Shown: positions 1-64,000 of the stretch, piece after piece
Layout of the letters: each line of letters starts with the position of its first letter
Position numbering within the stretch: position 1 is the stretch's first letter
DNA from: Atopobium sp. UBA1382
GTDB lineage: Bacteria > Actinomycetota > Coriobacteriia > Coriobacteriales > Atopobiaceae
Assembly: GCA_002305805.1 (NCBI GenBank)
Contig: DBQY01000007.1
Location: forward strand, 63,645 to 127,644
Length of the DNA: 64,000 nucleotides
Reading direction: 5' to 3'
Made by a program: the position numbers and the translations under genes
Notes under the pieces: model-generated
The model's input: the letters and a program-made list of their open reading frames with translations, nothing else
Databases searched by the model: none
What the model was told of the DNA's origin: nothing

Positions 1-448
1 CCTCGGCGTCGCGCCCGGGGGCAACGCGCTCGAGCAGGCCTCCTATGATGCCGCTCCCCGCGACGGGCCCCAGCTGGAACCCCTCGGGCAGCGTAAGGCA
101 CACCCTACGGTAATCCTCCAGCCCGACGCAGCGAAACACCAGCCGATCGCTGTTCCACACCTCGTGCAGGCACGCCCGGACGCGCGCCTCGTCGGGACGG
201 CCCTCGTCGGCGAGCAGCCCCTCGACCTCCGAGGAGAGCTCGCGCCGGTTCTCCGCGACCATCTCCTGAAGGAAGGCGTCCTTGGACGGGAAGAAGTGGT
301 AGAAGGTGCCCTTGGCGAGACCCGCCCGCCGGGCCACGTCCTCCACGCGCAGCGCGCGGAAGCCCTTGTCGCGCAGCAGCTCCCAGCCGATGTCCAGCAT
401 GCGAAGGCGCAGCCCCCTGCGCTCCTCCTCGGAAAAAATCGCCGGCAT
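1..448 (-). CDS. TetR/AcrR-family transcriptional regulator (partial, runs off the left edge)
   Basis: Reading the minus strand from an ATG at 446-448 gives MPAIFSEEERRGLRLRMLDI and then a typical TetR N-terminal HTH: RALRVEDVARRAG, followed by LAKGTFYHFFPSKDAFLQEM at about residues 33-65. The remaining ~85 visible residues are the start of the helical ligand-binding domain. The C-terminus lies outside the window. A GGGAGGCGATC ribosome-binding site precedes the ATG. The gene is divergent from the MFS exporter at 593, the classic arrangement of a local repressor and its drug efflux target. That regulatory link is inferred; the family call is firm. The ligand is unknown. Confidence 0.88.
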   Translation of the reverse strand, partial: MPAIFSEEERRGLRLRMLDIGWELLRDKGFRALRVEDVARRAGLAKGTFYHFFPSKDAFLQEMVAENRRELSSEVEGLLADEGRPDEARVRACLHEVWNSDRLVFRCVGLEDYRRVCLTLPEGFQLGPVAGSGIIGGLLERVAPGRDAE

Positions 449-494
449 GATCGCCTCCCGCTCGTCTCCTCCCCCCATTTTGACCGAATAAACG

Positions 495-518
495 TGACCG
501 ATTTTCCTAATCTGGTCA
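495..518. promoter_or_regulatory. Candidate TetR operator between divergent tetR and MFS genes
   Basis: An imperfect 24-bp palindrome runs from TGACCGATT to AATCTGGTCA, with TGACC/GGTCA outer arms. It lies in the 144-bp divergent intergenic region, where a TetR-type repressor would control both genes. Another TGACC occurs at 481-485. Assignment is by position and symmetry only. Confidence 0.45.
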
Positions 519-592
519 TTTTATGGGTGCGCGTGGCGTACATTCGTGTACGCCAAGTCAGTCCTCCGACGGCAAGACCGAAAGGAACCAGC

Positions 593-2041
593 GTGAACAA
601 GCAGAGCACATCGCCCTCGTCCCCGGCAGAGCTCTCCAAGGGGCAGAAGAACCTCGCCCTCGTCGTCATCCTGTGCATGACGCTCATGGAGATGCTCGAC
701 ACCACGATTGCCAACGTGGCACTCCCCACCCTGCAGACCGCGTTCGAGGTGGACATGGCCCTCGTCCAGTGGGTCTCGAGCACGCTGCTGGTGGTGAGCT
801 GCGCGTTCCTGCTCACCTTCGGCCGTCTCGGGGACATGATCGGCAAGGTTCGCGTCTTCCAGTTCGGCGTCGTCACCTTCACCGTGGGGTCGCTCCTGAG
901 CGCCCTTGCGCCGAGCCTGCCCGTTCTCATCGCCGCGCGCGCCGTCCAGGGCCTCGGCATCGCTGCCAGCATGGCCAACAACCAGGGCATCATCACCGAG
1001 ATGTTCGCGGACAGCCGAGGCCGCGCCCTCGGGCTGCTGGCCACCTTTACCGCCCTCGGCGCCATGTCCGGCCCCACCATCGGCGGCACCCTCGTCTCCA
1101 TGGCCCCCTGGCGCGTCATCTTCCTCATCAACGTGCCCATCGGCATCGTCTCGTTCCTCGTCGGCCTCAGGGTCCTGCCCAACCGCCGCCCCGCGGAGAG
1201 GAAGCGCTTCGACGTCAAGGGCGCCGTCCTGCTCTCCCCCGCCATCCTGCTCTTCTTTGCCGCCATCACCCTCATGCAGAAGGGGTTCTCGCCCCTGCAC
1301 GCGGTCATGCTCGCCGTGGCGGCGGTCCTGCTCGTGCTCTTCGTCATCGTGGAGCGCCGCGAGTCCGACCCGCTCATCAACATGGACGTCTTCAAGAACC
1401 TCGGCTTCGACGCCTGCCTGCTCACGGCCGTCTGCGTGTTCCTCGCCCTCTCGGGCATCACGGTCATCTCCCCGTTCTACCTGCAGCAGGCCATGGGCAT
1501 CGCGCCGGGCGTCGCGGGCGCCATCGTGGCGACGTACTCGCTCGTGAACGCCATCGTCGGCCCGATCTCCGGTACCGTCTCCGACAAGATCGGCTGCAAC
1601 ATCCCCGTCGTCGTCGGTGCGGCGCTGTTCGCGCTGGGCCTGAGCCTGTTCGCCTCGCTCTCGCTCGACACCCCCGTCCCGCTCATCGTCGCGATCATGA
1701 TGGGGACCTCGCTTGGCAGCGCCATCTTCCAGGCGCCCAACAACTCCCTGATCATGAGCCACGCCAAGCCCGAGATGCTCGGCTTCGTGGGCTCGCTCGG
1801 GAACCTCATGCGCTACCTCGGCCAGTCGCTCGGCATCACCGTCTCCATGGCGCTGCTCTACGGCAACATGAGCGACGTCGCCGGCTATCGCGTGACCGCC
1901 TACATCCCCGAGCGGCCGGACGTCTTCATCACTGGCATGTCGCGCACCTTCCTCATCCTCATGGGGCTCGTGATCGTGGGCATCGTCATCACGCTCGTGC
2001 GCATCTTCGTGCTCGACAGGCGCGAGGGCCACACCTCCTAG
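593..2041 (+). CDS. MFS multidrug exporter, DHA2 (14-TMS) family
   Basis: A 482-residue integral membrane protein predicted to export drugs or other small molecules by proton antiport. I chose the GTG at 593 because GAAAGGA precedes it and the protein then begins MNKQSTSPSSPAELSKGQKN just before the first helix. Family signatures include LDTTIANVALPTLQ in TM1 (motif D1 of DHA2 transporters), FGRLGDMIGKVRVF after TM2 (motif A) and ARAVQGLGIAASMANNQGII. About 14 hydrophobic segments fit the DHA2/EmrB-type length. It is divergently paired with the TetR gene at 1-448, which probably regulates it. Substrate cannot be read from sequence. A second DHA2 transporter sits at 60700-62331. Confidence 0.9.
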   Translation: MNKQSTSPSSPAELSKGQKNLALVVILCMTLMEMLDTTIANVALPTLQTAFEVDMALVQWVSSTLLVVSCAFLLTFGRLGDMIGKVRVFQFGVVTFTVGSLLSALAPSLPVLIAARAVQGLGIAASMANNQGIITEMFADSRGRALGLLATFTALGAMSGPTIGGTLVSMAPWRVIFLINVPIGIVSFLVGLRVLPNRRPAERKRFDVKGAVLLSPAILLFFAAITLMQKGFSPLHAVMLAVAAVLLVLFVIVERRESDPLINMDVFKNLGFDACLLTAVCVFLALSGITVISPFYLQQAMGIAPGVAGAIVATYSLVNAIVGPISGTVSDKIGCNIPVVVGAALFALGLSLFASLSLDTPVPLIVAIMMGTSLGSAIFQAPNNSLIMSHAKPEMLGFVGSLGNLMRYLGQSLGITVSMALLYGNMSDVAGYRVTAYIPERPDVFITGMSRTFLILMGLVIVGIVITLVRIFVLDRREGHTS

Positions 2042-2120
2042 CAGGCGCCGGGACCGGCGAGAAGAACCAGGTTGTCCGAGCGGCGGGCCAACGCCGCTCC
2101 CGAAGGAAAGGATCACCAAC

Positions 2121-3179
2121 ATGCGTGGGTACGGCGTCATAGAAGTGAACAACCCCGGCTGGATGGAGAAGGACCGCCCGCAGGTCGGCCCGCTCGACGC
2201 GCTGCTGCGCCCCGTCGCGGTCGCACCGTGCTCGAGCGACACGCACTGCATGCACGGCGGGTCGGGTCCCAAGCACAACCTCATCCTCGGGCACGAGTCC
2301 ATCGGCGAGGTCGTCGAGGTGGGCGAGCTCGTCCAGAACTTCAGGCCCGGCGACATCGTCGTGGTGCCCTGCAACACGCCCGACTGGGAGGTCCCGCAGC
2401 TGCAGCGCCGCAACGACAACAACGCCCACGACCGCCGTCTCATCGGCAGCTTCAAGTTCATGGGCAGCAAGGACGGTGTCTTCGCCGAGTTCTACCACGT
2501 CAACAACGCCGACGCCAACCTCGTGGCCAAGCCCGAGGACGTGAGCGTCGAGGATGCGCTCATGACCGTCGACATGATGTCCACGGGCTTCTACGGAGTG
2601 GAGCAGGCTGACGTGCAGTTTGGTGACACCGTCGTGGTCTTTGGCATCGGCCCCGTCGGCCTCATGGCGATCGCCGGCGCGGCGCTGCGCGGCGCCGGCC
2701 GCATCATCGGCATCGGCACCCGTCCCAACTGCGCCGCCCTCGCGCGGGAGTTTGGCGCCACGGACATCGTGAGCTACAAGGAGGGCGACGTGGTCGAGCA
2801 GATCCTCGACCTCGCCGGCCCCGTCGACGCCTGCATCATCGCCGGCGGCAGGGCATCGAGCGTCAACCAGGCGCTCCAGCTCACGCGCCCCGGCGGGGTG
2901 ATCTCCAACATCAACTACTTCGACGCTTCCGAGACCTTTGAGATTCCCACCGCGCTCTGGGGCCTCGGAATGAGCGACGTCGCCCTCAAGACGGGGTTCT
3001 GCCCCGGCGGCGCCTACCGCATCGGCCGTCTGCTCAACATCATCCGCGCCGGTCGTCTGCACCCCGGCAAGATGCTCAACTACACCTTCGAGGGATTTGA
3101 CAAGATCGAGGACGCCTTCCGCGTCATGGACGAGAAGCCCCGCGACCTCATCAAGCCGATCGTGAAGATCAGCTGGTAG
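2121..3179 (+). CDS. NADP-dependent zinc alcohol dehydrogenase (secondary alcohol / isopropanol type)
   Basis: A 352-residue medium-chain dehydrogenase, the same length as Thermoanaerobacter/Clostridium beijerinckii secondary alcohol dehydrogenases and colinear with them. Visible catalytic-zinc residues are C37 (APCSSDTH), H58-E59 (LGHES) and the Asp of TVDMMSTGF near 150. The Rossmann motif GIGPVGLMAIAG is followed by GIGTRP and a downstream Tyr (VSYKEG). These match the Gly-Ser/Thr-Arg...Tyr set that binds the NADP phosphate in that family. It lacks the structural-zinc four-cysteine lobe, as expected for the group. Likely role: interconversion of secondary alcohols and ketones, or other short carbonyl reduction, as an NADPH sink. 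It follows the MFS gene by 79 bp and ends at a strong terminator. Substrate range is inferred. Confidence 0.87.
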   Translation: MRGYGVIEVNNPGWMEKDRPQVGPLDALLRPVAVAPCSSDTHCMHGGSGPKHNLILGHESIGEVVEVGELVQNFRPGDIVVVPCNTPDWEVPQLQRRNDNNAHDRRLIGSFKFMGSKDGVFAEFYHVNNADANLVAKPEDVSVEDALMTVDMMSTGFYGVEQADVQFGDTVVVFGIGPVGLMAIAGAALRGAGRIIGIGTRPNCAALAREFGATDIVSYKEGDVVEQILDLAGPVDACIIAGGRASSVNQALQLTRPGGVISNINYFDASETFEIPTALWGLGMSDVALKTGFCPGGAYRIGRLLNIIRAGRLHPGKMLNYTFEGFDKIEDAFRVMDEKPRDLIKPIVKISW

Positions 3180-3203
3180 CACATCCGGCAGCACGGCATC
3201 TTC

Positions 3204-3236
3204 GGGGTCGGTCCCGACAAGCTCGGGACCGACCCC
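3204..3236 (+). terminator. Rho-independent terminator after alcohol dehydrogenase
   Basis: A perfect 14-bp stem GGGGTCGGTCCCGA / TCGGGACCGACCCC with a 5-nt loop, 24 bp after the stop codon. It isolates the MFS/ADH unit from the BrxD-like gene. The U-tract is poor (TCTCTGT). Confidence 0.7.
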
Positions 3237-3247
3237 TCTCTGTGAGC

Positions 3248-3286
3248 AGAACATCTGTTTGCTCTGTCCCGGGCGCATGCTATCAT
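3248..3286 (+). promoter_or_regulatory. Promoter of the BrxD-like gene with overlapping LexA/SOS-box-like site
   Basis: AGAACATCTGTTTG (3248-3261) fits the actinobacterial LexA pattern CGAACRNNYGTTYG at 13 of 14 positions. It overlaps a -35-like TTGCTC (3259-3264), followed after 16 bp by a -10-like TATCAT (3281-3286). A wider dyad GAGCA...TGCTC surrounds the box. The -10 position forces translation to begin downstream, at GTG 3315. The matching site before the helicase gene (6513-6526) makes chance less likely. LexA binding is inferred. Confidence 0.5.
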
Positions 3287-3314
3287 GGGAGGCCCGTCGG
3301 GGAAGGGAGGCTCT

Positions 3315-4610
3315 GTGACAGGCACGCCGAAGGTGCCCAAGCGCATCTCTGCGGTCATCATAAACTCGCTCAAGGGCGGCGTCGTGCCGCGCATCGGACT
3401 GCCCTACGTCACCGTCGGGCGCGAGCGCGAGATCCAGGCGCTCCTGCACGATCTCGAGCTCGTGGCGGACGGCGGCGCGAGCTTCCGCTTCCTCGTGGGC
3501 CGCTACGGCGCCGGAAAGAGCTTCCTGCTCCAGACCATCCGCACGCACGCGATGGGCAACGACTTTGTGGTGGCGGACGCCGACCTCTCCCCGGAGCGAC
3601 GCCTCCAGGGCGGGCAGGGCCAGGGCCTTGCCACCTATCGCGAGCTCATCCGCAACCTCTCTACCAAGACGCGCCCCGAGGGGGGCGCCCTCGCGCTGGT
3701 GCTGGACCGCTGGGTGGCGGCCCTGCGCGAGCAGCCGGACGCCGAGACGTCCCTCGCGGCACAGCTCTCCCCCATTCAGGAGCTCGTCTGCGGCTTTGAC
3801 TTCACGCAGGTCCTGCGCCTCTACTATCGCGCGAGCCTCGAGGGGAACGACGAGACGCGCGCCGGCGTGATCAAGTGGCTGCGCGGCGAGTTCCGCACCA
3901 AGACCGAGGCCCGCGGCGAGCTGGGCGTCAACGCCTGCATCACAGACGACACCTGGTACGAGTACCTCAAGCTCTTCGCGCAGTTCCTCGTGGGCGCCGG
4001 CTACAAGGGCCTCGTCGTCCTCATCGACGAGCTCGTGAACCTCTACAAGATTCCCAACGCCACCTCGCGCCAGTACAACTACGAGAAGATCCTCACCATG
4101 TACAACGACACGCTCCAGGGCAAGGCGCACCACCTGGGCATCGTCATGGGCGGCACGCCGCAGTCCATCGAGGACCGCCGTCGCGGCGTCTTCTCCTACG
4201 AGGCCCTGCGCAGCCGCCTCACGCAGGGGCGCTTCGCGAGCGCGGGCCTCGCGGACATGCTCGCGCCCGTCATCCACCTGGAGCCGCTCACCTACGAGGA
4301 GCTGCTCGTCCTCATCGAGAAGCTCGCGGACATCCACGCCGGCTACTTCGGCTACGAGCGCACGCTCACCGAGGCGCAGCTCGTGGGCTTCCTCAAGGTG
4401 GAGTTTGGCCGCGTGGGCGCGGACACCCACCTCACGCCGCGCGAGGTAATCCGCGACTTCATCGAGCTTCTCGACATCGTGTGCCAGAACCCGGGGGCAG
4501 ATGTGGACGCGCTGCTCAAGACGGACGCGTTCTCCGGCGCCATCTCAGCGCCCGCCGTTGCCGCCGGCGCGCAGGGCGTCGACGACGCCTACGCCGAGTT
4601 CACGATCTAG
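3315..4610 (+). CDS. brxD: BrxD-like ATP-binding protein (DUF2791 family, BREX-associated)
   Basis: A 431-residue P-loop ATPase. The start is taken at GTG 3315 because a strong GGAAGGGAGG site lies just before it; an in-frame ATG at 3285 would overlap the likely -10 box. The N-terminus RISAVIINSLKGGVVPRIGL is the family hallmark, followed by a Walker A GRYGAGKSFLL and a Walker B GLVVLIDELVNLYKI. The TPQSIEDRRRGVFSYEALRSRL region resembles sensor/arginine-finger segments of AAA-type proteins. In BREX type 2 and related cassettes, BrxD partners an Lhr-like helicase (established). Here the helicase follows at 6557 on the same strand but after a reverse-strand block, and no PglX methylase, PglZ or PglW is visible. 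Likely a reduced BREX-like or stand-alone ATPase-helicase defence or repair module; function is inferred. Confidence 0.8.
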   Translation: MTGTPKVPKRISAVIINSLKGGVVPRIGLPYVTVGREREIQALLHDLELVADGGASFRFLVGRYGAGKSFLLQTIRTHAMGNDFVVADADLSPERRLQGGQGQGLATYRELIRNLSTKTRPEGGALALVLDRWVAALREQPDAETSLAAQLSPIQELVCGFDFTQVLRLYYRASLEGNDETRAGVIKWLRGEFRTKTEARGELGVNACITDDTWYEYLKLFAQFLVGAGYKGLVVLIDELVNLYKIPNATSRQYNYEKILTMYNDTLQGKAHHLGIVMGGTPQSIEDRRRGVFSYEALRSRLTQGRFASAGLADMLAPVIHLEPLTYEELLVLIEKLADIHAGYFGYERTLTEAQLVGFLKVEFGRVGADTHLTPREVIRDFIELLDIVCQNPGADVDALLKTDAFSGAISAPAVAAGAQGVDDAYAEFTI

Positions 4611-5521
4611 GCGTCGCCGTCCGCGTCCCACACCTTCTCGACGACGCCACGCTCGTCCACCACATACGCGGAGTAAATCGGCTCGTCCGGCGCGGTCGCG
4701 TTCACCTCGAGGTAGCGGGGACCCTCCCTGTCGTCGAGCTCGTAGTAGACACGTCCGTCGCCCGTCCACGACACGCAGCAGGGCCGGCCAAAACGCTCCT
4801 CGAAGTCATCGACGGTCTTCTCGCCCCCATCGAGAAACGCTGTGACCTCGTCAACATCAGAGATGGTGTCCCCGGCCTCGTAGCGCAGGGGGTCGTCATT
4901 CACGAGGCGCGTCTCCCACTCCAGGGGATAGCTCAGCCGAAGGTGCAGTCCCATCCCTTCGGGCCAGTCCGTCTCGCGCGCGTCGTAGAGCATCGCCGAG
5001 TACGCGTCCTCGGACCATACGATGACGGTGGAGACGCCCACCTCTGCCTCGTCAAAGTCGTTCACGCTCACGAGCGTCATGTAGCACCAGTAGTTCTCGC
5101 CGTCGAGGACAAACGAGAAATCGGTCGAGAGCTCGACGCGACGCTTGCCGTCTTCGACCTTCTCGGATTCCATGGGGCGCGTCACCGAATGAGTGTCCAG
5201 GTAGCCAACGTGACCGGAACAGCTCTCCACCAGCTCGCCGGCCTGCTCGTCAAGATCGTCGGAGCCCGTGCGGGCCTCGGGCGAGAAGAGCCCGACAATC
5301 GCGTCCCCGTCACCCGCCTCGAGGGCGCCGAGAAGGCCCTCCGCCGCGTCAAGGCAGGCCTGCCCCCGGGGGCTCACGTACTCCTCGCCCGTCACCTTGC
5401 TTTCTACAAAGCGGACGAGGGTGTCGATGCGTTCAGAGCATCCCGTGCACAAGGCGACAACTGCCAGCGCGAGGGCAAGCATCACGAGAGTCCTTGTGCG
5501 GAACCTGTCTTTCGTACTCAC
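4607..5521 (-). CDS. Secreted lipoprotein of unknown function (possibly DUF5104)
   Basis: A 304-residue protein with a basic N-terminus, a hydrophobic stretch LVMLALALAVVALC and a lipobox ending at Cys28 (ALCTGC), so it is predicted to be lipid-anchored outside the membrane. The first mature domain (about 50-185: CLDAAEGLLGALEAGDGDAI, ENYWCYMTLVSVND) resembles the DUF5104 type as I remember it. The C-terminal part repeats the 'ITAFLDGGEKT..FEERFG' style of small binding domains. Start is GTG with GGGGG upstream. Its last codons overlap the stop of the BrxD-like gene by 4 bp, tail to tail. Nothing ties it to defence; it is part of the block that separates the BrxD-like gene from the helicase. 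Confidence 0.7.
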   Translation of the reverse strand: MSTKDRFRTRTLVMLALALAVVALCTGCSERIDTLVRFVESKVTGEEYVSPRGQACLDAAEGLLGALEAGDGDAIVGLFSPEARTGSDDLDEQAGELVESCSGHVGYLDTHSVTRPMESEKVEDGKRRVELSTDFSFVLDGENYWCYMTLVSVNDFDEAEVGVSTVIVWSEDAYSAMLYDARETDWPEGMGLHLRLSYPLEWETRLVNDDPLRYEAGDTISDVDEVTAFLDGGEKTVDDFEERFGRPCCVSWTGDGRVYYELDDREGPRYLEVNATAPDEPIYSAYVVDERGVVEKVWDADGDA

Positions 5522-5573
5522 GACGCCCCCTCACATGAAGTCACATCAAATCACTGCGCGCGGCCGATGCCCT

Positions 5574-6068
5574 CTATTCTTGCTGAATCTCGAGCAGCTT
5601 GCACATGTCCGTCGCGTTGAGCGCTGCAACGGGGCAGTGTCGCAGGAGCGTCTCGTCATTGGTCACGAGATAGTCGACCTTGCCTCGCATCGCCGATGCG
5701 ATGACGAGGTCGTCTTCGAAGTCCCCGTGCAAGGCGCGCTGCTTGGAGGCCATCCACACGTCCGTGTGATCGAGCGGCACGGCGCAGGCGATTGCCTGCA
5801 TGTTGTTGATACAACCCCACGCCGTGGCGGTCGCCGCCTGAGCGGCGGACTCACTGAGCGAGCCAGCCGCTGCGCGCTCGGCGCGCTTGTGTTCCGCCGA
5901 CACCAGGTAGTACACGTCCTTGGCAGTTGAGACGGCATAGACCAGGGTCCAATTATCCTCGAGGGCGCGCTCTATAAGCTGCCTAGCCGCCGCATGACCG
6001 CCTCTCCAGGGGAGATAGTAGTCAAGCCAGACATTGGTGTCCAGGAGCATCGATAGCTGCGGGCTCAC
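5574..6068 (-). CDS. PIN-domain ribonuclease toxin (VapC-like) of a toxin-antitoxin pair
   Basis: A 164-residue protein with PIN acidic residues: D near residue 10 in MLLDTNVWLDYYLP, D-D in GDFEDDLVIASAM and D in YLVTNDETLL. These form the Mg-binding site of a single-strand RNA endonuclease. The GTG start overlaps the TGA stop of the upstream antitoxin gene (GTGA), so translation is probably coupled, as in typical vapBC-like operons. An alternative start is the ATG seven codons in (MLLDTN). The C-terminal CKLLEIQQE is intact. Together with the antitoxin it forms an autonomous addiction module inside the stretch between the BrxD-like and helicase genes. Its RNA target is unknown. Confidence 0.85.
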   Translation of the reverse strand: MSPQLSMLLDTNVWLDYYLPWRGGHAAARQLIERALEDNWTLVYAVSTAKDVYYLVSAEHKRAERAAAGSLSESAAQAATATAWGCINNMQAIACAVPLDHTDVWMASKQRALHGDFEDDLVIASAMRGKVDYLVTNDETLLRHCPVAALNATDMCKLLEIQQE

Positions 6069-6439
6069 GAATCTAGCCCCCTCTCGCGAAGGCGCTCGAG
6101 CAGAACCTGCTCTCTGAGCTCGTCATAAGGAGGCTCATCAAATCCCTCGGACACCGATATGCCTCGAGATGCCAGCGAGCGCGCAACTATCTGACTTCCT
6201 TCTCGCGCCAGCGTGAGCTTGCGATCCCGCTCGGCGCACGCTGCGGAAGACGACTCTGACTGCTGGCCGGACACGAGCTCCCTGATCTTGTCGGGTCTGT
6301 CCGCCAGGCTAGAAAATAGCCCCCACATCGAACGAATGGCCTTCGTGGGCGTGAGCCCCGCCTTGGCAAGGGCCGCATCTCCCGAGACCTTGAGGTTCGA
6401 ATCAATACGTGCATTGATCTGCGCGAGGGTGGTATCCAT
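6065..6439 (-). CDS. RelB/DinJ-type antitoxin partner of the PIN toxin
   Basis: A 124-residue protein. The start is ATG 6437-6439 because GGAAAGGAGACCA precedes it; a longer reading frame lacks a site. The N-terminal MDTTLAQINARIDSNLKVSGDAALAKAGLTPTKAIRSMWGLF matches RelB/DinJ antitoxins (short beta strand, then ribbon-helix-helix with the LTPTKAIR turn). The C-terminal ~75 residues are charged and probably wrap the toxin. RelB antitoxins more often pair with RelE-fold toxins, so the PIN partner is a hybrid but known kind of pairing. It probably represses its own promoter via the palindromes at 6466-6486. Confidence 0.8.
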   Translation of the reverse strand: MDTTLAQINARIDSNLKVSGDAALAKAGLTPTKAIRSMWGLFSSLADRPDKIRELVSGQQSESSSAACAERDRKLTLAREGSQIVARSLASRGISVSEGFDEPPYDELREQVLLERLRERGLDS

Positions 6440-6465
6440 TGGTCTCCTTTCCAATGTAAAGCATA

Positions 6466-6486
6466 TGCTAGCATATTCTGCTAGCA
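6466..6486. promoter_or_regulatory. Operator of the toxin-antitoxin operon
   Basis: Two identical 8-bp palindromes TGCTAGCA (6466-6473 and 6479-6486) are spaced 13 bp centre to centre, just upstream of the antitoxin start in an AT-richer patch. Paired palindromes are the usual target of ribbon-helix-helix antitoxin autorepression. GCATATGC abuts the first copy. Confidence 0.6.
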
Positions 6487-6503
6487 ATAGCTAGGTATCC
6501 TCC

Positions 6504-6532
6504 TTGCAATCAGAAACATTTGTTCGTATACT
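6504..6532 (+). promoter_or_regulatory. Helicase promoter with LexA/SOS-box-like site in the spacer
   Basis: TTGCAA (-35), a 17-bp spacer and TATACT (-10) form a near-consensus promoter 24 bp before the helicase ATG. The spacer holds GAAACATTTGTTCG (6513-6526), which matches the reverse form of the actinobacterial SOS pattern, CRAACRNNYGTTCG, at 13 of 14 positions. Its position between -35 and -10 is ideal for repression. The BrxD-like gene has an equivalent site. Confidence 0.6.
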
Positions 6533-6556
6533 GACTAGCACCGAGGGGAGGTCGCC

Positions 6557-8941
6557 ATGGGCGTCTTTGACCGATACGCGCCGTTCGTGCAGGACTTCAT
6601 CTACGCGCACGAGTGGGAGAACCTGCGCGGCGTGCAGGTGGCCGCCGGCGAGGCGATCTTCGACACGGACGACCACGTGCTGCTGTGCGCCTCCACGGCC
6701 TCCGGAAAGACCGAGGCGGCCTTCTTCCCCATCCTGACCGAGTTCTGGGAGAACCCGCCCGCCTCCGTGGGAGCCCTCTACATCGGCCCCACCAAGGCGC
6801 TGATCAACGACCAGTTCTTCCGTCTCACCGACCTCTGCGAGGAGGCCGGCATCAACGTCTGGCACTGGCACGGGGACGTCTCTGCCTCCCACAAGGCACG
6901 GCTCGTGAAGCGGCCCTCCGGCATCTTGCAGATCACGCCGGAGTCCCTCGAGGCCCTGCTCATGCGCCGCCACGCCGTGGTGTCCAAGCTCTTCTGCGAC
7001 CTGCGCTACGTCATCATCGACGAGGTCCACTCGCTGCTGCGCCAGGACCGCGGCGGCCAGTGCCTCTGCCTCATCGAGCGCCTGGCGAGAATAGCGGGCG
7101 TGCAGCCACGGCGCATCGGCCTCTCGGCCACGATCGGCGACCCCGAGGCCGTGGGCGCGTTCCTCGCCGCCGGCACCGGCCGCGACACAATCGTCCCTCG
7201 CATCGAGGAGCCCCCGCGCACCTGGCGCCTCTCGATGGAGCACTTCTACCAGACCGGCCCCCAGGCAGACGAGTCCGTATTTCAGACTACGAGAAGAGAA
7301 GTCGAGGCAGACGTCGTTGCCCTGGAACCTGAGGAAACCTCGCCAGAGGGCCGGGGCTTATCGCCGCGCGCAGTTCCGCACGAGCCGGACAGGCCGGTGG
7401 CCTGTCCGTGCGAGCAGGACTGTCTGAGCACGGCGATAAGCCCCGGCCCTCCCGAACCTCCCACGGACCTGGCACCCGCGAACGCCGACCCCGGCATCGG
7501 CTACATCTTCGAGCATACGCGCGGCAGGAAGTGCCTGATCTTCTCAAACTCGCGCGAGGAGGCGGAGGAGGTCTGCACGACGCTGCGCGCCTACTGCGAG
7601 TTCAACGGGGAACCGGACCGCTTTCTCATCCATCACGGCAACCTCTCGGCCGCTATCCGCGAGAGCGCCGAGGAGCAGATGAGAGACGACGCCTCAGACC
7701 TCTCCATCGTCGCAACCGCCACACTCGAGCTGGGCATCGACGTGGGGCGTCTCGAGCGGGCGTTCCAGATTGACGCGCCGTTCACCGTATCCGGGTTCCT
7801 CCAGCGTATGGGTCGCACGGGCAGGCGCGAGGCACCGCCCGAGATGTGGTTCGTCATGCGCGAGGAGCAACCGGAGGCCCGCACGCTCCTACCCGAGACC
7901 ATCCCCTGGAAGCTGCTCCAGGGGATCGCGCTCGTCCAGCTCTACCGAGAGGAGCGTTGGGTCGAGCCGCCCAACCTCAACCACCTGCCCTACAGTCTGC
8001 TCTGCCACCAGACGCTCGCCACGCTCGCCGGCGAGGGAGAGCTCTCCCCCGCCCAGCTCGCGAGCCGCGTGCTCACACTGACGTACTTCCACCGTGTGAC
8101 GGCCGACGACTTCCGCGTCCTTCTCCGCCACCTGCTCCAGCACGACTACATCGAGCAGACCGAGGGCGGTGGCCTCATCGTGGGCCTGTCAGGCGAGCGC
8201 GTCACGAGCTCCTACAAGTTCTTCGCCGTCTTCCAGGAGAACGTGGAGTACACCGTGCGCTCGGGCTCCGAGGAGATCGGAACGCTCTGCGCGCCGCCCC
8301 CGCCCGGGGAGAAGGTTGCCATCGCCGGGCACGTCTGGATCGTGGACGAGGTGGACCACGAGCGACACCTGCTCTACGTCACGCAGGTCAAGGGTAAGGT
8401 CCCGGCGTACTTTGGCGACGTGGCGGGAGACATCAACACCCACATCCTCGAGCGCATGCGTCGCGTGCTGGAGGAGAGCGTTCCCTACCCCTACCTGCGC
8501 GACCACGCCCGCGCGCGCCTGCGCGACGCTCGCCGCGTGGCACGAAACTCCCGTCTCACCACAGGCCCCCTCGTCTGCCTTGGCGAGAACAACAAAGAGC
8601 AGACCATGTGGTGCCTGCTGCCGTGGCTGGGAACCTACGCGTTTCTCGCCCTGGAGCGCCTGATCAAGATCAAGTGCGCTGCGGAGCTGGGCATCAAGGG
8701 CGTCAACTCGTCGCGCCCGTACTTCATGACATTCGTGATGAAGGCCAGCGAGCAGGAGTTCTTCTCGGTGGTAAAGGACACGGCGGAGCGGCTCGAGGAC
8801 CCGATGGAGCTCCTCTACCCTGCCGAGATCCCCTACTTCGAAAAGTACGACGAGCTGGTACCTACGGAGCTCGTGCGCAAGGGCTTTGCCGAAGGCGTGC
8901 TGGACGTCGAGGGCATGCGCGAGCGTGTGGCCGGGTGGTAG
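6557..8941 (+). CDS. Lhr-like DEAD/DEAH-box helicase, probable partner of the BrxD-like ATPase
   Basis: A 794-residue superfamily 2 helicase. Visible motifs: CASTASGKTEAAFFP (I), GPTKALINDQF (Ia), TPESLEALL (Ib), DEVH (II), LSATIGDP (III), then in RecA2 CLIFSNSREEAEEV (IV), ATATLELGIDVG (V) and QRMGRTGRR (VI). A winged-helix region and a family-specific C-terminal ~300 residues follow. The start ATG has a strong GAGGGGAGGTCGCC site. The type is close to the helicases encoded beside BrxD/DUF2791 ATPases. The region between the RecA domains (about residues 264-298) is an in-frame palindromic DNA insertion, described separately. Expression is probably SOS-linked through its promoter box. Exact system membership is inferred. 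Confidence 0.82.
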   Translation: MGVFDRYAPFVQDFIYAHEWENLRGVQVAAGEAIFDTDDHVLLCASTASGKTEAAFFPILTEFWENPPASVGALYIGPTKALINDQFFRLTDLCEEAGINVWHWHGDVSASHKARLVKRPSGILQITPESLEALLMRRHAVVSKLFCDLRYVIIDEVHSLLRQDRGGQCLCLIERLARIAGVQPRRIGLSATIGDPEAVGAFLAAGTGRDTIVPRIEEPPRTWRLSMEHFYQTGPQADESVFQTTRREVEADVVALEPEETSPEGRGLSPRAVPHEPDRPVACPCEQDCLSTAISPGPPEPPTDLAPANADPGIGYIFEHTRGRKCLIFSNSREEAEEVCTTLRAYCEFNGEPDRFLIHHGNLSAAIRESAEEQMRDDASDLSIVATATLELGIDVGRLERAFQIDAPFTVSGFLQRMGRTGRREAPPEMWFVMREEQPEARTLLPETIPWKLLQGIALVQLYREERWVEPPNLNHLPYSLLCHQTLATLAGEGELSPAQLASRVLTLTYFHRVTADDFRVLLRHLLQHDYIEQTEGGGLIVGLSGERVTSSYKFFAVFQENVEYTVRSGSEEIGTLCAPPPPGEKVAIAGHVWIVDEVDHERHLLYVTQVKGKVPAYFGDVAGDINTHILERMRRVLEESVPYPYLRDHARARLRDARRVARNSRLTTGPLVCLGENNKEQTMWCLLPWLGTYAFLALERLIKIKCAAELGIKGVNSSRPYFMTFVMKASEQEFFSVVKDTAERLEDPMELLYPAEIPYFEKYDELVPTELVRKGFAEGVLDVEGMRERVAGW
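7348..7449. repeat. In-frame palindromic element inside the helicase gene
   Basis: The ends are a perfect 19-bp inverted repeat, GGGCCGGGGCTTATCGCCG at 7348-7366 and its complement at 7431-7449. A second perfect hairpin lies inside: CGGACAGGCC / GGCCTGTCCG with a GGT loop at 7386-7408. The 102 bp equal exactly 34 codons and encode a Pro/Cys-rich segment between the two RecA lobes, so the reading frame survives. This looks like a mobile or REP-like palindrome captured as a protein linker, similar in concept to Rickettsia palindromic elements. Confidence 0.75.
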
Positions 8942-9063
8942 TCCCACGGCACCAAGGCCCACCTGACGTGCGCCCTCTTTTGTGGGCAAGCTTGTCGCCA
9001 AAATATCGACAGCTTTGGGTTTCTCGCCCGCCTGCAAACTTGAATCCGCCCATCTCATGAAGC

Positions 9064-9098
9064 GGGCCCGGACCGCAGGGGGTTGGCGGTCCGGGCCC
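9064..9098 (-). terminator. Terminator of the hydrogenase operon
   Basis: A perfect 13-bp stem GGGCCCGGACCGC / GCGGTCCGGGCCC lies 30 bp beyond the hydrogenase stop on the minus strand. A smaller hairpin, AAGGGGA/TCCCCTT, follows at 9106-9121. It may also stop helicase transcripts arriving from the other side. Confidence 0.65.
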
Positions 9099-9129
9099 AG
9101 ATGACAAGGGGATGTCCCCTTCGCATCGA

Positions 9130-10854
9130 CTAGTGAATGCTCCAGGCGTGGTGATCGGTGTGGAGCAGCTCCTCGGCGCGCTCGGAGAGCGGTTCGCCCA
9201 GATAGTCCTGGTAGATGGCCGTAATCGACGGGTTCTCGTAAGAGTTGCGCAGCTCGGCGTTGTGATCGAGGCCCCAGAGGACGTCACCGCGAACGCCCGC
9301 CAGCTCCTCGCCGTCGTGGATGGGCTGGCCGCCACCACCCGCACAGCCGCCGGGGCAGGCCATGACCTCGACGAAGTCGTACTCGACCTCGCCCGCCGCA
9401 ATGGCGTCGAGCAGGTAGCCCGCATTGGCAAGGCCGCTCACCACGGCAACGCGCACCGGGGTGCCCGCCAGGTCGTAGGTGGCCTCCTTCCAGGCGTCCA
9501 GACCGCGGACGTCGGAGAAGGCGTCCGGCTCGGGCTTCTTGCCGGTGACCACGTGGTAAGCGGTGCGCAGCGCGGCCTCCATGACGCCGCCGGTGGCACC
9601 GAAGATGACGGCAGCACCCGTTGAGGTGCCCAGCGGGTCGTCGAAGTCCTCCTCGGGCAGCATCGTGGCATCGATGTGCTCGGCGCGAATCATGCGGTCG
9701 ACCTCGCGCGTGGTGATGGAGACGTCGACGTCGGGATCGCCGCAGGCGTCGTTCATGACGGGGATGGCGACCTCGGCCTTCTTGGCCGTGCACGGCATGA
9801 TCTCCACGCAGAAGATGTTGTGCGGGTCGATGCCCTTGAGCTCCGCGAAGTAGCTCTTGGTCACGGCGCCGAACATCTGGCCCGGAGACTTTGAGGTGGA
9901 GAGCTGGTCGGTGAACTCCGGACGCACGGCCTTGACGTAGCGCACCCAGCCCGGGCAGCAGGAGGTGAACATCGGGAACGTGTTCTCCTCTTTGTGGGCG
10001 AGCTTGTGCAGGAGCTCGGTCCCCTCCTCCATGATGGTGAGGTCGGCCGAGAAGTTCGTGTCAAAGACGTAGTCCACGCCCATCTGGCGCAGCGCGGCCA
10101 CAAGGCGGCCGACGGTGGCGTCCTCGCGCGCGAGGCCGAGGCTCTCACCCCAGGCAGCGCGCACAGCCGGTGCGATCTGTACCACGACGACCTTCTCGGG
10201 GTCGGCCAGCGCGTCGAAGACCTTCTGCGTGTCGTCGCGCTCGCGCAGGGCGCCCGTCGGGCAGTGCGTGATGCACTGGCCGCAGAGCGTGCAGTCGGAC
10301 TCCTGGATCGTCATGCCGCCGCGGACGTTCACGCTCGTGTGCGTGGCGCGGTTGGCGAGGTCCCAGACGCCGATGCCCTGGATCTTCTCGCACACCTGGA
10401 TGCAGCGCAGGCAGTTGATGCACTTGTCGTTGTTGCGGATGAGCGGGTAGGACTTGTCCCACTCGTCGTGCATGAGGCGCTTCTCGTACGGCAGGTCCGA
10501 GATGCCGAGGTCGTTGGCGAGCGTCTGCAGCGTGCAGTTGCCGGAGCGCACGCAGCTCGTGCACTCGGAGTCGTGCGTGGCGAGCAGGAGCTCCATGTTC
10601 ATGCGGCGAGCAACGCGCACCTTGGGGCTGTTGGTGCGCACGACCATGCCCTCGAGCACCGTGTTGTTGCACGCGGCCACGAGCTGGTCGATGCCCTCAA
10701 TCTCGACCACGCAGATGCGGCAGGCGCCGATCTCATTGAGGTCCTTGAGGTAGCAGAGCGTGGGGATCTTGATGCCCACGGTTGCGGCGGCGTCGAGGAT
10801 GGAGGTGCCCTCCTCCACGGTGACGGCGCGGCCGTCGATAGTGAGGTTTACCAC
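9130..10854 (-). CDS. hydA: [FeFe] hydrogenase catalytic subunit
   Basis: A 574-residue group A-type [FeFe] hydrogenase. N-terminal [2Fe-2S] ligands C34, C45, C48, C62; His-ligated [4Fe-4S] H94/C98/C101/C107; two ferredoxin clusters (C145-C155 and C188-C198). H-cluster motifs: TSCCPGW (C299/C300), MPCTAKK (C355) and VMACPGGCAGGGGQP (C500/C504). All catalytic cysteines are present, so it should evolve or take up H2. The GTG start overlaps the upstream gene's TAA by 7 bp (GTGGTAA), implying translational coupling with the flavoprotein partner. The pair probably exchanges electrons with NAD(P)H and ferredoxin, possibly by bifurcation. Maturases HydEFG are not in this window. Confidence 0.93.
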   Translation of the reverse strand: MVNLTIDGRAVTVEEGTSILDAAATVGIKIPTLCYLKDLNEIGACRICVVEIEGIDQLVAACNNTVLEGMVVRTNSPKVRVARRMNMELLLATHDSECTSCVRSGNCTLQTLANDLGISDLPYEKRLMHDEWDKSYPLIRNNDKCINCLRCIQVCEKIQGIGVWDLANRATHTSVNVRGGMTIQESDCTLCGQCITHCPTGALRERDDTQKVFDALADPEKVVVVQIAPAVRAAWGESLGLAREDATVGRLVAALRQMGVDYVFDTNFSADLTIMEEGTELLHKLAHKEENTFPMFTSCCPGWVRYVKAVRPEFTDQLSTSKSPGQMFGAVTKSYFAELKGIDPHNIFCVEIMPCTAKKAEVAIPVMNDACGDPDVDVSITTREVDRMIRAEHIDATMLPEEDFDDPLGTSTGAAVIFGATGGVMEAALRTAYHVVTGKKPEPDAFSDVRGLDAWKEATYDLAGTPVRVAVVSGLANAGYLLDAIAAGEVEYDFVEVMACPGGCAGGGGQPIHDGEELAGVRGDVLWGLDHNAELRNSYENPSITAIYQDYLGEPLSERAEELLHTDHHAWSIH

Positions 10855-12674
10855 TGCTCGACCCTCCCTCCGCGGAACGCGCCGAAGCCGAAGTGGTCGC
10901 AGCGCAGGCAGCGGGATGCCTCCTGGTGCGCCTCCTGGTCGGTGAGGCCGTTCTCGACGATGTCGAAGTCGTTGATGCGCTCGGACGCCTCGCGCTCGCG
11001 CATCTCGCAGCGCGCGCAGGAAATCTTGCCCTTGAACTGCACGGGCGGCAGCTCCACGTCGAGCTCGATCTTGTGGTTGAAGCCGAGATAGTTGTCGATG
11101 TTGCCGGCCGCGACCTTGCCCGCGTTAATCGCGCGGATGACGGTGGCCGGGCCGCTCTGGCAGTCGCCGCCGGAGAAGAGGCCGTCCTGTCCGGGCACGG
11201 CACCGTCCGGATCGGTGACGATGCGGCCCCACTTGCAGGGCACGCCCTGCTCCTCGAAGGTGACGGAGTCGATGTCCTGACCAATGGCCACGATCACGCG
11301 ATCGCACGGGACCACGACGTCGCCGCCCTCGGCCGCGCGCGGCGCGGGACGCCCGCGCTTGAGGCCACCGATGATCTGCGGCTCGACCTTGAGGCCGGCC
11401 ACGTGACCGTTCTCGTCGACGACGACCTCCTTGGGCGCGTGCAGATCCATGACCTCGCAGCCCTCGGCCTCGGCGCCAGCAATTTCCTCGTCCTGGGCCG
11501 TCATGTCGGCCACGCGGCGACGGTACGCGATGATGACCTTCTCGGCGCCCAGGCGCACGGAGGTGCGGGCCACGTCCATGGCCACGTTGCCGCCACCGAC
11601 GACGGCGACCGTGAGGCCCTTGAAGTCGGGCGGGTTGTTGTCACCCATGTCGCGCAGGAGCTGGACGGCGGACATGACGCCCTCGGCGTCCTCGCCCGGA
11701 AGGCCAAGCTTCTTGTCCGCGTGCGCGCCGATGGCCAGGTAGACCGCATCGTACTCGGAGCGCAGACGGGTCATCTCGTCACCGTCGACGCTGTGGTTGA
11801 GCTCGACGTCGATGCCACAGTCAAGGATCCACTGAATCTCGGAGTCGAGCTGCTCGCGTGGCAGGCGATAGTTGGGGATGCCGTAGCGGAGCATGCCGCC
11901 GAGGTGCGCGCGCTGCTCGAAGATCTTGACCTTGTGGCCCATGAGCGTGAGGTAGTACGCGCACGAGATGCCGGCCGGGCCGCCGCCGATGACGGCGACG
12001 CGCTTGCCGGTGGCGGGCTTGACGAGCGGGCGGTAGTCGCCGGCGTGGTCCACGGCGTAGCGCTTGAGGCCGCGGATGTTCATCGGGTCGTCCACCATGC
12101 CGCGGCGGCAATGCATCTCGCAGGGGTGCTCGCAGACGAGACCGCAGACGAGCGGCAGCGGGTTGTCCTTGCGGATGAGACGCACCGCCTCGGTGTAGCG
12201 GCCGGCCTCGACGAGCGCGATGTAGCCGGGGATGTCCACACCAGCCGGGCAGCCGGAGACGCAGGGCACCGTCTGGTGTTGCGAGAAGCCACACGCGTGC
12301 TTGGTCACATGGTGCTCGAAGTCGTCACGGAAGCCGCGGATGGCCATGAGGGCCACCTCGCCGGCCTCGTAGCCGATCGCGCAGTCGCTCGACAGGTACA
12401 CCGTGCGGGCGGTGGACTCGATGAGGTCGAGCGTCTCCAGCGTGGCGCGGTTGTTCAGGACGTCGTTGAACAGGTGGCGCAGCATGCGCAGGCCGTTTCT
12501 GCACGGCGTGCATTTGCCGCAGCTCTGCGTCGCGCACATGGCCACATACGAGGCCGTGAACTCGACGGGGCACGGAGCGAGCGAGCTCACCGAAAGGCGC
12601 TTCTCGAGCATCTCGTGCATGCTCGACATGATCGCCTGGGTCTCGCTCTGCTCCATGACGTGCATTCTTGCCAT
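10848..12674 (-). CDS. NuoF-C-terminus/GltD-like NAD(P)H oxidoreductase subunit of the hydrogenase
   Basis: A 608-residue fusion-type flavoprotein. The start is ATG 12672-12674, preceded by AAGGAGAGGGCCT. Residues ~25-110 match the C-terminal Fe-S end of NuoF (ATQSCGKCTPCRNGLRMLRH). Residues ~125-230 are a dihydropyrimidine dehydrogenase/GltD-type 2x[4Fe-4S] region (CVSGCPAGVDIPGYI; CGLVCEHPCEMHCRR). FAD and NAD(P) Rossmann sites follow: VAVIGGGPAGISCAY and VAVVGGGNVAMDVAR. It ends with a short Cys pair region (CARCEMRE; CLRCDHF). The arrangement suits transfer of electrons between NAD(P)H and the hydrogenase encoded immediately downstream. The precise electron donor, and whether it bifurcates, cannot be told from sequence. 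Confidence 0.85.
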   Translation of the reverse strand: MARMHVMEQSETQAIMSSMHEMLEKRLSVSSLAPCPVEFTASYVAMCATQSCGKCTPCRNGLRMLRHLFNDVLNNRATLETLDLIESTARTVYLSSDCAIGYEAGEVALMAIRGFRDDFEHHVTKHACGFSQHQTVPCVSGCPAGVDIPGYIALVEAGRYTEAVRLIRKDNPLPLVCGLVCEHPCEMHCRRGMVDDPMNIRGLKRYAVDHAGDYRPLVKPATGKRVAVIGGGPAGISCAYYLTLMGHKVKIFEQRAHLGGMLRYGIPNYRLPREQLDSEIQWILDCGIDVELNHSVDGDEMTRLRSEYDAVYLAIGAHADKKLGLPGEDAEGVMSAVQLLRDMGDNNPPDFKGLTVAVVGGGNVAMDVARTSVRLGAEKVIIAYRRRVADMTAQDEEIAGAEAEGCEVMDLHAPKEVVVDENGHVAGLKVEPQIIGGLKRGRPAPRAAEGGDVVVPCDRVIVAIGQDIDSVTFEEQGVPCKWGRIVTDPDGAVPGQDGLFSGGDCQSGPATVIRAINAGKVAAGNIDNYLGFNHKIELDVELPPVQFKGKISCARCEMREREASERINDFDIVENGLTDQEAHQEASRCLRCDHFGFGAFRGGRVEQW

Positions 12675-12932
12675 AGGCCCTCTCCTTGCACTCATGGAGT
12701 ACGGTCGTCGCAGCCCCCTCGGCCACGACATAGTTGATTTACATTACGTCGAAGAGCAGACACTTATCAGAAACATTCGGCGAGAAGGACGACCGTTCGG
12801 CAAGCGGCACGACCCTCAATCGCCGCTCACCACCGACGCGACAAATCGACGCCGACAACCGAGCCGTTACGCCCGCCTGAAATAAATCTGAGAAGCTAGA
12901 GGGACAGACATCCGCAAGCAAAGGAGCGACAC
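12675..12932. other. Divergent intergenic region between hydrogenase operon and lipoprotein gene
   Basis: 258 bp without a credible gene. It must hold the hydrogenase operon promoter (minus) and the lipoprotein promoter (plus). On the minus strand I see only a weak TAATGT -10-like hexamer near 12740. I found no clear Rex (TTGTGA-N-TCACAA) or FNR-like palindrome. AAGGAGCGACAC precedes the lipoprotein ATG. Confidence 0.4.
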
Positions 12933-13508
12933 ATGAAGAAGCTCACACTCAAGACCCTCGTCTGCACCCTGTGCGCCTCGCTCGCCCTCGTCGGCGGGCT
13001 TGTGCTCACGGGCTGCTCGGGCACGAACCCCGAGGAGGCCATCAGGCAGTACATCACTGCCGACTTCGACGAGATCAAGAACCTCGACGACGCCACAATG
13101 GAAGAGCTCGCGGAGGAGTTGGGCGATACGGGCCTTGAGGCATACGGCATCGAGACGACCGACCTCCTCGCCACGATGCTGGATGGGTTTGACTACTCGA
13201 TCGAGTCCGTCACGGTCGATGGCGACGCCGCCGTCGCCACGGTTTCCGTCACCGCAAAGTCCATGGGAGAGCTCATGAACATGGACACCGACGCCATGAC
13301 CGAGGCCCTGATGGAAGACCTCACGTCCGGGGCGCTCGACGCAAACGACGGCGATGCCATCAACGCCTGGGCAGGCGAGTACGTCATGAACCTGGTCGAT
13401 GCCATCGAGCCGTCCGAGAAGACCGTCACGCTCACCTTCGTCAACGGTGACGACGGCTGGGAGCTGGACGAGAGCTCCAACAGCGAGATCGAGCAGATCT
13501 TCATCTAG
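12933..13508 (+). CDS. Small secreted lipoprotein of unknown function
   Basis: A 191-residue protein with N-terminal signal MKKLTLKTLVCTLCASLALVGGLVLTGC; the lipobox LTGC gives lipid-modified Cys28. The mature part is very acidic (NPEEAIRQYITADFDEIKN; DTDAMTEALMEDLTSGALD). It has the architecture of NTF2/DUF5105-like lipoproteins common in Coriobacteria and Firmicutes: an initial helix, then beta strands ending VTLTFVNGDDGWELDES. AAAGGAG lies 9 bp before the ATG. It stands alone, ending at a terminator. No catalytic residues are recognised; a substrate-binding or envelope role is only a guess. Confidence 0.75.
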   Translation: MKKLTLKTLVCTLCASLALVGGLVLTGCSGTNPEEAIRQYITADFDEIKNLDDATMEELAEELGDTGLEAYGIETTDLLATMLDGFDYSIESVTVDGDAAVATVSVTAKSMGELMNMDTDAMTEALMEDLTSGALDANDGDAINAWAGEYVMNLVDAIEPSEKTVTLTFVNGDDGWELDESSNSEIEQIFI

Positions 13509-13529
13509 CTGCAGGGCACACGGCAATGC

Positions 13530-13556
13530 GGGGGCGTCGGCTGCGGCCGGCGCCCC
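13530..13556. terminator. Terminator between lipoprotein gene and metH
   Basis: GGGGGCGTCGGC / GCCGGCGCCCC hairpin followed by TTTT on the plus strand. It serves the plus-strand lipoprotein gene and sits directly at the 3' end of the convergent metH gene. Confidence 0.7.
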
Positions 13557-13560
13557 TTTT

Positions 13561-15993
13561 CTATGCGAACACCTCGCCGGCGATGCGCGCGGTCTCGGTG
13601 GCGTCCTTGGCGTAGAAGTCCGCACCCACCATCTGGGCATACTCGGGCGTGAGCACCGCACCCCCGACGATGACCTTGCACCAGGGCGCGCGCTCGCGCA
13701 AGAGCTCGATCGTCTCGGCCATCGCCGGGACCGTCGAGGTCATGAGGGCGGAAAGCCCCACCAGCCGCACATGGCGCTCCACCACAACGTCCGCCACCGC
13801 CTCGGGCGCCACGTCGCGTCCCAGGTCAATCACATCAAAACCGTAGTTTTCGAGCAGCATGCGCACGATGTTCTTGCCGATGTCATGGATGTCGCCGCGA
13901 ACGGTGCACACCACCACGGTCCCCTTGTCGGCGACGCACTCCCCGGTCGCACTCGCCGCACGGATGGTCTCGAATCCGGCCTTTGCCGCCTCGGCCGAGG
14001 CCATGAGCTGCGGCAGGAAGAACGTCCCCGTCTCAAAGCGACGACCCACCTCGTCGAGGGCGGGCACGAGGACCTCGTTGATCGCGTACAGTGCGTCATG
14101 GGCAAGAAGGACCTCGCGCATGGCCTCCGCCATGGGGCCGCCGCGACCGTCCAGGACGAGACGACGTGCCCGCTCGACGGGATCGGCAGGAAGCGCCGCG
14201 TCCTTCTCAACACGCACGTCCTTCTCGCCCGGGGCTGCAGCCGGAGCCGCGTCGGAACGGTCCGCATAGTGCTCCACGTAGAAGCGTGCGCCCTCGTCCT
14301 CCCCGGAGAGCACCCGCCAGGAGTCCACCACGTCCATCATCCGTCTTGCGCCCGGGTTGATGATTGCGAGGTCGAGCCCGGCGCCGAGCGCTGCCGAGAG
14401 GAACGTCGCGTTGACCAGCGGGCGGAAGGGCAGGCCAAAGCTGATGTTGGAGACGCCAAGGACCGTGCGCACGCCGGAGAGCTCCGCCTTGACCAGGCGG
14501 ATGGCCTCGAGGATGGTGCGCGGGGCGGTCTGGTCGGTGGAGGCCGCCATGGCGAGGCAGTCGATGACGACGTCCGCGCGCGGGATACCGGCGGCGTCCG
14601 TTGCTGCCACGATCTTGCGCGCCACGGCAAGACGCCCCTCGGCGGTGGCGGGGATGCCCTCCTCGTCGAGCGTGAGGCCCACGAGCGCGCAGCCGTAGCG
14701 TGCGGCGAGCGGGACCACGGTAGCGAGCGAGTCGGCCTTGCCGTTCACGGAGTTGATGAGCGCCTTGCCGGGATAGCTGCGCACGGCGGCCTCGATGACC
14801 GCGGGATCCGAGGCGTCGATCTGCAGCGGCAGCGTGGTCACGCCGAGGAGCTCGTCGACGAGACGACTCATCACCGCGCGCTCGTCGATCTCCGGCAGAC
14901 CGGCGTTGACGTCGAGGACCTGCGCACCCGCTCGCTCCTGGGCGATGGCCTCCCCGATGACGTAATCATGGTTGCCGCTGCGCAGGGCCTCCTTGACCCT
15001 CCGCTTGCCCGTGGGGTTGATGCGCTCGCCAATCACGCCCACCTCGCCCGGAGCGAGCGAGGTCACGCGCTGCGGACCGCACACGGCAAAGCGGTCGGGC
15101 AGGTTGCGGCGGACCAGGGCGCGGCCCGAGAGCAGGGCGCGCTCTGCTGCGATGTGCTCCGGCGTGGTACCGCAGCAGCCGCCCAGGATGGTGACGCCCG
15201 CCTCGAGCATGGGAGCCATCTCCGCGGCAAAGCGCTCGGGGCCGATGTCGTAGACCGTCACGCCATCCTCCACGTGCGGGAGGCCGGCGTTAGCCTGCAC
15301 CATGAGCGGGCAGGGTGCCCACTGCGCCATGCGCGCCACGAGCGGTGCCACCTCGGCGGGACCGAGCGAGCAGTTGATGCCCACGGCGTCTGCGTGGAGC
15401 GAGGAGAGCGTGAGTGCCGCCACCTCGGGCGTGGTGCCCAGGAAGGTCCGCCCGTCTTCCTCGAAGGTCATCGTGACCAGCACGGGGAGGTCGGAGTTCT
15501 CGCGTACGGCGAGCAGCGCCGCCTTGGCCTCCGCGAGGTCGGACATGGTCTCTACGACAAAGAGGTCGGCGCCCGCGCCCACGGCCGCACGCACCTGGCG
15601 GGCAAAGAGCTCGTAGGCGTCGTCGAAGGCAAGGGGACCCATCGGTGCCAAGAGCTGCCCCGTAGGGCCGAGGTCGGCGGCAACATAACGGGGATGCGCC
15701 GCGCGGGCGCAGGAAACGGCCGCCGAGAAAACATCTTCGACCGTAGTGGCGTCACCGAGCTTGGCCGCATTGGCGCCAAAGGTGTTGGTGGTCACCACGT
15801 CTGCTCCCGCCGCGACGTAGGCGGCATGGACCTCCGTCACCACCTCGGGATGCGTGAGGCACAGCAGCTCCGGCAGCTCGCCAGCGGCAAGCCCGCGCGC
15901 CTGGAGCTGCGTGCCCATGGCCCCGTCGAAGAGCAGAAAGTCATCGCCCGCCAGGACGGCCTCGAGCAGCCCTCGACACTGATCGCCCACCAT
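13561..15993 (-). CDS. metH: Cobalamin-dependent methionine synthase lacking the reactivation domain
   Basis: An 810-residue enzyme that transfers methyl from methyl-tetrahydrofolate to homocysteine. I start at ATG 15991-15993 because GGAGGAGGATC precedes it; upstream codons run through repeats. Domains: homocysteine-binding barrel (FLLFDGAMGTQLQARG; zinc cysteines GINCSLGP and GGCCGTTPEHI), pterin-binding barrel (VIGERINPTGKRR; LDVNAGLPEID), cobalamin cap and B12 domain (VRGDIHDIGKN, the DxHxxG base-off ligand). It stops after the B12 domain, about 400 residues shorter than E. coli MetH. The missing reactivation function is encoded as a separate gene at 16300-17010 in the same operon. A repeat element lies between the two genes. 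Confidence 0.93.
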   Translation of the reverse strand: MVGDQCRGLLEAVLAGDDFLLFDGAMGTQLQARGLAAGELPELLCLTHPEVVTEVHAAYVAAGADVVTTNTFGANAAKLGDATTVEDVFSAAVSCARAAHPRYVAADLGPTGQLLAPMGPLAFDDAYELFARQVRAAVGAGADLFVVETMSDLAEAKAALLAVRENSDLPVLVTMTFEEDGRTFLGTTPEVAALTLSSLHADAVGINCSLGPAEVAPLVARMAQWAPCPLMVQANAGLPHVEDGVTVYDIGPERFAAEMAPMLEAGVTILGGCCGTTPEHIAAERALLSGRALVRRNLPDRFAVCGPQRVTSLAPGEVGVIGERINPTGKRRVKEALRSGNHDYVIGEAIAQERAGAQVLDVNAGLPEIDERAVMSRLVDELLGVTTLPLQIDASDPAVIEAAVRSYPGKALINSVNGKADSLATVVPLAARYGCALVGLTLDEEGIPATAEGRLAVARKIVAATDAAGIPRADVVIDCLAMAASTDQTAPRTILEAIRLVKAELSGVRTVLGVSNISFGLPFRPLVNATFLSAALGAGLDLAIINPGARRMMDVVDSWRVLSGEDEGARFYVEHYADRSDAAPAAAPGEKDVRVEKDAALPADPVERARRLVLDGRGGPMAEAMREVLLAHDALYAINEVLVPALDEVGRRFETGTFFLPQLMASAEAAKAGFETIRAASATGECVADKGTVVVCTVRGDIHDIGKNIVRMLLENYGFDVIDLGRDVAPEAVADVVVERHVRLVGLSALMTSTVPAMAETIELLRERAPWCKVIVGGAVLTPEYAQMVGADFYAKDATETARIAGEVFA

Positions 15994-16069
15994 GATCCTC
16001 CTCCGATAATCGACTGCTTCCATCCTAGCAAGGCGTGGTTTCCGTCGTGTCACGGAGCGCGGGTCTGCT

Positions 16070-16289
16070 AAACGCGCGCTCGTGATGAAGAAGTTGGCTT
16101 CCAAATGCAAAACGCGCGCTCGTGATGAATGATTTTTCCTTCGGAAAGGAGGGCGATTAATTTATTTATATTCTTACCTGCGCAAACGAGAGCAGCCTTC
16201 CACACGTACGCCACCCTTGCCCGAAATCGTTCATCACGAACCGAGGTTTTGCCGCACGTACTATCGACTTTCATCACGAAGAAGGGTTA
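16070..16289. repeat. Family B four-iteron mirrored element
   Basis: Two perfect 20-bp direct repeats AAACGCGCGCTCGTGATGAA (16070-16089, 16110-16129) are 40 bp apart. Two inverted copies of their end, TTCATCACGA, lie at 16230-16239 and 16270-16279, also 40 bp apart. The arrangement is symmetric about 16180, where TTACCTGCGCAAAC sits (16174-16187). The middle is AT-rich (TTAATTTATTTATATT). It fills the gap between the MetH-reactivation gene and metH. No gene is credible here. Function unknown; see findings. Confidence 0.85.
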
Positions 16290-16299
16290 TGCAGACTCG

Positions 16300-17010
16300 T
16301 TACCGCCCGCAGGTCCTCCCAGACGCACGCAGGGGGCAGAAATCATGGCAGGGACAAGCGGAACAGCTCGCGCGCGCGTCCTGGCGCGGCTCCTCGAAGA
16401 GGCCAATCACCGCTGTCACGCTCTTGGTGGGCGACATGAGCAGATCGCTCGAGAGCGTTATCCCCAGTGCGCGCTGCGCGTCGAGCGTGGCGAGGAGCAC
16501 CGGCTGCGTAGCGAGCGGCAGGTCGCCGTATCCCGGCGAGAAGCGCGCCCCGCAGAAGAGCCCGCGCCCCGCGGCCAGAGAAACGACGCTTGCCTCGGCG
16601 GCATCCGCCGCACGCTCGACAAGCGCGGAACCCGCAGCATCGAACACGACCTGGGCAACACGGTCGGTAAACGAGAGGCGCCGCAGCTCCGCGTCAACAC
16701 CCGCACCCGCCGTCACCGCAAGCACGCCCACGGCCACGGCGCCGTCGAGGTGCTCCGAGATTGACCTACCCCGCAGCTCGAGCGCCGTACCCTCGAGACG
16801 AATCACAGGCAGGCCACCCTCCTTGCAGCAGCCCGCCACATCGAACAGACGAACGACCCCACGCGGCCGAGCCACCTCCAGACACCGAGTAATTACGGCG
16901 TCGACCCGCGCGTCGAGCTCCGGGGAAATCTTCTGTCCCGCATACCCCAGGTAGTGCAGGACCTCAGAGCGCTCTACCGAGCAAATGTCGTAGGACTGGA
17001 CCACGTCCAC
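16300..17010 (-). CDS. Stand-alone MetH reactivation (activation-domain) protein
   Basis: A 236-residue homologue of the C-terminal AdoMet-binding activation domain of MetH. The key RFSPGYGDLPLATQP segment (RxxPGYG, the AdoMet-binding motif) is present, as are LTPTKS-like MSPTKSVTAVIGL and a Cys-rich tail (CSACPCHDFCPLR). It would reductively remethylate inactive cob(II)alamin on the truncated MetH encoded downstream. Start: GTG 17008-17010 with GGAGG eight bases upstream; the GTG two codons later is possible. It lies 3 bp after metF in the same operon. Split MetH/activation genes are known in Firmicutes and Actinobacteria. Confidence 0.85.
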   Translation of the reverse strand: MDVVQSYDICSVERSEVLHYLGYAGQKISPELDARVDAVITRCLEVARPRGVVRLFDVAGCCKEGGLPVIRLEGTALELRGRSISEHLDGAVAVGVLAVTAGAGVDAELRRLSFTDRVAQVVFDAAGSALVERAADAAEASVVSLAAGRGLFCGARFSPGYGDLPLATQPVLLATLDAQRALGITLSSDLLMSPTKSVTAVIGLFEEPRQDARASCSACPCHDFCPLRASGRTCGR

Positions 17011-17013
17011 GCG

Positions 17014-17883
17014 CTAAGCCTCCAGGTAGCCGCAGGCGAGAAGGGCCTCACGGGCGGCATGCGCCACCGACGGCTTGTTCATGCTGTAAACGTGAAGGCC
17101 GTCAACCCCGTTGGCGGCGAGGTCGGCAAGCTGTTCGCAGGCGTACTCAACGCCAGCGCGCGCCTGGTCGACCGGGTCGTCACCAGCGAGCACGAGGCGC
17201 TTCACGACCTTGGCCGGGATGGAGGCGCCACAGGTAAAGGCCATACGCTGGATCTGCTTCACACTCGTGAACGGCATGATGCCCGCAACGATGGGCAGCC
17301 GGACCCGGTGCCTCAGGCACTTCTCGCGGAAGCGGTAGAAGTCCTCGTTGTCAAAGAAGAGCTGGGAGACCAGGTAGTCGGCACCCGCCTCCTGCTTCTT
17401 GTAGAGGCTCTCAAAGCTCTCCTGCTCGCTGGGGGACTCGACGTGGCCCTCCGGGTAGCACGCAGCGCCGATGCAGAGCCCGGTGCCCGAGGAGCGCAGG
17501 TACTCGATGAGGTCGGAGGCATGCTCGAAGTCGATGGCGTCACGTCCGGGGGCGCGGTCGCCGCGCAGGGCGAGCACGTTCTCGACGCCCTTCTCGGCAA
17601 GGGATGCTGCGTAGGCGTCGACGTCGGAGCGCGTCGAGCCCAGGCACGTGAGGTGAGCGAGGGCCGTAACACCAAGATCGTGCTCTATGGACGCCGCAAT
17701 CGGGACCGTGTTCGCCGAGTTGCCCGACCCCCCGGCCGAATACGTGACCGAGATCCAGTCCGGACGGTCGCCGGCCATCTCGCCCGCGATGGCAAACGCC
17801 TCCTCGAGGGGCAGCTCGCCCTTTGGAGGAAAGATCTCAAACGAGAAGGTCTGGCGCTCGGCGAGCTTGTCGGCAATCCTCAT
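17014..17883 (-). CDS. metF: 5,10-methylenetetrahydrofolate reductase
   Basis: A 289-residue flavin-dependent TIM-barrel enzyme that makes the 5-methyl-THF used by MetH. Start ATG 17881-17883 follows GGAGGGGGCC. Hallmarks: FSFEIFPPKGELPLEEA (catalytic Glu region), SVTYSAGGSGN, ALRGDRAPG (FAD/folate contact), ADYLVSQLFFDNEDF and the C-terminal GVDGLHVYSMN. Full-length for the bacterial type. It is in an operon with the HAD gene, the reactivation protein and metH, so the methyl-donor pathway is co-transcribed. Confidence 0.93.
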   Translation of the reverse strand: MRIADKLAERQTFSFEIFPPKGELPLEEAFAIAGEMAGDRPDWISVTYSAGGSGNSANTVPIAASIEHDLGVTALAHLTCLGSTRSDVDAYAASLAEKGVENVLALRGDRAPGRDAIDFEHASDLIEYLRSSGTGLCIGAACYPEGHVESPSEQESFESLYKKQEAGADYLVSQLFFDNEDFYRFREKCLRHRVRLPIVAGIMPFTSVKQIQRMAFTCGASIPAKVVKRLVLAGDDPVDQARAGVEYACEQLADLAANGVDGLHVYSMNKPSVAHAAREALLACGYLEA

Positions 17884-17899
17884 GATGGCCCCCTCCGGG

Positions 17900-18754
17900 T
17901 CAATCGGGTTCGACTCTATTCTCACACATGAACGCGGGCATGCGCCCGGCGGAGGTCGCCTCGGCTATGTCGAGGAGGGCATGCGCCACGGACTCCTCGC
18001 TCGCGGGACCGATGTGGAACCGCGCGCACTCCCTCACGACCGGCACCGCGTTCGCAACGGCGACGGAATTGGCGTAGTGGCGCAGGACGGCGAGGTCGTT
18101 CTCGGCGTCGCCGAAGCAGCAGACCTCGTCGGGCGTAAGACCCAGGCGCTCCATGAGGAAGTCGCCGCCATGGTCCTTGCCAAAGCCGTGCGGCGTGATG
18201 TCAATGTGGGGCGTACCGGGCATGGGGCAGACAAAGTCGAGCGCGGGGAGCAGCCCGGCGAGAAGGGCGGCGACCTCCTGACAGCGCTCGAAGCTCCCCA
18301 CAACGCGGACGTTTGCCTTGTAGCAGGGCTCCTCGGGGACCGTCGGAACCGCGGTCTCCACCCGCCAGAAATTATCGGGATGTGCGGTCACGAAGGCGAT
18401 GTCCGCACCAACGGCGACCTTCTCGCCCCCGTACTCCACGACGAGGTAGGCGTCCTCGACGCCGGCGAGCTCCCCGGCCACGCGAACGAGCTCACCGTGG
18501 TCGATGGGGACCTTGTCGACAAGCTCGCCGTCGAGGTAGACGAGCTGCCCGTTGCTCGTGACCGCGGTGGAGCAGGCCGTCTCGTCGCCCGCAAACATAT
18601 GCGGCAGATCGCGGTAGATCCTTCCCGTGCAGGGGGCAAAGTGCACGCCCGCCTCGCGCAGCGCGCGAATCGCGTCGAGCGCAAAGGGTGTTATCACGTG
18701 GTCCTCCCGCCAGATGAGCGTGGCGTCGAGGTCGCTGAGCACGAGCCGGATCAC
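17900..18754 (-). CDS. HAD-superfamily (Cof-type) phosphatase
   Basis: A 284-residue Cof/YidA-like hydrolase. Motif I is VLSDLDATL (Asp nucleophile and acid; Ala replaces the usual Gly), followed by CTGRIYRDL and SNGQLVYLDG. The Lys of motif III is in GFGKDHG, and motif IV is CFGDAENDLAVL. The cap domain lies between about residues 85 and 200. Start is GTG behind GAGGAGGTATC. It is the first gene of the met operon, 16 bp before metF, behind a highly structured leader. A phosphatase acting on a sugar phosphate or cofactor phosphate is expected; the link to methionine metabolism is positional only. Confidence 0.85.
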   Translation of the reverse strand: MIRLVLSDLDATLIWREDHVITPFALDAIRALREAGVHFAPCTGRIYRDLPHMFAGDETACSTAVTSNGQLVYLDGELVDKVPIDHGELVRVAGELAGVEDAYLVVEYGGEKVAVGADIAFVTAHPDNFWRVETAVPTVPEEPCYKANVRVVGSFERCQEVAALLAGLLPALDFVCPMPGTPHIDITPHGFGKDHGGDFLMERLGLTPDEVCCFGDAENDLAVLRHYANSVAVANAVPVVRECARFHIGPASEESVAHALLDIAEATSAGRMPAFMCENRVEPD

Positions 18755-18770
18755 GATACCTCCTCAAGAC

Positions 18771-18908
18771 GATGGCTGCGGCGGTCACGCGGGGCGCCAG
18801 GCGCCGAGCGCAGACCAGCGCGCAGCCATCGGAGCGAACCCAGGCGCGACGGTCGGGGGCCGTCGCGCCCGAACACGCCGCATGCCGGTGTTGGGGGATC
18901 GGCATGCG
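18771..18908 (-). promoter_or_regulatory. Structured 5' leader of the met operon
   Basis: In transcript order there are three strong hairpins: CGCATGCCG/CGGCATGCG (18879-18908), GGCGCGACGG/CCGTCGCGCC (18843-18869) and GATGGCTGCG/CGCAGCCATC (18771-18830). The last encloses the palindrome GGCGCCAGGCGCC and abuts the ribosome-binding site. I cannot match it to SAM-I, SAM-II, SAM-IV or cobalamin riboswitch consensus from memory. It could be an unrecognised leader or attenuator for the methionine genes. Confidence 0.4.
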
Positions 18909-18978
18909 ACCATCTCTAGATATAACCACTTCGAACAGGTACATGCCGCAGAAAGCCGCAGACGGTAGCGCGCGAATC

Positions 18979-19497
18979 TCAGAGGGTTGGGGCGGCTCCG
19001 ACGTGACAGACGAGCACCATGGGCAGGACGACCACCGCCACGGCGGGCGCCAGGGGAATCCCCCCGTCATGGGCGCCCCCGGCGGCGCGCGCCGCCGCGA
19101 TTGCCCTGCCAAGGCACCAGCCCACAAGCCCCACGGCGCACGAGAGCCCCACCACGAGCAGACCCCCGACAGGACCAACCCAGAACCCGACGGCAGAGAG
19201 GAGCTTGACGTCCCCACCGCCCACGCCGGAGCCATGACCGGCGCGAGCATACAGGCCGGCAGCCGTCAGCATGACAACAAGAACGACGAGACCACCGCCC
19301 GCAGAGGAAAGCAACGGCATCATGTCATGATGGTGCGCAGAGGCAACGGCAGCACGGAGCGCACCGGCCGCGGCCACGGCGATCGCGCACCCGTTTGGCA
19401 CGATCCTGCAGCTAAGGTCGGTAGCCGCAGCAACCCCCAGAGCGGCTGCGAGCACGCCGAGGCACATAACCGCCAGCAAGACTCCCGTGACGCTCAT
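18979..19497 (-). CDS. A24-family prepilin peptidase (short, TadV/CpaA-like)
   Basis: A 172-residue polytopic membrane protein. Start ATG 19495-19497 follows GAAGGGAGGGAGC. The two aspartates of the aspartyl protease are visible: ATDLSCRIVPNGCAI (Asp before the RxIPN-like turn) and GVGGGDVKLLSAVGFWVG (GxGDxK motif). About five or six hydrophobic segments. It lacks the N-terminal methylase domain of PilD-type enzymes, so it belongs to the short Flp/Tad class. It would cleave type IV-like prepilin leaders, but no pilin gene is in the window. It is transcribed away from the CDF gene; the 179 bp between them holds both promoters. Confidence 0.78.
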   Translation of the reverse strand: MSVTGVLLAVMCLGVLAAALGVAAATDLSCRIVPNGCAIAVAAAGALRAAVASAHHHDMMPLLSSAGGGLVVLVVMLTAAGLYARAGHGSGVGGGDVKLLSAVGFWVGPVGGLLVVGLSCAVGLVGWCLGRAIAAARAAGGAHDGGIPLAPAVAVVVLPMVLVCHVGAAPTL

Positions 19498-19676
19498 GCT
19501 CCCTCCCTTCGGGTGCGTGGCATTGTAGCCGTCCCGCGCGCACGCTGCTTCTAGAAAAGCGGACCCTTGCACGCGTGACCAGCGGAGCAGCCGCACCTCC
19601 CGAGCTCGCTGGGCACGTCGCGCCCGCAAGCGGGTATACTTGCTTCTCGCTGTGACGTACTGAGGGGGACCGTCCA

Positions 19677-20855
19677 ATGACGAGCTGGCTTGTGAGAACG
19701 TTTGTGCCCAACGCGGACGAGACGTCCGACGCCGCGGTGCGCACGCGCTACGGGCTTCTCGCCAGCGTCACCTGCATCGTCTGTAACATCGCGCTCTGTC
19801 TGGGAAAGGGCGTTGTGGGCCTGCTTGCCGGGTCGGTCTCCATTGTGGCGGACGCAGTCAACAACCTCTCCGACGCCTCGAGCAACGTGGTAAGCCTGCT
19901 GGGATTCAAGCTCGCGAGCCGCCCCGCAGACGAGGAGCACCCCTATGGCCACGGTCGCTACGAGTACCTGGCCGGGCTCGTGGTGGCCGTACTGGTATGC
20001 GCCATCGGCATCAACCTGCTCGGGTCGTCCGCCGAGAAGATCCTCCACCCCGAGCCCACCGAGTTCGGCCCTGCCGTGGTAATCGTGCTTGTCGCATCGA
20101 TGCTGGTGAAGCTATGGATGGCGTCGTTCAACCGTCGCCTGGGCCGAACGATCGACTCCGACACCCTCGAGGCCACCGCCGTAGACTCGAGAAACGACGT
20201 GATCTCCACCGCAGCCGTTCTCGCCTCGGCCGTGGTCTCCCAGCTCACGGGCTTCGACCTCGACGGCTGGGCGGGGCTTGCCGTGGGCGCCTTCATCTGC
20301 TGGAGCGGCATCGAGCTCGTGCGCGAGGCCGTGAGCCCGCTGCTGGGCCGCGTGCCCGACCCCACCTACGTGGAGCACATCCGTGACAAGATCATGGGGT
20401 ACCCGGGCGTCCTGGGCACCCATGACCTCATGGTCCACGACTACGGTCCGGGACGGCAGTTCGCGAGCGCCCACGTGGAGATGGCCGCCGAGGGCGACCC
20501 GCTCGCGCAGCACGATCTTCTCGACAACATCGAGCAGGACTTCAAGGTGGACGAGGGCCTGGTCATGACGCTTCACTACGACCCCATCGTCACTGACGAC
20601 CCCGAGGTCCGCGACATGCGCCACTGGATAGACCTCACGGTGAAGGGCATCGACGAGCGGCTCTCGATTCACGACCTGCGCTGCGTGCCCGGCCCCACGC
20701 ACACCAACGTGATCTTTGACTGCGTGCGGCCCGCGGGCCTCTCGCTTACCGCCGCCGAGCTGCGTGAACGCATCTCTGAGCTCGTCCGCGAGCGCTATCC
20801 GCGCGCCATCTGCAAGATAACTATCGACGACTCCTACGTCTCTTCTCGCCAGTGA
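19677..20855 (+). CDS. Cation diffusion facilitator (CDF) metal exporter
   Basis: A 392-residue transporter with six N-terminal membrane helices and a long (~190-residue) cytosolic C-terminal region. Signatures: SIVADAVNNLSDASSNVV in TM2, HPYGHGRYEYLAGL in the TM2-3 loop and EATAVDSRNDVIST in TM5. The transport-site positions read DxxxN and DxxxD, unlike the HxxxD of Zn exporters, so manganese or another divalent ion is more likely (inference). The dimeric C-terminal domain HDLMVHDYGPGRQFASAHVEM is typical. Followed directly by the pth2 gene, possibly translationally coupled (GTGA at 20852-20855). Confidence 0.9.
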   Translation: MTSWLVRTFVPNADETSDAAVRTRYGLLASVTCIVCNIALCLGKGVVGLLAGSVSIVADAVNNLSDASSNVVSLLGFKLASRPADEEHPYGHGRYEYLAGLVVAVLVCAIGINLLGSSAEKILHPEPTEFGPAVVIVLVASMLVKLWMASFNRRLGRTIDSDTLEATAVDSRNDVISTAAVLASAVVSQLTGFDLDGWAGLAVGAFICWSGIELVREAVSPLLGRVPDPTYVEHIRDKIMGYPGVLGTHDLMVHDYGPGRQFASAHVEMAAEGDPLAQHDLLDNIEQDFKVDEGLVMTLHYDPIVTDDPEVRDMRHWIDLTVKGIDERLSIHDLRCVPGPTHTNVIFDCVRPAGLSLTAAELRERISELVRERYPRAICKITIDDSYVSSRQ

Positions 20856-20866
20856 TCGGAGCCTCC

Positions 20867-21301
20867 ATGCCTTCCAGCAGCTACCTCGCCAAGCAGATGA
20901 TCGTCATGCGTCGCGACCTCAAGATGCGCAAGGGCAAGATCGCCGCCCAGGCGGGACACGCGTGCGTGGAGGCCGTCCTCATGGCGCTGGTGCGCGAGGG
21001 GCGCGGGGCGGACCTGCGCGCCACGGACGGCTGGGCCTGGGTCGAGCACGCGGAGGACGACGTCACCCCGCTCACCGACTGGTTTGACGCGGGCGTGGCA
21101 AAGGTGTGCGTCTACGTGGACTCCGAGGAGGAGCTGCTCGACCTCGCGGAGCGCGGGCGCGAGCAGGGCTTTGCGGTGGCGCTCGTCCGCGACGCCGGAC
21201 ACACCGAGTTCCACGGCGAGCCCACCTACACCTGCCTCGCCTTCGAGCCCCTCCCCGCCGAGAAGATCGACCCGCTAACGGGCGAGCTGCCTCTTTACTA
21301 G
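20867..21301 (+). CDS. Archaeal/eukaryote-type peptidyl-tRNA hydrolase (Pth2)
   Basis: A 144-residue enzyme of the Pth2 family. The catalytic-lysine block KQMIVMRRDLKMRKGKIAAQAGHACVEA is near the N-terminus, and GVAKVCVYVDSEEELLDLAE plus ALVRDAGHTEFHGEPTYTCLAFEP are at the expected places (D-x-G-x-T). It releases peptides from peptidyl-tRNA. I prefer ATG 20867 (CGGAGCCTCC upstream). A GTG at 20852 overlapping the CDF stop would add five residues. Pth2 is usual in archaea and eukaryotes but is also found in Actinobacteria. Confidence 0.87.
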   Translation: MPSSSYLAKQMIVMRRDLKMRKGKIAAQAGHACVEAVLMALVREGRGADLRATDGWAWVEHAEDDVTPLTDWFDAGVAKVCVYVDSEEELLDLAERGREQGFAVALVRDAGHTEFHGEPTYTCLAFEPLPAEKIDPLTGELPLY

Positions 21302-21315
21302 CCACACGCGCCCGC

Positions 21316-21444
21316 GAACCCAAACCATTTTGCGGTTTGGGTTCACTTTTCCCGCTGTCGGGCACGCGCGTTTTTCTCGCAAGCGTTTTACCTGCGGAAA
21401 TAGAAACGGTTCATTCCGCGTCGCCAAAACGATGAACCCAAACC
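21316..21444. repeat. Family D mirrored intergenic element / terminator
   Basis: Three copies of GAACCCAAACC: plus at 21316-21326, inverted at 21334-21344, plus at 21434-21444. The first two form an 11-bp hairpin with an ATTTTGC loop, which can terminate the CDF-pth2 transcript. The second and third are an inverted pair, with the core TTACCTGCGGAAA (21388-21400) near their midpoint. CCAAAACG precedes the third copy, echoing families B and C. Confidence 0.7.
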
Positions 21445-21484
21445 TCCGGGAGAGGGATGCCGGGGATGTTACCGATACGTAATT

Positions 21485-21496
21485 CCTACTTGTAGG
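21485..21496. promoter_or_regulatory. Palindromic operator candidate upstream of cysK-cysE
   Basis: CCTACTTGTAGG, a 12-bp palindrome in ATTCCTACTTGTAGGGTG, lies about 45 bp before the cysK ATG. The half-site resembles Rrf2-family (CymR-like) targets that control cysteine synthesis in Firmicutes. Assignment is by resemblance and position. Confidence 0.35.
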
Positions 21497-21541
21497 GTGG
21501 GTTTATGCGTGGCACCCTGAAACGCGAGAGAGGGAGGCACC

Positions 21542-22453
21542 ATGCGCATAGCACACACGGTAGAGGACTTGATTGGATCCACGCCCCTCGTAGACCTTTC
21601 GTCGCTGACGGACGGCGAGGCCCGCGTACTGGGCAAGCTCGAGGCGGCCAATCCCGGCGGCTCGGCCAAGGACCGCGTGGCCCGCGCGATGGTCGACGAC
21701 GCCGAGCGCGCCGGACGTCTCTCCCCCGGCGGCACCATTATCGAGCCCACCAGCGGCAACACCGGCGTGGGCCTCGCCATGGTCGCCGCCGCGCGCGGCT
21801 ACCGGCTCGTCCTCACGATGCCGGACACCATGAGCGTGGAGCGGCGCGCCCTCGCGGCCGCCTACGGTGCCGCGATCGAGCTCACGCCGGGCGCCGAGGG
21901 CATGGCCGGGGCGGTCGCGCGCGCGGAGGAGCTGGCCGACGCAACCCCCAACTCCATCATCGCCGGGCAGTTCGACAACCCCGCAAACCCGCGCGCCCAC
22001 TACGAGACCACCGGCCCGGAGATTTGGGCGGACACCGACGGCACCGTGGACGCGCTCGTAGCCGGCGTGGGAACCGGCGGCACGCTCTGCGGGTCGGCCC
22101 GCTTCCTCAAGGAGAAGAACCCTGCCGTGCGCGCCGTCGCCGTGGAGCCCGCCGAGTCACAGGTTCTCGCCGGTGGTGCTGCGGGCCCGCATGCGATCCA
22201 GGGCATCGGCGCCAACTTCGTACCCGGCAACTTCGACCGCTCCCTCGTGGACGAAATCGTCCCCGTGAGCTCGGCGGACGCCCTTGCCACCTGGCGCCGC
22301 CTCGAGCGCGAGCTGGGACTTCTCGTGGGCATATCCTCCGGTGCCGCCGTCGCCGCCGCTCTCGCGCTCGCCGCGCGCCCGGAGTACGCCGGCAAGACGA
22401 TCGTTGTCGTCCTCCCGGACACCGGGGAGCGCTACCTCTCTGTGGAGGCCTGA
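21542..22453 (+). CDS. cysK: Cysteine synthase (O-acetylserine sulfhydrylase)
   Basis: A 303-residue PLP enzyme making cysteine from O-acetylserine and sulfide. PLP lysine is K43 in NPGGSAKDR. Substrate-binding loop [13 protein letters not shown], phosphate-binding [12 protein letters not shown] and [11 protein letters not shown] are all present. Start ATG has GAGGGAGGCACC upstream. Its stop and the cysE start share one base (TGATG), so the two are translated together and can form the CysK-CysE complex. The C-terminus is normal in length. Confidence 0.93.
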
Positions 22454-23067
22454 TGTCTGCCGAGAAGAACACCTGGTCCGAGCTTCAATCCCTCATCCAC
22501 GAGGACGCGGAGGCCGCCTTCGCGCGCGACCCCTCCGCCGGCTCGGTCGCTGACGTCACGCGCTTCTCGGTTGGATTTCGCATCGTGCGCGCCTACCGCC
22601 ACCAGCACTGGCTCTACGAGCGCGGGCACCGGACGCTCGCCCTGTGGCTCGCCAAGCGCTCGCGCATCAAGTACGGCGCGGACATCCACCCCGCAGCAAA
22701 GATCGGCCGGCGCTTCACCGTGGACCACGGGATCGGCGTGGTCGTCGGCGGGACCACGATCATCGGCGACGACTGCCTCATGTACCAGAACGCCACGCTC
22801 GGCATGACCGGAAAGCACGGCGGCAAGCGTCACCCCACGCTCGGAAACGGCGTGCTCGTGGGCGCGGGCTCCATCCTGCTCGGCGCCATCACCGTCGGCG
22901 ACGGTGCCTATATCGGCGCCGGTTCGGTCGTCGTGGACAACGTGCCCGCCAACACCACCGTCGTGGGCAACCCGGCGCGGGTGGTGCGGACGCACGTGTG
23001 TCCGCTCGTGAGCGACATGGTCCGCGTCACGGACGACTTTGGCAAGAGCTGGGTCATGGAGGCGTAG
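22453..23067 (+). CDS. cysE: Serine O-acetyltransferase
   Basis: A 204-residue left-handed beta-helix (hexapeptide) enzyme that acetylates serine for CysK. The helical N-terminal part is shortened relative to E. coli CysE. Hexapeptide turns run from ADIHPAAKIGRRFTVDHGIGVVVGG through IGDDCLMYQNATLGMTGKHGGKRHPTLGNGVLVGAGSI to VVGNPARVV. The catalytic D-H region VDHGIG is intact. The tail LVSDMVRVTDDFGKSWVMEA does not end in the classic Ile that inserts in CysK, so complex formation is uncertain. Confidence 0.92.
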   Translation: MSAEKNTWSELQSLIHEDAEAAFARDPSAGSVADVTRFSVGFRIVRAYRHQHWLYERGHRTLALWLAKRSRIKYGADIHPAAKIGRRFTVDHGIGVVVGGTTIIGDDCLMYQNATLGMTGKHGGKRHPTLGNGVLVGAGSILLGAITVGDGAYIGAGSVVVDNVPANTTVVGNPARVVRTHVCPLVSDMVRVTDDFGKSWVMEA

Positions 23068-23073
23068 GTCCCG

Positions 23074-23553
23074 CTACAATACCTGCTCGAGACAGGTCTT
23101 GAGTGGGGTCATGCCCATCGCGTCGTAGAACGCGCGGGCTCCGGGGTTGCACTCCCACACGTTGAGTGTGACGTTGTGGCAGTCCAGCTCGCGCGCAAAA
23201 GCAATGACGTGCTGATAGAGGGCGGTGGCAACGTGTTGCCCGCGATGGGCCTCGTCCACGCAGATGTCGTCGATGTAGAGGCTCACGATGGGCTGCCAGC
23301 TGTTTGACTCCCGATAGTCCTGGATCTCGCAGAAGGCATGGCCGAGCACGGTCCCTTCGTCGTCAACGGCCACGAACACGGGGCGTGCGTCATCCTGGAA
23401 CAGGGAAAGAAGCTCCTCGTCGGTGTACTTGCGGGTCCCGGAGCGGAAGATGTCCGGCCGGCCCGCAGCGTGCACCTCGAGCACCTGGCTCAACAGGCCG
23501 TGCACGCCCTCAAGGTCCTTCTCGCCGGCCCTTCTAATCCGCATCGTCCTCAT
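23074..23553 (-). CDS. GNAT-family N-acetyltransferase
   Basis: A 159-residue acetyltransferase (RimI-like). Start ATG 23551-23553 follows GAGAGGGGGC. N-terminal IRRAGEKDLEGVHGLLSQVL, the acetyl-CoA loop VDEAHRGQHVATALYQHVIAFAREL (Q/RxxGxG/A type, here RGQHVA) and NVTLNVWECNPGARAFYDAMGM are characteristic. It overlaps the 3' end of the upstream ATP-grasp gene by 20 bp on the same strand, so the two are co-translated and may act in one pathway. Substrate unknown. Confidence 0.85.
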   Translation of the reverse strand: MRTMRIRRAGEKDLEGVHGLLSQVLEVHAAGRPDIFRSGTRKYTDEELLSLFQDDARPVFVAVDDEGTVLGHAFCEIQDYRESNSWQPIVSLYIDDICVDEAHRGQHVATALYQHVIAFARELDCHNVTLNVWECNPGARAFYDAMGMTPLKTCLEQVL

Positions 23554-24745
23554 GCCCCCTCTCGTGGACGAACGCCACGAACTCGTCAAGATCGGCGCGC
23601 GTCTCGAAGCGCGCCGTGTACTGGTAGTTGCCCATGTCGTCAGAGAGCGCGTCGGGCACGCGCCCGTGCGCGACGACCGCCGACCCGTAGCGCCCCAGCA
23701 CCTCCTCGTGGGGGTGCGCGTAGCGATGCGCGTCGCGGCGGCTCGCGTACACGCAGAAGCCGTCCGTTCCGTCCTGCTCGGCGCGCCGCTCGTCAAAGCA
23801 GACCATGTCCGCCCAGATCTGGTAGACGTCCACGTCGTGCGCGTAGTTCATCATCTCGGGCGTGGTCCCGCCGGGCGGCCGGACGTTCACCTCAAGTCCA
23901 ACGTAGTCGCCAGCCCCGCCGAGGCCGGGATGCTCGCGGTCCAGGCGGAAGAACTCCAGGTGCACAAAGCGGCTCGTGAGGCCAAAAGCGCGAGCCACGG
24001 CCCTGCCTAGGCGCGAGAGCTCGGGGTCCACCTGCGGTCGCGAGAAATACGTCAGGTCGAGGCCGCCGTAGACGACGTCGGCCATCGACGGCGGAAACTC
24101 CTCCTGGTTCTCAAAGAGCGGCTCGCCGCGGCTGTCGAGAATGGCGTCCCAGGAGCAGATGTCCCCGTGAACGAGCCGCTCGATGACGTAGGGGACGTCC
24201 CCGTGGTCGGCGAGAAGGGCGCGGAGGTCCGCGTCGGAGGAAAGGACGCGCGTCCCACCGGCACCAACGCCAAACTCGGGTTTGGCGAACACGGGATAGT
24301 GGCCCATCTCGCCGATGAACCAGCGGGTCTCGTCGAAGGTCGTGAGACGTGTCTGCCGGGCCGTGGGTACGCCCGCGGCGGCATAGAGGGGCTTCTGGCC
24401 GGCCTTGCTCTGCCAACGGGCTATCTCGGCGGGGCGCGGGCCGTGCGTGACGTTGAAGTCCTCGCGCAGGCGGGCATCGAGACCCAGCCAGTGCTCGTTG
24501 TTCGACTCTATCCAGTCGGGTTTGCCATAGCGATACGAGAAGTACGCGACAGCTTGGTAGACCTGATCGTAGTCCTCGAGGTCATGAGCCCAGAAGTACT
24601 CGTCGAGCGAGTCGCGCACCTCGGGCGCGAGCGCATCGAACGGCGTGTCGCCGATACCGAGGACCCGTGCGCCGTCTCGCCGCAGCGCCGCGCAAAACTG
24701 CCAGTAGACATGCGGGAACTGCGGCGAGACGAAGATGAAGTTCAT
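23534..24745 (-). CDS. ATP-grasp domain carboxylate-amine ligase-like protein
   Basis: A 403-residue ATP-grasp enzyme. N-terminal MNFIFVSPQFPHVYWQFCAALRRDGARVLGIGD is a pre-ATP-grasp Rossmann-like domain. The ATP-binding lobe is GHYPVFAKPEFGVGAGGTRVL. Mg-binding residues appear in RFVHLEFFRL and VGLEVNVRPPGGTTPEMMNYA. ATP-grasp enzymes join an acyl phosphate to an amine or thiol; the adjacent acetyltransferase suggests a small-molecule modification pair. It lies directly downstream of the esterase gene (no gap), so all three minus-strand genes are probably one operon. Confidence 0.83.
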   Translation of the reverse strand: MNFIFVSPQFPHVYWQFCAALRRDGARVLGIGDTPFDALAPEVRDSLDEYFWAHDLEDYDQVYQAVAYFSYRYGKPDWIESNNEHWLGLDARLREDFNVTHGPRPAEIARWQSKAGQKPLYAAAGVPTARQTRLTTFDETRWFIGEMGHYPVFAKPEFGVGAGGTRVLSSDADLRALLADHGDVPYVIERLVHGDICSWDAILDSRGEPLFENQEEFPPSMADVVYGGLDLTYFSRPQVDPELSRLGRAVARAFGLTSRFVHLEFFRLDREHPGLGGAGDYVGLEVNVRPPGGTTPEMMNYAHDVDVYQIWADMVCFDERRAEQDGTDGFCVYASRRDAHRYAHPHEEVLGRYGSAVVAHGRVPDALSDDMGNYQYTARFETRADLDEFVAFVHERGHEDDAD

Positions 24746-26134
24746 TTACTTCGCGCTCTTGGTCTTGGTCGTGGCGCTCTTGGTGGTCGTCTTGGCGGCG
24801 GCGGGCTTCTTGGCGTCCGTCGTCTTCGCGGGCGCGGCGGCCTTGGTGGCCTTGGCAGGAGCGGCGGCCTTGGTGGCCTTGGCCGGAACGGCAGGCTTCT
24901 CGGCCTTGGCCGGAGCGGCGGCCTTCACTGCCTTTGCCGGGGTCTCAGCCTTGGTGGTCTTGGCCGGAGCGGCGGCCCTGGTGGCCTTGGCGACCGTCGT
25001 GGTCGCGACCGGCTTCTTCTCGGCGGCCTTGGCGGTCGTGGTCGCGGCCTTCTTGGCAGCCGGCTTCTTCTCGGCAGCGGCCGTCTTCGCAGCAGCGGCC
25101 GTCTTCGCAGCGGCGGCCGTCTTCGTGGCAGCCGTCTTGGCAGCGGTCGCCTTGGTCGTCTTCGCGGCGGCCGGCTTCTCGGCAGCCGTGGTCGCCTTCT
25201 TAGCGGCGGTCTTCGGCGCGACGGCCTTCTCGGCGGCGGCCTTGGCGGTCGTGGTCGCGGCCTTCTTGGCAGCCGGCTTCTTCTCGGCAGCGGCCTTGGT
25301 CGCGGCGGTCTTCTTTGCGGCGGTGGTCGTCGCGGCCTTCTTGCGCGTGGTCGTGCGCTTCTTGGCGGGCTTCTCGGCGGCCGTGGTCTTCTCGACGTCG
25401 TCAAGGACGATCGGCAGGAAGTAGCGCAGCTGCTTCTTCCACCAGAACCAGGTGTGCGTCACGTCAGCGCCCCAGTAGTCGCACCAGACGTCGACGCCAA
25501 GACGCGCGAGCTGCTCGCCCATCTCGTGCGTTGAGCGCAGAGAGTCGGCCTCGGAGGCCTCCTGGCCGGTGCAGAACAGCAGCTGACGCTGGTTGTACAC
25601 GGCAACGTAGGGGTGGTCGACGGGCATCTGCGACAGGAACGCGCAGGGCGTGTTGTCATAGAGCGTGGCGTCCATCCAGTCGCCGAAGTAGCGACGGGCG
25701 TCATAGCAGCCGGAGAGGCAGACGCAGCCCTGGAAGAGGTCCGGGCGGCGCAGCGCGACGATGGAGGCCTGCGTGGCGCCGGCGTCAAAGCCGAGGGCCA
25801 GCGGACGGGCGGTCGACTTGCTCATCTTGGCCACGAGCGGCACGAGCTCGTCGACCACGTAGTGGTAGTAGGTCTCCTGGCGCTTGGCGCGCTCGGCGGG
25901 GTCGCCGGTGCCGCCCCAGGTCTCATTGTCAACGGTCTCGGTGCAGAACAGCTGGATGGTGCCGGAGTCCAGGTAGTCGGACAGCTCGTCGATGACGCCG
26001 ACCTCCTCCAGGCTCTCGGGCGCCTGACCCTGCGTCGGAAAGACCACGACGGGCAGGCCCTTCTTGCCGTAGGCGATGACGTGCATGTCCTCGCCCAGGA
26101 TGCTGCTCGTGCACACGATGTTCTTCTTGTCCAT
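24746..26134 (-). CDS. Esterase-fold protein with a long Lys/Ala/Thr-rich histone-like tail
   Basis: A 462-residue protein starting at ATG 26132-26134 behind GGGGGAAAC. Residues 1 to about 270 are an esterase D/FrmB-like alpha/beta hydrolase (VVVFPTQGQAPESLEEV, ALRRPDLFQGCVCLSGCYDAR, WCDYWGADVTHTWFWWKKQL with the likely His). The nucleophile elbow reads LALGFDAGATQ, where G-x-S-x-G is expected, so the serine is replaced by Asp. From about residue 275 to the end it is low-complexity KKAATTTA/AAPAKATK repeats, like histone H1 and mycobacterial HU tails. This suggests nucleic-acid or polyanion binding. Hydrolytic activity is therefore doubtful. Confidence 0.75.
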   Translation of the reverse strand: MDKKNIVCTSSILGEDMHVIAYGKKGLPVVVFPTQGQAPESLEEVGVIDELSDYLDSGTIQLFCTETVDNETWGGTGDPAERAKRQETYYHYVVDELVPLVAKMSKSTARPLALGFDAGATQASIVALRRPDLFQGCVCLSGCYDARRYFGDWMDATLYDNTPCAFLSQMPVDHPYVAVYNQRQLLFCTGQEASEADSLRSTHEMGEQLARLGVDVWCDYWGADVTHTWFWWKKQLRYFLPIVLDDVEKTTAAEKPAKKRTTTRKKAATTTAAKKTAATKAAAEKKPAAKKAATTTAKAAAEKAVAPKTAAKKATTAAEKPAAAKTTKATAAKTAATKTAAAAKTAAAAKTAAAEKKPAAKKAATTTAKAAEKKPVATTTVAKATRAAAPAKTTKAETPAKAVKAAAPAKAEKPAVPAKATKAAAPAKATKAAAPAKTTDAKKPAAAKTTTKSATTKTKSAK

Positions 26135-26346
26135 GTTTCCCCCAAAAGGTTGGATCATGTCCCCCGATTGTGTATCAGTCATGATACCGCTCACGCTCGG
26201 GACGCATGTTTTGCCCGTGTAAGGGTGACACAAATCGGAAACTTCTGCTCGGGGAGCCTCCAAGGAGTGTCCAGTTTGTTGAGAAGGGAAGCCCCAAGCT
26301 CGTGCTACGCTGTCCTGCGGACACGCGAGACAGAGAGGACGCCCCC

Positions 26347-27828
26347 ATGCGCATCGGCTTTGACAACGACAAGTACATCGCCCTTCAGGCGGAGAAGATC
26401 CGCAAGCGCATCGGACAGTTCGGCGGCAAGCTCTACCTCGAGTTTGGCGGCAAGCTCTTTGACGACTACCACGCGAGCCGCGTGCTTCCCGGCTTTGAGC
26501 CCGACTCCAAGATCCGCATGCTCGAGAGCCTCAAGGACGACGTCGAGGCCATCATCGTCATCAACGCGGACAACATCGAGAACGCCAAGCGCCGCTCGGA
26601 CATCGGCATCACCTACGAGGAGGACGCGCTGCGCCTCATGGACTCGTTCCGCGCGCGCGGCCTCATGGTCGGCGGCATCTGCATCACGCACTTCACCGGT
26701 CAGCCACACGCCGAGGCGTTCCAGCGCCGCCTCGAGTCCATGGGCGTCTCCGTCTGGCGCCACTACCTGATTGACGGCTACCCCTCCGATGTCAACCACA
26801 TCGTCTCCGACGAGGGCTTTGGCAAGAACGACTACATCGAGACGAGCCGCCCGCTCGTGGTGGTCACGGCCCCCGGCCCCGGCTCGGGCAAGCTTGCCAC
26901 CTGCCTCTCGCAGCTCTATCACGAGAACAAGCGCGGCGTGCAGGCGGGCTACGCCAAGTACGAGACCTTCCCCGTGTGGAACCTCCCGCTCAAGCACCCG
27001 GTGAACGTCGCCTACGAGGCCGCCACCGCCGACCTCGACGACCGCAACATCATCGACCCCTGGCACCTAGAGGCCTACGGTGACGTCACGGTCAACTACA
27101 ACCGCGACGTTGAGACCTTCCCCGTGCTCAAGGCCATGATGGAGAAGATCGCCGGCGAGAGCCCCTACCAGTCCCCCACCGACATGGGCGTGAACATGGT
27201 CGGGCTCTGCATCTCCGACGACGACGCCTGCCGCGAGGCGGCCAAGAACGAGATCGTGCGCCGCTGGTTCGCCGCCGCCGAGGAGCTGCGTCGCACCGGC
27301 GAGGGCAAGGAGACGCTCGACAAGATCGAGCTACTGATGAGCCAGGTCGACGTGACCGTCGACTACTCGCCCGCCCACCAGGCGGCGCTCGAAAAGGAGG
27401 AGGCCACCGGTGGCCCCGCCGCTGCCATGGTGCTGCCTGACGGCTCGCTTGTGACCGGCAAGACATCCGAGCTCATGGGTGCCGCCGCCTCGCTTCTGCT
27501 CAACGCCGCCAAGCACATGGCCGGCATCCCCAAGAAGACCTACGTGGTGAGCGAGGAGGCGCTCGTACCAATCTGCCACCTCAAGACCGATCACCTGCGC
27601 AGCCACAACCCGCGCCTGCACTCCGACGAGATGCTCATCGCGCTCTCGCTCTCCTCGGCCACCAACGACCAGGCCGACGCGACGGTGGACGCGCTCGCGC
27701 AGCTGGCCGGCTGCGACGCGTACTTCTCGGTCATCCTCTCCGAAGCCGACAAGAGCACGTATCGCAACCTGGGCATCAACGTCTGCTGCGAGCCCAAGTA
27801 CGAGCGTCGCGGCTACTATCACCGCTAG
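26347..27828 (+). CDS. DUF1846 family protein
   Basis: A 493-residue cytosolic protein of the DUF1846 family, known from Streptococcus and clostridia with structures but without a settled function. Typical segments: MRIGFDNDKYIALQAEKIRKRI, GGKLYLEFGGKLFDDYHASRVLPGF, TAPGPGSGKLATCLSQLYHE (P-loop-like glycine-rich turn) and NPRLHSDEMLIALSLSSATN. Start ATG 26347 has GAGAGGACG upstream. Length matches the family. It is divergent from the esterase gene across 212 bp. Some homologues have been suggested to act on nucleotides or cofactors; I see nothing decisive. Confidence 0.87.
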   Translation: MRIGFDNDKYIALQAEKIRKRIGQFGGKLYLEFGGKLFDDYHASRVLPGFEPDSKIRMLESLKDDVEAIIVINADNIENAKRRSDIGITYEEDALRLMDSFRARGLMVGGICITHFTGQPHAEAFQRRLESMGVSVWRHYLIDGYPSDVNHIVSDEGFGKNDYIETSRPLVVVTAPGPGSGKLATCLSQLYHENKRGVQAGYAKYETFPVWNLPLKHPVNVAYEAATADLDDRNIIDPWHLEAYGDVTVNYNRDVETFPVLKAMMEKIAGESPYQSPTDMGVNMVGLCISDDDACREAAKNEIVRRWFAAAEELRRTGEGKETLDKIELLMSQVDVTVDYSPAHQAALEKEEATGGPAAAMVLPDGSLVTGKTSELMGAAASLLLNAAKHMAGIPKKTYVVSEEALVPICHLKTDHLRSHNPRLHSDEMLIALSLSSATNDQADATVDALAQLAGCDAYFSVILSEADKSTYRNLGINVCCEPKYERRGYYHR

Positions 27829-27840
27829 GGTATCCGGAGA

Positions 27841-27902
27841 AACCATACACATCCGTCGGGTCCAGGCCCTCAAAGGACAAAAACGACGGGTGTGCATGGT
27901 TT
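27841..27902. repeat. Family E hairpin, 3' side of the DUF559 gene
   Basis: AACCATACACATCCGTCG (27841 on) and its inverse CGACGGGTGTGCATGGTT (ending 27902) pair over about 18 bp with two mismatches around a ~25-nt loop. It sits between the convergent ends of the DUF1846 gene and the DUF559 gene and can serve as a bidirectional terminator. The same sequence family recurs on the other side of the DUF559 gene. Confidence 0.75.
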
Positions 27903-27906
27903 GCCA

Positions 27907-28839
27907 TCACACAATCTGGCTGAGAAGCCAATCACGCCGCCCGGGGTCGGGCGGATTCGCCTCGATTCCGAGGTCTTGGCACAGCTGCCGCGCCAGCACG
28001 TCGAGAGCGTCCCCGCTCAACTGGTCGTTGGTGACGGAGGTCACCTTCCAGCCCATCGCCTTGAGCGAGTTTCTCTTCTTCGCATCATGGTCCAGCTGCC
28101 AGGGAGAGAGATGGTTGGCATAGCTGTCGCATTCCACGACTACCCGCTTGCCCACCCAAGCGAGGTCAACCTCGTACACGGGGAACTGGCTTATGGGGAG
28201 CTCCTCGACGGTCGGATAGATGCGAACGTTGAGCTCGGGCGACGGCAACCCGTATCCGCCCAGGCGCCGCGGCAGCGTGAGAATGATGGTGACCCTCGTC
28301 TCGAGGGGCGATCGGGAGCGTTCTGCCGCCCAGCGCAGAGAGGCGCGGGCCTTCTTCACGCCGGGGAGTCCGTCCGCGTCCGCAAGATAGTCCCGAAGCT
28401 GGTCTGTGTCCAGCAATGGCCCTCGGTCGAGAAACCCACGGGACGTGGGCACGCATCCATACAGCCCCAGGCACTCCATCTCCAGGGCCGCAACACGAGG
28501 AACGCTCTCCCGAGCCGCCCTGAGAAGACAGCAGAACGCAGGAGAGGTCACGAGCACGCCCGGGGAAAGCCGATAGAGAGAGCCGGCGGGCAGACGTCCC
28601 GACCAGACGTGGCTGACTACCTTTGCAGATTGTATCCTGTGCTCCGGCGCGTCCACGATGACGTGCACCGGGTCGTCTTTGGAATAGGTGATCCCCAGCC
28701 CCTCGAGATCCGCCTCGCGCAGCTCACGCGCAGACGAGACGGACCAGTCCACTGCCGCGCTCACGGGCCACCCTAGGCTATCAAGCAACCCGTCCTGGGC
28801 CCAGAGCCGCATGGCCGTTATGTCCGCGAGCGTCACCAT
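27907..28839 (-). CDS. DUF559/Vsr-like nuclease-domain protein (family E paralogue)
   Basis: A 310-residue protein. The N-terminal two-thirds has the PGVLVTSPAFCCLLRAA...ALEMECLGLYGC block, then SPLETRVTIILTLPRRLGGYG. The C-terminus has a restriction-endonuclease-like core, YEVDLAWVGKRVVVECDSYANH (D225, E236, D238, H243), as in DUF559/Vsr proteins. It is a clear paralogue of the protein at 59434-60552, sharing SPxETR...GGYG and GLYG. Codon use looks less GC-biased than neighbours. Start ATG has only a weak AGGC site. The gene is bracketed by family E repeats (27841-27902 and 28978-29036). DNA cleavage is inferred; no partner gene is adjacent. Confidence 0.7.
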   Translation of the reverse strand: MVTLADITAMRLWAQDGLLDSLGWPVSAAVDWSVSSARELREADLEGLGITYSKDDPVHVIVDAPEHRIQSAKVVSHVWSGRLPAGSLYRLSPGVLVTSPAFCCLLRAARESVPRVAALEMECLGLYGCVPTSRGFLDRGPLLDTDQLRDYLADADGLPGVKKARASLRWAAERSRSPLETRVTIILTLPRRLGGYGLPSPELNVRIYPTVEELPISQFPVYEVDLAWVGKRVVVECDSYANHLSPWQLDHDAKKRNSLKAMGWKVTSVTNDQLSGDALDVLARQLCQDLGIEANPPDPGRRDWLLSQIV

Positions 28840-28908
28840 GCGCCTAGCCTATTGGCGGTCGCTCTCACCGGGCTTCCCGTTAGCACGCCCCAGACGTTCA
28901 CTATTTGT

Positions 28909-29036
28909 GTTTCCGCAGGTATGTCCTCCGCTTCTTGTCCATTAATCAAAAGTAGTAGTAGATATCTCCATAGGGCGACCATGCATACCCGTCAGAATCG
29001 TCTTGCCGAGGGGTGCGGGCTAACAGGTGTGCATGG
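28909..29036. repeat. Family E element, 5' side of the DUF559 gene, with core
   Basis: ACCATGCATACCCGTC (28978-28993) and the inverse of ACCATGCACACCT (29024-29036) form an inverted pair matching the hairpin at the 3' side of the gene. GTTTCCGCAGGTATG (28909-28923), whose complement CATACCTGCGGAAAC matches the family B and D core, lies between the pair and the gene. This 257-bp region also holds the promoters of the DUF559 gene and of the HAD gene at 29097; I could not place them confidently. Confidence 0.65.
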
Positions 29037-29096
29037 TCTGCTATTCTCACAGGTGCGTCCAGTGTCCGACGCCCCGCCAGAGCACAAGGAGCCCGA

Positions 29097-29918
29097 ATGA
29101 CCTACCAGCTCATAGCCTTTGACATGGACGGCACGCTTCTCGACACAAACAAGCGCGTCCTGCCCTCCACGACGGAGGCCATCTCCGACGCCACCGCGGC
29201 AGGAAAGGTGGTGGCCATATGCACGGGCCGGTGCCCGAAGATGGTCGAGGTCGCGAGCGCCGACTTCGCTGACGTCCGCTATGCGATCTGCTGCAACGGC
29301 ACCATAGTCTACGACCTCTCCGAGCAGCGAATTCTCGAGGAGCACCCCATGCCCGCCGACGTCGTGGCGCGCTGCTATGACGCGCTGGAGGGCGAGGACG
29401 TCATGGCAGAGGCGTTCTCGGGCAGGGGGGTCTTCTTCCAGCGCTCCTTCATTGAGCGCGTCGCCACCTACAACATGGGCCCCTACAAGGAGCTCTATCG
29501 CGCGACGGCCACCCTCGTGGACGACATCGCCGCAACCTTCCACGACCCGTCGATTACCATCCCCAAGTTCATATTCCATTTCCGCGACCCAGAGGCGCGC
29601 GAGCGCATGATCGAGCGCGCGGCCGACCTTCCGGTCGAGATGGCGAAGGCTGAGATCTCGAGTCTCGAGTTCACCGCAAGGGGCACCGACAAGGGCACCG
29701 GGCTTCTCGCCCTTGCCGACCTCCTGGGCATTCCCCGCGAGCAGACCATTGCCGTCGGCGACTCCTACAACGACCTGCCCATGATTCACGCCGCTGGCCT
29801 CGGCGTCGCCATGGGCAACTCGCGCGAGGCGGTCCTCGCCGCCGCCGGGGTGACGGTCGCCGACAACGACAGCGGCGGCTGCGCCGAGGCGATCCGTCGC
29901 TACCTGCTCGGCGAGTAG
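29097..29918 (+). CDS. HAD-superfamily (Cof-type) phosphatase
   Basis: A 273-residue Cof-type hydrolase with all motifs: LIAFDMDGTLLDTN (I), ICTGRCPKMVE (II), LEFTARGTDKGTGLLAL (Lys, III) and IAVGDSYNDLPMIHAAG (IV). The cap domain spans about residues 80-190. Start ATG 29097 follows AAGGAGCCCG. The asparaginase gene starts 7 bp after its stop. Likely a broad sugar-phosphate or FMN/PLP phosphatase; the substrate cannot be assigned. It is not closely similar to the HAD protein of the met operon. Confidence 0.87.
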   Translation: MTYQLIAFDMDGTLLDTNKRVLPSTTEAISDATAAGKVVAICTGRCPKMVEVASADFADVRYAICCNGTIVYDLSEQRILEEHPMPADVVARCYDALEGEDVMAEAFSGRGVFFQRSFIERVATYNMGPYKELYRATATLVDDIAATFHDPSITIPKFIFHFRDPEARERMIERAADLPVEMAKAEISSLEFTARGTDKGTGLLALADLLGIPREQTIAVGDSYNDLPMIHAAGLGVAMGNSREAVLAAAGVTVADNDSGGCAEAIRRYLLGE

Positions 29919-29925
29919 GCCCCGG

Positions 29926-30930
29926 TTGAAGCGCATCCTGGTCATAGCCACGGGCGGCACCATCGCCTCCACGCCGGAGTCCGACGGCCTCACCCCCACG
30001 CTCGGCGGCCGGGAGCTCGCCGAGCGCGTGCCGCTGCTCGACACCCTGTGCGAGCTGGACTTTGTTCAGCCCATGAACATTGACAGCACCAACATGCGAC
30101 CGCGTGACTGGCTGCGCCTGGCGTCCGTCATCCGCGACGCCTACGACCGCTACGACGGCTTTGTAATCCTGCATGGCACGGACACGATGGCCTACACCGC
30201 CGCCGCCCTCTCCTACCTCATCCAGGGCAGCGAAAAGCCCATCGTGCTCACGGGCTCGCAGCAGCCCATGGCCAACCCCTTCACCGACGCCAAGCTCAAC
30301 CTCTACCACAGCGTCCTCTACGCCTGTGACGAGGCCAGCCGTGACGTGAGCGTGGTCTTTGGCGGCGAGGTCATCTGCGGCACGCGCGCCCGCAAGCAGC
30401 GCACCATGAGCTTCAACGCCTTCACGAGCATGAACTATCCCCCCGTTGCCTACGTGCGCGGCGAGAAGATCGTGCGGGCCGCCGGCTCGGGGGAGGCCGA
30501 GAAGATCGAGCGCCCCCCGCGCTTCTACGACACCCTGGACGACCGCGTGATCGTGCTCAAGCTCACGCCCGAGCTGCGCCCGTCGATCTTCGAGCTGCTC
30601 GCTCCCGACTACGACGCCGTGATCCTGGAGACCTTTGGCATCGGCGGAATCCCGGACCACGATGGTGCCTACCAGCGTGCGATTTACGACTGGGTGGAAT
30701 CGGGCCGCACGCTCGTCGTGACCACGCAGGTCCCGGAGGAGGGCCTCGACCTCGGCGTCTACGAGGTCGGGCGCGCCTATGCAGATCGGTGCGGCATCCT
30801 GCGCGGCGGTGACATGACCACCGAGGCGCTCGTGGCCAAGACCATGTGGGTGCTCGGTCAGACGCGCGACCCCTCCGAGGTCGAGCGCCTCTTCTACGAG
30901 CCCGTCAATCACGACCGTTCGTCGAGATAA
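29926..30930 (+). CDS. ansA: L-asparaginase, type I (cytosolic)
   Basis: A 334-residue asparaginase converting asparagine to aspartate and ammonia. The two catalytic threonines are in ATGGTIAST and ILHGTDTMAYT (T-D dyad); VLTGSQQPMANPFTDAKLNL and TFGIGGIPDHDG are typical of the AnsA type. No signal peptide, so cytosolic. The start is an uncommon TTG at 29926 with only a weak purine stretch, which fits translational coupling to the HAD gene that ends 7 bp earlier. Confidence 0.9.
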   Translation: MKRILVIATGGTIASTPESDGLTPTLGGRELAERVPLLDTLCELDFVQPMNIDSTNMRPRDWLRLASVIRDAYDRYDGFVILHGTDTMAYTAAALSYLIQGSEKPIVLTGSQQPMANPFTDAKLNLYHSVLYACDEASRDVSVVFGGEVICGTRARKQRTMSFNAFTSMNYPPVAYVRGEKIVRAAGSGEAEKIERPPRFYDTLDDRVIVLKLTPELRPSIFELLAPDYDAVILETFGIGGIPDHDGAYQRAIYDWVESGRTLVVTTQVPEEGLDLGVYEVGRAYADRCGILRGGDMTTEALVAKTMWVLGQTRDPSEVERLFYEPVNHDRSSR

Positions 30931-31025
30931 TCGGCCCTTCTCTCTCCTCAGTCCATTGCTCCCTCAATTATTGGATTAGCCTACTGGCACGTGAGGCCCC
31001 AAGAGAAGGAGCAACGATACCCGAT

Positions 31026-31694
31026 ATGAGAACGATGGGCGCGAAGGCACTCGGCCTTGTCGCGTCCGCCCTGCTCGCAACCACGCTCGTCGCATGCGGC
31101 GCAACGGAGCAGTCCCCTGCTCCCGAGCCCGAGAGCGTGGAGAGCGCCGAGACGGACGTGGACGCCGTCGACGAGTCCGAGGACGCGAGCGACGGCACGG
31201 AGGCCTCGCAGCCCACGCCCACGACGGTCGAGGTCAACCAGAGCGTCACCGACGAGGAGCTCGGCTACACCATCACCCTCAAGCAGGCCATCGTCGACAT
31301 CCCCTTTGACGACGCCGACATCTGGGCCGACGGCTACCGCACGGGCGTTGCCGTCGAGGTGGAGCTGACGAACAACAGCGAGTACGTCGCCACGCTGCGC
31401 GGCACCGACCTCTGCCTGCTCGCGGACGGCGAGGAAGTCGACACCAACATGAGCCGCATCAGCACCTTCCAGACGTTCGCCGACGATAACGGCCTCACCG
31501 CGCTGCCGTCGGAGGGCGCCGGCCAGGGAGAGACCATCTCGGGCTGGCTGTTCTACTACTTTGACACGGGCTCGGGCGACAACGAGCTCGCCCTGCGCTA
31601 CGCGCGCATGGAGACCGAGGTCAGCGTGATCGGCGGCCCCGAGGGCGGCTCCAGCTACACGATTCCCGCCGAGAACTTCGACATCGCCTTCTAG
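31026..31694 (+). CDS. Lipoprotein with DUF4352/DUF5067-like domain
   Basis: A 222-residue protein with signal MRTMGAKALGLVASALLATTLVAC (lipobox LVAC, Cys24), then an acidic Ser/Glu/Asp-rich linker (about 28-70). A beta-sandwich-like domain follows: YTITLKQAIVDIPF, RTGVAVEVELTNNSEYVATL and SGWLFYYFDTG, as in DUF4352-type cell-surface lipoproteins. GAAGGAG precedes the ATG. Predicted to be anchored to the outer face of the membrane; function unknown. The 95 bp before it hold no visible strong promoter. Confidence 0.75.
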   Translation: MRTMGAKALGLVASALLATTLVACGATEQSPAPEPESVESAETDVDAVDESEDASDGTEASQPTPTTVEVNQSVTDEELGYTITLKQAIVDIPFDDADIWADGYRTGVAVEVELTNNSEYVATLRGTDLCLLADGEEVDTNMSRISTFQTFADDNGLTALPSEGAGQGETISGWLFYYFDTGSGDNELALRYARMETEVSVIGGPEGGSSYTIPAENFDIAF

Positions 31695-31718
31695 CGCACC
31701 AACCCAACCGATGGGAGC

Positions 31719-33455
31719 TCAGAGGAGGTCGGTCGCCGTAACGGTGACGGCCTCCTCGTTCTTCTCGCCGCACATGAACGAGATCGTGTCACCCGGCTGG
31801 TAGGTCACGATCTCAAGCAGGCCCGGCAGACCAAAGTCGTAGATCGTCTCGTCCCCCTCGAGCGTGATGTAGAAGTGCGAGTTGCCGTCCACCACGGCCT
31901 GGGCGATCGTGGCGATCGTCCCGGAGACCTCGACCGTCGTCGAGGCATCTGCCGCCTCCTGCTCGCTGAGCAGGCCGTCCGCCGCCAGCAGCGAGAGGTA
32001 GGCCTCCTGGCACTCCTCAACCGTGGAGCCCGTGGCCACGCTCTGGTACTGCTCGATATTGATCATCGCGAACATCTTGACCAGGCCCGCGTCGTCCTTG
32101 AGGCTCACGAAGTAGGTGGGCTGGCCGGCCACGTTGAGCAGAATCGGGTAGGTGGCCTGGTAACGCAGGTTCTGCAGCTGGCCCTCGGCGCTCGCCATGG
32201 CCGAGGCCTCCGTCGCGCCCGCCACCGGGTAGAAGTGCGACTCTCCGGTACGCTGGTTCACCAGGATGAAGCCCACGCTCGAGTCGTCCGCAGTCACGGA
32301 GGTCACGCCGGTGTAGAGGTAGATGTCCTCGCCCTGCGCGATGTAGTTGTAGCCCAGCTGGCCGTTGGTGCCGGGCGTGGTGCGCACCACACCCTCCTGG
32401 CCAAGCCACGAGTTGAGCCAGCCGTTCTCGTACATGCCGCTCCAGTTGTACTGCTCGATCAGCAGGTCGGAGGGATAGGCGCGGTCAACCCACGTGGGGA
32501 CCTCCTCCACGGCATAGAAGTCCGTCTCGCCCGTGCAGGCGTCCACGAGCACCACGGCATAGATGTCCGTGCCGCCAAAGGTGCCGATCGTGCGGCGCTG
32601 GACCGGGTAGACCCACCAGGGGTGGCCCTCCTCGTCCAGCTCGAAGGACTTCTGATCGAACATGAGCCCCGGATAGGAGAGCTGCACGTGACGGTCGACG
32701 TTGCGCGCGAGCGGCTCGGAGTCGGAGTAGAGGATCGGCTCCTCCAGGCGCACGACCTCGGCCTCCTGCGTCACCATGTCAACCAACACGTACGCCGGGA
32801 TCCCCGCGTCGCGGTTGGAGAACCACTTGAAGAGGTCCGCGTACACGAGCGGGCTCACGCGCACGGGGCGGCCCTGGTAGTTGATCTGGCTGTAGGTGTC
32901 CGCAATCTCGAACTGGCTCACGTACTCCGGGATGGAACCCATCGCGCGGTTGCCCAGGAGAATCGCTGAGTCGCGATCGATGACGGGGACCTCGGAGTAG
33001 TCGACCTCCTCGATGTCCTCGGCAAAGACGCCGTCGGTGGTGTCGAGCACGCTCGCGTAGCGCTCGGCGTTGCCGGGAAAGAACGGCTGGGAGAGCAGCA
33101 GCCCCACGACAAAGCCCACGATCGGTGCCGCCGGGATGACCATGAGGCGGCGGAACAGCTTGGCATTCTTGACGCTGCGCGCCGCAAGCACGGGCAGGAC
33201 CAGCAGGGCCACGAGGCAGATGCCGACGATCCAGGTCCAGATCTGCATGCTCTGCAGGCTGAGCGAGGGATGGAACCACCAGTAGCACGCGACGAGCGCC
33301 ACCACGAGCACGATAACAGCAACGATGAGAGCGCGCTTGCCCCAGGTGGCGAGCCGGTCAAAGAACGAGCTGCCCGGGCGCGGCATGTTGCCGGGGGCGT
33401 TCTGCTGGTTGAGCTGGTCGAACAGGTCCTTCAGGCTCGGGCCGTTGTTGGGCAT
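31719..33455 (-). CDS. Large membrane-anchored extracytoplasmic protein, function unknown
   Basis: A 578-residue protein starting at ATG 33453-33455 behind GGAAGGAAT. A short cytosolic N-terminus (GPSLKDLFDQLNQQNAPGNM) is followed by three hydrophobic helices (ALIVAVIVLVVALVACYWWF, IWTWIVGICLVALLVLPVLAA, PIVGFVVGLLLS). About 450 extracytoplasmic residues follow, with Tyr/Trp-rich beta motifs (GHPWWVYPVQRRTIGTFGGTDIYAVVLVDACTGET; RTGESHFYPVAGA) that resemble repeated PepSY-like modules. A small OB-like end (VEVSGTIATIAQAVVDGNSHFYITLEG) closes it. I do not recognise the family. It faces the lipoprotein gene tail to tail, 24 bp apart. Confidence 0.7.
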   Translation of the reverse strand: MPNNGPSLKDLFDQLNQQNAPGNMPRPGSSFFDRLATWGKRALIVAVIVLVVALVACYWWFHPSLSLQSMQIWTWIVGICLVALLVLPVLAARSVKNAKLFRRLMVIPAAPIVGFVVGLLLSQPFFPGNAERYASVLDTTDGVFAEDIEEVDYSEVPVIDRDSAILLGNRAMGSIPEYVSQFEIADTYSQINYQGRPVRVSPLVYADLFKWFSNRDAGIPAYVLVDMVTQEAEVVRLEEPILYSDSEPLARNVDRHVQLSYPGLMFDQKSFELDEEGHPWWVYPVQRRTIGTFGGTDIYAVVLVDACTGETDFYAVEEVPTWVDRAYPSDLLIEQYNWSGMYENGWLNSWLGQEGVVRTTPGTNGQLGYNYIAQGEDIYLYTGVTSVTADDSSVGFILVNQRTGESHFYPVAGATEASAMASAEGQLQNLRYQATYPILLNVAGQPTYFVSLKDDAGLVKMFAMINIEQYQSVATGSTVEECQEAYLSLLAADGLLSEQEAADASTTVEVSGTIATIAQAVVDGNSHFYITLEGDETIYDFGLPGLLEIVTYQPGDTISFMCGEKNEEAVTVTATDLL

Positions 33456-33563
33456 CGGGGATTCCTTCCTCGGTCGGACAACGCGGAGATTGTACCCAAA
33501 GCCGTCTGAACGTATATGCCGACGGGCGCATCGTCCTTCTCGCCTGTCCTTCTCGCCACCGTC

Positions 33564-33643
33564 CTCTAGCGAACTGTCGGAAAATACCGCTCGCAAGCGC
33601 GCTGCGCGTCCCACGAGCGGTAAAAAGCGACAGTTTGCTAGAG
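33564..33643. repeat. Long imperfect hairpin between two minus-strand genes
   Basis: The arm CTCTAGCGAACTGTCGG..., 30 nt at 33564-33593, pairs with a 30-nt arm at 33614-33643 ending GACAGTTTGCTAGAG. A few mismatches lie opposite A-rich stretches, and a 20-nt loop is rich in GCGC. It lies between the ABC permease stop and the next minus-strand gene, so it can end the ABC operon transcript. The arm sequence differs from families A-E. Confidence 0.6.
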
Positions 33644-33674
33644 GGCAAAGGAGCAGGCCGGAGCGAGAAGAACG

Positions 33675-35471
33675 TCAGCGCTCGCGGCGGGAGAGGCTGC
33701 GGGCACAGGGGCCGAGCACCCACCAGGTGAGCGCGGCGCACTCCGCGACGAAGATCGCCAGGGCGAGGCCAAGGGCAACCGGAACCGCGAGCACGTTCCA
33801 GAGGGCTCCGCCGAGAAGGGCGAGCGCGGGCAGCGCCATCACGACCACGCCCACGACGAGGCCCGCAAAGACCATCAGCGTGGCGCCGCCGCCCTTGACG
33901 AGCTGGGCCTCGTTGTCCCACGTGAGGCGTGGGAAGAGCGCGCCCAAGCCGAGCGACAGCAGACCGAGGGTGACGGTGGCGCCCAGGTAGATGCCAATGA
34001 GATAGAGCCCGGCGGCGACAGGCACGCTCAGGACCACGAGCGCCACCACAATGAGCACGAGCATCGGAACCGTTGAGAGCACATACGGCGCCACGAACTT
34101 CGACGCCAGGTAGGCGCTCCAGTCCATGGGCAGGCCGCGCATGAAGAAGAAGTCCTCGCCGTCGCGGCTCACACCCATCGTGAACGAGTAGGACGAGAAG
34201 CCCAGAAAGAGCCCGAAGACCAGCACGCCCACGGCACACCACGCGAGCGCGGGGCTGTCGAAGGCGAGAAGCGCCGTGAGGGAGCGCGCCATCTCGAGAA
34301 GGGCGGCGGGGTCCATGCCGGCTTCGGTTGCCTGCGAGGCGCCCACCGCACCACTCACGACCATGATGGCAACGAAGTAGAGCGGCATGAGCAGCGAGCT
34401 CAGAACGAACTGGTTGAAGAACACGGGCACGCGCACCAGCGTCTTCCAGTCGCGGCTGAGGTTGGCGGCAAAGGCGCCGCGCGTGCGCGTAGCCTGCGCG
34501 AGCTCGGCGCCCTCGACGCGGCGGCCACGCTTCCCGCCGGCGCCCTGGAGCGCCTGGACACCCTCAAAGTACCACCGGCGCGCAACCACGGAGAGCACGA
34601 CGGCATAGACAGCCACACACGCGAGCATGCCCAGAAGGCCGCCCGCCACCGCCAGCACGTCACCCTCCACGACCGCCCACGCCAGCAGCGACGGCGGGCA
34701 CAGGATTCCCATCACGACCGCGGGGACGCCGCCCGAGAGCAGCTGCTCCGAGCCGGAGGCCAGCGACGCCATACCATCACCCCGGAGCGCAAACTGGCTG
34801 CCCACGCCGATGACGAGCGCAAGCACGACGATGAGCCCGCCAAAGAAGCGCGAGAAGCGGTCCTTGTCGTGCGCGAGGCGCGAGAAGCGCATGATCGGCA
34901 CGCAGACGATCACGAGCGCCAGGTTGACGGCCACGGCGCTCAGCACGAAGGCCAGCGCCATGGCGACCCACGCCCCGGGCGCGGCGCCCGCGGCGAACAG
35001 GGAGCCCAGACCGATCGGCAGGATGATGAGGTCGCCGAGCAGCGACATCCCCAGGAAGTGGACCAGCTTGGCCCACATGACCGTGGTCGCCGAGATGGGC
35101 AGCGTGAGGTAGTAGCCGAGGTCGCGCACAAAGTAGAGAATGTTCACGGCCTGGTAGAGGCCCGTGAGTGCAGTGAGTCCCACGAGGCACACGACGCAGA
35201 GGCTGAACGCCACGTACGGCGTGACGCCGGTCTCCCCCAGCATGTAGCCCATCATGAAGAACATGACGGCAAGCAGCAGAAACAGGAAGCCCATCGCGAC
35301 CTTTCGCACGCCAGCGCCAAGGCCACGCCACAGCCCCTTGCGCTTCTCGGCCGCGTCGTCGCCGAATCCCATGCCGGTGCTGTCCAGGTGCTGCTCGCCC
35401 CTGCGGATGACGTGCAGCATCACGCGGAACTGTCGCCAGGAGAGGCCCTGCGACGCCGTTGCGCGCGCCAT
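33675..35471 (-). CDS. ABC transporter permease (large ABC-2-like)
   Basis: A 598-residue polytopic membrane protein with about 14 hydrophobic segments in two halves, e.g. MGFLFLLLAVMFFMMGYML and LFGLFLGFSSYSFTMGVSRDGEDFFFMRGLPMDWSAYLASK. The GVSRDGEDFFFMRGLPM region is the coupling-type helix seen in exporters of the putative ABC-2 class. Start ATG 35469-35471 shares one base with the stop of the ATPase gene (TGATG), giving coupled synthesis. Together they form an exporter of unknown substrate, perhaps for a peptide or antimicrobial resistance. Confidence 0.83.
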   Translation of the reverse strand: MARATASQGLSWRQFRVMLHVIRRGEQHLDSTGMGFGDDAAEKRKGLWRGLGAGVRKVAMGFLFLLLAVMFFMMGYMLGETGVTPYVAFSLCVVCLVGLTALTGLYQAVNILYFVRDLGYYLTLPISATTVMWAKLVHFLGMSLLGDLIILPIGLGSLFAAGAAPGAWVAMALAFVLSAVAVNLALVIVCVPIMRFSRLAHDKDRFSRFFGGLIVVLALVIGVGSQFALRGDGMASLASGSEQLLSGGVPAVVMGILCPPSLLAWAVVEGDVLAVAGGLLGMLACVAVYAVVLSVVARRWYFEGVQALQGAGGKRGRRVEGAELAQATRTRGAFAANLSRDWKTLVRVPVFFNQFVLSSLLMPLYFVAIMVVSGAVGASQATEAGMDPAALLEMARSLTALLAFDSPALAWCAVGVLVFGLFLGFSSYSFTMGVSRDGEDFFFMRGLPMDWSAYLASKFVAPYVLSTVPMLVLIVVALVVLSVPVAAGLYLIGIYLGATVTLGLLSLGLGALFPRLTWDNEAQLVKGGGATLMVFAGLVVGVVVMALPALALLGGALWNVLAVPVALGLALAIFVAECAALTWWVLGPCARSLSRRER

Positions 35472-36223
35472 CACTCGGCCTCCCCGGCGAGCGGGGACTC
35501 GTCCGAGGTGAGCTCGAGGAACATCTCCTCGAGGGAGCCATTCGAACGGAAGTGCTCGCGCATCTCGTCGACGGTGCCCACAAAGAGCAGCTCGCCGTGT
35601 GCGATCACGCCCACGCGGTCCACGACCTTCTCGGCCACGTCGAGCACGTGCGTGGAGAAGAGCACGGTCTTGCCCGCGTCCGCGTGACGACGCATGGACT
35701 GCTTGAGCAGCCACGACGCCTTGGGATCCAGGCCGGTCATCGGCTCGTCGAGGATCCAGATGGCCGGGTCGGGCAGCAGGGCGCCCATAATCATCATCTT
35801 CTGGCGCATGCCGTGAGAGTACGACTGAATCTGATTGTCCAGCTCGCCCTCCATACCGTACTCCCGCGCAAGCTCGGCGATGCGCGGGCCGCGCACGGCG
35901 TCCGGCACCTCGTAGACGTCCGCGATGAAACGCAGGAACTCGTGTCCCTTGAGGCGCAGCAGGTGGTCGGGCGAGTCGCTCACGTAACAGAGGTTGCGCT
36001 TGGCGGCGAGCGGGTCGGCGGCCATGTTGACGCCGTCGAGCTCGATCACGCCCGAGCTGGGCGCGAGCACACCGGCGAGCATGTTGAGCAGTGTGGACTT
36101 GCCCGCGCCATTGGGGCCGAGAAGACCAAAGATCTCGCCGGACTGTATCTCGAGCGTGAGGTCGCGCACCGCCTTGGTGGCACCACCGTCGTAGGACTTG
36201 GACACGTGGTCGATGCGAATCAT
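35471..36223 (-). CDS. ABC transporter ATP-binding protein
   Basis: A 250-residue ATPase. Walker A GLLGPNGAGKSTLLNML, Q-loop region NLCYVSDSPDHLL, signature SYSHGMRQKMM (Ser-His-Gly rather than LSGGQ, frequent in ABC-2 exporters), Walker B IWILDEPMTGLDP and the H-loop FSTHVLD are all visible. The acidic tail SLEEMFLELTSDESPLAGEAE is typical of the class that pairs with large permeases. It is the first gene of a two-gene operon with the permease at 33675-35471. Confidence 0.9.
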   Translation of the reverse strand: MIRIDHVSKSYDGGATKAVRDLTLEIQSGEIFGLLGPNGAGKSTLLNMLAGVLAPSSGVIELDGVNMAADPLAAKRNLCYVSDSPDHLLRLKGHEFLRFIADVYEVPDAVRGPRIAELAREYGMEGELDNQIQSYSHGMRQKMMIMGALLPDPAIWILDEPMTGLDPKASWLLKQSMRRHADAGKTVLFSTHVLDVAEKVVDRVGVIAHGELLFVGTVDEMREHFRSNGSLEEMFLELTSDESPLAGEAE

Positions 36224-36319
36224 GGCTCTCCTGTCGTCGCTGCCACAGTGGACCGCGCAATTCTACTCCAGGAGAACCCCCTCCCCGGCAAGATTGGCAT
36301 TACGGTTTGGTCACGAAAC

Positions 36320-36350
36320 GGGCGGGGTCAGTTCTCGCTGTTCCCCGCCC
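36320..36350. terminator. Hairpin downstream of the LDH/MDH gene
   Basis: GGGCGGGG / CCCCGCCC 8-bp stem with a 15-nt loop, about 30 bp beyond the dehydrogenase stop (minus strand) and upstream of the ABC operon. Likely terminator; no strong U-tract. Confidence 0.5.
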
Positions 36351-36378
36351 ACGGCTCGTCGTTCTTGTCGTCCCGACG

Positions 36379-37347
36379 CTACTCCTCGGCGGGAAGCGCC
36401 TTCTCGCAGTAGTCGCGGATGACGGAGCAGGACTTGCGCATCGCACGACGCTCGTCGTAGGAGAGGTCGATCTCGAGCACGGAGTCAACGCCGGTGCTGC
36501 CGATGACGCACGGGACGCCGGCGGAGATGCCAGACTCGCCGTACTCGCCGTCGAGGTGGGCGGACAGCGGCACCACGCGCTTCTCGTTGTGCAGGATCGA
36601 GGTCACGAGCGTGGCCACCACGGAGGCGATGCCAAACTCCGTGCAGCCCTTGCCGGAGATGATGGCGGCACCGGACTCGCGCACGCGGCGCATCACGTCG
36701 TCGAAGTCGATGGAGTCCACCACGTCCTCGCGCAGGGAGAGGTACTCGCGCAGGCCGATGCCCTCGACGGAGATGCGCGAGGTGGGGATGAACATGGAGT
36801 CGCCGTGCTCGCCCATGCAGAATGCCTGGATCTGGCGCGGGGCAACGTCGATGGTCTCGGAAAGCACGCGGCGCAGGCGCGCGGAGTCGAGCGAGGTGCC
36901 GGTGCCAAATACCTGGTTGCGAGGCAGGCCGAGCTTGCGGTAGAGGTACTCGACCACGATGTCGGCCGGGTTGGAGACGCTGATCAGGATGCCGTGGAAG
37001 CCGGACTCCTTGAGCGGGCCCACGATGCCGTCGAGCACCTTGATGGTGCCGTCGAGCATCTGGAGACGCGTCTCGCCGGGGCGGCGGCTGCGGCCGGCGG
37101 TGAGAATCACGAAGTGGGCATCGGCGCAGTCAGCGTAGTCGCCCACACGGATGGTGAAGGAGTCCCCGAGGCCGGAGGCCAGGTCGTCGAGGTCGAGCGC
37201 CTGGGCGCGCGCGGCGTCCTGGTTGACGTCCAGGAACACGATCTCGTTCACGAGGTGCTGGAACATGAGGCAGAGGGCCACGTGGCTGCCCACGCGACCG
37301 GCGCCGATGATGACTGCCTTGCGGGTGCGGATGTCTTCTCCGTGCAT
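36379..37347 (-). CDS. L-lactate/malate dehydrogenase family protein (malate-type specificity residue)
   Basis: A 322-residue NAD-dependent 2-hydroxyacid dehydrogenase. NAD fold KAVIIGAGRVGSHVA, catalytic LDSARL (Asp-Arg pair) and MGEHGDSMF (catalytic His), GKGCTEFGIA and SISAGVPCVIG are all typical of the LDH/MDH superfamily. Overall sequence is LDH-like (GETRL, GTGTSLDSARL). The specificity loop, however, reads AGRSRRPGETR: Arg stands at the position of LDH Gln102. Gln102Arg is the established switch from pyruvate to oxaloacetate, so malate dehydrogenase activity is likely. AGGAGC lies 5 bp before the ATG. Confidence 0.85.
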   Translation of the reverse strand: MHGEDIRTRKAVIIGAGRVGSHVALCLMFQHLVNEIVFLDVNQDAARAQALDLDDLASGLGDSFTIRVGDYADCADAHFVILTAGRSRRPGETRLQMLDGTIKVLDGIVGPLKESGFHGILISVSNPADIVVEYLYRKLGLPRNQVFGTGTSLDSARLRRVLSETIDVAPRQIQAFCMGEHGDSMFIPTSRISVEGIGLREYLSLREDVVDSIDFDDVMRRVRESGAAIISGKGCTEFGIASVVATLVTSILHNEKRVVPLSAHLDGEYGESGISAGVPCVIGSTGVDSVLEIDLSYDERRAMRKSCSVIRDYCEKALPAEE

Positions 37348-37387
37348 GCGAGCTCCTATCGTCGTGGCGCCGCGCGCCGTCTCTCAC

Positions 37388-37414
37388 AAAAAAGGGGCGC
37401 CCAGTGGACGCCCC
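37388..37414 (-). terminator. Terminator of the ettA gene
   Basis: On the minus strand, GGGGCG/CGCCCC (37394-37414) with a 9-nt loop is followed by TTTTTT (37388-37393). A textbook intrinsic terminator about 85 bp beyond the ettA stop. Confidence 0.8.
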
Positions 37415-37497
37415 TTCATTCTAACTGCGTGTGGACATTCTGTGACGGCAACGTTTCAGAAAAGAGACACCGTTCGCCGAGAAGTGCCCCGGAGCCG

Positions 37498-39177
37498 CTA
37501 GTCGCGCGTCAGCTTGCGGTGAAGGCGGTGCGGCTTTGAGGCCTCCGCGCCAAGACGCTTCTCGCGGTCGGCCTGGTAGGCCTCGAAGTTGCCCTCGAAC
37601 CAGTGCCAGCGGCCGGGGTTCTCGTCGTCGCCCTCCCAGGCGAGGATGTGCGTGGCCACGCGGTCGAGGAACCAGCGGTCGTGGCTGATCACCACGGAGC
37701 AGCCGGGGAACTCCTCGAGTGCCTCCTCGAGGGACTCCAGGGTCTCGACGTCAAGGTCGTTAGTGGGCTCGTCCAGGAGCAGCAGGTTGCCGCCCTGCTT
37801 GAGCGTGAGCGCGAGATTCAGGCGGTTGCGCTCGCCGCCGGAGAGCACGCCCGCGCGCTTCTGCTGGTCGGAGCCCTTGAAGCCAAAGGCGGCCACGTAG
37901 GCGCGGCTCGGAATCTCAGACTCGCCCACGCGGATGTAATCGTTGCCGCCGGAGACGACCTCCCAGAGGGTCTTCTCGGCGTCCAGGCCCTGGCGCATCT
38001 GGTCAACATAGGAGAGCTGCACGGTCTCCCCCACCTCGAGGGTGCCGGAGGTGGGCTGCTCCAGGCCAACGATCATCTTGAAGAGCGTGGACTTGCCCAC
38101 GCCGTTGGGGCCGATCACGCCCACGATGCCGTTGCGCGGCAGGGAGAAGCTCAGGTCGTCAATAAGAACGCGGTCACCGAAGCTCTTGCAGAGATGCTCG
38201 GCCTCCAGCACCTTGGCACCCAGGCGCGGGCCCACGGGGATGTGGATGTCGGTGAAGTCGACGCGCTTGGAGGCGCGGGCCTCGGCCTCCATCTGCTCGT
38301 AGCGCTCCAGACGGGCGCGGTTCTTGGCTTGGCGCGCCTTGGGAGAGCTGCGCACCCACTCGAGCTCCGCCTTCATCTTCTTGGCGCGGCGGGCGTCCTG
38401 CTGGCTCTGGGCCTCCAGGCGCGCGGCCTTCTTCTCGAGATAGGTGGAGTAGTTGCCCTCGTAGGGATAGAGCTGGCCGCGGTCCACCTCGCAGATCCAC
38501 TCGGCCACGTCGTCGAGGAAGTAACGGTCGTGCGTGACGGCCATGACGGCGCCAGGGTAGCGGTGCAGGAACTGCTCGAGCCAGAGCACGGACTCGGCGT
38601 CCAGGTGGTTGGTGGGCTCGTCAAGGAGCAGTAGGTCGGGAGCCTCGAGCAGCAGCTTGCACAGCGCCACGCGACGACGCTCGCCACCGGAGAGGATGTT
38701 CACGGGAGCGTCCGGGTCCGGGCACTGGAGGGCATCCATCGCCTGGGAGAGCTGGGAGTCCAGGTCCCAGCCGTTGGCGGCGTCGATCTCGTCCTGGAGC
38801 TGGCCCATCTCGGACATGAGTGCGTCGAAGTCGGCGTCGGGGTCGGCCATCTCGGCGCTCACCTGGTTGAAGCGCTCGATCTTGGCGAGGATGTCGCCAA
38901 AGGCCTGCTCGATGTTCTCGCGGACGGTCTTGTCCTCGTCCAGCGGGGGCTCCTGCTGGAGGATGCCCACGGTGTAGCCCGGCGTGAGGCGCGCCTCGCC
39001 GTTGGAGACGTCCTCGAGGCCTGCCATGACCTTGAGCAGCGTGGACTTGCCCGCGCCGTTGGGGCCCACCACGCCGATCTTGGCACCGGGGTAGACGCCC
39101 ACCGTGACGTCATCCAAGATCACCTTGTCGTGGACGGCCTTGCGGGCGCGGTTGAACATGTAGACGAACTCTGCCAT
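37498..39177 (-). CDS. ettA: Energy-dependent translational throttle protein, ABC-F
   Basis: A 559-residue ABC-F ATPase, nearly the same length as E. coli EttA. Two nucleotide-binding domains: GVVGPNGAGKSTLLKVM ... LSGGERRRVALCKLLLEAPDLLLLDEPTNHLD and GVIGPNGVGKSTLFKMI ... LSGGERNRLNLAL ... LLLLDEPTNDLD. The P-site tRNA interaction linker (about 235-320) is rich in Arg/Lys (KARQAKNRARLERYEQME). The EttA-specific arm in NBD1 is present (FNQVSAEMADPDADFDALMSEM). It gates ribosome entry into elongation according to ATP level. Start ATG 39175-39177. Confidence 0.93.
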   Translation of the reverse strand: MAEFVYMFNRARKAVHDKVILDDVTVGVYPGAKIGVVGPNGAGKSTLLKVMAGLEDVSNGEARLTPGYTVGILQQEPPLDEDKTVRENIEQAFGDILAKIERFNQVSAEMADPDADFDALMSEMGQLQDEIDAANGWDLDSQLSQAMDALQCPDPDAPVNILSGGERRRVALCKLLLEAPDLLLLDEPTNHLDAESVLWLEQFLHRYPGAVMAVTHDRYFLDDVAEWICEVDRGQLYPYEGNYSTYLEKKAARLEAQSQQDARRAKKMKAELEWVRSSPKARQAKNRARLERYEQMEAEARASKRVDFTDIHIPVGPRLGAKVLEAEHLCKSFGDRVLIDDLSFSLPRNGIVGVIGPNGVGKSTLFKMIVGLEQPTSGTLEVGETVQLSYVDQMRQGLDAEKTLWEVVSGGNDYIRVGESEIPSRAYVAAFGFKGSDQQKRAGVLSGGERNRLNLALTLKQGGNLLLLDEPTNDLDVETLESLEEALEEFPGCSVVISHDRWFLDRVATHILAWEGDDENPGRWHWFEGNFEAYQADREKRLGAEASKPHRLHRKLTRD

Positions 39178-39373
39178 GGGGTTTCTCGCCTTCTCGCGGG
39201 GTTCGGGGATTGTAGTGCCCCCATCATACGGGAGCGGCCGACAGATGCCGCGCCCTTCTCGCCCGGGGTTCACACTACCTGCATGAATGTTGCCGTTCGG
39301 CAAGGAGGGACCGACGCCGGCCGCGCAGCGTGGCACAATCGTGGATGAGAACCGCCGCACGCAAGGAGCATCC

Positions 39374-41041
39374 ATGCCAGAGGGAATCCGCAAGATCAAC
39401 GTCATCGGCCACCTGCACCCAGACACGGACAGCGTCTGCTCGGCCATCGCCTACGCCCATCTCAAGAACGAGGTGGAGCACACCAACATCTACGAGGCGC
39501 GCCGCGCGGGCGCCGTCAACCGTGAGACGGCGTTCGTCCTCAAGCACTTCGGCTTTGAGGAGCCGCCGCTCATCACCTCCGTGACCCCGCAGATCAAGGA
39601 CACCGAGATCCAGCGCCAGGGCGGCATTGACGGCGAGATGAGCCTCTTCTCCGCATGGAACCTCATGCGCGAGGCCAAGACCGACACCCTCTGCATCACG
39701 GATGACGACAACAACCTCGAGGGCCTCATCGCCGTCAAGGACATCGCCAACGCCAACATGGACGTCTTTGACACGAGCGTGATTGGCGAGTCGCACACCA
39801 GCTACGCCAACATCATCGACACGCTCAAGGGTGAGATGATCCTCGGTGACCCCACCGAGCGCGTCGACGGCGGCAACGTCCGCGTGGGCACCACGCCCGA
39901 GCTCATGGAGGACACCGTCCTGCCCGGCGACATCGTGCTCACCACCAACCGCTACGAGACCCAGCAGTTTGCCGTGGAGTGCGACGCCCGCTGCCTCATC
40001 ATCTGCTGCAGCGCGCACATCTCGCACCGCGTGATTGCCTCCGCCGAGCGACATGGCTGCGCGATCATCACCACGCCCTACGACACCTACGCCGCCGCGC
40101 GGCTCGTCTCGATGTCCATCCCCGTGCGCGCCAAGATGCTCTCCGAGGGCATCCTCAAGGTGAGCGTCAACACCGCGATCGACGACGCGCGCAAGATGAT
40201 GGCGCGCTCCCGCCACCGCTTCTTCCCCGTCATCGACGAGGACAGCAAGTACGTTGGCCTCGTCAGCTCCCCCAACCTGCTCTCCGCCAAGAAGAAGCAC
40301 GTCATCCTCGTTGACCACAACGAGCGCTCGCAGTCCGTCGAGGGCCTCGAGCAGGCGGAGATCATGGAGATCATCGACCACCACCGCATCGGCTCCATAG
40401 AGACCGAGGGCCCGGCCTACTTCCGCAACATGCCCGTGGGCTGCACCTGCACGATCGTCCACATGATGTACCGAGAGAGCGGCGTGAAGATCCCCAAGGA
40501 CATCGCCGGCCTCATGCTCTCGGCGATCCTCTCCGACACGCTGGCGTTCCGCTCCCCCACCTGCACGCAGATGGACCGCGACGCCGCCGCGGCGCTCGCG
40601 CAGATCGCCGAGGTTGACATCGACTCCTATGCCGACGAGATGTTCGAGGCGGGTGCCGACCTCACCGGGCGCACCGCGGAGGAGGTCTTTGGGGCGGACT
40701 TCAAGGTCTTCTCCCGCGGCAACGTCAAGTTTGGCGTGGGCCAGGGCAGCTACATGACCGAGAACAGCCGCAAGGCCGCCGAGGCGCTCGTGGGCCCCTA
40801 CCTCGCCGAGGCAGCGCGCGAGGAGGAGCTGCCGCTCGTCTTCTACCTGTTCACCGACGTCAAGAGCTCCTCGAGCGAGATCATCTGGTACGGCGATGGT
40901 GCCGAGAGCATCATCGAGCGCGCCTTCGACGCGGAGCCGCAAAACGGCATGGCGCGCCTGCCCGGCGTGGTGAGCCGCAAGAAGCAGGTCATCCCCGCAC
41001 TCATGGCCACGCTGCAGAGCATCCAGGAGGACCAGGACTAG
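39374..41041 (+). CDS. ppaC: Family II (DHH/DHHA2) inorganic pyrophosphatase with regulatory CBS-DRTGG insert
   Basis: A 555-residue Mn-dependent pyrophosphatase. N-terminal INVIGHLHPDTDSVCSAIAYAH (metal motif), later VILVDHNERSQSVEG and IMEIIDHHRIGS (DHH). The DHHA2 C-terminus includes KFGVGQGSYM and the basic GMARLPGVVSRKKQVIP. Inserted after the first ~65 residues are two CBS halves (AKTDTLCITDDDNNLEGLI; SRHRFFPVIDEDSKYVGLV) separated by a DRTGG-like domain. This is the nucleotide-regulated form known from clostridia. Start ATG 39374 follows CAAGGAGCATCC. Followed without a gap by the yfbR-like gene (TAGTG overlap). Confidence 0.92.
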   Translation: MPEGIRKINVIGHLHPDTDSVCSAIAYAHLKNEVEHTNIYEARRAGAVNRETAFVLKHFGFEEPPLITSVTPQIKDTEIQRQGGIDGEMSLFSAWNLMREAKTDTLCITDDDNNLEGLIAVKDIANANMDVFDTSVIGESHTSYANIIDTLKGEMILGDPTERVDGGNVRVGTTPELMEDTVLPGDIVLTTNRYETQQFAVECDARCLIICCSAHISHRVIASAERHGCAIITTPYDTYAAARLVSMSIPVRAKMLSEGILKVSVNTAIDDARKMMARSRHRFFPVIDEDSKYVGLVSSPNLLSAKKKHVILVDHNERSQSVEGLEQAEIMEIIDHHRIGSIETEGPAYFRNMPVGCTCTIVHMMYRESGVKIPKDIAGLMLSAILSDTLAFRSPTCTQMDRDAAAALAQIAEVDIDSYADEMFEAGADLTGRTAEEVFGADFKVFSRGNVKFGVGQGSYMTENSRKAAEALVGPYLAEAAREEELPLVFYLFTDVKSSSSEIIWYGDGAESIIERAFDAEPQNGMARLPGVVSRKKQVIPALMATLQSIQEDQD

Positions 41042-41673
41042 TGGACGAGAAGAACGTCGTGCCCGAGGAGGGGCGTGACTCGCACTTCCTCGCGATCCTC
41101 TCCCGGATGAAGTACATCGAGCGCTGGTCGCTCATGCGCAGCTCTCGACCGGAGAACCTCTCCGAGCACTCGCTCGAGGTCGCGCTCATCGCGCACATGC
41201 TCTGCGTCATTGGCAACGCTCGGTACAGCCGGTCGCTCGACGCCGAGCGCGCCGCGCTGGTCGCCCTCTATCACGACGCCTCGGAGATCATCACGGGCGA
41301 CCTGCCCACCCCGGTGAAGTACCACGACGGCACCATTCGCGACGCCTACAAGGCCGTGGAGCGAAGCGCCGAGGAGCGCCTGCTCGCCACGCTGCCCGAC
41401 GATCTGCGCCCCGCCGTCGAGGACGTGCTGTGGCCGTCGGCGGATGCCGGCGAGGACGAGCTCTACCTACGCCGGCTCGTGAAGGCCGCCGACAAGGTGT
41501 CCGCGCTCATCAAGTGCGTCGAGGAGGAGCGCTCCGGCAACGCCGAGTTTGCGAGCGCCGAGGAGAGCACCCGCGTCGCCGTGGGAGAGATGGCCGCCGA
41601 GCTGCCCGAGGTCGCCGACTTCCTGCGCGAGTTCCTCCCCTCCTACGGCGCCACCCTCGACGAGCTGCTGTAG
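41041..41673 (+). CDS. YfbR-like HD-domain 5'-deoxynucleotidase
   Basis: A 210-residue HD phosphohydrolase. The family core IERWSLMRSSRPENLSEHSLEVALIAHML and the HD pair in LVALYHDASEIITGDLPTPVKY are intact, with D in VKAADKVSALIKC closing the metal site. It dephosphorylates deoxynucleoside monophosphates. The GTG start shares a base with the pyrophosphatase stop (TAGTG), so both nucleotide-linked hydrolases are co-translated. Confidence 0.9.
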   Translation: MDEKNVVPEEGRDSHFLAILSRMKYIERWSLMRSSRPENLSEHSLEVALIAHMLCVIGNARYSRSLDAERAALVALYHDASEIITGDLPTPVKYHDGTIRDAYKAVERSAEERLLATLPDDLRPAVEDVLWPSADAGEDELYLRRLVKAADKVSALIKCVEEERSGNAEFASAEESTRVAVGEMAAELPEVADFLREFLPSYGATLDELL

Positions 41674-41694
41674 CAAGAAACGGAGTCCCGCCCC

Positions 41695-42540
41695 ATGCCC
41701 CACGCCCTTCACGCGCGGCTGCCCAAGAACTTTGTGCTCGAGGAGCGCCTCGAGCGATATGGTCGCGTCATCGAGCTTGATCCCGCAGCGTGGCGCGGCC
41801 GCTGGGCGCGCGCCTGCGCGCCCCTTGGTTCCGCACCCTTCACCGAGGTCCGGCTTGACCTGGGGTGCGGCAAGGGCGGCTTTGCCGTGGAAGCGGCGCG
41901 GCGCGAGCCGGACGTGCTCTTCGTTGCCATGGACTCCGAGCCCTTCTGCGTAGCGTACGCGGCGCAGCGCGTCTTCGAGAGCGGCCTGCCCAACGTCGTG
42001 GTGGTCCCCGGCACGGGCATGCGGGTGCGCGAGTTCTTCTCGCCGGGCGAGCTCTCGGCGATCTACCTCAACTTCCCCACGCCGTTCCCTCGCAAGCGAG
42101 ATGCGAGCAAGCGCATGGCGAGCATGGAGCGCCTCATGGACTTTCGCGAGGTGCTGACCGCGCACGGCGAGGTGCGTCTGCGCACGGACAGCCAGCCGCT
42201 CTTTGACTTCATGCTCACGCAGGTACCTATCGCCGGCTATGAGCTGCTGTGGCAGAGCCGCGATGCTCGGGCGGAGCACCCCGACGCGCCCGCCAGCGAG
42301 TACGAGCTGAGGCTCAGCGCGCAGGGCGCCCGCGTCCACGCGCTCGTCGCGACGCCGGGCCCGATGCCCGAGTGCGTGGAGCAGACGGCGGAGCTCTCGC
42401 TCGCCGCCTACCTCCCCCAGGACCTCGCGTCGCTCCAGTCGATCGGATATGCCCCGCACGGCATGGAGGCCACGGTCACGAACCTGCGAAACCGCGCCAT
42501 TCGGGAGGGCTCGCAAACCGCCTCCACAATTGCGGAGTAA
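41695..42540 (+). CDS. trmB: tRNA (guanine-N7-)-methyltransferase
   Basis: A 281-residue AdoMet-dependent methyltransferase. SAM-binding RLDLGCGKGGFAVEAARREP, then LFVAMDSEP and YLNFPTPFPRKRDASKRMAS, the catalytic Asp/Pro-rich motif (usually NFSDPWPKKRH), and the C-terminal E near HGMEATVTNLRN. The usual Asp of the DPWP motif is Thr here (PTPFP), a small deviation from the family. It makes m7G46 in tRNA variable loops. It follows yfbR by 21 bp and belongs to the same + strand cluster. Confidence 0.82.
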   Translation: MPHALHARLPKNFVLEERLERYGRVIELDPAAWRGRWARACAPLGSAPFTEVRLDLGCGKGGFAVEAARREPDVLFVAMDSEPFCVAYAAQRVFESGLPNVVVVPGTGMRVREFFSPGELSAIYLNFPTPFPRKRDASKRMASMERLMDFREVLTAHGEVRLRTDSQPLFDFMLTQVPIAGYELLWQSRDARAEHPDAPASEYELRLSAQGARVHALVATPGPMPECVEQTAELSLAAYLPQDLASLQSIGYAPHGMEATVTNLRNRAIREGSQTASTIAE

Positions 42541-42578
42541 GGTAGAAGGCCAGCCCGAGTCCCCCGAAAGAGGCCACG

Positions 42579-43844
42579 ATGCCAAAGATCAACCCAGGCA
42601 ACCGCCTGTATCTGTATCAGCTGCTCTCGCGCGAGCTCGGCGTGGGGAAGCAGACGCTTCTGCCGCGCGCCGAGGAGGTGCTAACGGCGGATGGGCTCTG
42701 CGTCGAGGACCTAGGTTGCGAGAGCATGCGCGAGCTCTGCGAGCAGCTCGGCGAGTTCGTCAAGCTCACCGTCTTCAAGAAGGGCTATGTCTACGCCACC
42801 GTTCTTACGAACGAAGAGTATGACAAGGCGCTCGAGGCGCTCGACCGTGGGGGCGCAAAGACGACGGGCAACAAGCCATGGAAGCGGCGGCGCGGCGCAA
42901 AGGCGCTAAAGCCCGTGAAGCCGCGCCACATCGAGAAGGCCGTCGAGCCGGAGCCCGAGCCTGTTGTGGAGCCGGAGCCTCTTCCCGAACCGGAGCCGGA
43001 GCCCGAGCCTGTTGTGGAGCCGGAGCCTCTTCCCGAACCGGAGCCGGAGCCCGAGCCCGTTCCGGAGCCGGAGCCTCTTCCGGAGCCGGAGCCCGAGCCT
43101 GAACCCGAGCCGGCGCCGACCCCGGAGCAGAAACCCTCGATCTCGCTCACCATCACGTACGTTCCCGAACAGACCCACGAGCAGCCGAAGAAAGACCGTG
43201 CCCAGAGCGATCTCCCGCAGGACTTCCATCGGGACGTTCGCTGCCCCGACGACCAGCTCAGCAAGCTCTATCAGATCCTCCCGCCCGACGTCGAGCCCAT
43301 CGCCACGCTCGAGGAGGACTTCCGTGTTGCCCGATCCACCGGCACTGTGGAGGGAACGCGTAGCAACGCCACCTTCCCGCTCCGCTACCTACAGCCCGAC
43401 GGCGTCACGCCCGTGAGGGTCTCGCTGCTTCGCTCGGCAAAGGCCGTCGCCGGGAAGCGCTGGTCGCTCGTTGACGTCGATGCCGGCGAGCCGGCAGAGG
43501 TCGGTCTCGAGGGCCTCGCCGAGAAGACCGGGCCGCTCGCGCTGGCGGAGCGGCTGCTCGCCACCACCATTCAGCTCGGGTCCTGGGACGAGGCGCTCAA
43601 CGGTCTCGCCGACAGTCTCGCCCCCGATTCCTGGGGACCCGACCGCTGCGTCCTGCGCGGTTACCTCGCGCTCACGTTCGCGCGCGTGCAGGCCGAAGGC
43701 CTTCTCGGTGTTTCGGAGGACGGAAGCCGAGCCTGGTTCGAAACGGGAATCCTGGCGGTCGAGGGCAGACCGCTCTATGCCAAGCTGAGCGCCTGCGAGG
43801 GCGACATCCCCTGGCGCCTAGACGGTTTCTCGACCGTGCTCTAG
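42579..43844 (+). CDS. DUF3825-domain protein with LOTUS-like N-terminus and Pro-Glu repeat linker
   Basis: A 421-residue protein. Residues 1-85 ([19 protein letters not shown] ... [18 protein letters not shown]) look like a LOTUS/OST-HTH-type winged helix. A basic patch ([19 protein letters not shown]) follows. Residues about 122-182 are a ([16 protein letters not shown])n linker, encoded by a 48-bp tandem repeat. Residues 215-421 match DUF3825 ([52 protein letters not shown]). DUF3825 with LOTUS suggests RNA binding or RNA-linked regulation (inference from domain company). It ends just before the family C element. Confidence 0.78.
42949..43110 (+). repeat. 48-bp tandem repeat coding for a Pro-Glu linker
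   Basis: About three copies of a 48-bp unit (GAGCCGGAGCCCGAGCCTGT as its start) encode 16-residue [16 protein letters not shown] units. The copies are nearly identical at the DNA level, so unit number is likely to vary between strains by slippage. The product is a rigid, acidic spacer between the N-terminal and DUF3825 domains. Confidence 0.8.
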
Positions 43845-43870
43845 GGCCCGTCTCGGACGCCCTTTCTGAT

Positions 43871-44094
43871 CAAAACGCCCACTCGTGCGACATTGGGCGA
43901 CACCGACAATCAAAACGGCCGCTCGTGCAGCATAGAATCGGCCCCGGCGGGAGCGCGGAGTCGGGCCTTTCCGAGTTTGCCCAGATAATAAGTTTGAATC
44001 TTCATATCAGTTTCGCATGTGGGAGTAAAATGTGCTGCACGAGCGGGCGTTTTGGTTTCTAGGCCGGCCAAATGTTGCACGAGAGGGCGTTTTG
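43871..44094. repeat. Family C four-iteron mirrored element
   Basis: Direct copies CAAAACGCCCACTCGTGC (43871) and CAAAACGGCCGCTCGTGC (43911) are 40 bp apart. The inverted copies end in CGTTTTG at 44048-44054 and 44088-44094, again 40 bp apart. The centre of symmetry (~43982) holds GTTTGCCCAGATAA (43975-43988), whose complement TTATCTGGGCAAAC matches the family B core. The unit shares CAAAACG..C.CTCGTG with family B. It occupies most of the 356-bp gap between the DUF3825 gene and icd; the icd promoter must lie right of it, where GTTACATTCATCCCCGTAAC (44160 region) is a small dyad. Confidence 0.85.
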
Positions 44095-44200
44095 CAAGCT
44101 GCCCCATGTGACAGATGCATCTCAACTCTCCCCCACGCCGTCAGATTCTCCCGCAGCCGTGTTACATTCATCCCCGTAACAGGCGACCCCGGGAGGACCC

Positions 44201-45415
44201 ATGGCCAAGATCGAGATGAAGACCCCGCTCGTCGAGATGGACGGCGACGAGATGACCCGCATCATCTGGCAGATCATAAAGGACGAGCTCATCTGCCCGT
44301 ACGTTGACCTCAAGACCGAGTACTACGACCTCGGCCTCGAGTATCGCGACAAGACCGACGACCAGGTCACCGTTGACTCCGCCGAGGCCACCAAGCGCCT
44401 GGGCGTGGCCGTCAAGTGCGCGACCATCACCCCCAATGCCGCGCGCGTGGAGGAGTACGGCCTGAAGCAGATGTGGAAGAGCCCCAACGGCACCATCCGC
44501 GCACTGCTCGACGGCACGGTCTTCCGTGCCCCCATCGTGGTGAAGGGCATCGACCCTGTGGTGAGCTGCTGGAAGAAGCCCATCACCATCGCGCGTCACG
44601 CCTACGGCGACGTCTACAAGAACTCCGAGATGCGCATCGACGCCCCGGGCAAGGTGGAGCTGGTCTACACCGCCGAGGACGGCACCGAGCGCCGCGAGCT
44701 CGTCCACGTCTTCGACGGCCCGGGCGTGGTCCAGGGCCAGCACAACCTCGACGCCTCCATCGAGAGCTTCGCGCGCAGCTGCTTTGAGTATGCACTGTCC
44801 ACGGGCCAGGACCTCTGGTTTGCCACCAAGGACACGATCTCCAAGACCTACGACCACCGCTTCAAGGACGTCTTTGCGGACATCTACGAGGCCGAGTATC
44901 GCGCCAAGTTCGAGGCCGCAGGCATCGAGTACTTCTACACGCTGATTGACGACGCCGTGGCCCGCGTGGTCAAGTCCGAGGGCGGCTTCATCTGGGCGTG
45001 CAAGAACTACGACGGCGACGTCATGAGCGACATGCTGTCCTCGGCCTTTGGCAGCCTGGCGATGATGACCTCCGTGCTCGTGAGCCCGCACGGCTACTTC
45101 GAATACGAGGCGGCCCACGGCACCGTCCAGCGCCACTACTACAAGCACCTCAAGGGCGAGCCCACGTCCACCAACTCGGTGGCCACGATCTTCGCCTGGA
45201 CGGGCGCCCTGCGCAAGCGCGGCGAGCTGGACGAGCTGCCCGAACTCGTGGACTTTGCCAATCGCCTGGAGGCGGCCACGGTCCACACGATTGAGTCCGG
45301 TCGCATGACCGGCGACCTCGCGCGCATCACGTCACTCGAGAACCCGGAGACGCTGGGCACGCGCGAGTTCATCCTCGCCATCCGCGAGACCCTCGACGCC
45401 GAGGCCGCCGCGTAA
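44201..45415 (+). CDS. icd: NADP-dependent isocitrate dehydrogenase, eukaryote-like dimeric type
   Basis: A 404-residue enzyme of the type II IDH group shared with eukaryotes: [41 protein letters not shown] (isocitrate-binding Ser/Asn/Arg), [36 protein letters not shown] and [11 protein letters not shown] (NADP region, HGTVxRHxR-like). It oxidises isocitrate to 2-oxoglutarate with NADPH formation, mainly for glutamate synthesis in an anaerobe with an incomplete TCA cycle. GGGAGGACCC precedes the ATG. It ends at a bidirectional terminator. Confidence 0.93.
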
Positions 45416-45416
45416 C

Positions 45417-45451
45417 GAATGATTCAAAAGGGGTCTGTCCCCTTTCGAATC
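45417..45451. terminator. Bidirectional terminator between icd and the YdcF-like gene
   Basis: AATGATTCAAAAGGGG / CCCCTTTCGAATCATT long imperfect stem with a TCTGT loop between two convergent genes. It ends at the stop codon of the minus-strand gene. A-rich and T-rich flanks allow termination in both directions. Confidence 0.75.
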
Positions 45452-45452
45452 A

Positions 45453-46160
45453 TTAGAGGTTGCCGGTCAGAGCCTCCTTCACGATGGCCGCGCACTCGCG
45501 CAGCGTCGCCTGAGGAAGGTAGAGCGGGTTAGTTCGGGCTGCCAGGCCATACGCGTCGGGCAGCCCGTTTCTGTGCGCGATGCGCAGGGCGCGGTAGAGA
45601 TGGAAGTCGTTGGTCACGATTGCGACGGTCGCGCCCGCATCGAGCAGCTCGGAGGAATTGCGGATGTTCTCGACCGTGGTCGTGGACGCCTCCTCCTTGG
45701 TGACGCGACTCTCATCGAGGCCGCTCTGCGTCAGGTACGTTGCCATAGCGTCCGCCTCGGTGCACGACTCGCCAAAGCCCTGCCCTCCCGAGACGATACA
45801 GACAGTCTCGGGATTCTCCTCGAGATAGGCCAGGGCCGCGTCGAGCCGATAGCGCAGAGTCTCCGTGGGGGTACCGTCAGGGCGCAGCCCCGCACCGAGC
45901 ACCACGAGGCAGTCGAGCCCGGCCGGAGGGGTCGCCGCCGCCGTGGTCGCTATGAGCGCGGAAAGACCGCCCACGGCGAGCAGAACCACGAGACAGACGG
46001 CGCATACCGCAAGCCGAACACGCTCGACAAGCCCCGCCGCCGCCAGCGCCGCACCCAGTGCTAGCCAGACGAGGAAGAATCCTCCCGCAGGATAGAGCAC
46101 CGCCATGAGCAGGCCATAGGCGACGGAGAGTGCGCCGAGCCCAACGAGGACGTAGGTCAT
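45453..46160 (-). CDS. YdcF/DUF218-family membrane protein
   Basis: A 235-residue protein with three N-terminal hydrophobic helices (VGLGALSVAYGLLMAVL, FFLVWLALGAALAAAGL, LAVCAVCLVVLLAVGGLSAL). A DUF218 domain follows: LDCLVVLGAGLRPDGTPTETLRYRLDAALAYLEEN, VSGGQGFGESCTEADAMATYL, ASTTTVENIRNSSELL and VTNDFHLYRALRIA. I chose ATG 46158-46160 because GGGGG lies 7 bp before it; a TTG two codons upstream is possible. DUF218 proteins (SanA/ElyC/YdcF) act in envelope maintenance; the exact role is unknown. Confidence 0.85.
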   Translation of the reverse strand: MTYVLVGLGALSVAYGLLMAVLYPAGGFFLVWLALGAALAAAGLVERVRLAVCAVCLVVLLAVGGLSALIATTAAATPPAGLDCLVVLGAGLRPDGTPTETLRYRLDAALAYLEENPETVCIVSGGQGFGESCTEADAMATYLTQSGLDESRVTKEEASTTTVENIRNSSELLDAGATVAIVTNDFHLYRALRIAHRNGLPDAYGLAARTNPLYLPQATLRECAAIVKEALTGNL

Positions 46161-46173
46161 CGTCAACCCCCAG

Positions 46174-46204
46174 AAAAAAGCCGGAGAAGAAACCTTCTCC
46201 GGCT
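46174..46204 (-). terminator. Terminator of the PurF-like gene
   Basis: On the minus strand AGCCGGAGAAG/CTTCTCCGGCT with a 4-nt loop is followed by TTTTTT. Strong intrinsic terminator about 90 bp past the purF-like stop. Confidence 0.8.
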
Positions 46205-46295
46205 ACCGTACCAAACGATTGCGCGCTGCGCCCGCAGGAGCCTGCGGCCTAGGGAACCTCAACGATAACCAGCTTCAGCAGCGCTACCGCCGAGA

Positions 46296-47717
46296 CTAGT
46301 CGCGGCCGGTCCAGCAGTAGGTGCAGATCTTCTTGCGGTCGATGCCGATGGCCTCGAGCATGCCGTCCAGGCTCTGGTACTCCAGCGAGTCGAAGCCCAT
46401 CTCCTCGCAGATGGAGCGCAGCAGGCAGCGGCCGCGCTCGCTGCGCCCGTCGGCGTACTCGTCGAGGTGCTTCTCGCCCTCGTCGCCCTCGAGCTCGCGG
46501 ACCTTGCGACGTGCGATGAGCTCGTACTCGGAGCGGCTGCGGGAGAACGAGAGGAACTTGCAGCCGTACATGATCGGCGGGCAGGCCGAGCGCATGTGGA
46601 CCTCGGAGACACCGGTGTCGCGCAGGAAGTCGATCGTCTCGCGCATCTGGGTACCTCGGACGATGGAGTCGTCGACGAGCAGCAGGCGCTTGTCGCGGAT
46701 GAGCTCGGGCACCGGGATCTGCTTCATCTTGGCAACGCGGTTGCGGACCTCCTGGTTGGCGGGCATGAACGAGCGCGGCCAGGTGGGCGTGTACTTCACA
46801 AACGGACGCGCCAGCGGCACGCCGGACTCGTTGGCGTAGCCAATGCCGTGGGGCAGGCCGGAGTCGGGCATGCCGGCCACATAGTCGACCTCGGGGAGCA
46901 GACCCGCCGCGCGCTCGTCTCGCGCCATGATGGCGCCGTTGCGATAGCGCATGCACTCGACGTTGACGCCCTCGTAGTTGGAGTTGGGGTAGCCGTAGTA
47001 GACCCAAAGGAACGCGCAGATGCGCATCTCGTCACGCGCCGGGGAAAGGGTCTCGTAGCCGTCCGCGGTGATCTTCACGATCTCCGCGGAGCCGAGCTCG
47101 TACTCGTCGGCGTAGCCGAGCTTGCCGTAGGCGAAGGACTCGAAGGATACGCAGTAGCCGTCGTCGTCCTTGCCAATGAGGACCGGCAGGCGGCCCATGG
47201 CGTCACGCGCGGCGATGAGCTCGCCGGACTCGGTCATGATGAGCAGCGTAAGCGAGCCCTCGATGGAGTCCTGCGCGTAGCGGATGCCCTCGACGATGCT
47301 CGCCTGGGTGTTGATGAGCGCGGCCACGAGCTCGTTGACGTTCACCTCGCCCGAGCTCTGCGCCATGAACTGGTGGCCATCCTCCTCGAAGCGGGCCACG
47401 AGCTCGTCGGTGTTGGCGATGGCGCCCACGGTGGAGATGGCATAGACGCCCAGGTGCGAGCGAACGAGAAGCGGCTGCGGGTCGTTGTCGGAGATGCAGC
47501 CCACGCCGCACGTACCCGAGAGCGCGGGCAGGTCGTGCTCGAACTTGGTGCGGAACGGCGTGTTCTCGATGGAGTGGATCTGGCGGTTGAAGCCACCGCC
47601 CTCGCGGCAGGTGACCATACCCGCGCGGCGAGTTCCGAGGTGAGAGTGGTAGTCGACGCCAAAGAACACGTCAAGAGCAACGTCACGGTGAGAGACAGCG
47701 CCGAAGAACGCCCCCAT
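46296..47717 (-). CDS. PurF-like amidophosphoribosyltransferase lacking the N-terminal catalytic cysteine
   Basis: A 473-residue glutamine PRPP amidotransferase homologue. The phosphoribosyltransferase half is intact: PRPP loop RLLLVDDSIVRGTQMRETI, GMPDSGLPHGIGYANESG and the family Cys-rich end KKICTYCWTGRD. The Ntn glutaminase half should begin Met-Cys-Gly, but begins MGAFFGAVSHRDVALDVFFGVDYHSHLGTRRAGM, so the nucleophile cysteine is absent. The Arg/Gly residues of the glutamine site (GTRRAGM, SGTCGVG) are partly kept. I recall a similar MGGFFG-type group in Bacteroides. It may use free ammonia, or act elsewhere in nucleotide metabolism. Start ATG follows GGAGGTACC. Confidence 0.82.
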   Translation of the reverse strand: MGAFFGAVSHRDVALDVFFGVDYHSHLGTRRAGMVTCREGGGFNRQIHSIENTPFRTKFEHDLPALSGTCGVGCISDNDPQPLLVRSHLGVYAISTVGAIANTDELVARFEEDGHQFMAQSSGEVNVNELVAALINTQASIVEGIRYAQDSIEGSLTLLIMTESGELIAARDAMGRLPVLIGKDDDGYCVSFESFAYGKLGYADEYELGSAEIVKITADGYETLSPARDEMRICAFLWVYYGYPNSNYEGVNVECMRYRNGAIMARDERAAGLLPEVDYVAGMPDSGLPHGIGYANESGVPLARPFVKYTPTWPRSFMPANQEVRNRVAKMKQIPVPELIRDKRLLLVDDSIVRGTQMRETIDFLRDTGVSEVHMRSACPPIMYGCKFLSFSRSRSEYELIARRKVRELEGDEGEKHLDEYADGRSERGRCLLRSICEEMGFDSLEYQSLDGMLEAIGIDRKKICTYCWTGRD

Positions 47718-47860
47718 GGTACCTCCGATGGTCTGCGGCCACGCCGCACCTTTCTGACCTCACGAGTATACTCGCGCACCGCGCGCGCCGAACAACCTGC
47801 GCAAAATCGAAACATCACGACTCCGACACGAAACCCGTGCAGCTGATTGCGCAAAGTTAG

Positions 47861-49204
<1,344 letters not shown>

Positions 49205-49304
49205 CCCTAGCCCCGCCTCGGCGGCCTCTGACCTCCGGCATCGCTTCTCGTCTGGGCCACATGCGATATGCTGTCTACGTCGCAGAAACAGAAGGGAGCG
49301 CCCC

Positions 49305-50402
49305 ATGGCAGTCGAGAAGTGCGTGCTGGTCGGACAGTCGGGCGGGCCCACGGCCGCCATCAACGCGAGCCTGGCGGGCGTCATCTCCGCGGGCATCGAC
49401 GCGGGTGCGCGCGTCGTGGGCATGCGCTACGGCATCCAGGGGTTTCTCGGCGGGCGCTCCGTCGAGCTGAGCCGCTCCTTTGGCGACCCGCGCGACCTGG
49501 AGCTGCTACGCAACACTCCGTCGAGCTGGCTCGGGAGCTGCCGCTACAAGCTCCCCGACCCCGCCGACGACGAGGCCACCTACCAGCGCCTCTTCGAGCG
49601 TTTCCAGGAGCTTGGCGCCACAGCCGTCCTCTACATCGGCGGCAACGACTCCATGGACACCATCGCCAAGCTCGGCGCCTACGGCCGCGAGTACGGCAGC
49701 GACATCCGCTTCATCGGCGTGCCCAAGACCATCGACAACGACCTCGTGCAGACCGACCACACCCCCGGCTACGGCAGCGCTGCGCGCTTTGTTGCCACCG
49801 CCATGCGTGAGATCGCCTGCGACGCAGACGTCTACGACCTCAAGAGCGTCACGTTCGTGGAGATCATGGGTCGCGACGCCGGCTGGCTGGCCGCGGCCTC
49901 CGCGCTCGCTAACCCTGACATCGTGCTCCTGCCCGAGGCCCCGCTCGACGAAGCTGCGCTGCTGACGCGCATCCCCGAGCTGCTGACAAAGAAGAACACC
50001 GTGATGGTGGGCGTCAGCGAGGGCGTGCGCACGCCGGACGGACGGTTGGTCTGCGAGGCCGCCGCGATGGCGGAGGGCGTGGGCGTCGACGAGTTTGGCC
50101 ACCTCGCCACCCTCTCCGGGGCCGCGCGCTACCTTGCCGCGCTCGCCAAGGAGCACCTCCACTGCAAGACGCGCGCCGTCGAGCTCTCCACCCTGCAGCG
50201 CTGCGCGAGCTACGTTGCCAGCGAGGTCGACCTCGACGAGGCCTTTGAGCTGGGACGCGCTGGCGTGCGCGCCGCGCTTGCGGGAGAGACCACCAAGATG
50301 TGCGCCCTGGAGCGCGTAAGCGACGACCCCTACGAGGTGCGCACCAAACTCGTGGACGTGCTCTCCGTAGCCAACCAGGTCAAGCACGTCCCGCGCGCAT
50401 GA
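49305..50402 (+). CDS. pfkA: 6-phosphofructokinase, interrupted near the C-terminus by UGA
   Basis: A 365-residue phosphofructokinase as read to the first stop. GQSGGPTAAINASLAG (phosphate loop), YIGGNDSMDTIAKL (GGND-Ser), PKTIDNDLVQTDHTPGYGSAARF (active site) and EIMGRDAGWLAAAS are intact. GGND rather than GGDGS suggests the clade using PPi or mixed donors. The reading frame meets TGA at 50400-50402 right after KHVPRA, where homologues continue 'REW/FINEEGNGVT'. The next 31 codons in the same frame encode ITEDGMGVTDELLAYMRPLV..., a good match to the missing end. So this is a nonsense change, a sequencing error or a readthrough site. RBS GAAGGGAGCGCCCC. Confidence 0.88.
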   Translation: MAVEKCVLVGQSGGPTAAINASLAGVISAGIDAGARVVGMRYGIQGFLGGRSVELSRSFGDPRDLELLRNTPSSWLGSCRYKLPDPADDEATYQRLFERFQELGATAVLYIGGNDSMDTIAKLGAYGREYGSDIRFIGVPKTIDNDLVQTDHTPGYGSAARFVATAMREIACDADVYDLKSVTFVEIMGRDAGWLAAASALANPDIVLLPEAPLDEAALLTRIPELLTKKNTVMVGVSEGVRTPDGRLVCEAAAMAEGVGVDEFGHLATLSGAARYLAALAKEHLHCKTRAVELSTLQRCASYVASEVDLDEAFELGRAGVRAALAGETTKMCALERVSDDPYEVRTKLVDVLSVANQVKHVPRA

Positions 50403-50498
50403 ATCACCGAGGACGGCATGGGCGTCACCGACGAGCTGCTCGCCTACATGCGTCCGCTCGTGGACTGGATCCCCATCGAGCTTGCGTCCCTCGACTAA
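50403..50498 (+). other. In-frame C-terminal extension of pfkA beyond the UGA codon
   Basis: Thirty-one sense codons then TAA (50496-50498), in frame with pfkA. They encode a segment typical of the end of the PFK family (ITEDGMGVTDELLAYMRP then LVDWIPIELASLD). The TGA occupies the place of a codon that I expect to be TGG (Trp) or TTC. Preservation of the frame and sequence implies the tail is, or was until recently, translated. Confidence 0.7.
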
Positions 50499-50503
50499 CG
50501 CGC

Positions 50504-50920
50504 CTACTTCTGCAGGTGCATGCAGGTCTGCGTGGCGCGGGCGACGGGCGTTCCCAGCTCGTCGGTCACGTAGCAGGTGTAGAACGCCAGCGTGCGGCCG
50601 TTCTTGTCGACGTCCGCCGTAGCGATGAGCCTCTCGCCCTTGGCCGCGCTCATGAACTCGATGTTGCTGCTCACGGACACGGTGACGGACTCGCCGACGT
50701 TGGACGCCACGGCAAACGCGAGGTCGGCCACCGTGAAGATGGCGCCGCCCATCACGCCGCCCTTCTCGTTACGGTGGCCGGGCGTGATGTCAAACTCGGT
50801 GACCGCATGCCCGCGCGCGGCCTCCACCACGCGACAGCCGCAGGCGTCGGTGGCAAAGCGGTCGTTCTTGAAGACGGCCTGGACCTCCTCGAGGGAGGCG
50901 TTCTCGTCGATCAGAGCCAT
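50504..50920 (-). CDS. PaaI-type hotdog-fold thioesterase
   Basis: A 138-residue thioesterase. The hotdog helix HRNEKGGVMGGAIFTVADLAFAVASN contains the Asn/Gly-rich catalytic stretch and Asp, followed by VSSNIEFMSAAKGERLIATADVDKNGRTLAFYTCYVTDELGTPVARATQTCMHLQK. It hydrolyses acyl-CoA (phenylacetyl or small aryl/acyl types). Start ATG 50918-50920 follows CAAGGAGGAAGC. Its first codons overlap the end of the pentapeptide-repeat gene by 10 bp, so the two are co-translated. Confidence 0.88.
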   Translation of the reverse strand: MALIDENASLEEVQAVFKNDRFATDACGCRVVEAARGHAVTEFDITPGHRNEKGGVMGGAIFTVADLAFAVASNVGESVTVSVSSNIEFMSAAKGERLIATADVDKNGRTLAFYTCYVTDELGTPVARATQTCMHLQK

Positions 50921-51591
50921 GCTTCCTCCTTGATCTTGATGCCGAGAAGCCCCATGAGCTCCGCGGCCTGGTCGGGGTCTATGACGGCGCCTCGCAGCTC
51001 GCGCAGGTCGCTCGAGACGCGCAGCCCGGAGATGTCGCAGGTGGAGAGGTCCACGCCGGAGAGGCTCGTGCGAAAGAATGTGGCGCGCGAGAGGTCGCAG
51101 CGGTCCAGCGCGAGGTGGCGCAGCTTGGTGGCGTGGAAACTCGCCTCGGAGAGCTTGGTCTCGCTCGCCACGAGCTGGTCGACGGTGGTCTCCGAGAGGT
51201 CCGCGTAGGCGAGTTGGCTGTCCTCGAGGGAGACGCCAGTGAGGCGGCTCTTGAGGAAGGAGAGCCCTGGCGCCGAGCAAGAGCGGAAGTCCACGCGGTT
51301 GAGCCAGCTGCGCCCCAGGTCGCAGCGCACGAAGCGGCAGCCCGAGAAGAGCACGTCGGTGAACGTACAATTGGAGAGGTTCACCCGCTCAAACGTGCAG
51401 CTGCGAAAGGCCACGTTCTCGAAGACGGTGCCGTCTGCCGCGACGTCCGCGAGCTCGAGGCCCGTGAACGCCGTGTTGGACACATGCGCGTCAGGAGTCG
51501 TCAGCGCGGCGAGGAGCTCGTCCTGACTCAGGTTGCACCCCAGGTCATCGCGCACCTGAGCAAAGCGCCTGACCTGCCGTCTCTGCACCAT
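50911..51591 (-). CDS. Pentapeptide-repeat protein (Qnr/MfpA-like fold)
   Basis: A 226-residue right-handed quadrilateral beta-helix protein. From about residue 40 to 190 the A(D/N)LxX periodicity is visible: FENVAFRSCTFERVNLSNCTFTDVLFSGCRFVRCDLGRSWLNRVDF, LEDSQLAYADLSETTVDQLVASETKLSEASF, LDRCDLSRATFFRTSLSGVDLSTCDI. The end VIDPDQAAELMGLLGIKI is typical of Qnr-type proteins, some of which mimic DNA and protect gyrase from quinolones (established for Qnr/MfpA). Whether this one does is unknown. The family A1 repeat lies just upstream. Confidence 0.82.
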   Translation of the reverse strand: MVQRRQVRRFAQVRDDLGCNLSQDELLAALTTPDAHVSNTAFTGLELADVAADGTVFENVAFRSCTFERVNLSNCTFTDVLFSGCRFVRCDLGRSWLNRVDFRSCSAPGLSFLKSRLTGVSLEDSQLAYADLSETTVDQLVASETKLSEASFHATKLRHLALDRCDLSRATFFRTSLSGVDLSTCDISGLRVSSDLRELRGAVIDPDQAAELMGLLGIKIKEEAWL

Positions 51592-51651
51592 GTTCTTCTT
51601 GCCTCCTTCGCGCCCAGTATGCCACGCCGCCGCTCAACGTTCCGCAATTGT

Positions 51652-51775
51652 GCCGACTTGGCAGAAAAACCCGTGCCAAGTCGCCCATATCGAGGAAAAC
51701 GCCGAGAAGAACCGCAGGTCGCAAAAATCTGCGTCTGCCAGATCACCCAATTCGAGGAGCGGAGCGCGACGTGAG
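51652..51775. repeat. Family A element, copy A1
   Basis: Hairpin GCCGACTTGGCAG / GTGCCAAGTCGCC (51652-51685), then the conserved GCCGAGAAGAACCGCAGGTC core, then a third copy CTGCCAGATCACCCAATTC starting near 51735. The second and third TGCCA are 62 bp apart, as in A3 and A5. It fills the gap between the pentapeptide-repeat gene and the ArsC-like gene and ends 6 bp before the latter's stop. Confidence 0.8.
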
Positions 51776-51780
51776 CGAAG

Positions 51781-52143
51781 CTACAGCAGCGCCTTCTCCC
51801 ACTCCGCCTCACGGAAGCCCACGAGCACGAAGTCCTCGCCCACAACGATCGGCCGCTTAACCAGCATGCCATTCTCCGCAAGAAGGGCGAAGGCCTCCGC
51901 GTCCGACATGCCGGCGTCAAGCTGCGCCTTGATGTTGCGCTCACGGTAGAGCACGCCGCTCGTGTTGAAGAAGCGGCGCACAGGCAGGCCGGAGCGCTTC
52001 TGCCAGACGGCGAGCTCCTCGGCCGTCGGGTTGTCCTCGACGATGTGGCGGTCGGTGTACGCAACACCATGCGCGTCCAGCCACGCCTTCGCGCGCTTGC
52101 AGGTACTGCACTTCGGATACTCAACAAACAGCACGTCAGACAT
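51781..52143 (-). CDS. ArsC/Spx-family thioredoxin-fold protein
   Basis: A 120-residue ArsC/YffB-like protein: FVEYPKCSTCKRAKAWLDAHGV with a CxxC redox motif, NPTAEELAVWQKRSGLPVRRFFNTSG, YRERNIKAQL and NGMLVKRPIVVGEDFVLVGF with the usual cis-Pro. Such proteins are arsenate-reductase-like or glutathione/thiol-dependent reductases, or Spx-like RNA polymerase binders. The KRPI...GF block favours the reductase-like group. GAGAAGGGACCCACC precedes the ATG. Confidence 0.87.
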   Translation of the reverse strand: MSDVLFVEYPKCSTCKRAKAWLDAHGVAYTDRHIVEDNPTAEELAVWQKRSGLPVRRFFNTSGVLYRERNIKAQLDAGMSDAEAFALLAENGMLVKRPIVVGEDFVLVGFREAEWEKALL

Positions 52144-52283
52144 GGTGGGTCCCTTCTCTCGGTTGCTGCCCTCACCAGTGTAGCAAGCGCCTTAGGCGCG
52201 ACCCGCCTTGGAAGCCGGTTTCAACGCAGGTCCTTGGCATACTCGCTGTGCCCCAAACGTATAATCGCTCCAAGGAGGAAGCC

Positions 52284-53300
52284 ATGCCAGCACAGCTCAC
52301 ATACGAATCTCCAGTGTTTCTCCCCACGTTGGAGCGCGCCAGGAAGCTGGTTCCGCAGGCATTTCTGCCCTGCTACGACTGGTTCATGAGCAATGCTGGC
52401 GAAAAGATTCCGCGACTCCCCCATCGCATGGACCTCAAGCCGGCGACCCCCATCCCGCTCAGCAGGGACTCTGGCATCTACATTCCTGGTTCTGCCCAAG
52501 TCGAATATGACGGAGGGCGAAAGTATGCCCTCTCGGTTCACTCGACGGGACACAAGAGATACAACGATAGGGCACCCATCCCGCTCGCCGACGGCACATG
52601 GGTCCTCAGCTATGCCGCTCATGAGGGCTCCGACTCGAGCCAGGGCTACAACATTGCTCTGATGAACTGCCTCAACGACGGCATTCCCGTCGGGGTCTTC
52701 GTCAAGGAGGCCCCTGGCTACCGCGTCCTCGGACTTGCCTATGTTGAGCAGTACAACAGCGTTACCCGCATGTTTACGCTGCATGGGCCGATCTCGACGA
52801 CAACTGAGTCGGCCGGCTCGTTTGTCCCCCACGGCTTTGAGGAGCTGCCCGAGAACGAGCAGAAGATCCTGATGGAGCTGGACGGACAGGATGAGCGGCG
52901 CGTGGTGACCGCCCAGCAGGTTCGCCGTGAGCAGCAAAGCAAGTTTCGCGAGGCGCTTCTGCACGCCTATTCGGAAACCTGTGCCATAACCGACGTAAAT
53001 GTCCCAGAGGTACTCCAGGCAGCACACATCAATCCGTATCGCGGGAGAAAGTCCCAGGTCGTAAACAATGGTCTCCTTCTTCGCGCAGACCTTCACCTGC
53101 TTTACGACGCACACCTCATCTCGGTGGAACCCAACTCGCTTTCGATAAGCCTCAGCGGGCGCCTGGAGAACACGTCATACCTTCGCTATAACCACCAAAA
53201 GCTCCGCGAACCAATCTCGGCGGACCTCGCCCCCAGCACCGATCTTCTCGCCGTTCATTACGAGCAGTTCAGGCGCGAGAACCCTGTTCTTGTCGCTTAG
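52284..53300 (+). CDS. HNH endonuclease (putative type IV/modification-dependent restriction type)
   Basis: A 338-residue protein starting at ATG 52284 after AAGGAGGAAGCC; a TATAAT (52260-52265) lies just upstream. C-terminal HNH: REALLHAYSETCAITDVNVPEVLQAAHINPYRGRKSQVVNNGLLLRADLHLLYDAHLISV, with the His-Asn-His residues and one Cys of the zinc pair. The N-terminal ~200 residues (GSAQVEYDGGRKYALSVHSTGHKRYNDRAPIPLADGTWVLSYAAHEGS...) have the look of an SRA/YDG-like or other DNA-recognition module. SRA-HNH fusions cut DNA with modified cytosine (established for ScoMcrA and relatives). It stands alone in an accessory stretch with less GC-biased codon use. Confidence 0.72.
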   Translation: MPAQLTYESPVFLPTLERARKLVPQAFLPCYDWFMSNAGEKIPRLPHRMDLKPATPIPLSRDSGIYIPGSAQVEYDGGRKYALSVHSTGHKRYNDRAPIPLADGTWVLSYAAHEGSDSSQGYNIALMNCLNDGIPVGVFVKEAPGYRVLGLAYVEQYNSVTRMFTLHGPISTTTESAGSFVPHGFEELPENEQKILMELDGQDERRVVTAQQVRREQQSKFREALLHAYSETCAITDVNVPEVLQAAHINPYRGRKSQVVNNGLLLRADLHLLYDAHLISVEPNSLSISLSGRLENTSYLRYNHQKLREPISADLAPSTDLLAVHYEQFRRENPVLVA

Positions 53301-53454
53301 ATTCGAAGAACTTGTCAAAGAGATCATCCATCTGGCAGGCGACGAACTCTCGGCACCATTCCGGGCACTCTTCCAGATCACACGTCGAGCAGTCGTCAAT
53401 AAGTCCCCACAACTCTTTGCGAAACAATCTCTTTTGCAGGCTCAAACTTGGCAT
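53269..53454 (-). CDS. Small cysteine-rich protein, overlapping the 3' end of the HNH gene in antisense
   Basis: A 61-residue frame beginning MPSLSLQKRLFRKELWGLID behind a strong GGGGGAGGAGAGGGT site. The middle carries five cysteines (DDCSTCDLEECPEWCREFVAC; spacing C-x2-C-x4-C-x3-C-x5-C), enough for a metal site or disulfides. Its last ~10 codons overlap the HNH gene tail to tail by 32 bp. No homologue comes to mind. The good start site supports translation; a role linked to the HNH protein is speculative. Confidence 0.5.
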   Translation of the reverse strand: MPSLSLQKRLFRKELWGLIDDCSTCDLEECPEWCREFVACQMDDLFDKFFESKRQEQGSRA

Positions 53455-53561
53455 ACCCTCTCCTCCCCCTCTCAATACCTTTCGCCAGCATAGGGCGGGA
53501 GCTTCCGATCCGATCAAAAGACACAATCTGGTTCCGTCGCGCGATCGTGCACAAAACTGGT

Positions 53562-53745
53562 GACTTGGCAGAGAATTGGTTGGTGGGTGTAAAAAAGATG
53601 GCGACTTGGCAGGAAGCCATATGCCAAGTCGGGTGGTTTGTGCATGCGGGCGAGAAAAACCGCAAGTCGCAATTCTCGGCGGCGTGCGAGCCTCTGCCAA
53701 GTTTCCTGGTTTGTTCAAGTCGGGACCCCAATTTGTGCCAAGTCG
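53562..53745. repeat. Family A element, copy A2 (five iterons)
   Basis: Direct copies GACTTGGCAG at 53562 and 53603 are 41 bp apart. Inverted copies TGCCAAGT lie at 53622, 53695 and 53736, the last two also 41 bp apart. The outer four are symmetric about 53653. Near the centre are GTTTGTGCATGCG (53636-53648) and a diverged GCGAGAAAAACCGCAAGTCGC. This is the fullest family A copy and mirrors families B and C. It fills the gap between the small Cys-rich gene and the HAD gene; the HAD promoter -10 is probably TATACT at 53780-53785. Confidence 0.8.
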
Positions 53746-53810
53746 GGTCATTTTGGCAGCGGCGGTATATGGGCGCCGCTATACTCGGCTCAGGCGACGA
53801 AGGGAGCCCC

Positions 53811-54419
53811 ATGGACCGCAAGCTGCGCGCTATCGTGTTCGATATGGGCAACGTGCTCATGACGTTCGACGGACCGTACTTCGCGTCGCGCTTCACGGAC
53901 ACGCCCGAGGACGCCGCGCTGCTCAACGATGCCCTCTTTGGGGCACCCATCTGGGCCCTTCTCGACTCGGGGACCGTCAGTCACGAGACCGCCCTGCGCG
54001 TGGCGGCCGCGCACCTGCCGGAGCGCCTGCGCCCCAACCTCGACGAGTGCTTCCATCACTGGCCCGAGCTCTCCGAGCCGCTCGAGGAAGTCAACGACCT
54101 GGCCATTCGTCTCAAGGACGAGGGCTACCAGATCTACGTGCTCTCCAACGCCAACGTGAACATTATGGCGCAGCTCGGACACGCGCCGGCCACGCCGCAC
54201 CTCGACGGCGTCGTGGTCTCGGGCATCGAGCGCATCATGAAGCCGGACCCCGCGATCTTCCTCCTGCTCTGCGAGCGCTACGGGCTCGCCCCCGAGGAGT
54301 GCATCTTCATCGACGACAATGCGGACAACTGCGAGGGAGCCCGCGTCGCCGGCATGCACGCCTACCATTTCACCGGGGATGCCGCGGAACTGGCGGCCAC
54401 GATTCGAGCGCTGGGCTAA
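53811..54419 (+). CDS. HAD-superfamily hydrolase (class IA, YihX-like)
   Basis: A 202-residue HAD phosphatase: IVFDMGNVLMTFDG (motif I, DxGNVL form typical of YihX-like enzymes), YVLSNANVNIM (II), GIERIMKPDPAIFLLLCERYG (Lys, III) and CIFIDDNADNCEGARVAGM (IV). Start ATG 53811 follows GAAGGGAGCCCC. Alpha-glucose-1-phosphatase-like activity is plausible but unproven. A headless Fic gene begins immediately after its stop codon. Confidence 0.85.
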   Translation: MDRKLRAIVFDMGNVLMTFDGPYFASRFTDTPEDAALLNDALFGAPIWALLDSGTVSHETALRVAAAHLPERLRPNLDECFHHWPELSEPLEEVNDLAIRLKDEGYQIYVLSNANVNIMAQLGHAPATPHLDGVVVSGIERIMKPDPAIFLLLCERYGLAPEECIFIDDNADNCEGARVAGMHAYHFTGDAAELAATIRALG

Positions 54420-54421
54420 TT

Positions 54422-55210
54422 TTTCTCAAGGACTCGCTCGACGAGAACTATCAGATCAACGACTCGCTCTTTCGCGCTGGCCCCGTGTTCATCGAAAGTC
54501 GGGGAAGGGTCCTGCATCAAGGCGTGAGCCCAGAAGCCGCAATCAAGAAGATGCTCAGTCAGATGCTGGAGCTTGTGAGCTCGGAAAGTATTCCCGAGAT
54601 GTACAGCGCGCTTCTCGCCCACTTTCTCTTTGAGTACGTTCACCCCTTCTACGACGGAAACGGTCGTACGGGACGTTATCTCCTTGCGCTCAACCTCAGC
54701 ACCCCGCTGTCTCAGCCAACGGCGCTCTCTCTGTCCCGCGTCATCGCCGAAAACAAGAATGCCTACTACAAGGCGTTCGATCTCGTCGAGAGGCCGCTCA
54801 ACTGCTCCGAGGCAACGCATTTCGTCATCACCATGCTCGACCTGATAGGTCAGGCACAAGACGATCTCATCGCAAACCTTGAGGAGAAGAAGGGGGCGCT
54901 CGAAGAGCTGTGTGCGCGCGTAAACTCCCTCGATGACTCGTTCTCCGAACGTGAGCGTGATCTCTTGTTCTACATCGGGCAGCTGACCCTTTTTGACGCC
55001 TTCGGAGAGACTGACATCAAGCGCACCTCCGCATACCTTCAGGCCTCGGTGCCCACCACGAGAAAGGCGCTCGAGCAACTCAGGGCAAGAGAGTATCTCC
55101 TTAGGACGTCGATGAGGCCCGCCGTCTACCGCCTGTCTCAGCAAGGCCGGGCAGCACTTGGCCTGGGTGATGTTAGAACCCCCGCAGACGAGGTGCTTTC
55201 AGAGGTCTAG
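54422..55210 (+). pseudogene. 5'-truncated Fic-family protein gene
   Basis: About 263 codons of open frame run from directly after the HAD stop to 55210 without a plausible start codon or ribosome-binding site at the beginning. The Fic core is intact: HFLFEYVHPFYDGNGRTGRYLLAL (HPFxxGNGRxxR, the AMPylation motif). A helical region (LIANLEEKKGALEELCARVN) and a winged-helix-like end (RTSAYLQASVPTTRKALEQLRAREYLL) follow. The usual N-terminal helical domain with the inhibitory motif is missing, so the gene looks cut at its 5' end. An internal start (e.g. ATG near 54551) would give a shorter unregulated Fic core. Its end overlaps the kinase gene by 4 bp. Confidence 0.7.
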
Positions 55211-56406
55211 ACCTGCGCAATCACGGTCGCGACAATCCAGGCGACCAGCAGCGCGAGCATGACCAGCAGACCCGTGCTCGTCTCGCGACGCACGGTGAGG
55301 CACGCAAGCACAGGGATTCTCCTTCGCAGCGGGCGCCGGTCGAGCAGCAGATAGCAGCTGATAAGGACGATGGGCATCGCGAAGGCCAGGTACGAGTAGA
55401 GCCGGTACCACACGGGCCAGGAGGCAATCTCAGCGCCTGGATTGACCATAGCCCCCACGCAGCCCACGACCATGACCGCACACGCACACAGCACGCAGAC
55501 GTCCCACGCGATGCCCAGCTGGCGCGGGACGCAGGTGAGCAGATTGGCGCGCCATGGGCGCTGAGCCTCGAACGAAGGGGGCTCGAGCAGCGCGTTCTTC
55601 TCGGCTGGTTGTTGCGAGAGCGCGGCGAGCAGGCCCTCCTTGAACTCGCGGACGGACGGGAAGCGACGCGCGGGGTCAAGCTCGACGGCACGGGCGATGA
55701 CGGGGCGCAGCGTCGCGGGCGCGTCCGCAAAGCCGCGCTCGCGGTCTGCAGCCACGGGGTCGCAGCCTGTGAGGCAGAAGAAGAGCAGCATACCAAGGGC
55801 ATAGACGTCGCTCGTGACGTCGGTCTGGCCAAAGCCAAACTGCTCGGGTGGGGCATAGGCACGCGTGCCAAAGTGAGTGGTGTCCTGCTCGCCGCCCTCG
55901 CGCCAGGTTCGCGCAATGCCCAGGTCGATGAGGGTGACGCCGCCCGCCGAGACCATGACGTTGCCCGGCTTGAGGTCACGGTGGATGATGGGCGGATCGA
56001 GGAGCTCGTGGAGCTCGCTCACCGCGTCGCAGAGGTCGGGGAAGATGCGGTGCACGAGGCCGAGGCGGTCATGAGCGCGCGCCACGGCGTCGGCAAGCGT
56101 CATGCCTCCCACGTGCTCCATGACCACGACGAGCTTGTCGTCCTGACGGTGGCACTCGATGATGCGCGGCAGATGGGACAGACGGACGCCGGACCGCTGC
56201 GCCTCGAGCACGGTCTCGTACGCGCCGCCCAGGCCCGAATCGGCGTCGAGGTACTTGCGTACGAACGGCCCCAGCTCCGCGCCGTTCTCGCCCACGAAGT
56301 AGACGCGCTGCGTGGTCTCGAGCCGGCCCTCCTTGAGCACCGCGTCCACGCGGTAGCAGGAGTCACGGTCGAGTGCCGCCAGGTAGTTTGAGAGCTCATC
56401 TTCCAT
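55207..56406 (-). CDS. Membrane Ser/Thr protein kinase (PknB-like catalytic domain)
   Basis: A 399-residue protein. Kinase domain residues ~15-265: FVRKYLD (Lys), VVVMEHVGGMTLADAV (hinge), PIIHRDLKPGNVMV (catalytic HRDxKxxN), LIDLGIAR (DLG in place of DFG), FGTRAYAPPEQFGFG and TSDVYALGMLLFFCLTG. Three or four C-terminal membrane helices (LGIAWDVCVLCACAVMVVGCVGAMV, LAFAMPIVLISCYLLL, LLVMLALLVAWIVATVIA) anchor it, with no PASTA domains. The upstream small HTH-like gene (56574) is on the same strand; the family A3 repeat lies between them. Targets unknown. Confidence 0.87.
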   Translation of the reverse strand: MEDELSNYLAALDRDSCYRVDAVLKEGRLETTQRVYFVGENGAELGPFVRKYLDADSGLGGAYETVLEAQRSGVRLSHLPRIIECHRQDDKLVVVMEHVGGMTLADAVARAHDRLGLVHRIFPDLCDAVSELHELLDPPIIHRDLKPGNVMVSAGGVTLIDLGIARTWREGGEQDTTHFGTRAYAPPEQFGFGQTDVTSDVYALGMLLFFCLTGCDPVAADRERGFADAPATLRPVIARAVELDPARRFPSVREFKEGLLAALSQQPAEKNALLEPPSFEAQRPWRANLLTCVPRQLGIAWDVCVLCACAVMVVGCVGAMVNPGAEIASWPVWYRLYSYLAFAMPIVLISCYLLLDRRPLRRRIPVLACLTVRRETSTGLLVMLALLVAWIVATVIAQV

Positions 56407-56453
56407 GCGCCCATCCTAGCAGAGGCCGCGTTGCGCTGGCGCTCCCGGAAAAT

Positions 56454-56573
56454 GGCGACTTGGCAGGAAATCCCATGCCAAGTCGCCAAATTAAAGGAAA
56501 GGGCCGAGAAGAACCGCAGGTAGCGCTTCTCGCGCTCTGCCAAGTCGCCCAATTCCAGGAGCAGAGCGCGACG
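56454..56573. repeat. Family A element, copy A3
   Basis: Perfect hairpin GGCGACTTGGCAG / (A)TGCCAAGTCGCC (56454-56487), then GGCCGAGAAGAACCGCAGGT (core) and CTGCCAAGTCGCCCAATTC (from 56537) followed by GAGCAGAGCGCGACG. The 62-bp spacing of the TGCCA copies is conserved. It lies between the small HTH-like gene and the kinase gene, inside what may be one operon. Confidence 0.85.
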
Positions 56574-56993
56574 CTAGCAGATGGTCTTCTCGCCAAAGCG
56601 GTAGAGCTCCTCGTTAACCTTCTGGAGCGAGCAGCCGCGGTCCAGGCAGAAGATGATGATCGCGTCGCGCCGGTCCTTGCAGTAGAGCTCGCTGACGCCG
56701 GCAGCCGTGAGCGCGCGGTTGGTCTCGCGCAGCGTGAGCGCCATGGCGAAGGCGATCTGCAGCACCTTGTCCCGGCTGGGGTGGCGCGTGCCCTGGAAGA
56801 TCTGGTAGCCAAAGGTGTCGTTGAGGCTGGCCATGCGCACCACGCGCGAGCGCTCCAGGCCCTTCTCGTCCAGCAGCCGCTGCAGGTACTCGGAGAGCGT
56901 GAGGGCGCGCGGCTCGTGCTCCTCGAGGTACTCGTCGATGCTCGACGTGGAGAGGAGCTCGTCGAGCAGCTCCTCGGTCAGCGGTTCGCTCAT
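56574..56993 (-). CDS. Small HTH-like protein associated with the Ser/Thr kinase
   Basis: A 139-residue cytosolic protein; start ATG 56991-56993 behind GGAGGAGCCCGC. The middle, LSEYLQRLLDEKGLERSRVVRMASLNDTFGYQIFQGTRHPSRDKVLQIAFAMALTLRETNRALTAAG, is an XRE-like helix-turn-helix. The end (DRRDAIIIFCLDRGCSLQKVNEELYRFGEKTIC) is a conserved family tail. Proteins of this form often neighbour eukaryote-like kinases in Firmicutes and Coriobacteria, and may be kinase substrates or phospho-controlled regulators (inference). It overlaps no gene, but is followed by A3 and the kinase. Confidence 0.72.
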   Translation of the reverse strand: MSEPLTEELLDELLSTSSIDEYLEEHEPRALTLSEYLQRLLDEKGLERSRVVRMASLNDTFGYQIFQGTRHPSRDKVLQIAFAMALTLRETNRALTAAGVSELYCKDRRDAIIIFCLDRGCSLQKVNEELYRFGEKTIC

Positions 56994-57018
56994 GCGGGCT
57001 CCTCCCCTCTTGTCCGCG

Positions 57019-57534
57019 CTATGCCACCGAGAACGTGGCCTCGGCCAGAATCGTATCATAGAGCGAGAAGAGCTCGCTCACCTCGACGGTGACGTCGGAC
57101 TCGTCCGCCAGGCTGAACGCGAGGCGCGCCTGGGTGGTCGCACCGGGCTTGATCTCTGCCATGTAGCCGTTGCCCAGATCGTCCATGACGATGGCGGTCT
57201 CGAGCTGGACGCCGTTCTGGAACGCCTTCTGGGAGCACGCAACGGCAAACGACGTCGCCTCGTCCGAGTTGTTGGTGAACGAGAAGTCGATGATCATCGC
57301 GGGGTTGCCCTCGTAGTCCGTCGTCACCGTGGAGCCGTCGATCGTCACGGCGTACTTGGACTGCGGAGCCTCCTCCGGCTCGGCCTCCTGCGCCTGCTCC
57401 TCGGGAGCCGTCTCGGCATCGGCCTGGGGCTCGGACGCTCCCCCACCGCACGCGGTCAGGGTCAGCGGAGCCGCAACGGCGGCGGCGAGCGCAACAACGA
57501 GCATGCCATGTCCCAGCGTCTGGATCTTTCTCAT
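57019..57534 (-). CDS. DUF5067-type lipoprotein
   Basis: A 171-residue lipoprotein. Start ATG 57532-57534; signal MRKIQTLGHGMLVVALAAAVAAPLTLTAC with lipobox LTAC. An acidic Glu/Ala/Pro linker (about 32-60) leads to the beta domain YAVTIDGSTVTTDYEGNPAMIIDFSFTNNSDEATSFAVACSQKAFQNGVQLETAIV, which matches DUF5067 as I know it. Predicted to sit on the outer face of the membrane. It is upstream of the HTH-like gene on the same strand (25 bp gap) and may be the first gene of that operon. Confidence 0.82.
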   Translation of the reverse strand: MRKIQTLGHGMLVVALAAAVAAPLTLTACGGGASEPQADAETAPEEQAQEAEPEEAPQSKYAVTIDGSTVTTDYEGNPAMIIDFSFTNNSDEATSFAVACSQKAFQNGVQLETAIVMDDLGNGYMAEIKPGATTQARLAFSLADESDVTVEVSELFSLYDTILAEATFSVA

Positions 57535-57683
57535 CCAAATCACCCGCTCTTTCAAACGCGGTCCTTCAGGTAGCTGCAGCGTACCAACACGCTGAGTCGC
57601 ATTCATTAGCTGCGAGCTAATGAAACGCGCGAGGCAGGTCCCGATACTGTGAGGCGCGGCAAGCCCAAGTGAAAGGAGCCCTC

Positions 57684-57959
57684 ATGGCAGACAACAACAA
57701 CCAGCCGACCTCTGCCGCTGCGATCGTCGGACTGGTCCTGGGAATCCTCGCGATCGTGACCTCGTGGATCCCCATCGTCAACAATCTCTCGTTCATCCTT
57801 GGCGCCATCGGCCTGATCTTCTCGATCGTAGGCGTCATCGGCACCGCGCGCGGCAAGAAGGGCGGCAAGGGACTCGCCATCGCTGCGCTCATCGTGAACG
57901 TCCTCTCGCTCGTGATCGTGCTCGGCCTGCAGAGCGCCTGGAGCGCGGCTCTCTCGTAA
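57684..57959 (+). CDS. Small DUF4190-like membrane protein
   Basis: A 91-residue protein with two or three membrane segments: AAIVGLVLGILAIVTSWIPIV, LSFILGAIGLIFSIVGVIGTA and LAIAALIVNVLSLVIVLGLQ. A short polar N-terminus (MADNNNQPTS) and a basic loop (RGKKGGKG) fit DUF4190-type proteins. GAAAGGAGCCCTC precedes the ATG. It lies 49 bp before the JetD-like gene on the same strand and may be co-transcribed; function unknown. Confidence 0.78.
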   Translation: MADNNNQPTSAAAIVGLVLGILAIVTSWIPIVNNLSFILGAIGLIFSIVGVIGTARGKKGGKGLAIAALIVNVLSLVIVLGLQSAWSAALS

Positions 57960-58008
57960 CGAGCCCCCAACGCGGTATGCTGTGGGGACCCAAGAGAAGA
58001 GGAACCCC

Positions 58009-59211
58009 ATGGCACATCGACTCACCGAGCAGGAGCACGACACGGTGCTCCTGCTCGCAAAGATCCTGAGCAAGCAGCTTCCCACGCAGTTCCGCAGCGT
58101 TTCCGGTGGCATCGCGAGCGGGCTCGTGCGTCTGCGCAAGAACCCGCTCGCCGCCTCCGACGTGGCCTCCGTCCTGGAGAGGTACGACGCGGACGAGACC
58201 GCACTCGCAACTCTGGTAGAGATTGGCGTGCTCGAGGCCGTCCCGGAAGGCTACGCGCTGCACGTTCCCCGTGACCAGGACGGGCACGCCGAGAAGAACG
58301 AGCGCTCGATCACCCGCACCGAGTCGCCGCGCCCGCCTGCGCGACGCGGCGCACGCGGCCTTGCCGGCCTGGACACCATCCGCAAACAGTCACCCGAGCT
58401 CAACGACGTGCGCCGGCAGATCATCGACCTCGACCCGCGCCTGTGGATCAACGGCTGGCTGCTGAGCACGCCCGACGCGTTCCTACGCTTCGAGCGCGGG
58501 CTGCGCGCACTCGACGCCGCGCTCGCGGGCGGAGCCACACTCGGTGACGGCACGCTCAGCCTGCGCGAGCTCTCCTACCAGCTCTTTGGTGACGAGAAGT
58601 TCCTCGCCGTGGAGTCCGACGGCCGCAAGCTCCTGCACCTCATGGGCATCACCGACGTCGTGAGCTGCCGCCCGCAGGTGAAGCTTGAGCTGCTGCACCA
58701 CATTCCCAAGCACCACCGCCACCTGCGCCTCGTGGTCTCGGAGAACCTCGACCCCTGGGTCAACATGAGAAACGCCATGTTCCTGGACGGGCGCAAGAAG
58801 ATTCTGGGCGAGCGCGTCCACGGCGTCGTCTTTGGCAACGGCTACTTGGTAGACGACCCCCACAAGCTGCCCGACCTTCTCGACACGCTGGGCGCGAGCG
58901 ACGTGCGCATCCTCTATTGGGGTGACATCGACCGCGCCGGACTCTCCATCTTGGCCAAGCTCGCCGACATGGCTGACGGGCGCTTCTCCGTAGAGCCGTT
59001 TGCGCCGGCGTACCGGAAGATGCTGCGCCGTGCCATGCGGCGCTTCCCGGACCCGCTCCAGAACGAGGAGACCGACCAGAGCGGCGTGCGTGTGGCCGGC
59101 CTCGAGCTCATGGAGGGCGTGCTGGACAAGAAGGAGATGGCCTACCTGAACGCCGTCGTGGAGGGCGCGCGCCTGATCCCTCAGGAGATTCTCACCGCAC
59201 ACGACCTGTAG
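58009..59211 (+). CDS. Orphan JetD-like protein (DUF3322/DUF2220, Toprim-type nuclease domain)
   Basis: A 400-residue protein. The C-terminal half resembles the DUF2220 Toprim-like domain of Wadjet JetD: LRLVVSENLDPWVNM (candidate catalytic Glu), VVFGNGYLV and VRILYWGDIDRAGLSILAKLADM (GDxD metal motif). The middle, VRRQIIDLDPRLWINGWLLSTPDAFLRFERG ... LSLRELSYQLFGDEKFLAVESDGRKLLHLMGI, fits DUF3322. The N-terminal 80 residues look like a helical/wHTH region. In Wadjet, JetD cuts plasmid DNA together with JetABC SMC proteins (established). No jetA, jetB or jetC lies nearby, so it is an orphan here. RBS AGAAGAGGAACCCC. The A4 repeat follows. Confidence 0.72.
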   Translation: MAHRLTEQEHDTVLLLAKILSKQLPTQFRSVSGGIASGLVRLRKNPLAASDVASVLERYDADETALATLVEIGVLEAVPEGYALHVPRDQDGHAEKNERSITRTESPRPPARRGARGLAGLDTIRKQSPELNDVRRQIIDLDPRLWINGWLLSTPDAFLRFERGLRALDAALAGGATLGDGTLSLRELSYQLFGDEKFLAVESDGRKLLHLMGITDVVSCRPQVKLELLHHIPKHHRHLRLVVSENLDPWVNMRNAMFLDGRKKILGERVHGVVFGNGYLVDDPHKLPDLLDTLGASDVRILYWGDIDRAGLSILAKLADMADGRFSVEPFAPAYRKMLRRAMRRFPDPLQNEETDQSGVRVAGLELMEGVLDKKEMAYLNAVVEGARLIPQEILTAHDL

Positions 59212-59235
59212 GTCCGCAGGCGCTCCTGAAAAGCG

Positions 59236-59338
59236 GCGACTTGGCAGACGAGAAACACGACGAGCTGCGGTTCTTCTCGGCCGCTTCTCAAGAATCGGCA
59301 ACTTGGCAGGCAATTCTCTGCCAAGTTGCTGTTTTTTA
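59236..59338. repeat. Family A element, copy A4 (left bracket of DUF559 gene)
   Basis: Order: single GCGACTTGGCAG (59236 on), reversed core GAGCTGCGGTTCTTCTCGG, then the hairpin AACTTGGCAG / CTGCCAAGTT (59300-59327). This is the reverse complement of the A5 arrangement on the far side of the DUF559 gene, with long near-identity. A4 and A5 are therefore ~105-bp inverted repeats with their hairpins facing the gene. The rest of the 222-bp gap before the DUF559 start holds CTAGTTTTTTCTAG (59411-59424) and no clear ribosome-binding site. Confidence 0.85.
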
Positions 59339-59433
59339 GGAGGTCGGTGCCACGCGACACGTTTACCCGCGCCTGGATAGTTTCGTGATAGATAGCGTCA
59401 GACTCGCGACCTAGTTTTTTCTAGCGACCCCGT

Positions 59434-60552
59434 ATGGCGTTCCCAGTGCCCTACCGTATGTGCATGGACATTTTGCTCACGCATACTACAGCCTTGGAGA
59501 CACTGCGCAGCGCCCGCCTGCGCAGGCGCCTCGAGCGGCGGGAGCGCTGTGATGCGCGCGTCCCCGATCGCGCGCCCAGCGGGGAGGAACTCCGCGCGTT
59601 CATTGCCGCGACGCCCGAGCTCGCCCGCGCGTCGCTCCCCCTCGGGCTGCTCGTCACCAGGGACGCGCCCCGCTCACGCACCAAGCTCGCCCATACGCAC
59701 CCCTCCCCCGCGGAACTTCCCGCTGGATCTGCCTTCGAGGTCGCGCCAGGGGTGCTCTGCGTCTCACCGGAGCACCTGCCCGCGGTCATGGCCCCGTCGC
59801 TCACCGACCTCGAGCTCGCGTTTCTGCTCTCCGAGCTCCTTGGCCTCTACGCCATCGCACCAGACCTTGAAAAGGGAATGATCCAACGCCGAGAACCGCT
59901 CACTACGCCCGCGCTCGTGCTCGCACACCTTGACGCGCTTGGCTCGGAGCGCGGGACGGATCGCGTCCGCCGCGCGCTCGCCAGCGCGTGCGTGCAATCG
60001 GGCTCGCCGCAGGAGACGCGGCTCTCGATGCGCCTGGGGCTTGCGCGCATGCGGGGAGGATACGGCTTTGACGTGCTCGCCATGAACGACCCGGTTGCCG
60101 TCCAGCGCGTGCGCGACGCAATGCGGCCGGGCGTGCGCAAGCCCGACATACTGCTGCGAGCACCGGATGGTAACGGTCGCGGCGTGGCGGTCGAATACGA
60201 CGGAGGGGACCACAACAGCACGGAGGCACACGCACGGGACGCAGAGCGGCACACGGAGCTCATTGCCCTCGGCATAGACGAGCACATCGTCACGGCCAGG
60301 CAGTACCATGACCTTGACTACATGGACGATCTCGCAGAGATCATCCGCAAGGCGCTGGGGATTCCCAAGCCCCACCTCACGCGCGCCCAGCAGGCGAGAA
60401 ACCGACAGCTGAGGCAGCGGCTCTACAAGGAGCTTGAGCTCATCGACGGCGTTCACTGGAACGGGCGCGAGCGTGCGCGGGGGCGGACATGCGCCACCCC
60501 CGTTGCCGACGACGAGTGGGACGTTGTTCCCGTCGACGCGTACGGCGTCTAG
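59434..60552 (+). CDS. DUF559/Vsr-like nuclease-domain protein (family A paralogue)
   Basis: A 372-residue protein (a start at ATG 59464, MDILLTHTTALETL, is equally possible; none has a clear ribosome-binding site). It shares with the 27907-28839 protein PGVLCVSPEHL...ELLGLYAI, then SPQETRLSMRLGLARMRGGYGF. Its restriction-like core is RKPDILLRAPDGNGRGVAVEYDGGDHN (D238, E254, D256, H260). The extra C-terminus is basic (RAQQARNRQLRQRLYKEL). Both family A inverted repeats bracket it directly. Likely a DNA-binding nuclease that recognises or mobilises those repeats (inference); an AbiEi-like or abortive role is an alternative. Confidence 0.7.
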   Translation: MAFPVPYRMCMDILLTHTTALETLRSARLRRRLERRERCDARVPDRAPSGEELRAFIAATPELARASLPLGLLVTRDAPRSRTKLAHTHPSPAELPAGSAFEVAPGVLCVSPEHLPAVMAPSLTDLELAFLLSELLGLYAIAPDLEKGMIQRREPLTTPALVLAHLDALGSERGTDRVRRALASACVQSGSPQETRLSMRLGLARMRGGYGFDVLAMNDPVAVQRVRDAMRPGVRKPDILLRAPDGNGRGVAVEYDGGDHNSTEAHARDAERHTELIALGIDEHIVTARQYHDLDYMDDLAEIIRKALGIPKPHLTRAQQARNRQLRQRLYKELELIDGVHWNGRERARGRTCATPVADDEWDVVPVDAYGV

Positions 60553-60586
60553 GCGAGGTTCTTCTCGGCACCCGGTCCTGAAAGAT

Positions 60587-60690
60587 GGCGACTTGGCAGA
60601 GATTCGCCTGCCAAGTCGCCAAATTCAAGGAAGGGACCGAGAAGAACCGCAGGTCGCGAATTACACGCGCTGCCATATCGCCCAATTCGA
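60587..60690. repeat. Family A element, copy A5 (right bracket of DUF559 gene)
   Basis: Perfect hairpin GGCGACTTGGCAG / CTGCCAAGTCGCC (60587-60620) with an 8-nt loop, core ACCGAGAAGAACCGCAGGTC and a weakened third copy CTGCCATATCGCCCAATTC (from 60670). It mirrors A4. It lies between the DUF559 stop and the convergent MFS gene, where it may also act as a terminator. Confidence 0.85.
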
Positions 60691-60699
60691 GGAGCGGAC

Positions 60700-62331
60700 T
60701 CAGCCCTCGCGCTTCTCGAACGTCTTGATCGCCGGGGTGGTGAGCAGGCCGAGCAGGATGATTGCGGCGCCCACGCCATAGGCCGCCCGCGTGGACTCGT
60801 AGCGGGCGCGCGCCTCGATGTTCACGAGGGCGGTGCGCTCGGAGTCGCTCATGTCGATGTCGGAAATCTGCTCGCGGAACTCCTGGTTGCTACCCAGGTT
60901 GATGCTCATCTGAGCAACCTGCTCGCTGACCGCCGGCGAGACGGCGGGGTCCGCAGCCGCGCCCGCACGGATCTGGCCCGTGATGCCGAGCAGCAGCACC
61001 GCGCCCAAGAGCGCCACGCCAATGGCCTGGCCCACGTTGCGCATGGTGCTCTGGATGCCGCCCGACTGCGAGGCGTCGCGCTCGCTCACCGCGAGGGCCA
61101 CGACGTTGCTCGAGTGCGACGAGACGGTGCCCGCGCCCACACCTGCGACAAAGGCGCCAAGGTAGACGCCAAAGGCGTTGCTTCCGTTTATGGTCACGGA
61201 GAAGGCCATGATCGCAAGGGCGCCCGCCATGATGATGTAGCCGACCTGAATGACGTGGCGCGGGTTGGCGTGCGGTGCCAGCTTGGGGATGCCAAGTGCC
61301 AGCGCAAAGGTGGGAACACCGGTGACGATGGAGATCACGCCCACGTCAATGGGGCTCCAGCCGGCAACAAGCTGCAGGTAGGGGGCCATGAGGATGGACT
61401 GGACGCCCATGAAGAAGAACGTGATCGCATTGGCGGCAAGCCCGGCGAGGACCTGCGGGGTGTGCAGGAACGACTGCGGCAGCAGCGCGACCCCGTTGCG
61501 CTTCTCTACGCCCTTCTCCACGTGCACGAGCACGATCAGCACAATCACACCAAGAAGGGCGAGCGGCAGCGCCGGGGAGAAGCCAAAGAACGTGAACGGG
61601 CAGGTGTCGAGCGGCTCGATGAGACCCCACGATGAGATGCTCGAGACGCCCACGAGGAACATGAACAGGCCGGATGCGGCAAGCGCCACACCGATGCCGT
61701 CAAACTTGAGCTTCTCGTCCACCTGGTCGATGTGCGGCAGGCTCGAGGAGACGCCCAGCACGGCAAGGAAGTAGGCGGCGAGCACGAGGAAGGTCACGTG
61801 CATGCCGGCGGCCTCCATGACGACACCGAGCATGAGCGGCAGCAGAGCAGAGAGGCCCGACGCCGCACCAATGCAGCCAAAGGCGACGGTGCGGTTGTGG
61901 CCCTGGTAGAGGTAGGGAATGAGACCGAGCACCGACGGAATGAGGAAGCTCGCGCCAAAGCCCACGAGCACACGGCCGACCCAGATGAAGATCTCCATGT
62001 TAGGGGCGAGGGCGCAACCGACCTCGCCGAGCGCACAGAGGGCCGCGCCGATGCGGAACGCGCGCTTCCAGCCGATGATGGTGCCCACGAGTCCGCCCGC
62101 GATCATGAAGGCGCCACCCATGAGCGGGTAGACCATGTTGGCGAGCTGGATCTCGGAAGTGGTAGCTCCCAGGTCATGGGTAAGCGCAGAGGCGGCCAGC
62201 GACAGGGCGCCGTTGTCTCCCGACGTACCCATCTGGGCGAGAATCAGAATGAGAATCGGCAGAACGGCAAAGTGCTCCGCGGCTGATCCGCTCGCTCTCG
62301 CGGTATGCCCCGCGGCAGTAACTGAATGCAT
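60700..62331 (-). CDS. MFS multidrug exporter, DHA2 (14-TMS) family
   Basis: A 543-residue exporter. TM1 LPILILILAQMGTSGDNGALSLAASALTHDLG replaces the usual LDxTIVNVALP with a diverged form. GGAFMIAGGLVGTIIGWKRAF is motif A and GRVLVGFGASFLIPSVLGLI is the motif after it. About 14 hydrophobic segments, plus a polar extracytoplasmic insert near the C-terminus (QIRAGAAADPAVSPAVSEQVAQMSINLGSNQEFREQ). The insert is a feature of some actinobacterial DHA2 proteins. Start ATG 62329-62331 follows GAGAGGATAGATA. No regulator is adjacent; substrate unknown. Confidence 0.87.
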   Translation of the reverse strand: MHSVTAAGHTARASGSAAEHFAVLPILILILAQMGTSGDNGALSLAASALTHDLGATTSEIQLANMVYPLMGGAFMIAGGLVGTIIGWKRAFRIGAALCALGEVGCALAPNMEIFIWVGRVLVGFGASFLIPSVLGLIPYLYQGHNRTVAFGCIGAASGLSALLPLMLGVVMEAAGMHVTFLVLAAYFLAVLGVSSSLPHIDQVDEKLKFDGIGVALAASGLFMFLVGVSSISSWGLIEPLDTCPFTFFGFSPALPLALLGVIVLIVLVHVEKGVEKRNGVALLPQSFLHTPQVLAGLAANAITFFFMGVQSILMAPYLQLVAGWSPIDVGVISIVTGVPTFALALGIPKLAPHANPRHVIQVGYIIMAGALAIMAFSVTINGSNAFGVYLGAFVAGVGAGTVSSHSSNVVALAVSERDASQSGGIQSTMRNVGQAIGVALLGAVLLLGITGQIRAGAAADPAVSPAVSEQVAQMSINLGSNQEFREQISDIDMSDSERTALVNIEARARYESTRAAYGVGAAIILLGLLTTPAIKTFEKREG

Positions 62332-62507
62332 TATCTATCCTCTCTACTGGGTTGTCCCGCATCGATTCGCAGGGCACTGTTGCTTAGATGTACCCGTGTA
62401 GCAGGGAAAACAGCGATATACGAGCGCTTCGCAAAAGCGGCGTAATGCGTAAGGCGAGCTGAATGCGACTGAAGTTGTTTCATATCAGGTTTTTTATGGC
62501 GATTTCT

Positions 62508-62604
62508 GTTATGCACGCCCACGCGAGAATCTGAGTAGACCAAGGCCTCTATCTGCACGCTTGTGAGGCGAACGCAACGTCCGCAGCGGATGGGCGTGCA
62601 TAAC
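62508..62604. repeat. Family G mirrored intergenic element
   Basis: A perfect 14-bp inverted repeat GTTATGCACGCCCA (62508-62521) / TGGGCGTGCATAAC (62591-62604). Its midpoint (62556) holds TATCTGCACG (62550-62559), similar to the family C core. The half-site resembles family E (ATGCACACCC). The 393-bp gap from the MFS start to the tRNA holds this element, the tRNA promoter somewhere right of it, and no credible gene. Confidence 0.6.
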
Positions 62605-62724
62605 CGGCATCCGTCCCGTGTTTGCGGGACCCAAGTATGGAGAGGCATTCACAAACGAGAAAAACCTTGCAGTCGAGAGGAGCGATGAGTATAGTTACTC
62701 CTTGCACACACGAGGTGCACCCAT

Positions 62725-62801
<77 letters not shown>

Positions 62802-62809
62802 TGAAACGG

Positions 62810-62841
62810 AAACCCGGAGGTCATGTGGCCTCCGGGTTTTT
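62810..62841 (+). terminator. Terminator of the tRNA-fMet gene
   Basis: AACCCGGAGG / CCTCCGGG hairpin with an 8-nt loop followed by TTTTT, beginning 9 bp after the CCA end. Confidence 0.85.
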
Positions 62842-62914
62842 GCGATTGGCGCGCCATTTTCGCCGAGTATCCGGCCACCCTGACGCGGAACCTCCGCGAC
62901 AGCAGAGAAGGAGC

Positions 62915-63610
62915 TCAGCCAAGCCTCACGATCTTGGTGCCGTGGACCTCCTGCACGCCGAGGGCGTCCGCGACGGACTCGGCGTTCTCGAAGGTGATGC
63001 CGCCGCCGGGCAGGATGATCAGACGACCCGCGGCGTGCTCGATCAGCCGGCGCAGGTGATCCAGGTTGTCCGCAATCGGCGTTCCGGCTGCGCCGCCGTG
63101 CGTGAGGATGCGCTCCACGCCCAGCTCGGCGAGGAAGTCGATTGCCTCGCGCTGGCGCTCCTCGGCGAGCTCGTCGAAGGCCATGTGGAACGTCACGGCC
63201 ACCGGGGGGACCTCGGCGCCGGCCTCGTCGGTGACGGGACCGTGCGCCGCCTCGACGAGGCGCGCCGTCATCTCGCGGTCCACGACCGCCTCGCCCGTCG
63301 CGTCGTCGGCGACGAGACAGCCAAAGACGACGCCGGTGACCCCCAGGCTGCGCGCCATCGCCACGTCATCGAGCATCATCTGCTCCTCGTCGGCGGAATA
63401 GACGAAGTTGCCGCCGCGCGGGCGCGCCATCGCCATGACGGCGGCCCCAGTCTGGCGCGCGATCGCGACGGCGGCACGAATCACGCCGTAGCTGGGACTC
63501 GTACCACCCACGGCGAGATTGTCACAGAGCTCGATGCGCCCCGCCCCCGCGGCAATCGCAGCCGGCACTCGCTCGACGTTCTCCGCACAGAACTCTCTCA
63601 GCAGCGCCAT
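62915..63610 (-). CDS. cutC: CutC family protein (copper homeostasis-type TIM barrel)
   Basis: A 231-residue protein of the CutC family: LREFCAENVERVPAAIAAGAGRIELCDNLAVGGTSPSYGVI, AMARPRGGNFVYSADEEQMMLDDVAMARSLGVTGVVFGCL, VTFHMAFDE, VERILTHGGAAG and ILPGGGITFENA. All are family-typical and the length is normal. Start ATG 63608-63610 follows GGGAGGCCCC. CutC was first linked to copper tolerance in E. coli, but its biochemical role is unsettled. It faces the tRNA gene. Confidence 0.9.
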   Translation of the reverse strand: MALLREFCAENVERVPAAIAAGAGRIELCDNLAVGGTSPSYGVIRAAVAIARQTGAAVMAMARPRGGNFVYSADEEQMMLDDVAMARSLGVTGVVFGCLVADDATGEAVVDREMTARLVEAAHGPVTDEAGAEVPPVAVTFHMAFDELAEERQREAIDFLAELGVERILTHGGAAGTPIADNLDHLRRLIEHAAGRLIILPGGGITFENAESVADALGVQEVHGTKIVRLG

Positions 63611-63764
63611 GGGGCCTCCCATCACTCTGGAATCGTTGACATCATGATAGCGGGCAACTCGCGCGCGAGACGGGCGTCACGTGCACCATCTCCGCCGCGT
63701 GGCGCGGCGGGACGTGCGATTGAGTTGCTCGCGACCAGCGGACTAGCATACACACATCACTGTT

Positions 63765-63801
63765 GAGCGCTCCGCAGAGGCGTCAACTAAGCTGAGCGCT
63801 C
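63765..63801. promoter_or_regulatory. Two GAGCGCTC palindromes upstream of the last gene
   Basis: TGAGCGCTC occurs at 63764-63772 and 63793-63801, 29 bp apart (about three helical turns), just upstream of the gene starting at 63825. Each contains the 8-bp palindrome GAGCGCTC. Paired palindromes in phase suggest a repressor or activator site; no regulator is assigned. Confidence 0.4.
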
Positions 63802-63824
63802 CCGAAGAGAGCGGAGGCGTGACC

Positions 63825-64000
63825 ATGAGGCGTCTGATCAGCTGTGACACTTCCGACCTTGAGGGCAGGACCCGGGCAGAGATCCTGGGCGCGCTCGAGG
63901 CGAGCGAGGGGCGCGTGATCGTCCAGGAGCTCTCGCTCTTCCGCGACACGATGATGCTCGAGCCCATCACGGACGCCGAGATTGCCTGCGCCTTTGGCGC
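63825..64000 (+). CDS. Partial gene running off the right edge (possibly DUF7916-like)
   Basis: ATG 63825 behind GGAGGCGTGACC starts MRRLISCDTSDLEGRTRAEI, then LGALEASEGRVIVQELSLFRDTMMLEPITDAEIACAFG before the window ends. The beginning (K/RRLI-SDL---EL--AI--SEGR-----I---------ITNAE-AAAFGA) resembles a TIM-barrel family I remember as DUF7916, of phosphonomutase-like proteins often near PTS genes. With only 58 residues visible the call is tentative, but the start is convincing. Confidence 0.5.
   Translation, partial: MRRLISCDTSDLEGRTRAEILGALEASEGRVIVQELSLFRDTMMLEPITDAEIACAFG

Follow-up and report, generated by a model that had tools for sequence, protein, structure and literature searches.

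What ties a nuclease-like gene to the repeat arrays on both sides of it, and does the tie belong to one locus or to the gene family? The locus lies in a stretch of 64,000 nucleotides (the window; G000:C8:63645-127644) from a source genome of 2.0 Mb in 23 contigs. A sequence-only reading of the window had described a DUF559 nuclease-like gene bracketed by inverted repeats of a family A, and had likened the unit to a transposon or to REP/RAYT elements. The repeats are indeed tied to the gene family, but a classical transposon unit is not supported.

Both arrays, A4 and A5 (Table 1), are placed and inverted as had been read. No longer inverted repeat is listed for the window: the arms of 81 nt (59261-59341 / 60576-60656) are 78% complementary, and blastn aligns A4 with A5 at 75.6% over 123 nt. 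The iteron CTGCCAAGTCGCC is the building unit of both, and the hairpins ACTTGGCA-N10-TGCCAAGT at 59301-59326 and 60591-60616 are gene-proximal on either side, in agreement with the earlier description. A5 also holds a degenerate third iteron, TGCCATAT, at 60671, 62 bp further on, and an outer inverted pair, GGTTCTTCTCGG / CCGAGAAGAACC, at 60557 / 60637. With at most one mismatch, CGACTTGGCAG has 15 sites against 1.9 expected, a count reached in 0 of 100 shuffles; GAGAAGAACCGCAG, with at most two mismatches, has 8 against 0.5 (0 of 100). Rfam covariance models gave no match at E ≤ 0.1 across 50900-61200. The gene is likely to start at 59464 rather than 59434, because its relatives start at MDILL. 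An orthologue (87%) with the same neighbours occurs in an uncultured Olsenella (CASEQJ010000004).

Table 1. Coordinates of the bracketed gene, its arrays and neighbours in the window, and of bracketed genes of a second family.
Feature	Position	Strand	Detail
Solo array A1	51638..51765	+	
Solo array A2	53545..53770	+	five exact ACTTGGCA iterons, 53563 to 53743
Solo array A3	56440..56566	+	same-strand iteron spacing 62
JetD-like gene	57982..59211	+	upstream neighbour
Upstream iteron array A4	59229..59343	-	ACTTGGCA at 59239+, 59301+, 59319-; same-strand spacing 62 bp
Nuclease-family gene	59464..60552	+	362 aa from conserved MDILL start; 372 aa from upstream ATG 59434
N-terminal half	59464..59988	+	~residues 1-175; predicted fold like AbiEi antitoxin C-terminal domain
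C-terminal half	60001..60363	+	~residues 180-300; predicted Vsr/EDxHD-type PD-(D/E)XK nuclease fold
Downstream iteron array A5	60553..60698	+	ACTTGGCA at 60591+ and 60609-
MFS transporter (PF07690)	60700..62331	-	downstream neighbour
L167 (G024:C4), plus L269-L273	~8123-9957 (L167)		bracketed SLFN_AlbA_2/HATPase_c_4 genes

Structural modelling predicts a two-domain protein, an AbiEi-C-like half followed by a Vsr/EDxHD (I-Bth0305I-like) nuclease half. Foldseek returned no match at E ≤ 0.001 for either model, and these fold statements rest on a second look at the matches (VIA). The N-terminal half, which contains the most variable stretch of the protein (residues 16-80), aligned only to the AbiEi C-terminal domain (6y8q 67-195) and not to the DNA-binding winged helix. 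The predicted model of the nuclease half has the EDxHD feature, a Vsr-like catalytic fold with conserved acidic residues and a histidine; the conserved catalytic residues are E184 (60013), D228 (60145), E244 (60193), H250 (60211) and R262 (60247), and the restriction-like D...E...H core noted earlier is therefore real.

The DUF559 label was not upheld. PF04480 has no match to the protein at E ≤ 1, and a search of its own genome matches C8:91635 and C13:80746 only, which ruled out Pfam DUF559 identity. The sole Pfam match, REase_MTES_1575, is weak (E 0.007) and below its cut-off. A Vsr-like nuclease motif is presumably common to this protein and the DUF559 / REase_MTES_1575 proteins, from which it differs in these Pfam results. 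Pfam detected neither a transposase nor a Y1 HuH domain in the protein, PADLOC gave no match for it, and a PDB sequence profile search gave no meaningful relative; no relative was found in viral contigs, and no plasmid copies by blastn. An adjacent nucleotidyltransferase toxin was absent among the five neighbours tested (JetD-like, DUF5067, a kinase, MFS and one without a match).

Homologues are present in all 31 genus genomes at E ≤ 0.001 and in 29 at E ≤ 1e-20, the threshold at which 46 of 140 genomes of the taxonomic family also have one. We analysed 82 loci: 68 core members, which are 68 of the 69 matches listed at ≥35% identity (G023:C7:18918 was left out), and 14 distant homologues among the weaker matches listed, with the window's own distant homologue checked separately. 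The latter, at 27964-28659 (-), matches PF04480 and has no bracketing arrays.

The two flanks resemble each other (blastn E ≤ 1e-3) in 57 of 68 core members, 36 of them at ≥60 bits. The same comparison was positive at 7 of 205 control positions in the window (one being the gene itself; none at ≥60 bits), in 3 of 14 distant homologues and at 5 of 54 JetD/mfd loci, where two of the five are artefacts of overlapping windows. A gene without repeats, which was to count against the earlier reading, is thus a minority case in the core (11/68 without detectable flank similarity, one having a flank that was too short) but not among the distant homologues (11/14). Of the core members, 46 of 68 have an 8-mer that occurs at least five times in all and on both sides of the gene, whereas 0 of 14 distant members do; the figures for comparison are 23 of 1034 window positions (four being family A) and 7 of 385 others.

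Members are spread over at least 15 distinct neighbour clusters. The bracketed layout is kept, in one case weakly, by four members from other genera (32-43% identity; one per genus, examined without a control of their own). Their most frequent 8-mer, counted across both flanks, reaches 7, 5, 4 and 5 copies, and in most of the four the spacings are close to 31, 41 or 93; the four-copy case (L237) is weak by the 8-mer null. Two paralogues in the window genome have repeat families of their own, with CCTTGTC units on C6 and GAACCCAAACC units on C9. These results support a general link between the repeats and the gene family.

Repeat words vary from member to member, in step with the protein. They include ACTTGGCA, CACGACCC, CGTGCCCC, CGAGTGCG, CTCGTGAA, GCCACAGC, GACGAGCC, CCTCCAAC, GGACCCAA and CTCACTTC, among others, and a 63% identical member in G014 carries CTGCCACGACCCC arrays. 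Within one locus, the upstream and downstream flanks have a median of 27 8-mers in common (65 loci; at least 15 in 54). Between genes, comparing the upstream flank of one with the downstream flank of the other, the median is 28-32 at protein identity ≥80%, 20 at 70-80%, 12 at 60-70% and 8.5-10 below. Among pairs of 55-95% identity, 180 of 198 share more within a locus than between loci. High cross-flank sharing below 60% identity occurs in 21 of 2174 pairs, mostly neighbours swapped at the mfd hot spot, so that neighbour DNA is in common; at least two pairs, L052 with L076 and with L077, are not explained in this way. The nuclease is also less conserved than its surroundings, with mean identity of 62.5% against 87.7% for the neighbours (115 same-locus pairs with both neighbours detected; below both in 105), an upper view of the contrast, given that neighbours needed ≥45% to be detected and some pairs may be replacements.

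Iterons typically run in opposite directions either side of the array centre, and their spacing is regular. Same-strand distances peak at 31, 41-42, 62, 82-84 and 93 bp (429 pairs, 57 loci). In a scan of periods from 9.5 to 11.5 bp the vector length was highest, 0.716, at 10.5 bp for these 429 pairs, which are non-independent within a locus; with one modal distance per locus (n = 56) it was 0.668 at 10.35 bp. The window arrays fit this phasing, with 62 in A4, A5 and A3, and 41, 73 and 41 in A2. The iterons thus lie about whole helical turns apart, on one helical face.

G003 has 19 CTCGTGAATTCACGAG palindromes, nine pairs of them 52-53 bp apart. The unit consists of two 16-nt palindromes at that distance; nine were found, two of them bracketing the gene, and one additional unit has a one-mismatch partner. 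Of the ten units with one exact palindrome, nine have the partner exact as well, and their spacers and flanks vary. We had considered exact palindromes as proof of selection; this argument is weakened, as the search required an exact match, and the partners at 52-53 bp in G013 and G028, though mostly present, are degenerate, with 1-9 mismatches.

Family A also occurs away from the gene. The solo arrays A1, A2 and A3 all lie in the 8 kb upstream of the gene and A4, and the hairpin has 8 copies in the 2-Mb genome, 5 of which cluster in the 9 kb around the gene. Unrelated genes adjoin A1-A3 and three other hairpins. The hairpin was found in 5 of 31 genomes, and all 21 copies are 26 nt long although gaps of 3-14 were allowed. 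It is present in 3 of 3 genomes with a gene at least 79% identical and in 2 of the remaining 28, G013 and G027, which have orphan hairpins and no close gene. Array A3 is common to three species (also in G024 and G030), A1 is missing at the matching G030 site (24-bp gap), and the A2-matching site in G030 has GAACCCAAACC-type repeats instead. Conversely, G030 carries a ~225 bp family A element that the matching site in the window lacks. A1-A3 may be non-autonomous derivatives of the gene unit, as first proposed.

Two loci are polymorphic for the gene itself. The locus upstream of mfd was obtained in 30 of 31 genomes, with a GH13-type gene on its far side where reached (mfd and the GH13-type gene were named from sequence, not by family search). 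A core member is present in 15 of the 30, in mfd's direction in 8 and opposite in 7; in 11, GH13 adjoins mfd across a gap of 164-409 bp, and 4 could not be scored. The gap in G009 contains a solo array, assigned to the family of G025 by 44 shared 9-mers (15 for the next best), and no array was seen in that of G020. The mfd gaps in G000, G024 and G030 (L246, L241, L244) contain another palindromic repeat, TACGCGATTTCC...GGAAAACGCGTA, for which no cognate gene was identified.

The gene resembling JetD of the Wadjet system was found in 25 of 31 genus genomes, with one match each (two pieces in G020). The nuclease gene lies beside it in seven, and in G013, G008 and G025 JetD is followed directly by MFS with no nuclease gene. 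In the JetD tree G013 falls within a supported five-genome clade (99/98) with the gene-bearing G000, G024 and G030; the nuclease gene was therefore likely lost from JetD-MFS in G013. Between L078 and L082 the cassette is reversed between the same neighbours. Solo copies and gene-less sites thus both exist; the first reading had proposed to look for empty sites in sister strains. Several of the gene-less sites are not clean and contain other repeats. The G008 JetD-MFS junction (L156 ~2690-2900) holds a long near-perfect palindrome with repeated GGTGACAGGGTAA-type words.

One motif was dropped as specific to the system. The first reading had taken GAGAAGAACC as a core of family A, yet 12 of the 14 mfd loci inspected, including 5 of 7 gene-less ones, have an exact copy no more than 130 bp upstream of mfd. 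The genome contains 63 GCGAGAAGAACC sites, and of 30 inspected, 25 fall inside frames of ≥200 aa. A constant ‘cleavage’ module, GGCGAGAAGAACC, initially counted as part of the system, was abandoned because GAGAAGAACC occurs upstream of mfd without the gene too and because the motif is common in long frames. GAGAAG density is 3.7 per kb in core flanks vs 2.2 in neighbouring DNA. GCGAGAAGAACC is also repeatedly intergenic (L203; mfd 5' regions), for instance right after a TACAAT box before mfd.

A second bracketed family came to light at the A1 site, where G024 has a SLFN_AlbA_2/HATPase_c_4 gene between direct repeats with a different word, AACTAGAA. Of eight SLFN_AlbA_2 matches in the genus, five are bracketed, all at ≥55% identity, by direct repeats of 111-165 bp that are 79-95% identical, and here too the words vary with the protein (AACTAGAA, TAAGTAGA, CTATATCA). 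The other three are unbracketed; two of these matched in part only, and their true flanks were perhaps missed. Bracketing therefore extends beyond the nuclease, and the phenomenon may reach further than the nuclease family; given a bracketed family without this nuclease, something else may produce the arrays. Family A repeats at many unrelated genes had been named as a point against the earlier reading: bracketing repeats do occur at this one unrelated family, but with words other than that of family A.

The arrays are most likely binding sites of the encoded protein. The reading that we favour, with about an even chance of being right, is a self-bracketed nuclease module, similar to REP/RAYT or to intronless homing, in which the nuclease would recognise its own iteron arrays; binding, cutting and copying or movement are what we infer beyond the observations above. 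Protomers would bind the phased iterons and pair two arrays, or one array with a solo or empty allele, and the nuclease would nick or cut within or beside an array. Host recombination could then copy arrays, sometimes with the gene. Recombination between arrays would maintain the similarity of the flanks, give rise to solo arrays, and shift or remove the cassette at fixed sites. Such a mechanism would account for the match between paired flanks, for solo arrays, for alleles with and without the gene in both directions, and for words that track the protein. Against it stand the low number of solo copies (8 hairpins in 2 Mb with 5 close to the gene), the rarity of movement, the lack of a readable target-site duplication, the 11 of 68 members without detectable flank similarity, the bracketed family without this nuclease, the unmatched AbiEi winged helix, the failure to find a relative in viral contigs, the other repeats at several gene-less sites and the lack of Foldseek matches at E ≤ 0.001.

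Of the rivals, pure autoregulation of the AbiEi kind is the strongest, although we consider it rather unlikely. Here the arrays would be operators, perhaps also terminators or insulators, of an AbiEi-like repressor that carries a nuclease domain; phased binding on both sides would loop and silence the gene, and solo copies would be sites regulated in trans. The N-terminal half resembles AbiEi, and AbiEi and Rv2827c are described in PMC7319586 as binding several 23-bp inverted repeats in their own promoters. The 10.5 bp phasing suits looping, and the exact partners in G003 (9/10), amid differing spacers and flanks, look like selected sites, though the search demanded one exact palindrome. However, arrays lie downstream as well as upstream, the winged helix of AbiEi is unmatched, orthologous loci differ in whether they carry the gene-plus-array unit and in which orientation, and the dispersed units differ among species.

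If the unit were a transposon bounded by terminal inverted repeats, with the nuclease acting as transposase and A1-A3 as non-autonomous copies, this would explain the inverted A4/A5 pair, the presence/absence polymorphism and the two orientations upstream of mfd. Terminal inverted repeats are not the rule, however: over 67 loci the flanks are direct in 30 and inverted in 27, with no similarity in 10. No clear target-site duplication was read by eye at the mfd-upstream locus, JetD-MFS or two solo sites, where much intergenic sequence differs. In close relatives the gene mostly stays at a single locus between the same neighbours (115 pairs, 58 loci), so movement is rare. Together with the lack of a transposase domain by Pfam, these points make the classical transposon unit of the earlier reading very improbable.

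We give equally little credence to a hot-spot by-product, in which intergenic hot spots gather repeats and accessory genes, and bracketing marks insertion sites and not recognition. The bracketed SLFN_AlbA_2 genes (5/8), the A1 and A2 sites that hold different repeats or genes in different genomes, and the mfd hot spot, with other repeats at gene-less mfd and JetD sites, are all compatible with this. It does not account for a word that follows the protein sequence and is matched on two flanks, for the distribution of the family A hairpin (3/3 genomes with a gene at ≥79% vs 2/28 others), or for a layout that recurs across at least 15 neighbour clusters and in other genera. Least probable of all is a defence or conflict nuclease tethered or titrated by arrays, for example against phages or rival elements with the same words in an arms race: the protein changes fast (62.5% vs 87.7% for neighbours, 115 pairs), nearby variable stretches contain restriction- or defence-like genes and AbiE is a phage-abortive system (PMC3985639), but the protein has no PADLOC match, no toxin partner among the five neighbours tested and no viral homologue found.

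A bolder version of the self-bracketed module is offered tentatively, at clearly less than even confidence. It would posit a new class of ‘self-bracketed’ genes, in which at least two unrelated families, the AbiEi-C/EDxHD nucleases and the SLFN_AlbA_2/HATPase proteins, each lie between matched arrays of their own recognition word. Protein and word would diversify together in a PRDM9-like manner, and cassettes would invert, be reduced to solo arrays and return at fixed intergenic hot spots, all by array-directed recombination.

Among the closest known systems are REP/BIME repeats with RAYT (TnpA-REP, ‘REPtron’), where one gene has its own repeat family, inverted pairs and dispersed copies. PMC8266576 describes this as a gene with its own palindromic intergenic repeats and without evident mobility of its own. 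Here too, cognate repeats flank the gene and recur elsewhere in the genome (dispersal was tested for two words). In contrast, RAYT is a Y1 HuH transposase, whereas the predicted fold here is a PD-(D/E)XK/EDxHD-type nuclease; the repeats form multi-iteron arrays with helical phasing on either side of the gene, and ~4-19 copies were seen, against hundreds for RAYT repeats. Intronless homing by free-standing endonucleases is described in PMC6083498. Unlike EDxHD (Vsr-like) homing endonucleases such as I-Bth0305I, the present protein has its own bracketing arrays and an AbiEi-C-like half.

AbiEi antitoxins (type IV toxin-antitoxin) share the predicted fold of the N-terminal half and, as described in PMC7319586, several inverted repeats adjoining the gene; they differ in that here no winged helix was matched, no toxin was found in the neighbours tested, a nuclease domain is added and arrays lie downstream. 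Compared with Tn7-like ends and TnsA, there is no DDE transposase domain found, no fixed ends and no duplication read. The gene thus has its own repeat family, is unlike RAYT by enzyme and unlike DUF559 by Pfam, and does not fit the AbiEi definition in full. Searches of open-licence literature listed no title or abstract opening that describes such a nuclease-repeat pairing, and this looks like a so far undescribed repeat-and-enzyme partnership in Olsenella-like bacteria.

The case bears on how protein-repeat pairs spread and shift specificity jointly. To our knowledge, REP/RAYT is the chief example in bacteria of a protein linked with a dispersed repeat family of its own. An unrelated nuclease family with the same tie adds dozens of matched protein-repeat pairs in one genus, and the gene-less, solo, occupied and flipped alleles at one locus make both the protein-repeat code and any homing or conversion directly testable. 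If the SLFN_AlbA_2 case holds, the layout would be a general strategy and not one enzyme's quirk.

An HNH_2 endonuclease gene (52248-53300) lies between A1 and A2, and the matching G024 stretch (L167) holds a NUDIX-like frame and a 1005-aa helicase-like frame, both named by eye; window 51600-54420 / L167 looks like a variable defence-type spot. Right after a HAD hydrolase gene, a Fic/DOC-domain frame (54440-55210), apparently without a clear start of its own, is possibly a fragment.
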